Assembly (NCBI GenBank): GCA_014379045.1
Contig: JACMMK010000199.1
Span: 1 to 32,305 of the forward strand
Direction of reading: 5' to 3'
Source: Burkholderiales bacterium
GTDB lineage: Bacteria; Pseudomonadota; Gammaproteobacteria; Burkholderiales; CAIKXV01
DNA length: 32,305 bases
This document shows, piece by piece, positions 1 through 32,305 of the stretch. A program made the position numbers and the translations under genes. Numbering within the stretch: the first letter of the stretch is position 1; each line of letters begins with the position of its first letter. The notes under the pieces are model-generated. The model saw nothing but the letters and a program-made list of their open reading frames with translations, ran no database searches and was not told the origin of the DNA.

Positions 1-562
1 ACGCCTGCCACAGCGGAGCGGGCGGTGCGAGCAGGCCCATCGCGGCGAGCAGCGCGCCCAGGGCGACCGGCGCCAGCATGCGGTCGAGGGTCAGCATCGC
101 CATGCGCGCCGAGCCCAGAATCAATGCACCCCACCACCAGAGCGGCAACGCGTAGATCAGAAGTCCCAGGACCGGTTCGAGGCCAGCATCTGCGTCGACG
201 ACCCCACCCGCGTAAAGCGCGCCGATGGCTGCCTGTACCGCCAGGAAGAACGGCGCCATCGCATAGGCGAACACGGGAATCGCCAGCACCAGCCGGGGAT
301 TGCTGGCGGTGCGCGCGAGCAACCAGCCCGCGAGCAACAGCACCGGCAGGTCGAACACCGCACCGGGCAGCGCGCGCAGGTCGATCTCCCCCGGCGCGCC
401 GACGAACAGTCGCGACACGGCCAGGTTCGCCACGAGCCAGAGCGCCACCAGCAGACTCAGTCTGCCGACCGTCGCGCCGAACGCGTCGATCTTCAGCGGC
501 AGGAACAGCACCCCGCGCAGCCCGGCGTGGAGGCAGGATGCGAGCGAAGCCCGTGCGAGCAT
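1..562 (-). CDS. Multi-pass membrane protein, partial (C-terminus runs off the window)
   Basis: My translation of the minus strand from ATG at 562: MLARASLASCLHAGLRGVLFLPLKIDAFGATVGRLSLLVALWLVANLAVSRLF...VLGLLIYALPLWWWGALILGSARMAMLTLDRMLAPVALGALLAAMG...; open to position 1 with several hydrophobic segments. Absent from the ORF track because no stop lies in the window. Confidence 0.7.
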   Translation of the reverse strand, partial: MLARASLASCLHAGLRGVLFLPLKIDAFGATVGRLSLLVALWLVANLAVSRLFVGAPGEIDLRALPGAVFDLPVLLLAGWLLARTASNPRLVLAIPVFAYAMAPFFLAVQAAIGALYAGGVVDADAGLEPVLGLLIYALPLWWWGALILGSARMAMLTLDRMLAPVALGALLAAMGLLAPPAPLWQA

Positions 563-791
563 CGCCTCCGGTTCGGGCGGCGACGCAATGCGCGCACGGT
601 AGGGCGCGGGTGCGCGTACCGTCGTGTGCATCGTCGTGCGTCTCGTCGTGCGTCTCGCGGTGCGCATCGTGCTGCTGGAGCGCACCGCAGCGCCGGGGTG
701 TCGCGATCGCCACGGCCGCCTGGGTCCGAGCGCGCTGCCGTTGCCGGAGATTCGCCGCGCCCCGCCTCGCGCTAGCGTGAAGCGCACGCGC

Positions 792-1211
792 TCACGACGG
801 CTCCCACACCATGGCCTCGATCTTGTGACCGTCGGGGTCGCGCACGAAACACCCGTAGTACGGCTCGCCGTAATGCGGTCGCGCGCCGGGCGCGCCGTCG
901 TCGACACCGCCTGCGGCGAGTGCTTCACGATGGAATGCGTCGACCTGTGCGCGGCCAGACGCTAGAAAGCCGACGTGGGTGCCGTTGCCGGCGACCGCCG
1001 GCTTGCCGTCGATCGGGACGTGCACCCAGAACTCCGGGAACGCGCGTCCCCATGCGACCGCGGTCGGTTCCTCGGTCACCCGCACCAGGCCGAGGGTCGA
1101 CAGCACCCGATCGTAGAAAGTGACCGCGCGCGCAAAATCGTTGGTGCCGATCGACACATGCGACAGCGCACTCGGTGGATTCGACGCGGTCGCGTCGGTC
1201 TGCGCTTCCAT
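792..1211 (-). CDS. VOC family (glyoxalase/dioxygenase-like) protein
   Basis: 139 aa; LSHVSIGTNDFARAVTFYDRVLSTLGL... and ...YYGCFVRDPDGHKIEAMVWEPS are typical of VOC proteins. Confidence 0.9.
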   Translation of the reverse strand: MEAQTDATASNPPSALSHVSIGTNDFARAVTFYDRVLSTLGLVRVTEEPTAVAWGRAFPEFWVHVPIDGKPAVAGNGTHVGFLASGRAQVDAFHREALAAGGVDDGAPGARPHYGEPYYGCFVRDPDGHKIEAMVWEPS

Positions 1212-1233
1212 GGGAGGCGGCTTGCGCGTGTTG

Positions 1234-2034
1234 CTACGCGCGCATCAACTTGGGCGGCGCCACCGCGAACGCGCTCTGATCGATCGGCGCCAGACAGGTC
1301 TCGAGCAGCCTGCCGAAGCCATGCACCGGGATGCGCAGGTCGATCAGCCGCATGCAGGCCCAGAAGCACGCCTGGTTGCTGGTCACCACCGGCTTGCCGA
1401 AATCCTTCTCGATCTCGGCGATGATGTCGATGGTCGCGAGATTGGTGCACGAAATGAAGATCGCCTCGGCGTCGTCACGATCGATCTGCTTCGCCATCCG
1501 GTAGACGACTTCGGGCGGCACGCGACCGATGCCACGGCGTTCTTCCTGCGTGTCGCCGAGCTTCAACCCGTGCAGCGAGACGATCTTGAACCCGTAGCTC
1601 TCGAAGAAGGCGACTTCGGCGTCGTTGACGAAGTCGACGTACGGCGTACCCATCGCGATCTTGCGCACGCCACGCGTGCGCAGCGCTGCGGCGACCGCAC
1701 CGGCCGTCGCGGTGACCGGCGTGCCGGTCTGGCTGCGCATCTTGTCGAGCAACTGCGACATCGGGCAGATGAACGACCCCGATGTACAACCGTAGGCGAC
1801 GACATCGACCTCGGCGGTCGCGAGCTCCTCCGCGGCGCGGTCGAGCGCATCGGCCATCTTGTTGTACGACTCGAGATCGGCCTTGCCGAGCAGCAGCACG
1901 CGGCTCGTGTGAATGGTCACGCCCTCGGGCGCCATCTTCCACCACTCGGGCTCGTTGATCGTGTTCGTCGACGGAACGATCAGACCGATCTTGGCCTTGT
2001 AGCCGTAGGGGCTGTACATCGAGACGGCTTTCAT
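1234..2034 (-). CDS. Maleate cis-trans isomerase / Asp-Glu racemase superfamily protein
   Basis: 266 aa; KIGLIVPSTNTINEPEWWKMAPEGVTIHTSRV, with both conserved Cys motifs (AYGCTSGSF and FISCTNLATIDII). Confidence 0.88.
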   Translation of the reverse strand: MKAVSMYSPYGYKAKIGLIVPSTNTINEPEWWKMAPEGVTIHTSRVLLLGKADLESYNKMADALDRAAEELATAEVDVVAYGCTSGSFICPMSQLLDKMRSQTGTPVTATAGAVAAALRTRGVRKIAMGTPYVDFVNDAEVAFFESYGFKIVSLHGLKLGDTQEERRGIGRVPPEVVYRMAKQIDRDDAEAIFISCTNLATIDIIAEIEKDFGKPVVTSNQACFWACMRLIDLRIPVHGFGRLLETCLAPIDQSAFAVAPPKLMRA

Positions 2035-2110
2035 CGACTTCTCCTTGGGCGAGGAAAGTATAGGGAGCGCGCCGGGCTTGCTCGAACGCGCGCGCTCGGC
2101 GGGCGAGCGC

Positions 2111-2893
2111 TCAGCGATGCGCGAGCTTCTTCAACTGCGTGGCCGCGCCGGCGAACGTGTTGAACAGTGCGGCGGCGTCGTTCTGATACGGCATCCATTG
2201 TATGCCGCGCGCCAGCCACTTTTCTGCGCTGGCGACATCCTGGCAACTGAAGCCCCACGGCACCGAGTGCCGCGAGCAGGTTTCGATCACCTGTTCGCGT
2301 GCGGCCTGCAGCCTCGGATGATCGAGCTCGCCGGGTACGCCGAGCGCCTGCGACAGGTCGTCGGGCCCGATCATCACGGCGTCGAGCCCCTCGACCTGAC
2401 AGATCGCATCGAGATCGTCGAGCCCGACCTGCGACTCGATCATCGCGACGGTCAGCGTCTGCGCGTTGATGTGGGCGATCTGTTCGGCCGGGCGGTCGAG
2501 TCGGACATAGTCGGTATGCGGGCCGCGCAGGTTGAGGATGCGGGTGCCGCGCGGATGGAACTTGGTGATGCGCATGATCGATTCGAGCTGCTCGGCGGAG
2601 TCGATCATCGGCAGCAGCAGGCCCATCGCGCCGGCGTCCAGCGGACGGGTGTAGTCGTGCGGCGCAAGGCCCGCCGGGCGCACGATCGGCACGATGCCGG
2701 CTTCGCGCGCGATCAGCGCGAGGGTCGCGACCTCGGCGATCGTGAAGTCGGAGTGTTCCATCTCGATGATCACGAAGTCCAGACCCGCGACCGCGAGCAG
2801 TTTCATGAAGCGCGGGTGATGGACCACGGTCGCCCACGTGCCGAACGCGGGCTTGCCCGCCTGCCAGAGTGCCTTGACCGGGTTGGTGCGCAT
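2111..2893 (-). CDS. HpcH/HpaI aldolase/citrate lyase family protein
   Basis: 260 aa; GTWATVVHHPRFMKLLAVAGLDFVIIEMEHSDFT, LLLPMIDSAEQLESIM, GLDAVMIGPDDLSQALGVPGE. Confidence 0.9.
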   Translation of the reverse strand: MRTNPVKALWQAGKPAFGTWATVVHHPRFMKLLAVAGLDFVIIEMEHSDFTIAEVATLALIAREAGIVPIVRPAGLAPHDYTRPLDAGAMGLLLPMIDSAEQLESIMRITKFHPRGTRILNLRGPHTDYVRLDRPAEQIAHINAQTLTVAMIESQVGLDDLDAICQVEGLDAVMIGPDDLSQALGVPGELDHPRLQAAREQVIETCSRHSVPWGFSCQDVASAEKWLARGIQWMPYQNDAAALFNTFAGAATQLKKLAHR

Positions 2894-2899
2894 CGCGCG

Positions 2900-3505
2900 T
2901 CAGGCCTTCAGCTTCATCTGGCTGAACTTGACCGCTGCCTCGGCGAGATACGCGACCGTCGTCTCCCAGATGCGCTGCCCGTTCTCGGCGGTGGCGCCGC
3001 GCGGGTCGCCCTGGGTGCCGATCGGCGCGTAATCACCGATGTCGCTGAACACCATGAAGCTCGATTGCCGAGCGTGACCTTGCCGCTCGATACCGTCTTC
3101 ACACCGTCGACGAACGGTCGCAGCGATGTCGTCGCCTGCGCCCGGTCCATGAACACGTACTCGGGGCAGACCGCGAGCGCGACCGAAGTGACCATTTCGG
3201 AGGCGTGACCCGACGGCGCGTTGGTCGTGGCGAAGGTGACATAGGCTTCGAGCGTAGCCATCGATACCGACAGCGTGCCCGGATAGTCGAGGAACATGTG
3301 CGAATAGTTCGCCGGGATGATCGGCGTCACCGCAAACCCTGTCTTGTCGCCAACTGCGGTGCCGACCATCTCGCAGATGCGCAACTCGGCGCCAGTCGCC
3401 AGGTGCGCACCGTACTGCTCGGTCGCGCCGACCGGGATCAGCACCGTGTCGTGCCTGGTCAGATAGGCCTTGATGTCGGCATAGGTGGGAGTGGTCGGTG
3501 CGCAT
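2900..3505 (-). pseudogene. Creatininase-family amidohydrolase remnant (internal deletion plus frameshift)
   Basis: N-terminal family similarity (TYADIKAYLTRHDTVLIPVGATEQYGAHLATGAELRICE...PANYSHMFLDYPGTLSV) is in the frame of ORF 2914..3654. The C-terminal part (SSFMVFSDIGDYAPIGTQGDPRGATAENGQRIWETTVAYL) is in the frame of ORF 2900..3505. The central NGHGGN-type segment is missing. Confidence 0.75.
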
Positions 3506-3658
3506 GGGAAGTCCGGGTCGAATGGAGAGAGGCGGGGATCGAGGCGCGCTCGGGACGGCACCGATATTCTATTCCCGCGCGCCCTGCTTCCGTCGCGTCG
3601 CCGCGGCGGCGGCGTCTCGCGTCGGGCACGCCGGGGCGGTGATCCGCGCCTCACCCGG

Positions 3659-4708
3659 TCATTGCGTCCACGGGTTCACCTTCCACAGCGCGCGCAGACG
3701 CCGGTCGACCGACTGCAGTTCCGCCAGATACTGCTCGCGCGGCATGTAGCGAAGCGGCTGGAACGTCTTGCGTGCGAGCTCCTGGAACTCGGGCTCCTTC
3801 AGCGCGCGTGCGATCGCCTCACCCAGCCGCGCTACCGACTCTTTGGGCAGTGCGCGCGGGCCGGCGATACCGCGGAGCGAGCCGGTGTCGAGGTCGTAGC
3901 CCGACTCCTTGAAGGTCGGCAGCTCCGGTGCCGCGGCCGAGCGGTTCGCGGCCATCACGCCGAGCGTGCGAAACGGGCCGGCTTGGGTGAATTGCAGCGA
4001 TTCGTCCAGGTTCGCCGTCGTGGCCACGATGTCGCGCGCGAGCAGCGCGGTGCGGGCCGGCGCCGCGCCGCCGAAAGGCACATAGTTGAAGCGCACGCCC
4101 GAGGCCGCTTCGAGCATCAGCAGGCTGATATGGCCAGCCGATCCAACCCCTTGGGTGCCGACGGTCACTTTTCCCGGCGCGCTTTTCGCCGCGGCCACCA
4201 GGTCGGCGATCGTCTTCACCGGGTTGTCCGGAAGCACCGCGATCGTCGCCGGCGAATCGACCACGGCCGCGATGAACTCGAAGGTGTCGATCGAGAACGG
4301 CACCGAGCGTTCGATCGGGATCGTGATCACGCCCGGAGTGTTGACGATGCCGATCGTGTAGCCGTCGGGTTTCGCCTGAGCGAGTTCGGCGAGCGCGATG
4401 CCGCCGCCCGCTCCGGGCCGGTTCACCACCACCACCTTGCCCGGCAGGATCTTCTCGAGCGCCTGACCGAGCGTGCGTGCGGTAACGTCGGTGCCGCCGC
4501 CCGCCGCGAACGGCACCAGCAACGTGATCGGGCGCTCGGGATACGATTGTGCATTCGCCGAAGGTGCTGCCATCGCACTCAGCACTGCGGCCAGAAACAC
4601 GCGCACAACCGAGGTCCCGAGCCGACGACGCGGCCGCACCGGGCGAGCGAATCGAGAATCCGCGCCGTCCGGGCGAGCGCTTTGGTAAAAGGAGAAACTG
4701 CGGGTCAT
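3659..4708 (-). CDS. Bug family tripartite tricarboxylate transporter substrate-binding protein
   Basis: SYPERPITLLVPFAAGGGTDVTARTLGQALEKILPGKVVVVNRPGAGGGIALAELAQAKPDGYTIG; signal-peptide-like N-terminus. Start chosen at MTRSFSF (4708). Confidence 0.92.
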   Translation of the reverse strand: MTRSFSFYQSARPDGADSRFARPVRPRRRLGTSVVRVFLAAVLSAMAAPSANAQSYPERPITLLVPFAAGGGTDVTARTLGQALEKILPGKVVVVNRPGAGGGIALAELAQAKPDGYTIGIVNTPGVITIPIERSVPFSIDTFEFIAAVVDSPATIAVLPDNPVKTIADLVAAAKSAPGKVTVGTQGVGSAGHISLLMLEAASGVRFNYVPFGGAAPARTALLARDIVATTANLDESLQFTQAGPFRTLGVMAANRSAAAPELPTFKESGYDLDTGSLRGIAGPRALPKESVARLGEAIARALKEPEFQELARKTFQPLRYMPREQYLAELQSVDRRLRALWKVNPWTQ

Positions 4709-4813
4709 GAATCCGTCTCCCGAGATCGCAGTGTGAATCATTGCACCGATGCAATCGGCATGCCATCGATGCTGCCCACGCCACCGCGCGCTCATTCGCC
4801 TACGACTTTCCGC

Positions 4814-6004
4814 ATGAACGACAGAGCTCCGATGCACGACGATACGCCGTCAGTCCCTTCGATGACCCGTCCCAAGTTGCCCTGGGCCGGCACGACGATC
4901 TTCACTGTCATGTCGACGCTCGCCACGCAGCATCGCGCGCTCAACCTCGGGCAGGGCTTTCCCGATTTCGACTGCGATCCGGCCCTGCAGGCACTCGTCA
5001 CCGAAGCGATGCGCGCGGCGCACAACCAGTATGCCCCGATGCCGGGCGTGCCGGCGTTGTGCCAGCGCATCGCCGACAAGACCGCGGCGCTCTACGGGCA
5101 CCGGTACGAGGTCGACACCGAGATCACCGTCACCGCGGGCGCGACGCAGGCGATCATGGCGAGCGTAATCGCGCTCACCGGCGCCGGGGACGAAGTGATT
5201 GTGCTGGAACCCGCCTACGACGCCTACCTGCCGTCGATCGAGCTGGCAGGAGCGGTCGCGGTCCGCGTGCCGCTCGACGCCGCGCGCGACTACGCGGTGG
5301 ACTGGGATCGGGTGCGTGCCGCGATCACCCCGCGGACCCGGATGCTGTTGATCAACTTCCCGCACAACCCGACCGGACAGGTGCTCGACGACGCCGACCT
5401 GCGCGCACTCGAAGACATCGTCTCGAGCACCGGCATCGTCGTGTTGTCCGACGAGGTGTACGAACACATCGTGTACGACGGGCGCGTGCACCAGGGCATC
5501 GCGCGTTCGCCGTTGCTCGCCGCCAACGGCGTGCTGATATCGAGCTTCGGCAAGACCTTCCACACCACCGGCTGGAAGGTCGGCTACGTCTGTGCACCGC
5601 AGGCTCTCACCGCGGAGATCCGCAAGGTGCACCAGTTCATGGCGTTCGCAGTCTCGACGCCGATGCAGCATGCGATCGCGGCCTATCTCGCCGATCCCCG
5701 CCCCTACCTCGACCTGCCCGCGTTTTACCAATCGAAGCGCGACCGGTTCTGCAACGCGCTTTCGGGCTCACGGTTCAGGCTCTTGCCGTCACCGGGAACC
5801 TATTTCGTGCTGGCCGACTATTCGGCGCTCAGCGATGAGCCCGAGGATGTGTTCGCGCGCAGACTGATCGAACAGCACGGGGTGGCGGCGATCCCGGTTT
5901 CGGCGTTCTACCGGGAGGCCGTCGACAACAAAGTAGTGCGCTTCTGCTTTGCAAAGCGCGACGAGACCATCGACGCGGCAGCAGATAAACTGAGTGCGGT
6001 GTGA
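4814..6004 (+). CDS. PLP-dependent class I/II aminotransferase (methionine/kynurenine aminotransferase-like)
   Basis: C-terminal part of ORF 3485..6004: TRPKLPWAGTTIFTVMSTLATQHRALNLGQGFPDFDCDPALQ..., NFPHNPTGQVL, LSDEVYEHIVYDG, SSFGKTFHTTGWKVGY. Start could also be 4832 or 4862. Confidence 0.92.
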   Translation: MNDRAPMHDDTPSVPSMTRPKLPWAGTTIFTVMSTLATQHRALNLGQGFPDFDCDPALQALVTEAMRAAHNQYAPMPGVPALCQRIADKTAALYGHRYEVDTEITVTAGATQAIMASVIALTGAGDEVIVLEPAYDAYLPSIELAGAVAVRVPLDAARDYAVDWDRVRAAITPRTRMLLINFPHNPTGQVLDDADLRALEDIVSSTGIVVLSDEVYEHIVYDGRVHQGIARSPLLAANGVLISSFGKTFHTTGWKVGYVCAPQALTAEIRKVHQFMAFAVSTPMQHAIAAYLADPRPYLDLPAFYQSKRDRFCNALSGSRFRLLPSPGTYFVLADYSALSDEPEDVFARRLIEQHGVAAIPVSAFYREAVDNKVVRFCFAKRDETIDAAADKLSAV

Positions 6005-6182
6005 GTGTTCGGGAGGCGGGAGCGGTGCCGCGCGCGTTGCGGCGTGCGCTTCAATCATGATCGCAACATCTGTCGCGACCACAGCAGCGTGTGTGGGAGC
6101 GTGCACGGTGTCGGCCAGGGCCTTGCTCGGCGCGTGGACACAGACGAACCGTACAGTCTTCTTCGAGCCACGTCGCGTTCCT

Positions 6183-6616
6183 CTATACCGTCAGATCGCC
6201 TTCGTCTTCGCCATCCCAGTAGTGAATCCGGTCCGCCCTGACCTTGATGAGGATCAAGCCAGGCGTGTCCACGCCATCCTCGAACCATCGGTCGAGATCC
6301 TTGGTCCAGTGGTCCGCAAAAGCCTGTTTGTCGCTAATGAGTTGTACCGTGCCCTCGACGGCGATGAAGAGCGGCGGCTTGCCGGTCAGTCCCTTTGACC
6401 CGGTAAAGGTCAGGCCAACCTGCGCGTCACGTTGGATGCAGAGATCGTCCTCGCGCTGTCGTAGGAGAAGAAGTACGAGTCGCCCTCGTAGTCGACGTCG
6501 CCATTGTTGCTCATCGGGCGGGCCGCGCACGCCCCGTTATCCGTGCGCGTCGACAGCATCGCAAAGTCGAGCTGGCGCATTTTCCTGGACAAGTCCTTCA
6601 ACGTCATTTTCGTCAT
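6183..6616 (-). pseudogene. General stress protein / pyridoxamine 5'-phosphate oxidase-like FMN-binding split-barrel protein, frameshifted
   Basis: N-terminal half in ORF 6410..6733 (MTKMTLKDLSRKMRQLDFAMLSTRTDNGACAARPMSNNGDVDYEGDSYFFSYDSARTIS) continues in another frame in ORF 6183..6530 (IQRDAQVGLTFTGSKGLTGKPPLFIAVEGTVQLISDKQAFADHWTKDLDRWFEDGVDTPGLILIKVRADRIHYWDGEDEGDLTV). Break near 6440. Confidence 0.75.
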
Positions 6617-7060
6617 CCTTTGTCTGTTGGGTAAATGGGCATTGATCCACCGGCGGCAGTTCAATTCAATCGGTCGCGCTGAATTACAGCCGGGTACCCA
6701 GCACTTCGGCTGCGCGCAGCTGCAACACTCCACAGTTTGTCGCAGGGCTCAGGCCCGGCAGGCGGGATCGCTTGAGCCGTGAGCGCGCTCGGCGCCGGTG
6801 CGCTCGCTGTCCTGAGCAATACGGCAGTAACGTGGTCACGGTCATGCCTTCATCAACCAGGGGCCGCAGGTATCGCTCGATGCGCACTCAGGCAATCGTG
6901 CACGGACAACTCGAGTGCATACGGCTAGATTCTCGGTTTTCGTGGCGTGGTGCAGGGGTGCCGTGGCGTTGCCCGCCCGACCGATCGAGTACCCCGCTGA
7001 TCGGCATTACCGTACGCCGCGCGCTCATGGCGGCGCTCAGGCAAGCATGAGGTACCGGCA

Positions 7061-7885
7061 ATGACGTCCGGCGTGGCCGCCGAGCCCGCAGTCCTGTTCG
7101 TCTGCGCCTTCGCGGTGGTCGGCATTGCGGCAGGCATCGCTATCATCGTGCGCGCCTTTCGCAGCCTTCGCGAAACCTGGACAGCGCAGATCCTGCCGAC
7201 CTCGACCGTGCGTGCAATGGCGCTGGGGCCGGTAGAGCTCGAAGGCACGATCGCATCGGAATTGCTCGTCGATGACCCTGTTTACGGCAAACCATGCGTG
7301 TACTTCTCGGTCAGCGTCGCGCAGCGGGTGCTCACGCGAACCGATGAGGGCATCGGCTGGGAATGGGTTGGCATTCACCACGAGCACACGGGCCAGCGCC
7401 CGTTCTGGCTGCAGGACGCCACCGGCCGAAGTCTCGTCTGGGCGCCCGAGGCAGATCTGCGGATCGACTGTGCGAATTCGTATTCGTGCGGCTTGTTCGG
7501 GTCCATCTTCCGCAGTCCGTCGCCATCGCTCGACTTTCTGCGGCGCATAAAGAAGCAGCGCGTGTTCGTGCGCCAGGTGCGCTACGTGTTGGACGTCCTG
7601 CGGCCGGGGCATCGCGTGTTCATCCTCGGCAACGCGGTCGCCGGCAACGGGTTTCGCCCGCGCGAACCGGCGTTTCCCGATGTTCTGGCGGCGGCACTCG
7701 AACGTGCACCGCGGCGGATCATCACGCGCGGAGATGGCGCATTCATCATCGCCGAGGCCGCCACTGCTTTGCACTCCGGCGCCAACGTCGTCGCGCGCGT
7801 CGTCGTGGGTTTCGGGCTTGCCGCCTTTTCGTTCAGCGTACTGGTATTTTTCTGGTTTGTTTTCGATCCTGCTTTCGTCGGTTAG
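7061..7885 (+). CDS. GIDE-domain (bacterial 'E3 ubiquitin ligase family') membrane protein
   Basis: 274 aa; TM segments at both ends; STVRAMALGPVELEGTIASELLVDDPVYGKPCVYFSVSV...PFWLQDATGRSLVWAPEAD...VRYVLDVLRPGHRVFILGNA resembles GIDE/MUL1-like domains; no RING motif visible. Confidence 0.65.
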   Translation: MTSGVAAEPAVLFVCAFAVVGIAAGIAIIVRAFRSLRETWTAQILPTSTVRAMALGPVELEGTIASELLVDDPVYGKPCVYFSVSVAQRVLTRTDEGIGWEWVGIHHEHTGQRPFWLQDATGRSLVWAPEADLRIDCANSYSCGLFGSIFRSPSPSLDFLRRIKKQRVFVRQVRYVLDVLRPGHRVFILGNAVAGNGFRPREPAFPDVLAAALERAPRRIITRGDGAFIIAEAATALHSGANVVARVVVGFGLAAFSFSVLVFFWFVFDPAFVG

Positions 7886-8009
7886 CGATGCACGACCCGA
7901 TACGGGTCGACAAGCCGTGCCGTCTTTCGATAGAACACGGCGAATCGATCTCACGCTGCGACTCGTTCCCGATCACCTAAGTTGTTCAACCACCTCGAAG
8001 ACATCTGCG

Positions 8010-8120
8010 ATGAAAAGCCAGGCCTTGCAACAACCGTGGGGATGTCTTTTATTCATCGCGCTTGCGCTCGCATCTCTGGCGTGCACGCTCAGTGCGTCGA
8101 TCCTGATTTTGAATGCGTGA
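8010..8120 (+). CDS. Small single-TM peptide (hypothetical)
   Basis: MKSQALQQPWGCLLFIALALASLACTLSASILILNA*; the TGA stop overlaps a GTG start of the next ORF. Confidence 0.4.
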   Translation: MKSQALQQPWGCLLFIALALASLACTLSASILILNA

Positions 8121-8350
8121 CCTCGCCGTCGAAGCTTGCGTTTGCTGTGATCGTCGGTGGCGCATTCTATCTGGCGGTGGTCCTGTTCGTGCAGCTGATG
8201 GATGTTGTCGAGAAATTCCGGATACGACGCTATCTCGCACGCAGAGGACTCGGGCTGGCACGAATCCAGACTTACAAGACGCACTATGCCGTGAAATACA
8301 TCGAGGCCGGAGTCAAGAAGAGCGGTCGCTGGCCGGATGACTTCACCTGA
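8117..8350 (+). CDS. Small membrane protein (hypothetical)
   Basis: GTG-initiated reading: MTSPSKLAFAVIVGGAFYLAVVLFVQLMDVVEKFRIRRYLARRGLGLARIQTYKTHYAVKYIEAGVKKSGRWPDDFT; contained in ORF 7982..8350. Confidence 0.5.
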   Translation: MTSPSKLAFAVIVGGAFYLAVVLFVQLMDVVEKFRIRRYLARRGLGLARIQTYKTHYAVKYIEAGVKKSGRWPDDFT

Positions 8351-8472
8351 GGTACAGCATGAGCGTGTCGATGTCGAGGGCCATGGAGCAAGCGCGATCG
8401 ATGATCGGGCTGACGACTAACGATGCCGATGGCTGAGTACCCGAGCACTTCAACTCGACGCCGCCCTGACAC

Positions 8473-10626
8473 TTACCTAACGGGCAGACCAGGCAGGAGC
8501 TTTTCAATGGTTATCGGGAAGTCACGGACACGAATCCCGGTCGCATTGAAAACCGCATTGGCCACAGCGGCACCGCTGCCACAGATGCCGAGCTCGCCGA
8601 CACCCTTGATCCCGAGCGGATTCGCCTTGTCGTCGAAGTCGTCGAGCATGATTGCGTCGATCGCCGGGATGTCGGCATGCACCGGCACGAGATACTCCGC
8701 AAGATCGCCGTTGACGAAGTTTCCGTAACGAGGGTCGACGTGGGCGGCCTCATGCAGCGCTGCGCCCACGCCCCAGATCATGCCGCCGATCACCTGCGAT
8801 CGCGCCGTCTTCGGATTGACGATGCGCCCCGCGCAGAACACGCCGAGCATCCGACGCAGCCGCACCTCGCCCGTAGTGACGTCGACGCCCACTTCGGCGA
8901 AATTCGCGCCATAGGTGTTGACCGAATACTCCTTGTAGTTTGGGTCGTCCTGCATGCCCGGCAGGATGCCCTCCCCTTCTACGCCGTCGGGAAAGCGTCG
9001 CGCGACCTCGCTGGCGAGGTCGGCCTCCCGACCCCAGAGGCTCGCGGGGCCCATGACCTTGCGCCTCAGATCGTCGCAGGCACGGTAGACCGCGTTGCAG
9101 GTATTGGACGCGCCCCAGGAGCCACCGGACCCGGCGCTCACCGGCAGGTCGGACCGGGCGAGCTGAACGCTGACCCCGGCAATCGGGACATTCAAGGCGC
9201 CGGCGGCAACCTGGGCGAGGATCGTGAGCGTGCCGGTGCCGATGTCGGTCATGTCGGACTTCACGATGACGCGTCCATCCGGCTCCATCCGCACGATGGC
9301 CGCCGTCGCTCCCTGGAAGCACGCACGGATCGAGGCAGACATGCCGAAGCCGACCAAGACATCGCCCTCCCGTCGCGAGGCCGGGCGGCGCGGCCGGGCG
9401 GCCCAGCCGAACCTGGAAGCGCCCTCGCGCATGCACTCCACGAGACGTCGGCCCGAGAAGGACACTCGCCGCTCGGGGTCGAGATCGGGCTCGTTGCGGA
9501 TCCTGAGCTCGATCGGGTCCAGGTCGAGGGCGATGGCCAGCTCGTCCATCGCGGACTCGACCGCGAGCAGGCCGGGCGCCTCGCCGGGCCCGCGCACGGC
9601 CTCGCCGAGATTCAGGTCGAGATTGGTCACCCGGTGACGGGTCAGGCGGTGCGGCGCGGCATAGAGCGAGCGGAGAACGGTTGCGGCCTGCTCGACGTAT
9701 TCCTCCCTCCTCGCGCCCTGCATGTTGACGTCGTGGCCGATGCCCAAGAGCGTGCCGTCGCGGCGCGCGGCAAGACGCACCCGGTGGATCATCTCGGGCC
9801 CATGCCCGGCTATGTTGAATACCTGCCGCCGCGTGTGGGCGACCTTTACCGGTCGTTGGAGCCGACGCGACGCAAGTGCGGCGAGCACGGTCTCCTCGTG
9901 CAGGCGAAGCTTCGATCCGAAACCGCCGCCCACGAACGCCGCATCGACATGGACGCGTTCGGGCGCGATCAGCAAGGTCCGCGCCAAGGCGTTGCGACAC
10001 GCCGCGATCCCCTGGACGGAAACGCACACCGCAAGATCGTCTCCGTTCCAACTCGCGAGGCAGGCGGCCGGCTCCATCGGCTGAGCGAAGTGATGCGGGG
10101 TCGTATAGGTCACGTCGACGTTCACCGGCGTGTCCGCCATCGCGCGGTCGAGGTCACCGAAGCACGTGTCGGCCGGGAAGCCGGCGGCGGCCATCTTCGG
10201 CGTGTAGGCTTCGCCGCGATGCGCGGCGAGATCGAAGGCGCCCGCATCCGTCGCGTAAGTGACGACGACCAAGGCCGCGGCGGCGCGCGCCTGTTCGAAG
10301 GTGTCGGCCACCACGAGAGCGACGGGTTGCCCGAAGAACGCCACCTCGTCGCCAATCAGCACCGGCCACGGCCGGGCGAACTGTTCCGCCACGGTCCCGT
10401 CGCGCGCGCCCTGCGGAGCCACGTCCTGGTGCGTCATCACCAGGGCGACGCCCGGCGCGCGTCTCGCCATGGCGACGTCGATCGCGACGATCCGGCCTTT
10501 CGCGACCGCGGCGCCGACCATGTAGCCGTGCGCAGCCTGCCCGGCATCCTGCCGCTCGTACGAGTAGGCGGCGCGCCCGGTCACCTTGAACGTTCCGTCG
10601 CGTCGATCCAACGCCTGCCCGATCAT
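8473..10626 (-). CDS. Xanthine dehydrogenase family protein, molybdopterin-binding subunit (PaoC-like), copy 1
   Basis: 717 aa; GRAAYSYERQDAGQAAHGYMVGAAVAKGRI, VGGGFGSKLRLHEETVLAALASRRLQRPVK, AGSGGSWGASNTCNAVY, GVGELGICGSGAAVANAVFNATGIRVRDFPIT. Confidence 0.95.
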   Translation of the reverse strand: MIGQALDRRDGTFKVTGRAAYSYERQDAGQAAHGYMVGAAVAKGRIVAIDVAMARRAPGVALVMTHQDVAPQGARDGTVAEQFARPWPVLIGDEVAFFGQPVALVVADTFEQARAAAALVVVTYATDAGAFDLAAHRGEAYTPKMAAAGFPADTCFGDLDRAMADTPVNVDVTYTTPHHFAQPMEPAACLASWNGDDLAVCVSVQGIAACRNALARTLLIAPERVHVDAAFVGGGFGSKLRLHEETVLAALASRRLQRPVKVAHTRRQVFNIAGHGPEMIHRVRLAARRDGTLLGIGHDVNMQGARREEYVEQAATVLRSLYAAPHRLTRHRVTNLDLNLGEAVRGPGEAPGLLAVESAMDELAIALDLDPIELRIRNEPDLDPERRVSFSGRRLVECMREGASRFGWAARPRRPASRREGDVLVGFGMSASIRACFQGATAAIVRMEPDGRVIVKSDMTDIGTGTLTILAQVAAGALNVPIAGVSVQLARSDLPVSAGSGGSWGASNTCNAVYRACDDLRRKVMGPASLWGREADLASEVARRFPDGVEGEGILPGMQDDPNYKEYSVNTYGANFAEVGVDVTTGEVRLRRMLGVFCAGRIVNPKTARSQVIGGMIWGVGAALHEAAHVDPRYGNFVNGDLAEYLVPVHADIPAIDAIMLDDFDDKANPLGIKGVGELGICGSGAAVANAVFNATGIRVRDFPITIEKLLPGLPVR

Positions 10627-10630
10627 GGAG

Positions 10631-11596
10631 TCAGCCCTTGGCGGCGTCAGTCATCGTGGCCGCCAGCGTGCGGCGCACGAGCGGCAACTTGAAAGCGTTG
10701 TGCTCGGTGGTTGTCGCACCGGAGAGGACGACCTCGGCAACGGCCTCGGCGCCGCGACCGACCTCGGCCTCGGCCGCTTCGACGCGCCATGGCTTGTGGG
10801 CGACGCCCCCGAAGGCGAGGCGGCCCCTGACGACGCGGTCCCGGTCGAAGACCAGCACCGCCGCGATCGAGACGGTGGCGAACGCGTAAGACGCGCGGTC
10901 GCGAACCTTGCGATAGACGTGCACGCCGCCGATCGGCCTCGGCAATGTGACCGATACGATCAGCTCACCCATGCTCAGTGTGGTGTCGTTCTGCGGCTCG
11001 TTCCCCGGCAACCGGTGGAGATCAGCGATGGGAATGGCGCGACGTGTTCCGTCGGGAGACACCGTTTCGATGGTGGCATCGAGCACCCGCATCGCGACTG
11101 CCATGTCCGATGGGTGCGTTGCAATGCAGGCATCGCTCGCGCCCAACACAGCGTGATTGCGGGTCAGGCCGCCGATCGCAGCGCACCCTGAACCCGGCGC
11201 GCGCTTGTTGCACGGCAGGGCGGTTTCGTAGAAGTACGGGCAGCGTGTCCGCTGCAGAAGATTGCCTGCCGTCGTCGCCTTGTTGCGCAACTGGCCCGAG
11301 GCACCGGAAAGAAGGGCGCGCGACAGGACGGCGTAATCCTTACGGACGCGGGCGTCGCTCGCAAGATCGGTATTTCGCACGAGTGCCCCGATCCGCAACC
11401 CGCCCTCCGGTGTCGGCTCGATTGCGTCGAGACCGAGACGGTTCACGTCGACGAGATGGGTTGGCGTTTCGATCTGAAGCTTCATCAGATCGAGCAAGTT
11501 GGTGCCGCCAGCGATGAACTTCGCTCCGGGTTTTCGAACGACGGCTTCTGCTGCATCGGCCGGGCTGGTTGCCCGTTCGTAGGTGAAGGCTCTCAT
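10631..11596 (-). CDS. Xanthine dehydrogenase family protein, FAD-binding subunit (PaoB-like, with extra Cys motif)
   Basis: [45 protein letters not shown]; four-Cys region [55 protein letters not shown]. Confidence 0.94.
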
Positions 11597-12225
11597 GCCC
11601 GATATCCCGCGACGTCGCGGATCGCCGCGACGATGTTCGGATAGGCCGCGCACCGGCAGATGTTGCCGCTCATCCGCTCGCGCAGTTCGGTGTCGTTCAA
11701 CCGAACCGCCGCCGTCAGGTCGCGCGTCACGTGGCTTGGAACGCCTCGCGACACTTCATCGAGGACGCCCGCCGCCGACATGATCTGCCCCGGCGTGCAG
11801 TAGCCGCACTGGAACCCGTCGTGCGCGACGAACGCTCGCTGAAGCGGATGCAGTTTGTCGGGCGTACCCAGCCCTTCGATCGTGGTGATCGCCTGACCGT
11901 CATGCATGACCGCGAGGGTCAGGCACGAATTGATGCGCCGTCCTTCGACGAGAACCGTGCAGGCACCGCACTGACCCTGATCGCAACCCTTCTTCGTGCC
12001 GGTCAGCTGCAGATGCTCTCGAAGCGCATCGAGCAACGTCGTGCGGGAGTCGAGATCGACAGTCAGATCGTTGCCGTTGACGGTCAAGCGTGTCGGCGCA
12101 GCACTCGATGCTTTAGCGATCGTTTGCGCGTTCACCGCCTGCAGATTGGAGCCACTTTCCGTTGCGGCCAGTACCGCCGCTGCCGTTGTTTTCAGGAATG
12201 TTCGGCGGCCAACGTTGGAACTCAT
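11593..12225 (-). CDS. Tat-exported 2Fe-2S subunit of xanthine dehydrogenase family enzyme (PaoA-like)
   Basis: 210 aa; twin-arginine leader [41 protein letters not shown] and [12 protein letters not shown]...[16 protein letters not shown]. Confidence 0.95.
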
Positions 12226-12382
12226 GGGTCATGTTTCCTAAATGGAGCGGAGGTTTCACGAAGGTCTCTCTTGTGCGTGTCGCTCGAACACGCAGGTCGA
12301 CGTGGACGCATTCAGCTGCCAACACATTCGCTCTGAAATGAGCGCGCCCATCTTGCGAGGGTATCGGGATCCAAACTCCTCG

Positions 12383-12399
12383 GCCTTCGATTTCAGGTG
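12383..12399. promoter_or_regulatory. Upstream motif copy A: GCCTTCGATTTCAGGTG
   Basis: 17-nt exact match to 16273..16289, located upstream of the Fe-S subunit start (12225). Confidence 0.5.
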
Positions 12400-12577
12400 A
12401 ACCCGTTGGTACTCGCCCGACGATTGTGAATGAACCCGGCACTGCGCAGTTGCGCTCCCGGCGAAGGACGCCGAGTGTCATGTGCTTTGATCGCTCGATC
12501 GGAGGTAGGCATGGTGAGCGACCTATCGCTTTACCTCGATCGATTGCCAGGGTCCCGCCGCCGAGCTCCATTCCGCG

Positions 12578-13477
12578 TCATGAAGAATCGCGATAGGCCG
12601 TTGGACTCTGGCCGGTCACCTTGCGGAACACCGTCGCGAAGTGCGTGCTGGCTGTGAAGCCGACCGCCATTGCCACTTCGGTCACACTCAACGCGCGGTT
12701 GCGCTGAAAGAGGGCCTGGGCTCGAGCAATTCGCCTTGCGACAAGGTATTGGTGCGGAGGCTCACCCACTGTCCTGCGGAACGTCGCGCCGAAATGACGT
12801 TGTGACAGCCCAGCCACCATGCTGAGTTCCGCCAGCGAAATCTCTTCGTTGAGGTGGTCTTCGATATGCTCCAGGACGCGGCGCAGCCGCCAACCGACAA
12901 GACCACCACGAACACTACGATAGACCCGGGCCTCGGCTCGATCGGGCCATACTGATCTTGTGAGATGCGCCAGGACAAGGCCTGCTGCGTGCTCGGCGTA
13001 ACAAGACGACACGTCGTTGTGCATTTCGCGCGCTAACGATGACAGGATGCTCTCGAGCAGCGCGTCACGATGGTTCGTGAACGGTGAAACGGCACTCAGT
13101 GCGCGTTCGAACTCGCGTGATTCCACGAACTCGGGGGCGACGAAAAGAGCGACGTACTCCATGTCAGCGGCTCGATACCAACGCTCGGTCGCGGTACCCG
13201 CAGGCACGAAAGAGACGCACCCACGCGCGTCGTGTCCTTCGTATATCGAAGTGCCAGAGATTCTTGTTCCTGTGACTTTGCTCCCGCCGCCGAGTGTCAA
13301 GACAATCGAATGCTGCGGCCAACAAACGTTCAACTCCAGCTGTGCACCGCTGAACCGCCCGACGATGCCGTGAAGACTGGCCTGCAGCCAGGAACGCCGC
13401 GCGCTGAACTGCGAAAATGCCCCGCCGCTCGGTCCGTCAACCTTCACGTTTGCCTTTGCGCCAAAAGCGTTTTTCAT
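12578..13477 (-). CDS. AraC family transcriptional regulator
   Basis: 299 aa; C-terminal double HTH: ISLAELSMVAGLSQRHFGATFRRTVGEPPHQYLVARRIARAQALFQRNRALSVTEVAMAVGFTASTHFATVFRKVTGQSPTAYR. Confidence 0.92.
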   Translation of the reverse strand: MKNAFGAKANVKVDGPSGGAFSQFSARRSWLQASLHGIVGRFSGAQLELNVCWPQHSIVLTLGGGSKVTGTRISGTSIYEGHDARGCVSFVPAGTATERWYRAADMEYVALFVAPEFVESREFERALSAVSPFTNHRDALLESILSSLAREMHNDVSSCYAEHAAGLVLAHLTRSVWPDRAEARVYRSVRGGLVGWRLRRVLEHIEDHLNEEISLAELSMVAGLSQRHFGATFRRTVGEPPHQYLVARRIARAQALFQRNRALSVTEVAMAVGFTASTHFATVFRKVTGQSPTAYRDSS

Positions 13478-13616
13478 ACCGCGTCATCGAAATTCGTGGC
13501 AAGCACCCGCCGAAAGCCTGATCGCGAAACCGTCAGCGCCGCACGATTCGAAATCCTCCTGCCGGAAGCGGACGGTCTCGGAGTTGAAGAACTGACCACG
13601 CGGCGCGCAAAGCTCT

Positions 13617-15824
13617 TCACGCTAGCGAACGAAGTCCGGGCAGCAGTTTATCCAGAGTGATCGGGTAGTCGCGCACGCGTATCCCGGTCGCGTTGTAGAT
13701 CGCGTTTGCGACCGCAGCCCCCGCACCGCAGATTCCGAGCTCGCCCACGCCCTTCGCCTTCATCGGAGAAGACTTGTCGTCGAGTTCGTCCAGGAACATC
13801 ACGTCCTGGCTTGGAATGTCGGCGTGGACGGGGATTTGATACTCGGCAAGATCGTGGTTGACGAAGTAGCCGTGCCGCTTGTCGACGACGAGTTCCTCCA
13901 TCAACGCCGCACCGACGCCCATCGTCATTCCGCCGATGACCTGGTTGCGCGCCGACTTCGGGTTGAGGATACGGCCGGCAGCGAAGACGCCTGCCATGCG
14001 GCGAACGCGGGTCTCGCCGGTCATCGCATCGACGCCCACCTCGACGAAATGCGCGCCGAAGCTGGCGTGCGCGAACCGCTTCTGCAGGTCGCCGAACTCG
14101 ACCTTGTCCTCGACGACGACACCGTCTGGTCCCGCCGCCTGAGCCAGCGTGACACTTCGATTGCCCACGCGGATCCTGCCGCTCTCGAACCGGGCCTCAT
14201 CGGCATCGAAACCCGTTTTCTTCGCCAGCGTCTGGCGCAGTGTCATGCAGGCGGCGTAGACGCCCGCGGTCGAGCTGTTGGCGCCCCACTGCCCGCCGGA
14301 TCCCGCGGATACCGGGAACGTGCTGTCACCGAGCTTTACCCTGACCTGCGCAAGCGGCACGCCCATCGTTTCGGCCGCGGTCTGCGCAATGATGGTGTAA
14401 CTGCCCGTACCGATATCGGTCATGTCCGTTTCGACGGTAACGACACCCTTGGCGTCGACGCCAACGCGCGCAGCCGAATCCATCACGGGGTTGCCGCGCA
14501 GCGCCGCTGCCATGCCCATACCGACCAGCCAGCGGCCATCGCGGACCTGCGCGGGCTTCCTGTTGCGTTTGTCCCATCCGAAACGCTGGGCACCAACGGT
14601 CAGGCATTCGACCAGCTTGCGGCTCGTGAAGGGGCGGCTCAGGCCTTTTTCGGGATCGTACTGAACGTCGTTGATGATGCGAAGACGCACCGGGTCGATG
14701 TCGAGTTTCTCGGCCAGTTCGTCCATGGCGACCTCGAGTGCCATCGAACCGGGGGCCTCGCCGGGTGCACGCATGGCGTTGCCCTCGGGCAGGTCGAGCA
14801 CCGCCAGTCGTTGTGCGGTCATGCGGTGCTCGCCGGCGTACAGCAGCCGTGTCACGAACGTCGCATCCTCGGTCTTGCCACCTGGAAGATCGCCTGACCA
14901 CGACTCGTGCGCGATCGCGTCGATCCGCCCGTCCGACCGCGCCCCGATTCGCACGCGCTGGATGGTCGCCGGACGGTGCACGGTGTTGTTGGCGATCAGG
15001 GGCCGCGACAACGCGACCTTGACGGGGCGCCTGGCTGCCCGCGCACCCAGCGCAGCCAGGATCGCATCGGATCGGATCCACAACTTGGCCCCAAAGCCGC
15101 CGCCAATGAACGGCGAGCTGACTTGAATGCTGGAAGCTGGAATGAGCAAGGTCTCGGCGGTATCGCGCACCGCCCAGGCGATCATCTGGTTGGATGTCCA
15201 AAGCATCAGCTTGTCGCCGCTCCAGGCGGCGATCGTCGCGTGCGGTTCCATCATTGCGTGACTGTGATCGGGGGTCGTGTAGGTTTCGTCGAGCTTGACA
15301 GCCGCGCGCGAGAAAGCGCCGGCGAAGTCGCCACTTGCCGTATCGGCAACGCCGAATTCGCCGTCCTTCTTGATGGCGTTGCCCTTCTCCGCGGCGAGGT
15401 CGAACCTGCCCTTGCGCGGCGCATAGTCGACGCGCACCAGCTTGGCGGCATCGCGCGCCTGCTCGAAGGTGTCGGCAACGACCAGGGCCACGGCCTGATC
15501 GTAATGCTGCACCTCCGGGCCCGCGAGCATCCTGGAGGCATGAGGCTTTGCCTGGCCGAGCTTGCCGGCGTTCATGTAGGTCACAATCGCGACGACGCCA
15601 GGAGCCGCAGCGGCAGCCTTGGTATCGATCTGAACGATACGGCCCGTAGCAATGGCGGCACCCACGATCCAGCCATAGGCGACGTTGCGAGCAACCTCGT
15701 TACGTTCATACGCGTAGCGGGCGGTCCCGGTGACTTTGGCGGGCCCGTCGATGCGATCGATCGAACGGCCGATGACTAGACCACGGTCGATGGCGTTGGC
15801 GGTAGCGGGTTTGTCGAACTTCAC
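13617..15824 (-). CDS. Xanthine dehydrogenase family protein, molybdopterin-binding subunit, copy 2
   Basis: 735 aa; IGGGFGAKLWIRSDAILAALGARAARRPVKVALSR, AGSGGQWGANSSTAGVYAACM, GVGELGICGAGAAVANAIYNATGIRVRDYPITLDKLLPGL. Confidence 0.95.
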   Translation of the reverse strand: MKFDKPATANAIDRGLVIGRSIDRIDGPAKVTGTARYAYERNEVARNVAYGWIVGAAIATGRIVQIDTKAAAAAPGVVAIVTYMNAGKLGQAKPHASRMLAGPEVQHYDQAVALVVADTFEQARDAAKLVRVDYAPRKGRFDLAAEKGNAIKKDGEFGVADTASGDFAGAFSRAAVKLDETYTTPDHSHAMMEPHATIAAWSGDKLMLWTSNQMIAWAVRDTAETLLIPASSIQVSSPFIGGGFGAKLWIRSDAILAALGARAARRPVKVALSRPLIANNTVHRPATIQRVRIGARSDGRIDAIAHESWSGDLPGGKTEDATFVTRLLYAGEHRMTAQRLAVLDLPEGNAMRAPGEAPGSMALEVAMDELAEKLDIDPVRLRIINDVQYDPEKGLSRPFTSRKLVECLTVGAQRFGWDKRNRKPAQVRDGRWLVGMGMAAALRGNPVMDSAARVGVDAKGVVTVETDMTDIGTGSYTIIAQTAAETMGVPLAQVRVKLGDSTFPVSAGSGGQWGANSSTAGVYAACMTLRQTLAKKTGFDADEARFESGRIRVGNRSVTLAQAAGPDGVVVEDKVEFGDLQKRFAHASFGAHFVEVGVDAMTGETRVRRMAGVFAAGRILNPKSARNQVIGGMTMGVGAALMEELVVDKRHGYFVNHDLAEYQIPVHADIPSQDVMFLDELDDKSSPMKAKGVGELGICGAGAAVANAIYNATGIRVRDYPITLDKLLPGLRSLA

Positions 15825-16162
15825 GGGCAGACCCCGGCTCGAGTGAGCACGGATGAGAGAGTCCGCGTGAACGCCGCTATCTCGGGCGCGTTCTCCGGCG
15901 TGGTGCGCGCGCCAGCGAGTACGCCCTGCTCTATGGTGCCGGCAAGGTGCGCGAAGATCTTGTCCGGCCGAATGGGCAGCTTGGTGCGGGCGTCGACTTC
16001 CGACATCTGAAGTCCGTCCGCTTTCAGGTCATCGGCGGGTATCGCGCTACGCCTCACGTTTGGCGCACGCTCTCGCAAAGAGTCAGGAGTCAATCGTGAT
16101 GCCCCATCGACGTGCACGAGTTGTTGTCGAACTGAATGTCCGAAACCAATCGCAGAAAACAT
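15821..16162 (-). CDS. Hypothetical small ORF overlapping the start of molybdopterin subunit copy 2
   Basis: 113 aa ORF whose stop overlaps the ATG at 15824 by 4 nt; no family recognised. Confidence 0.3.
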   Translation of the reverse strand: MFSAIGFGHSVRQQLVHVDGASRLTPDSLRERAPNVRRSAIPADDLKADGLQMSEVDARTKLPIRPDKIFAHLAGTIEQGVLAGARTTPENAPEIAAFTRTLSSVLTRAGVCP

Positions 16163-16272
16163 AGTTTGACTATCGCGGGCTTTCGTTCGCGATCGTGCGG
16201 ACCCGATGACGCGCTATCGGCCAGTCGAGCCCTCAGAAGGAGATCAAACAGTAGGGAACGACACACTGGTTC

Positions 16273-16289
16273 GCCTTCGATTTCAGGTG
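16273..16289. promoter_or_regulatory. Upstream motif copy B: GCCTTCGATTTCAGGTG
   Basis: 17-nt exact match to 12383..12399, upstream of the second molybdopterin-subunit unit (15824/16162). Confidence 0.5.
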
Positions 16290-16534
16290 GAACCGTTAAT
16301 AATCCCGCGACGCCTGAGTTCCTTCCACATCTGGGCAGTCAACGCTGAAGCTAAAGTGTCGTGGTCAAGCGCGAAGGATGGGTAGTCGGCAAGAAGCTCG
16401 ACTGCACGCGTCCGGCCGGCCGGCCGGCCGACAACGCCCCGTTCCGATTCTTAAACAGTTGCCTGCGCAACACGTCCCCGACATCCGCGGTTGACGACAT
16501 GCACGCCGTCGATCGGCAGTCGAAGGCTTTTGCT

Positions 16535-17296
16535 TCAGCACCTGGGCCTGAGCGAACGCAGCGGACGACTGTCAGCGTGAACCGAGCTGCGCCGCACAAT
16601 GAGTTCGTCGATCTCGAGCCGGCTTATGCGGGTGCGGCCGAGTGACAGCCGGCCGATGGCGACACGTCCGATAGCAAGCGCACCGATCGCCAAAGCGCCA
16701 GTTGCCAAGGCGCCCAGCGCTGCAACGCCGAGATACGATGTCGCGGACGCGCCGGCCACTGCGCCGAGGGCGCGGGCGCCCACTGCTCTTGCACGATCCG
16801 GGTGTGAACGCCGCGTTTGCCGACCTCTGGCCCCACGCTCTTCCGTGTCAACGATCGGCATAGCTACCGCTTCCTCGAGCCCATTCGCCGCCATCACGCG
16901 AAGGGACTCGGCCAGGACTTGCGTGTCGAGATAGGCGTGGATACTGACGAGCTTGCCCCAAGCGAGGCGCACGATGTGAGTACCGTGATTCTCATAGGTT
17001 CCCCCTCCGGCTGGGGTCGCACGGTCAATCCATTCGGCGACGACAGTCATATCCCAAGGCGGCCCGCTCACACTCATCGAACTGATCTCGAAACCAAGAT
17101 CGGGGAAGAGTCGATACAAGCGCTGGAACCATGCGCGGAGACCTTCGACCGTATGGCGCGCGCCGCCCAGTGCATGATCACCGGCGAACACGTGTTCGAA
17201 ACCGGGAGCCAGCCCCTCCAGGGCGGGCTCGTAGTCGCCGTCGCTCAAGCTTGCGAAGACCTGGCGAACCTTGCGTTCGGCGATAGCGTGGAACAT
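16535..17296 (-). CDS. NTF2/SnoaL-like (ester cyclase family) protein with C-terminal Gly-rich pentad-repeat tail
   Basis: 253 aa; SnoaL-like N-terminus (VRQVFASLSDGDYEPALEGLAPGFEHVFAG...HTVEGLRAWFQRLYRLFPDLGFEISSMSVSGPPWDMTVVAEWIDRATPAGGGTYENHGTHIVRLAWGKLVSIHAYLDT) followed by ALGAL-ATGAL-AIGAL-AIGRV-AIGRL-SLGRT-RISRL-EIDEL. Confidence 0.75.
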   Translation of the reverse strand: MFHAIAERKVRQVFASLSDGDYEPALEGLAPGFEHVFAGDHALGGARHTVEGLRAWFQRLYRLFPDLGFEISSMSVSGPPWDMTVVAEWIDRATPAGGGTYENHGTHIVRLAWGKLVSIHAYLDTQVLAESLRVMAANGLEEAVAMPIVDTEERGARGRQTRRSHPDRARAVGARALGAVAGASATSYLGVAALGALATGALAIGALAIGRVAIGRLSLGRTRISRLEIDELIVRRSSVHADSRPLRSLRPRC

Positions 17297-17392
17297 GACG
17301 ATCCCCTCCGGTAAGTTGTGACATTCGAGAACACCCTTAGCTCAGTGAATCCTCGAATTCGACGTGCATCACCACGCCCGGCGAGGCCGCGG

Positions 17393-17523
17393 TTACATCA
17401 GCTTGGCGAGGGTGATCGGCAGCTCTAGCACGCGCTTGCCCGTGGCTTTGAGGATCGCGTTCGCGACGGCGGGAGCGGTGCCAGTGAGGCCGATCTCGCC
17501 AACGCCGTGTGCACCCAATGGCG
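17393..17523 (-). pseudogene. C-terminal remnant of a third xanthine dehydrogenase family molybdopterin subunit
   Basis: My minus-strand translation: ...PLGAHGVGEIGLTGTAPAVANAILKATGKRVLELPITLAKLM* (stop TAA at 17395..17393); similarity stops abruptly upstream of the Pro-Leu. Confidence 0.75.
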
Positions 17524-18385
17524 CGCGACGCGCTGAAGAGTATTGGTGTCCTTGGCGCCTCTTAAGCGAGTATTCATTCGCTGTCGCGCTGGTGAGGCTT
17601 GTAAAAGGAGCGGCAACGTGCTTAGCATCCTTATACCCAATAGACCCAGGTTAGTTTGTGCGTTGTCCAACATAGCGTCACCAACATTGTGCACGCAGCA
17701 GCTCTGCGTAGTGATTGCGAGCATGAACATTGAGCCTGTCGCCCAACTCGTCTGTGGGCGCGCGATGAAGCATGACCTGCCATCTCAGCCCGATCATCGT
17801 TCAGGCAACAAGCGACCCTTGGCGGCGGCAGCCCTTCGCGTTTTCCTCTTAGCGTGCACTGGCATCCCTTCGAATGGAGGTTCCCCATGCAACCCGCGCT
17901 TCAGAGTGGATCACGACTTTCGAGAAAGGCGGCGGAAGCGTCGTTCGGGAAGTTGCGAAGAAGAGGGAAATGTTCGCCTTGCTCAAAAATGGCATTCGGC
18001 GTTCGATGATCACCGCGGTCAATCAGTGTTAGAAACACTCCCGATCGACTCGTTGCTGTTTCTGATGCGTCTGTTCGGCGACTCGAAGCTGCCCACTCAT
18101 CGATTGTCGTCGCTCACATTCGCGTTCGAGCTCCGGCCACCCGACCGATGGGTCCCGGATGTTCGAGGAATTCCTGGCGAGTTCGTTCTGTTCGACTCCC
18201 AGTTTCGATGGACAATACTGGTCACGCACGAGGAAACCGATCTGTTTTTTTCATGACGACGCTGTTGGTGCATGGAGGAATGCGCCTCAGCAGGCTCGCG
18301 CAATAATGGTTCGCTGCGCAGCCTACATACGGGCATCCTGCATTACTCGCTCCTCCACGCTGCATCGACGCCGAAACTGTTACTC

Positions 18386-18634
18386 ATGTCGTCACTCCCG
18401 TTGTCTTGGGTCGCTTTGCTCGGACTACCCGCGGCGAGTGTTCTGATCCGCTACATCGCAGGATTCGTTTCGCGAGGCTATTGCAAACGGCGTGACGGGG
18501 TCTCGCGAATCCATCGAACACGCGAACCGCTCGCGTTCTGGTTTGAAGTGGGTGCGTGCAGTGTGCTCGCAATCCTTGCACTGCTCTGCTCGGGTTATGG
18601 CGCTTGGAACATTCTTCAGAGTTCTCAGCTGTAG
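18386..18634 (+). CDS. Small two-TM membrane protein (hypothetical)
   Basis: MSSLPLSWVALLGLPAASVLIRYIAGFVSRGYCKRRDGVSRIHRTREPLAFWFEVGACSVLAILALLCSGYGAWNILQSSQL. Confidence 0.5.
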   Translation: MSSLPLSWVALLGLPAASVLIRYIAGFVSRGYCKRRDGVSRIHRTREPLAFWFEVGACSVLAILALLCSGYGAWNILQSSQL

Positions 18635-18797
18635 CTGCCACGCATGACGAGAACGGTTACCGAGGTCTACCTGTGGCCGGTTCGTTGTTCTTGACGCTCG
18701 GTTAGGCCGTGAATAAATCAGATGCCCGCGGGAATCCATCACGCCTTCGTGATCGACGCATCGATGCAAGCATTGCGTCGGCCCCCTTCGCCGCGTC

Positions 18798-19385
18798 GTG
18801 AACGGTCTCCTCACACCCGTCGCTGTACTCCTCTGGCGCAGGCTAGATCAGCCGGGTCACGACTGTTGTCGTCTGTTTCGGTCGCCGAACGGATGGCGCC
18901 TCGTCGGCACCGCCATTTTTCAAGAGGCCGGACAGGCGTGCAACCTTGCGTACGAAGTCGTCACCGATTCGATGTGGTGCACGCATCGCGCGCAGATTTC
19001 AGGCTTCCACGGTCGGAAAGCGATCGAGATCCGTATTCGTCGTATTCGTAACATTCGCAGCGCTGATTCGACTCGATGGCGCGTGGGCGACGAAGAACAC
19101 GCGATGTCCGCGAACTGCCTCGATCTCGATCTCGGCTTCACGCCTGCCACGAACATGATCGCCATCCGTCGGCTCAGGCTGAAAGTGGGTGAGCGTGGCG
19201 ACGCGCCGGCGGCCTGGCTTACGCTCCCCGACCTGAAACTCCGCACCCTTCCTCAAACCTACACGCGCTCGGGCAAGTCGGACTACCGATACGAAGCGCC
19301 GAGCGAAGGGTATCGAGGCACCTTGCAAGTCTCGCGGATCGGCGCCGTCATCAAGTATCCGGGCCTCTTCAGCATCGTCGAGTGA
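18798..19385 (+). CDS. Putative glycolipid-binding family protein (PF06475-like)
   Basis: 195 aa; VLLWRRLDQPGHDCCRLFRSPNGWRLVGTAIFQEAGQACNLAYEVVTDSMWCTHRAQISG...CLDLDLGFTPATNMIAIRRLRLKVGE...AAWLTLPDLKLRTLPQTYTR...YPGLF. Confidence 0.8.
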   Translation: MNGLLTPVAVLLWRRLDQPGHDCCRLFRSPNGWRLVGTAIFQEAGQACNLAYEVVTDSMWCTHRAQISGFHGRKAIEIRIRRIRNIRSADSTRWRVGDEEHAMSANCLDLDLGFTPATNMIAIRRLRLKVGERGDAPAAWLTLPDLKLRTLPQTYTRSGKSDYRYEAPSEGYRGTLQVSRIGAVIKYPGLFSIVE

Positions 19386-19509
19386 AGCCCCGCTACCATG
19401 CGGCCTACTGCGCGCCGCGCCGCGCGCGCTTGCTTCTGCCGGCTCAAGATCGCTGCCACGGGGCGCCGTGCCACAGAGTCAGCCGGTGTCTACCGCGGAG
19501 TGAAGGCGG

Positions 19510-20508
19510 CTAGTCGATCTTCGCGCCGGACTCCTTCACGACCGTCGCCCACTTGCGCACCTCTTCGCGAATCAACGCCGCATACTCTGCAGGGGTGCCG
19601 GTCTTCGGCTCGGCCCCCTGCTCGCTCAGCGACTGGCGAATCGCCGGGTCCGCCATCACGCTCAGCACGGCCGCGTTGATTCGGTCGACGAGCGCCGGCG
19701 CCAGCCCCGGCGGCCCGACCAACCCGAAGACCCCGCTCGCGTCGTAACCCGGCACGCCCGACGCGGTGATCGTCGGCACGTCGGGCAATGCCGCAATGCG
19801 CGCACCGGTGCTCACGCCGAGCGCCCGGACCTTGCCGGCCTTCACGTTCGCCACCGCCGACGGTGCGGTCGCGAACGACGCCGAGACGTGCCCCGCCATC
19901 AGGTCGGTCATCGCCGGCGGCCCGCCCTTGTACGGCACATGCAGCATGCTGGTGCGGGTCATCGTCTTGAACAGCTCCGCGGCGAGATGCGGCTGGCTGC
20001 CGTTGCCGGCCGAACTGTAGGCGAGTTCGCCCGGGCGCTTCTTCAGCAGCGCGATGAACTCCCGGACATTCGTCGCCGGCACCGACGGGTGGACGACCAG
20101 CACCTGCGCGGTCTCGGCCACCGTGACGATCGGCGTGAAATCCTTCAGCGGATCGTACGAGAGCTTCGGGTACAGGCTCGCGTTGATGCTGTGGACTGTC
20201 GAGGCCATGAACAGCGTGTAGCCGTCGGCGGGCGAGCGCATCGCCTGTTCCGCGCCGATATTGGCACCACCGCCGGGCCGGTTGTCGACGATCACCGCCT
20301 GCTTCCAGTCCTTGGCCAGACGCTGGCCGATGATGCGCACGATGATGTCGGTCGTGCCGCCCGGCGGGAACGGTACGATGATGCGTACCGGCTTGCTCGG
20401 AAACTCCTGCGCCGATGCGACCGTGACGACCGTGCCGGCCGCACCCACGATACCCATCGCAAAGACCGCGACGCAGCGCGGCGCGAATGCGCTCGAAACT
20501 ACTCTCAT
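19510..20508 (-). CDS. Bug family tripartite tricarboxylate transporter substrate-binding protein
   Basis: QEFPSKPVRIIVPFPPGGTTDIIVRIIGQRLAKDWKQAVIVDNRPGGGANIGAEQAMRSPADGYTLFMASTVHSINASLYPKLSYDPLKDF; start at MRVVSSAF (20508). Confidence 0.94.
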   Translation of the reverse strand: MRVVSSAFAPRCVAVFAMGIVGAAGTVVTVASAQEFPSKPVRIIVPFPPGGTTDIIVRIIGQRLAKDWKQAVIVDNRPGGGANIGAEQAMRSPADGYTLFMASTVHSINASLYPKLSYDPLKDFTPIVTVAETAQVLVVHPSVPATNVREFIALLKKRPGELAYSSAGNGSQPHLAAELFKTMTRTSMLHVPYKGGPPAMTDLMAGHVSASFATAPSAVANVKAGKVRALGVSTGARIAALPDVPTITASGVPGYDASGVFGLVGPPGLAPALVDRINAAVLSVMADPAIRQSLSEQGAEPKTGTPAEYAALIREEVRKWATVVKESGAKID

Positions 20509-20549
20509 CGATTCCCCCTCCGGTGCACTGCCGTTGTTCGATTCGTGCC

Positions 20550-21251
20550 TCACGCGTCGACGAACAGTCTCCCCGCGCCGGCGATCGTGCGTGTGTCGCC
20601 GATGTGCCGCAACGTGCCCCACAGCGCCGCCTGATTGCTGGTGACGGTCGGGCGTCGTATGTCCCGCTCGACCTCGTCGATGATGTCGAGCGTACGGAAG
20701 TTCGAACAGCTGATGAACAGCGCCTCGGTCTCGGGGCGCATCACTTCGAGCGCGAGCGCCTTCACCTTGTCGGTGCTGATGCTCCCGTGCGCCTGCGTGC
20801 CCAGGCCCTTCATCGCGACAATGTCGAAGCCCGCGGCCTCGAGATACCCGCGCAACTTCTCGTTGAGCCAGGGCTCGTAGGGCGAAGCCACGCTGATGCG
20901 TCGCGCGCCCAGCGCGCGCAGCGCCTGCACGATGGAGGCCGACGAAGTCACCGTCGGGATGCCGGTGCCTTGCGCGAGCGCAGCGGCCATCGCGACGTCC
21001 TGCTCAGGAGACTTCAGGAAACCGCTCGCGGTACAGCCGTGGCAGATCGCACGGACTTTCGCGTGCGCCACCAGTTCCGCGGCCGCTGGCGCCTGCGTCG
21101 TGAGCCATGCGAGATCCGCCTCGGTGTCGGCGGTATGGCGGATGCGCTGCGAATGCACCGAGACCGCCTCCCCGCACATCCGCTGCCACTCGTACTCCAT
21201 CACCGTGTTCCACGATGGCACGATGATTCCCAGCTTGAGGTCCCAGCTCAT
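20550..21251 (-). CDS. Maleate cis-trans isomerase / Asp-Glu racemase superfamily protein
   Basis: 233 aa; LKLGIIVPSWNTVMEYEWQRMCGEAVSVHSQRIRH; Cys motifs ICHGCTASGF and LFISCSNFRTLDIIDEVE. Confidence 0.88.
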   Translation of the reverse strand: MSWDLKLGIIVPSWNTVMEYEWQRMCGEAVSVHSQRIRHTADTEADLAWLTTQAPAAAELVAHAKVRAICHGCTASGFLKSPEQDVAMAAALAQGTGIPTVTSSASIVQALRALGARRISVASPYEPWLNEKLRGYLEAAGFDIVAMKGLGTQAHGSISTDKVKALALEVMRPETEALFISCSNFRTLDIIDEVERDIRRPTVTSNQAALWGTLRHIGDTRTIAGAGRLFVDA

Positions 21252-21288
21252 CGTTTCTCTCCGACGTCCCGGATCGAAGCATCGCCAC

Positions 21289-21366
21289 GGACGATGAGTG
21301 AGCCCGACTCGACTACGCCGATCCCGTCACCTGACAGGTGACGGGTCCCCCGCGGCGAGCCTCGCG
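21289..21366. repeat. Intergenic repeat element, copy 1, containing a perfect 10-bp hairpin (21323..21345)
   Basis: GGACGATGAGTGAGCCCGACTCGACTACGCCGATCCCGTCACCTGACAGGTGACGGGTCCC... aligns closely with 27531..27608; hairpin CCCGTCACCT-GAC-AGGTGACGGG. Confidence 0.8.
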
Positions 21367-21386
21367 TGCGCATCGTGTCCCCGTCC

Positions 21387-22364
21387 TCAGTCCGCCCGCG
21401 CCTTCGAATCGCGCACGACCTTGGCCCAGCGCGCGATCTCCGAAGCAAGGTAACTCGCGAAAAACTCCGGCGATTCGGCGAGCGGGTCCGCGCCCATCTG
21501 CGCCAGACGCTCTCGAAACTCGGGCTTCTGCACCGACTTCACCGCGACCGTGTTGAGCGTGTTGATGACCTCGCGCGGCGTGGCGGCCGGCACCAGTATG
21601 CCGTACCACGTCTCGGTCACGAAACCCGGCAGGCCACCCTCGACCATCGTGGGCAGGTTGGGCAACAACGGCGATCGTTTGGCGCTCGTGATGCCCAGTG
21701 CGCGCACGCGACCCGCGCTCATCAGCGGTTGCGCCGAAGGGATGTTGTTGAACGCGAAGTCCACTTCGCCGCTGGCGAGCCCAGCGAGTGAAGGCGCACT
21801 GCCTTTGTACGGCACATGCGTCATGCCCGATCCGATCATCACGTTCAGCATCTCACCGGACAGATGCTGAGAACTGCCGACTCCGGACGATGAATAGTTC
21901 AGCCGGCCCGGGTTCTTCTTCGCCACCGCGATGAATTCCTTGACGGTCTTCGCGGGAAACGACGGATGTACCAGCAGCAGATTCGGGCTGGTTGCGAAGA
22001 TCGCCACCGGCGCAAAATCCTTGACCGGGTCGTAGTTGATCTTCGAGTACAGACTGACATTGATGCTGTGCGCGGCCGAGCTCATGAACACCGTGTAGCC
22101 GTCGGCCGGCTGGCGCGCGACGTATTCGGCCGCGATGTTCTGCGCGGCCCCCGCCCGGTTCTCGACCACCACCTGTTGACCCAGCGCTTCGGTGATCTGC
22201 TGCGCCATCAGCCGACCCATGATGTCGCTGCCGCCGCCCGGGGCATAGCCGATGATCATGCGGATCGGCTTGATCGGATACTTCGTGCCAGGAGCCTGGG
22301 CGTGGGCCACGTGCCAGGCCGTCATGAGACCGATCAGCAACGCGCTGCGGGCAAACGGATTCAT
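21387..22364 (-). CDS. Bug family tripartite tricarboxylate transporter substrate-binding protein
   Basis: 325 aa; KYPIKPIRMIIGYAPGGGSDIMGRLMAQQITEALGQQVVVENRAGAAQNIAAEYVARQPADGYTVFMSSAAHSINVSLYSKINYDPVKDF. Confidence 0.94.
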   Translation of the reverse strand: MNPFARSALLIGLMTAWHVAHAQAPGTKYPIKPIRMIIGYAPGGGSDIMGRLMAQQITEALGQQVVVENRAGAAQNIAAEYVARQPADGYTVFMSSAAHSINVSLYSKINYDPVKDFAPVAIFATSPNLLLVHPSFPAKTVKEFIAVAKKNPGRLNYSSSGVGSSQHLSGEMLNVMIGSGMTHVPYKGSAPSLAGLASGEVDFAFNNIPSAQPLMSAGRVRALGITSAKRSPLLPNLPTMVEGGLPGFVTETWYGILVPAATPREVINTLNTVAVKSVQKPEFRERLAQMGADPLAESPEFFASYLASEIARWAKVVRDSKARAD

Positions 22365-22440
22365 ACGCTCTCCTCCGGACTTTTCTTATGGGTACCGCAG
22401 GTCGATGCTACCTCGACAATTTCATGCTGCGCACAGCGTG

Positions 22441-23418
22441 TCACTCCGTCTGGATCCGCGCATCGACGATCGTCTGCCGCCAGCGCTTGAGTTCCGACTC
22501 GATCATGCGCTGGAACTGCCCCGGCACCTGGACCGCCGGCTCCAGACCCGTGTTGGAAAGCCGCTCGCGCACGTCCGCCTGGGCGAGCGCGCGTCCAATC
22601 TCGTCGTACAGGCGTTGCAACACCGGGCGCGGCGTTCCCATCGGTGCCACCACCCCGTACCAGTTGGTGACGACAACGTCGTAACCGAGTTCGGTCAGCG
22701 TCGGCACGTTCGCGAGTGCGGCGCTGCGCTGCGTCGAGGTCACCACGAGCGGACGCAAACGGTTGGTCTGGACGAACTGCAGCGAGCCGCCGAGGCCGAT
22801 GAAGGTCGCCTGGATCTGGCCGGCGACGGTATCGTTCAGCGCGGGCCCCCCGCCCTTGTACGGAATGTGATTCAGATCGAGCCCGGCCTTGACCTTGAAC
22901 AGTTCGAGCGTCAGATGCAGACCACCGCCGTTGCCCGAGGACCCGACATTGAGCTTGCCGGGTTGCGCTTTCGCCAGCGCGATGAACTCCTTGATATTGG
23001 TGGCGGGCACCCCCGGGTGCACCATCAGCACGTACGGTGTCTCGGCGATCAAGGCGACGCCGACGAAACGCTGCACCGGGTCGGCCGGCGGTTGCTTGCG
23101 GTAATACGCGCTGTTGATCGTCAGCGCGAGATCGGCGAGCAGCAACGTGTAGCCATCCGGCGCCGAACGCGCGACCAGATCGGTACCGAGCATGCTCGCC
23201 GCGCCCGGACGATTGTCGACGACGACCGATTGGCCGAGCAGATCCGACAGCTTCTGTCCGATGATGCGGCCGGTCACGTCCGAGCCGCCGCCCGGCGCGA
23301 ACGGCACCACGAGACGGATCGGACGATTCGGCCACGTCTCGGCAGCGAGCGCGTAGGTCCCCGATGTGCCGAGGATCGACCCCACGACCAGACCCACACC
23401 GCAAACCGTTGCGCGCAT
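22441..23418 (-). CDS. Bug family tripartite tricarboxylate transporter substrate-binding protein
   Basis: Start MRATVCGVGLVVGSILGTSGTYALAAETWPNRPIRLVVPFAPGGGSDVTGRIIGQKLSDLLGQSVVVDNRPGAASMLGTDLVARSAPDGYTLLL. Confidence 0.94.
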   Translation of the reverse strand: MRATVCGVGLVVGSILGTSGTYALAAETWPNRPIRLVVPFAPGGGSDVTGRIIGQKLSDLLGQSVVVDNRPGAASMLGTDLVARSAPDGYTLLLADLALTINSAYYRKQPPADPVQRFVGVALIAETPYVLMVHPGVPATNIKEFIALAKAQPGKLNVGSSGNGGGLHLTLELFKVKAGLDLNHIPYKGGGPALNDTVAGQIQATFIGLGGSLQFVQTNRLRPLVVTSTQRSAALANVPTLTELGYDVVVTNWYGVVAPMGTPRPVLQRLYDEIGRALAQADVRERLSNTGLEPAVQVPGQFQRMIESELKRWRQTIVDARIQTE

Positions 23419-23543
23419 CAAGGAGACTCCAGCGTTCAGCAGCGTTGCGCATCGACCCATGGTTCGTTCGCCACGCCGCATCGTGTCAGGCGCTGCATCC
23501 TGCACCGCCCTGAACGGGTGCAAGGCCTGGCATGCGCGCGTCG

Positions 23544-24527
23544 TCAAGCGTAGTTCACCACCGCCCTGCCCTGCACACTGCCGGCCACCGACCGTTCGCA
23601 CTGCTCGATCACCTGGTCGATCGCGATGGGAAACCCGATCTTGTCGAGATTGCGCGGTTTGAGATCGGTCGCGATGCGCGCCCACACCTGCTGGCGCAGC
23701 GCCATCGGCGCGTTCGAGTTGACACCGATCAGCCGCACCCCGCGGAGAATGAACGGAAACACCGAGGTGGCCAGTTCCGCGCCGCCCGCATTGCCGAACG
23801 CGCCGATGACGCCGTTCTCCTGCATCGAACGGGTCAGCCACGACAGTTGCTCGCCCCCGACCGAGTCGAGCGCTCCCGCGAACTGCGACTTCTCGAGCGG
23901 CTTCTTGCCGAGTTCGAGTTCACTCCGCAGCCACACTTCGGCGGCACCGAGTTCCTTCAGGTAGGAGCGCGACTCGGCCTTGCTGGTCAACGCAACGACG
24001 TGATAGCCGCGCCGCGCAAGCATGTCGATGCCGATGCTGCCGCACCCGCCGGTGGCGCCGTTGACCAGCACGTCGCCGCTGTCGGGCGTGAGCCCGTTGT
24101 GTTCGAGCAGATGTATCGCCAGTGCCGCGGTGAAGCCTGCGACACCGAGCGTGCCGACGTCGAGCAGTGTCATGCCTGCGGGTACCGCGATCACCCAGTC
24201 GGCGGGAACGCGCACCCGCTCCGAGAAGCCGCCGTCGTGACTGACGCCGAGGCCGAAGCCGTTGACGAACACGGCATCTCCGACCTTGAAACGCTCGTCG
24301 CTCGAGCCTTCGACGACACCGGCGACATCGATGCCTGCGATGCACGGAAAGCGCGTCATGATCCGCCCACGTCCGGTAACCGCGAGCGCGTCCTTGTAGT
24401 TGATGCTGGCGAAGCGCGAGGCGATCACCACCTCGCCGGCATCGATCTCGTCGAGCGTCGTCTCGGTCAGCACGCCCGCCGCCTTGCCCCCGTCCTGGGT
24501 GACCCGAACCGCCTTGAATGTGGACAT
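23544..24527 (-). CDS. acuI: YhdH/YhfP family quinone oxidoreductase (acrylyl-CoA reductase AcuI-like)
   Basis: 327 aa; MSTFKAVRVTQDGG...ASINYKDALAVTGRGRIMTRFPCIAGIDVAGVVEGS...GFTAALAIHLLEHNGLTPDSGDVLVNGATGGCGSIGIDML. Confidence 0.85.
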   Translation of the reverse strand: MSTFKAVRVTQDGGKAAGVLTETTLDEIDAGEVVIASRFASINYKDALAVTGRGRIMTRFPCIAGIDVAGVVEGSSDERFKVGDAVFVNGFGLGVSHDGGFSERVRVPADWVIAVPAGMTLLDVGTLGVAGFTAALAIHLLEHNGLTPDSGDVLVNGATGGCGSIGIDMLARRGYHVVALTSKAESRSYLKELGAAEVWLRSELELGKKPLEKSQFAGALDSVGGEQLSWLTRSMQENGVIGAFGNAGGAELATSVFPFILRGVRLIGVNSNAPMALRQQVWARIATDLKPRNLDKIGFPIAIDQVIEQCERSVAGSVQGRAVVNYA

Positions 24528-24569
24528 GCCGCGTCCTCCCGATACGTCGATGAGCTGTGGCCGCGTAAC

Positions 24570-24908
24570 TCAGCCGGGCGGCCACGAGAACGCACGGCCG
24601 CCGAGAATATGCAAATGCAGATGGAACACGCTCTGGCCGGCCGACGCCCCGTTGTTGACATTGAGCCGGAACGCGCCGCCGATGCCGAGTTCGTCGGCCA
24701 CCTTCGCTGCGACCAGCAGCAGATGGCCGAGCAGCGCTTGATCGCCGGCAGTCGCGTCGGCCAGATCGACCAGCGGTTTCTTCGGGATCAGCAGCACGTG
24801 CACCGGCGCTTGCGGATTGATGTCGCGGAAAGCCAGGCAGAGTTCGTCTTCGTAAACGACATCTGCCGGTAGCTCGCGCGCGATGATCTTGTCGAAAATG
24901 GTGGCCAT
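24570..24908 (-). CDS. HIT family (histidine triad) nucleotide-binding protein
   Basis: 112 aa; TIFDKIIARELPADVVYEDELCLAFRDINPQAPVHVLLIPKKPL...QSVFHLHLHILGGRAFSWPPG (HxHxH motif). Confidence 0.96.
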   Translation of the reverse strand: MATIFDKIIARELPADVVYEDELCLAFRDINPQAPVHVLLIPKKPLVDLADATAGDQALLGHLLLVAAKVADELGIGGAFRLNVNNGASAGQSVFHLHLHILGGRAFSWPPG

Positions 24909-24953
24909 CGGGTTCTCGGTGAAAACGCCCGCACCAGGCGGCGCGCGGTGCGG

Positions 24954-25661
24954 TCAGCGCAACGGCGGCAACGACGCGACAATCCAGTCGATCAGCGCGT
25001 CGATCAGCGCGGTGCTCGCCGCCGTCAGCGACGCCGCCGCGCCCGGGGCATCCTGGGTCGGCGCCGGACGCTCGAAACTGAACGCGCGGTGGAACAGCGT
25101 CGCGCGCTTGATGCCGGCAATCAACGTCGCGCGCGCACGCACGACGCCTTTCGACTCCTGCGGCGAGTCGAAAACCTGGCTGAATTCGTCGAGCTCGACG
25201 CGCAGCAGGTAGTCGCTCTGCACACCATCGCGCGAAGATGCGAGGCCGGGTTGCGCCACCGCGGCGACCCGTGCGCGCAGGCGCGCCGTGATCATCTCGG
25301 GCGGCGTTCCGGCCCAGCGACTGCGCGAGTAGACGCGAGGCTGCCCGCCATCGACATACGCGAACCGATAGATGATCGAATTCGAGTCGAGCCACCCGGG
25401 TGCGATCGCATCAGGGACCGCAAGACTGGCACGGATGCGCGCCGGTTGATCGATCGGGGCCGGCGCGATGCCGAAATCATGAATCGTCGAGGGCGGCCGG
25501 GGCGTCGGCCCCAACCCGCAGCCACCGAGCGCGACGAACACGCCGCCGAGCGCCGAGCGCTGCAGGAACGTCCTGCGCATCGGAGGAGAAACCCGGGTCG
25601 GAATCTGCATCGGCGTATGCTCCATGCGACTGCGAATTGCGTTGGCCGTGTACCCGTGCAT
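24954..25661 (-). CDS. ABC-type transport auxiliary lipoprotein
   Basis: 235 aa; lipobox-like LGGCGLGPTPRPPSTIHDFGIAP; adjacent to MCE-type ABC genes; DYLLRVELDEFSQVFDSPQESKGVVRARATLI. Confidence 0.8.
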   Translation of the reverse strand: MHGYTANAIRSRMEHTPMQIPTRVSPPMRRTFLQRSALGGVFVALGGCGLGPTPRPPSTIHDFGIAPAPIDQPARIRASLAVPDAIAPGWLDSNSIIYRFAYVDGGQPRVYSRSRWAGTPPEMITARLRARVAAVAQPGLASSRDGVQSDYLLRVELDEFSQVFDSPQESKGVVRARATLIAGIKRATLFHRAFSFERPAPTQDAPGAAASLTAASTALIDALIDWIVASLPPLR

Positions 25662-26629
25662 CAGCGTTCGCCGGGGGCTGGGGGGATATAACCGGCCTCG
25701 CCCGGGCCCGGGCGCTGCGGGCCGCGTCCGAACACCAGGCTCTGCGGCTGATCCTGGAAATCGTTGAGCACGCGCTCGAGCACGCGCGAATTGCGCGACA
25801 GTTCGTCGATGAAGTCGCTGATCTTCGGCAGTGCGACGCTGACCACCGCTTCGCCGAACGCGAGGCCGACGTTGCCGATCTGCTCGGCGCTCTTGGTGAT
25901 CCGGTCGATCGACTCCAGACGCTGGCCGAGCGCAAGCGTGAACGTGTTGACGTTGGCCACCAGCTGATCGGTACGCTTGAGCACCAGGCTTGCATCGGTG
26001 GCGACGGCGGCCGTCGCCTTCAACGCCGGCGTGGCCTGGGCGAGGACAGGCAATGCCTGATCGGCCACCTTGGCCAGTTTGCCACTGGCGATTTCGATAT
26101 TGGTCAGCGTCGAGGTAAGCAGCGCCAGATTTTCATCGGACATCAGAAGCGCGACGCGACGCGCGGTCTCGTCGACACTCTTGATCAGCGCGGGACCCGA
26201 GGTGATCAGCTGGTCGACGAGCGACGGGTCGACCGGAATGCGCGGCAGCGAGCGAGCGTCGTACTCGAACTTCGCCGGGTTCCTGCCATCGTCTGACAGG
26301 TCGACATAGGCGAGCCCCGTAACCCCCTGGTAGCCGAGTTGCGCACGCGTACCGCGCGACAACGGTGCATCGCGGTCGATCAGCGCTGTGATCAGGATCG
26401 CCTGCGGGTTCTCAGGGTCGAAGCGGATGCTCTCCACTTTGCCGACGTCGACGCCACGTAACCTGACCGCTGCCTGGGCATTCAGGCCCGAGACCGAGCT
26501 GGTGGAGACCAGCACATACCGGTCGCGCACGACCGTGTCCTGTCGAAACCAGACGGCGACCGCAACCAGCGCCGCAATCAGCAGGAGCGTGAACAGACCC
26601 GCGGACAATACATGTGATCGATTTTCCAT
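25661..26629 (-). CDS. MlaD/MCE family protein
   Basis: MENRSHVLSAGLFTLLLIAALVAVAVWFRQDTVVRDRYVLVSTSSVSGLNAQAAVRLRGVDVGKVESIRFDPENPQAILITALIDRDAPLSRGTRAQLGYQGVTGLAYVDLSDDGRN. Confidence 0.93.
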   Translation of the reverse strand: MENRSHVLSAGLFTLLLIAALVAVAVWFRQDTVVRDRYVLVSTSSVSGLNAQAAVRLRGVDVGKVESIRFDPENPQAILITALIDRDAPLSRGTRAQLGYQGVTGLAYVDLSDDGRNPAKFEYDARSLPRIPVDPSLVDQLITSGPALIKSVDETARRVALLMSDENLALLTSTLTNIEIASGKLAKVADQALPVLAQATPALKATAAVATDASLVLKRTDQLVANVNTFTLALGQRLESIDRITKSAEQIGNVGLAFGEAVVSVALPKISDFIDELSRNSRVLERVLNDFQDQPQSLVFGRGPQRPGPGEAGYIPPAPGER

Positions 26630-26636
26630 CTGCGCC

Positions 26637-27461
26637 TCAAGCCCCCGCAGCAGAACCCGTGCCCGAGCGCGCGAGCATCGCACGCTGGCCGCGTTCGCCA
26701 CAGAAGAAATTGCATACGAACGGGTCGTCCAGCTTCGTGATCTCGGCCAGAGTATCGACCGCGACGAGGCGCGTACGCGCGAGTACGGCCACCCGGTCGG
26801 CGAGAGCGACCAGGGTGTCGAGGTCGTGGGTCACCATCACGACCGTCATGCGCAGCTCGCTGCGCAGGGCCTGGATCAGGCGCACGAAACTCTCGCTGCG
26901 ATCGGGGTCCAGACCCGCCGTCGGCTCGTCCAGGAACAGGAGTTCCGGGTCGAGCGCGATCGCACGCGCGAGCGCGATCCGCTTGACCATGCCGCCCGAC
27001 AGTTCCGACGGCTTCTTGTTTGCATGACGCGGCTCGATGCCGACCATCTCGAGTTTCATCATCACCAGATCGTGAATCACCTCGGCCTCGAGCTGTTTCA
27101 GTTCGCGCAGAGGCAACGCGATATTGTCGAACACCGAAAGGGCCGAGAACAGTGCGCCGTTCTGGAACAGCATGCCCCAGCGACTGCGCATCGCCGCAAG
27201 CTCATCCTTGCCGCCGCTGACGAGATCGACCCCGAACACCCGCACATGCCCTTCTGCAGGCCGTTCGAGTCCGAGCATCTGCCGGACGAGCGTCGTCTTG
27301 CCGCTGCCCGATCCGCCGACCAACGCTAGCACTTCGTCGCGGAACACGACCAGATCGATGTCGTTATGGACGACCTGGCGACCGAACCGGCTGGTGAGAT
27401 GCTCGACCTCGATCACCGCCTCGCGCGTTTCGGGTGCCGCTGCCGGCGTCGGCGCGTTCAT
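26637..27461 (-). CDS. ABC transporter ATP-binding protein (MlaF-like)
   Basis: Walker A GGSGSGKTTLVRQML, signature PSELSGGMVKRIALARAIALDPELLFLDEPTAGLDP; start at MNAPTPAAAPETREA (27461). Confidence 0.95.
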   Translation of the reverse strand: MNAPTPAAAPETREAVIEVEHLTSRFGRQVVHNDIDLVVFRDEVLALVGGSGSGKTTLVRQMLGLERPAEGHVRVFGVDLVSGGKDELAAMRSRWGMLFQNGALFSALSVFDNIALPLRELKQLEAEVIHDLVMMKLEMVGIEPRHANKKPSELSGGMVKRIALARAIALDPELLFLDEPTAGLDPDRSESFVRLIQALRSELRMTVVMVTHDLDTLVALADRVAVLARTRLVAVDTLAEITKLDDPFVCNFFCGERGQRAMLARSGTGSAAGA

Positions 27462-27530
27462 CGTCGCTCTCCGGCGTCGCCTCGCGGGCTCATCGTCTCT
27501 CACCTCCGTCCCTGTGCAAAGTAAGCCAAG

Positions 27531-27608
27531 GGACGATGAATGAGCCCGACTCGGCTACGTCGATCCCGTCACCTTTCAGGTGACGGGGCCCTCGCCGCTG
27601 GCCTCGCG
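27531..27608. repeat. Intergenic repeat element, copy 2, containing a perfect 10-bp hairpin (27565..27587)
   Basis: GGACGATGAATGAGCCCGACTCGGCTACGTCGATCCCGTCACCTTTCAGGTGACGGGGCCC... aligns with 21289..21366; hairpin CCCGTCACCT-TTC-AGGTGACGGG. Confidence 0.8.
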
Positions 27609-27611
27609 GGC

Positions 27612-28775
27612 TCACTGCACGATCCCGACGTTGGAAAACACGATCGCGAAGATCGCGTCGGCGAGGATCACGATCGTGATTGCACTGACGACCGACGCGG
27701 TGACCCCCCGCCCCAGGCTCTCGGTATTGGGCCGGATACGCAATCCGAAATGACACGCGATCAATGCGATCAGCAAGCCGAACACCACTCCCTTGCCAAG
27801 CCCGAGCCAGTAGTTTGCGATCGGCACCGCCGAGCGCAGACTGTCGATGAAATACGTGTGGCTGAGCCCCGTCTCGTACTCGGCGGCGAGCATCCCACCG
27901 GCGAGCGCCATCGTGCTCGTCCACAGGATCAGCAGCGGCATCGCGATCGCCAGCGCGATCGCCTTCGGCAGGATCAGGCGCCGCCCATGAGGGATCCCCA
28001 TCACCGTCATCGCATCGAGCTCCTGGGTGACGCGCATCACACCGAGCTGGGCAGTCATCGCCGACCCGGAGCGGCCGGCGACGAGGATCGCCGCGAGTAC
28101 CGGGCCCAGTTCACGAATCACGGCGATGCCGAGCAGGTTCACGATGAACACGTCGGCGCCGAACAGGTGTAGCTGCTTGGCGGACAGATAGGACAGCACG
28201 ACACCGATCAGGAACCCGACCAACGCAGTGATGCCGAGCGCCTGCGAGCCGGTGCGATACAGATTTGCCGAGATTTCCTTCCACGGGATGCGCGTTGGAT
28301 GCACGATGATTTCGATCAGATCGAGCGCAAGCTGTCCGATCAGCAGCAACAGTCCGTGCATGTGTCCGACAACCACGTCGAGCCATCGGCCGATCAGGAT
28401 AAGCGGCGCGGCCAGGCCGAGCGGCGCGACTGCGGGTCTTGCCTCCTTGACTCCAGCGAGGTGTTCGAACACCATTTCCTGCTCCGGGCGCAGTTCGAGG
28501 CCTGCGGGCTTCTTCCGCCCCCACGCGCGCCACAACAGTACTGCCCCGGCGTCGTCGAGGCGGCCCACTTCGCGCAGATCCCAGATGAGCTGCGGATCGC
28601 CCGCCAGGTCAGCGAGCTCGCGCCCCAGTTTCCGGCTGCGCGGGCCGAGCGCGAGCAGCGTCCAGGCACCGATCAGCCGAATGGTGCGCCGTGCGTCTGC
28701 GGTCGGCACCGATCCGGACTGCTTCCCGGCCTCGGCCCCACCGCCGAGTTCCCACCCCGGTTGCGTCCCTGCCAC
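27612..28775 (-). CDS. STAS-domain/MlaE family ABC transporter permease
   Basis: 387 aa; N-terminal STAS-like region (WDLREVGRLDDAGAVLLWRAWG) and MlaE region (GSQALGITALVGFLIGVVLSYLSAKQLHLFGADVFIVNLLGIAVIRELGPVLAAILVAGRSGSAMTAQLGVMRVTQELDAMTVMGI). Confidence 0.95.
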   Translation of the reverse strand: MAGTQPGWELGGGAEAGKQSGSVPTADARRTIRLIGAWTLLALGPRSRKLGRELADLAGDPQLIWDLREVGRLDDAGAVLLWRAWGRKKPAGLELRPEQEMVFEHLAGVKEARPAVAPLGLAAPLILIGRWLDVVVGHMHGLLLLIGQLALDLIEIIVHPTRIPWKEISANLYRTGSQALGITALVGFLIGVVLSYLSAKQLHLFGADVFIVNLLGIAVIRELGPVLAAILVAGRSGSAMTAQLGVMRVTQELDAMTVMGIPHGRRLILPKAIALAIAMPLLILWTSTMALAGGMLAAEYETGLSHTYFIDSLRSAVPIANYWLGLGKGVVFGLLIALIACHFGLRIRPNTESLGRGVTASVVSAITIVILADAIFAIVFSNVGIVQ

Positions 28776-28978
28776 TGTGAGCGCTCGTCAACCTGCTGTT
28801 GTGTATCGGTTTTTTCGCGGGCTTATAACGCGCCGGCGGCGCGCCATCAGCGAGATACTGTCCGCCCTGTTCGGTTCGCATCGTAATCACCTCTTTCAGG
28901 CAAGTCAAAAACGATGAGACGCGCGCAAACCGGACGGTGCGTCGCAACATTTTTTCGCCTCGGAATGGTGCATGGGGC

Positions 28979-29007
28979 TTGACATTCAAGCTGGACGCTC
29001 CTACATT
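28979..29007 (+). promoter_or_regulatory. Sigma-70-like promoter for the phasin gene
   Basis: TTGACA (28979..28984), 17-nt spacer, TACATT (29002..29007). Confidence 0.6.
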
Positions 29008-29014
29008 TCGTTTT

Positions 29015-29041
29015 GTGCAGCGCAACAACGGCGCGCTGCAC
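29015..29041 (+). promoter_or_regulatory. 5'-UTR stem-loop of the predicted phasin transcript
   Basis: GTGCAGCGC (29015..29023) pairs with GCGCTGCAC (29033..29041), 9-bp perfect stem with 9-nt loop, immediately after the predicted transcription start. Confidence 0.5.
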
Positions 29042-29175
29042 CGACCTGCCGCACCGTTTCGAGCCGCTTCGAGTCATGGAGCCACGAACCTGGGCGCTAC
29101 GGTCCTGCGGTGGGCGTGGCGTTGATCGCCAACCCGGCCTGCCGTCCAGCCGCTCATTCCTCCAGGAGATTCATC

Positions 29176-29700
29176 ATGATTCAAGTTCCCGAACAAGTTG
29201 CTGCGGTCACCAAAGCGCAGGTCGAAGGCGCCGTCAAATTCGCCACTTTCGGTCTGGAAGCCACCGAAAAATTCGTGGAGTTCCAGCTCAAGCACGCGAA
29301 GGTCGCGTTCGGCGATGTCGTCACCAACGCCAAGTCGATGTCCGACATGAAAGACGCGCCGACGATGCCTGAAATGAAGTCGGCGATGGTCGAGCCGGCG
29401 GTCGAGAAAATGACCGCCTATGCGAAAGGTCTGTACGAACTGTCGGCGGCGACCCAGGCCCAATTCTCGAAGCTGGTGGAAGAGCAGATGAGCTTCGTGA
29501 ACAGCCAGATGTTGTCGATGCTCGACAGCGCTGCGAAAAACGGCCCCGCCGGTAGCGACTTCGCCGTGTCGGCGATCAAGTCGGCGCTCGCGGCGGCGAA
29601 CTCGGCCTACGACAACCTTTCCAAGGCGACGAAACAGGCGACCGACATGGCGGAAGCCAACATCGCCAGCGTGACCGACGGCCGCAAACGCGCGGCCTGA
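29176..29700 (+). CDS. phaP: Phasin family protein (polyhydroxyalkanoate granule-associated)
   Basis: MIQVPEQVAAVTKAQVEGAVKFATFGLEATEKFVEFQLKHAKVAFGDVVTNAKSMSDMKDAPTMPEMKSAMVEPAVEKMTAYAKGLYELSAATQAQFSKLVEEQMSFVN; Ala/Lys-rich C-terminus. Confidence 0.92.
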   Translation: MIQVPEQVAAVTKAQVEGAVKFATFGLEATEKFVEFQLKHAKVAFGDVVTNAKSMSDMKDAPTMPEMKSAMVEPAVEKMTAYAKGLYELSAATQAQFSKLVEEQMSFVNSQMLSMLDSAAKNGPAGSDFAVSAIKSALAAANSAYDNLSKATKQATDMAEANIASVTDGRKRAA

Positions 29701-29756
29701 GATTCATGGCTACGCGCAGGGCCGGCGAGCGCCGCCCCTGCGTGACAACGCAGCGC

Positions 29757-29795
29757 AACGCCCCGTTTCGGCCAGCCCGTCCCGGGGCGTTTTTT
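29757..29795 (+). terminator. Rho-independent terminator downstream of the phasin
   Basis: AACGCCCCG (29757..29765) ... CGGGGCGTT (29783..29791) followed by a T-run. Confidence 0.85.
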
Positions 29796-29854
29796 CGGTT
29801 GCTACTGCTACCTCTACCTGTGCGTGGGCGTCGCAGCAGCGATCCGGGCACGCG

Positions 29855-31246
29855 TCACGTCACACCGCTGTCTGCCGTGCGCGGCGGGGTCAGCGCGACG
29901 GCGCGGGCCGCCGCCGGAGTCATCGCGACGCAGACCCGGTCGCTCCCCTCACGCTTGGCCGTCTGCAGCGCTTCGTCTGACAGTCGCACCAGGGATTCGA
30001 CGTCGCGCACGCTGGCGTCGCGCGTCGCGACCCCGATCGACAGGGTCAGTGTCCGTTGCCCCGGCGCGCCGCCGAGCCCACTCCGAAACGCCTCACCGAC
30101 GGCTGCGTGCAGTTTTCGCGCGCCCGTCGCCGCGCCGATACTGTCGGTGTCCGGACTGATCACCATGAACTCTTCACCGCCCATGCGACAGATCACATCG
30201 TCGGTACGTGCCGATTCCCGCAACACCGCAGCGAGCCGACCGAGCGCCTTGTCGCCCGCCGCGTGTCCGTGGGCGGCATTGATCTGGCGGAACTGATCGA
30301 TATCGAGCCCCATGCACGACAGTGGACGGCGGTGCCGGGTCGATACCGCCCACTCGTGTTCGAGACGTTCGAAGGCGTGACGGCGGTTGGGCAAGCCGGT
30401 CTGGCCATCGATCAGCAGCGCACGCTGCAACCGGCGCTTGGCCACCGCAAGCTCTGCCGCGAGCTTGCCCAGATCATCCCGAGCCCGACTCGACACGGCG
30501 CGCAGCCCGATCATGCGCCGCGCACAGCGCAGTCGAAGCAGGAGCGACGCCGGATCGATCGGCAAGCACAGATAATCGTCAAGCCCGGTGTCGGGTCCGG
30601 CGCTGGATCCTTGCGCCGATGCGACCGCCGTCGCGGCCCGCAGCTGATCGAGCGCGTCTGCAGAATCGTTTGGCGCAATCATTCCGATCAGGTAAAGATC
30701 CTTGCCGATCACCGTCGCGCGCCGCGTCGTGCACAGACGCCTGGCCGCCGGTGCGCAAGCCGTGAGGTCGATGACCACCAGGTCGGGCAAATCGGTCAGC
30801 ACCGTCGCGAGCGCGATGTTCGCGTCCGCAAACGACCGCACCCGATGGCCCTGCCGGGCAAGCAACTCGCAGACGTGCGCCCGTGTTGTTTCGTCGGCGC
30901 AAACCACGTCGATGCTCAGGCCCGGCAACGCAGCCGGCGCTGCGCGCGGACTCGATACCGCGTCGGTCTCCGGGCGCGCGGGCGTGGACAGGGCGGATTC
31001 GACGTCCGCCGCTGCTTCACTCGACGCTTCGGAGGCGAAGTTCGACGCAGGTTGCGCGTCGACGTGCATCCCGAGCAGCGACGCCCAGCGCTGCCATCCC
31101 TCTCCGACCGCATCGCAGATCGGCGCGAGCACCACGGCTTCGATGCCGAGCTTCGCCGCGCGCTGCAACAGCGACGGCGTGATGCGCATGCGTGCGTCGA
31201 TGCCGGCGACGAAATACTCACCGACCAGTCGCGCAAGCGACATCAC
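29855..31246 (-). CDS. Diguanylate cyclase (GGDEF) with receiver-like region; C-terminal part of an interrupted HDOD-GGDEF protein
   Basis: 463 aa; receiver-like region (LSIDVVCADETTRAHVCELLARQGHRVRSFADANIALATVLTDLPDLVVIDL) and GGDEF domain with intact GGEEF (DDVICRMGGEEFMVISPD). Confidence 0.9.
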   Translation of the reverse strand: MMSLARLVGEYFVAGIDARMRITPSLLQRAAKLGIEAVVLAPICDAVGEGWQRWASLLGMHVDAQPASNFASEASSEAAADVESALSTPARPETDAVSSPRAAPAALPGLSIDVVCADETTRAHVCELLARQGHRVRSFADANIALATVLTDLPDLVVIDLTACAPAARRLCTTRRATVIGKDLYLIGMIAPNDSADALDQLRAATAVASAQGSSAGPDTGLDDYLCLPIDPASLLLRLRCARRMIGLRAVSSRARDDLGKLAAELAVAKRRLQRALLIDGQTGLPNRRHAFERLEHEWAVSTRHRRPLSCMGLDIDQFRQINAAHGHAAGDKALGRLAAVLRESARTDDVICRMGGEEFMVISPDTDSIGAATGARKLHAAVGEAFRSGLGGAPGQRTLTLSIGVATRDASVRDVESLVRLSDEALQTAKREGSDRVCVAMTPAAARAVALTPPRTADSGVT

Positions 31247-31297
31247 TTCGCACAGTGTCTGTACCCGCGACCCCTGATCGAATCCGCTCTGTTCCGG

Positions 31298-31927
31298 TTA
31301 CTCACTGTGGAAAACGGCGTCGATACAGATTCTCGGCAGTCGCCAATCCTCGAGCAGTGCGGCACCGAACTCGCGGTGATCCGCGCCGAACGTCTCGCGT
31401 TCGAACGCTGACCGATCGGCCGGTGCGGCGTCGGTATCGAGGATCTTCGCGAACTTTTCGGGATGCAGCGACGCGAGCGCGAGTGACCCGATCTCGGCGA
31501 GCAGCCCGCAGGTGAAGGCTTCTTCGGGCGCAAGCACCCGCACCCTGCCGCATAAAGTCTGCGCAGCGAGCGCGCTGGCGAGAGAGCGCGACCAGAAGCG
31601 GGGGTAGTCGAAGCCGAGACAGCGCCCTTCGCGCTGACCGTCGAGCACCGAGAAGCCCAGGCACAGCTGCCGCACGACCGCGAAGCCGAGCAGCTTCACC
31701 GCATCGCCGATCGCCAGCATCGGCCGCGCGGCACCGACCTGCGACGAATTGGCGAAGCGGACCAGTCGTCCGGCCAGCGCAGGATCGGCCTGGAGCACAT
31801 GCGCCAGCTGCGCGACGGTGGTGTCGTCGCGCTGCGTCAGGCGCAGGATCTCGAGCGCGACACCGGTCGGGCTCGGCAGTACACCGCTCGCCTTCAGATG
31901 CTCGAACCTGCTGAAGAGATAACTCAC
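31298..31927 (-). CDS. HDOD domain protein; N-terminal part of an interrupted HDOD-GGDEF protein
   Basis: 209 aa; LPSPTGVALEILRLTQRDDTTVAQLAHVLQADPALAGRLVRFANSSQ...AIGDAVKLLGFAVVRQLCLGFSVLD...EEAFTCGLLAEIGSLALASLHPEKF; ends ...AVFHSE* with the downstream ORF in the same frame. Confidence 0.9.
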   Translation of the reverse strand: MSYLFSRFEHLKASGVLPSPTGVALEILRLTQRDDTTVAQLAHVLQADPALAGRLVRFANSSQVGAARPMLAIGDAVKLLGFAVVRQLCLGFSVLDGQREGRCLGFDYPRFWSRSLASALAAQTLCGRVRVLAPEEAFTCGLLAEIGSLALASLHPEKFAKILDTDAAPADRSAFERETFGADHREFGAALLEDWRLPRICIDAVFHSE

Positions 31928-32052
31928 GCGATCGCTCTGTCTGGCTCCGAAGCGCTCCGGCGTCGTAGTGCCCCCGGCCCCACGCCTGGACCATTATCGA
32001 CGCTGGATCGAGCGACTTTAGGCGTCGCGCGGCGTGCGCATGCAGCCGCCGT

Positions 32053-32305
32053 TCAGGGTGGCGAAGTCACCGCCGCAGGCAGCGGATACGTCGGGTATGC
32101 CTTGCGGAACTCGGCCAGCGCGTTGCCGGCTTCGACGAGGCGACCCGCACGGCGCAACGCGACGATCTCCTCGATCCATTTGTCGGGGGCGCGCGGCACC
32201 GCGGACGGCGCATCGACCCGATCCGCCGATGCTCCCGGCGCAGTTTCCGCGACCCGAGCGCGAGTGCGCGCACCTTCCGCGCCACGACCGGGCGGCTCGG
32301 CCACC
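32053..32305 (-). CDS. C-terminal part of a hypothetical protein running off the window
   Basis: ...APDKWIEEIVALRRAGRLVEAGNALAEFRKAYPTYPLPAAVTSPP*; open to the window edge. Confidence 0.55.
   Translation of the reverse strand, partial: VAEPPGRGAEGARTRARVAETAPGASADRVDAPSAVPRAPDKWIEEIVALRRAGRLVEAGNALAEFRKAYPTYPLPAAVTSPP

Follow-up and report, generated by a model that had tools for sequence, protein, structure and literature searches.

Does a single in-frame stop codon within a gene for an HDOD-GGDEF signaling protein mark a recent loss, a functional split into two products, a codon that is read through or an error in the sequence? The question is raised by the minus strand of the window, i.e., the whole 32,305-nucleotide stretch of DNA that was analyzed, which is one whole contig of a draft genome. 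From position 31927 down to 29855 this strand reads as a single frame, with a TAA at 31298–31300 as its sole interruption. Before the stop lie 209 codons that begin with a GTG at 31927. After the stop, the same frame remains open for 480 codons up to a TGA at 29855–29857, the ancestral end of the fused gene. Across these 480 codons the two alternative frames of the minus strand contain 14 and 7 stops, respectively, and the third-position GC of the open frame stays at 0.75–0.89 throughout; an open frame of this kind is hence not due to chance. Codon-position base composition is alike 5′ and 3′ of the TAA, and reading the full frame revealed no second defect. A sequence-only reading of this DNA had described an HDOD-GGDEF protein split by a single in-frame TAA, and the frame, the stop and both Pfam domains bear out this description.

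The part before the stop (31301–31927, minus strand) matches the Pfam HDOD domain (PF08668) at residues 17–207 with E 3e-50 and 170.8 bits, far above the curated cut-off of 22.9 bits, and is 72–77% identical to its counterparts in six congeners. The Pfam model is covered over nearly its whole length and ends near residue 208, i.e., almost at the stop. The fold continues beyond this Pfam border, however. In an AlphaFold model of residues 1–290 (mean pLDDT 90), helices 221–240, 243–259 and 264–285 are placed with high confidence. The predicted HDOD fold thus extends to about residue 285, from which it follows that the TAA would not sit at a natural domain border and that a stop at the Pfam border is not a clean domain split. 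The severed C-terminal helices, residues 211–290 (31058–31297, minus strand), are delineated by the alignment, the AlphaFold model and the chain of the HDOD protein MmoQ. In an alignment of 23 relatives, the invariant residues R221, W278, W281 and L285 all lie 3′ of the stop. According to the model, the 209-residue product would comprise the first 13 of 16 predicted HDOD-fold helices and lack the last three together with these four residues, and it would probably misfold. On the other hand, this extension, too, evolves faster in the genus (tree-length ratio 2.8 versus 1.6), which weakens the argument that losing residues 211–290 must be fatal.

Among solved structures, the HDOD protein SadB (PDB 9qzk) shares the HDOD fold but gave a weaker match. 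Its HDOD domain is preceded by another region. To our knowledge, SadB carries no GGDEF domain in the same chain. The closest solved structure by sequence is the HDOD fragment of MmoQ from Methylococcus capsulatus (PDB 3ljx, 3p3q; E 2e-84), whose chain aligned over profile positions 16–289, i.e., across the stop of the window. In Foldseek searches the window's HDOD model matched MmoQ (E 6e-13) as well as other HDOD structures, with a loose superposition on MmoQ (rmsd about 10 Å). MmoQ has been solved as a fragment only, and the likeness covers this HDOD fragment. MmoQ was proposed to act together with MmoS in the copper switch (PMC7994243), but the window locus offers no support for such a role.

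Beyond the HDOD fold, residues 335–475 (30503–30925, minus strand) align as a degenerate receiver-like domain. Its Response_reg (PF00072) score of 13.6–13.7 bits stays below the cut-off of 30.2 bits. Compared with the acidic pocket, phospho-Asp, Thr/Ser and Lys of a response regulator receiver, the alignment shows that the Asp of strand 3 is kept, whereas the Thr/Ser is lost and the conserved Lys is replaced by Leu, with an insertion before the last helix. The GGDEF domain (PF00990) follows at 29939–30412 on the minus strand, entirely 3′ of the stop, and was located by Pfam (E 5e-36), position search and alignment. As had been claimed, its GGEEF site is intact; the metal Asp (LDID), the Asn (QIN) and the Asp (GD) are also present, and an I-site RxxD motif (RTDD) lies five residues before the A-site (RTDDVICRMGGEEF). 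Fifteen further GGDEF genes occur in the same genome.

Ten other genomes of the genus were compared, and six of them (G001, G003, G004, G005, G007 and G009) carry the gene uninterrupted. Here HDOD, receiver-like and GGDEF parts form one piece, with the G003 gene ending before GGDEF. All six genes are convergent to a phasin gene and hence represent the same locus. In the window, this conserved neighbor is found at 28972–29700 on the plus strand (Pfam Phasin_2, E 4e-17), and 10 of the 11 genomes of the genus contain a phasin gene. On the other side lies the C-terminal end of an anti-sigma-like gene (32053–32304, minus strand), cut by the contig end and assigned by eye from its likeness to the G003 gene at the same place. 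The G004 gene spans two contigs that we joined through an identical overlap; contigs L079:1-150 and L137:1-150 share about 147 identical bases inside the gene and were left unjoined by the assembly. In G006, only the GGDEF end was present, on a short contig. Elsewhere in the window, MlaD, ABC ATPase and MlaE genes follow one another ahead of the phasin gene (25661–28775), and region 8473–15824 encodes two molybdopterin-binding dehydrogenase large subunits, FAD and 2Fe-2S subunits and an AraC-type regulator. Genes for TctC-type binding proteins are located near the dehydrogenase genes (3659–4837, 19510–20622, 21387–22364 and 22441–23841).

We also searched 300 genomes of the order for HDOD. At E 1e-30 or better the listing comprised more than 70 matches, most of them in frames of about 630 residues or more; the 231-residue frame of the window is unique among the matches listed, and none of them is a split relative of this architecture. 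The shorter HDOD frames of G131, G184, G202, G090 and G221 have no relative of the C-terminal half nearby and belong to other architectures, and a contig end truncates the short frame of G133. HDOD/receiver/GGDEF proteins of the same order (e.g., G163, G228, G038 and G023) have the same domain order and a similar length, an HDOD part about 50–59% identical to that of the window, and RxxD and GGEEF at the same place. In contrast to the degenerate receiver and interrupted gene of the window, they lack a stop and possess a canonical receiver that scores 90–97 bits in Pfam. The sequence-only reading had considered that orthologs might consistently be encoded as two genes. Instead, the search found the gene fused in each of the six congeners and in every relative of this type from the order, and a natural two-gene arrangement was hence rejected. 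Since the six congeners and all full-length relatives of the architecture are fused, the stop is derived and, as expected for a nonsense allele, absent from the orthologs. These continue past the position of the stop in the same way, in agreement with the earlier view that the post-stop sequence is the normal continuation of an HDOD protein. The proposed one-base change from GAA to TAA did not hold up: all fused relatives have a variable sense codon at this position (M, V, R, Q and T among the congeners), and with a column this variable the alignment does not allow the ancestral codon to be named. Searches of genome_contigs and viral_contigs for a second genome of the species yielded distant relatives only, or nothing.

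Throughout the genus, the C-terminal half of the gene is eroded. We compared domain rates on one topology, with branch lengths fitted to each domain separately. The tree-length ratio of GGDEF to HDOD was 3.7 within the genus versus 1.4 among other families; the truncated G003 gene, with its short and diverged tail, inflates the genus value, but without this terminal branch (1.50 of 3.98) it was about 2.5 and thus still exceeded 1.4. Relative to HDOD, GGDEF hence evolves about 1.7–2.6 times faster in the genus than elsewhere. For the receiver, the corresponding ratio was 4.1 in the genus versus 1.7 outside. Outgroup pairs with 71–75% HDOD identity have 63–84% GGDEF identity, whereas the GGDEF domains of congeners with 72–77% HDOD identity to the window are only 41–62% identical. 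In the closest congeneric pair, G005 and G007, dN/dS was 0.12 for HDOD and 0.35 for GGDEF; between the window and G009 it was saturated. The receiver reaches Pfam scores of 90–97 bits in four outgroups, whereas no receiver of the genus exceeds 24 bits; the window, G001 and G003 no longer have the conserved Lys. An insertion of roughly 8–16 residues near the end of the degenerate receiver-like domain (30503–30925 in the window) is found genus-wide.

The cyclase sites have failed in different ways. The A-site reads GDTRF in G001, GNTEF in G004 and GSEEF in G005. The metal Asp is missing from both G005 and G007, and G007, although its GGEEF is unchanged, lacks the Asn as well. In G003 (L082:3799-5313) the gene ends just before GGDEF and only about 180 bp separate it from the phasin gene; the cyclase domain has thus been deleted here in an independent event. 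Only G009 and the window have intact cyclase motifs. The site is thus damaged or deleted in five of seven species with the gene, and two more species are without the gene: in G010 (L154, G010:C11) and G008 (L155, G008:C283) the phasin gene adjoins the upstream CinA-like gene, with no HDOD gene at this syntenic place and, judging by the ORF lists, without the sigma/anti-sigma pair of G003. In these two genomes the gene was either lost or never gained; supports in a phasin tree were too low to tell loss from gain. The output half is under weak constraint genus-wide and has been lost by several routes, and the TAA of the window fits as one more.

We consider it on balance probable that a nonsense mutation recently struck an ancestral HDOD/receiver/GGDEF gene whose C-terminal output half was already weakly constrained. 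Judged by domain content, the ancestor would have combined an MmoQ-type HDOD fold, a phospho-receiver and a diguanylate cyclase output; in the intact protein, the HDOD fold and the phosphorylated receiver would gate GGDEF dimerization and c-di-GMP synthesis. Within the genus, the phospho-switch residues of the receiver have disappeared, and the cyclase site has been damaged or lost in most species. In this genome, translation would end after 209 residues and release an HDOD protein that lacks the final three helices, and the GGDEF half would then not be made, or only in traces by internal initiation. Function would thus probably be lost. With fifteen other GGDEF genes remaining, the loss of this one would be tolerable and need not be costly. 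Of the three origins offered by the sequence-only reading, we therefore favor the recent nonsense mutation in what was ancestrally one gene, while a split with re-initiation and readthrough found no support.

One observation speaks against nonsense decay, as the GGDEF half of the window is among the better preserved in the genus. In simulations of neutral substitution, a 480-codon frame had gained a stop in about 60% of cases at 0.04–0.05 substitutions per site and in 83% at 0.10. In amino-acid substitutions per site, the terminal branch of the window measures 0.36 (GGDEF) to 0.83 (REC). Set against the simulated stop gain, the good preservation of this half and the absence of a second defect suggest that either the stop is young or the GGDEF half is still used.

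The stop is known from one draft genome, in which an assembly error would look identical. We regard it as rather unlikely that an assembly or consensus error, or the allele of a minority strain, conceals a normal fused gene in this organism. The draft state of the genome (534 contigs, about 85% complete) would be in agreement with such an error, as would the fused state of all orthologs, the intact catalytic residues 3′ of the stop and a frame without a second defect. However, a base substitution is involved, no homopolymer lies at the site, and the affected gene is failing in most congeners, as expected of real decay. No other frame is broken among the Pfam-recognized genes of the window either, which speaks against generally poor sequence, although not against one wrong base.

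In a functional split, the HDOD part and a re-initiated receiver-like/GGDEF protein would both be made, and the cyclase would be freed from HDOD control. The intact GGEEF, RxxD, metal and guanine ligands after the stop would suit such a protein, and the GTG at 31246, which had been put forward as a restart site, is indeed the first in-frame start after the TAA, immediately followed by an in-frame ATG at 31243. However, neither of these nearest candidates (31243–31246, minus strand) is preceded by a Shine-Dalgarno-like sequence, with none in the 22-base stretch ahead of the GTG (GCGGGTACAGACACTGTGCGAA), and the TAA is separated from the first start by about 52 nt, a long gap for coupled restart. 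A clean restart after the TAA is hence unlikely, whereas low-level internal initiation may occur. Moreover, we found no promoter-like site or terminator, although this is a weak test in this bacterial group, the HDOD fold would contain the end of one product and the start of the other, and no relative is split likewise. Shigella flexneri provides a precedent: its dgcE, dgcN, dgcQ and dgcM genes likewise have nonsense mutations before an intact GGDEF domain and possible internal starts, dgcE, dgcQ and dgcN nevertheless increase c-di-GMP, and two products each arise from dgcM and dgcQ (PMC11327459). The Shigella genes differ in that their sensory domains are of other kinds, a Met codon lies near the stop in most of them, and their expression was shown, whereas the window is known from sequence. 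All in all, we judge a functional split improbable.

We give a similarly low chance to a wider scenario, in which the genus is dismantling the protein. In this case, the receiver switch would have been lost first and the cyclase then several times, by point changes, deletion, nonsense and whole-gene loss, while the HDOD core was conserved; the stop of the window would uncouple a still-active cyclase, expressed separately and at a low level, from its HDOD controller. Programmed readthrough or recoding of the TAA to a full-length protein is highly improbable, although the frame runs on past the stop, as the stop occurs in no relative and its residue column is variable, no Rfam element was found, the other GGDEF matches of the genome have no internal stops, and TAA is generally the least leaky stop codon.

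A recent nonsense mutation, which we prefer, would be unremarkable in itself, since a single stop is an ordinary event, and the case looks like ordinary gene decay. The value lies in the comparison set: at one conserved locus in one genus, one c-di-GMP gene is found intact, with a dead site, shortened, interrupted or absent. Such a set can be used to ask which of the modules in a multi-domain cyclase can be dispensed with, and whether a GGDEF domain still serves a function once its catalysis is lost.
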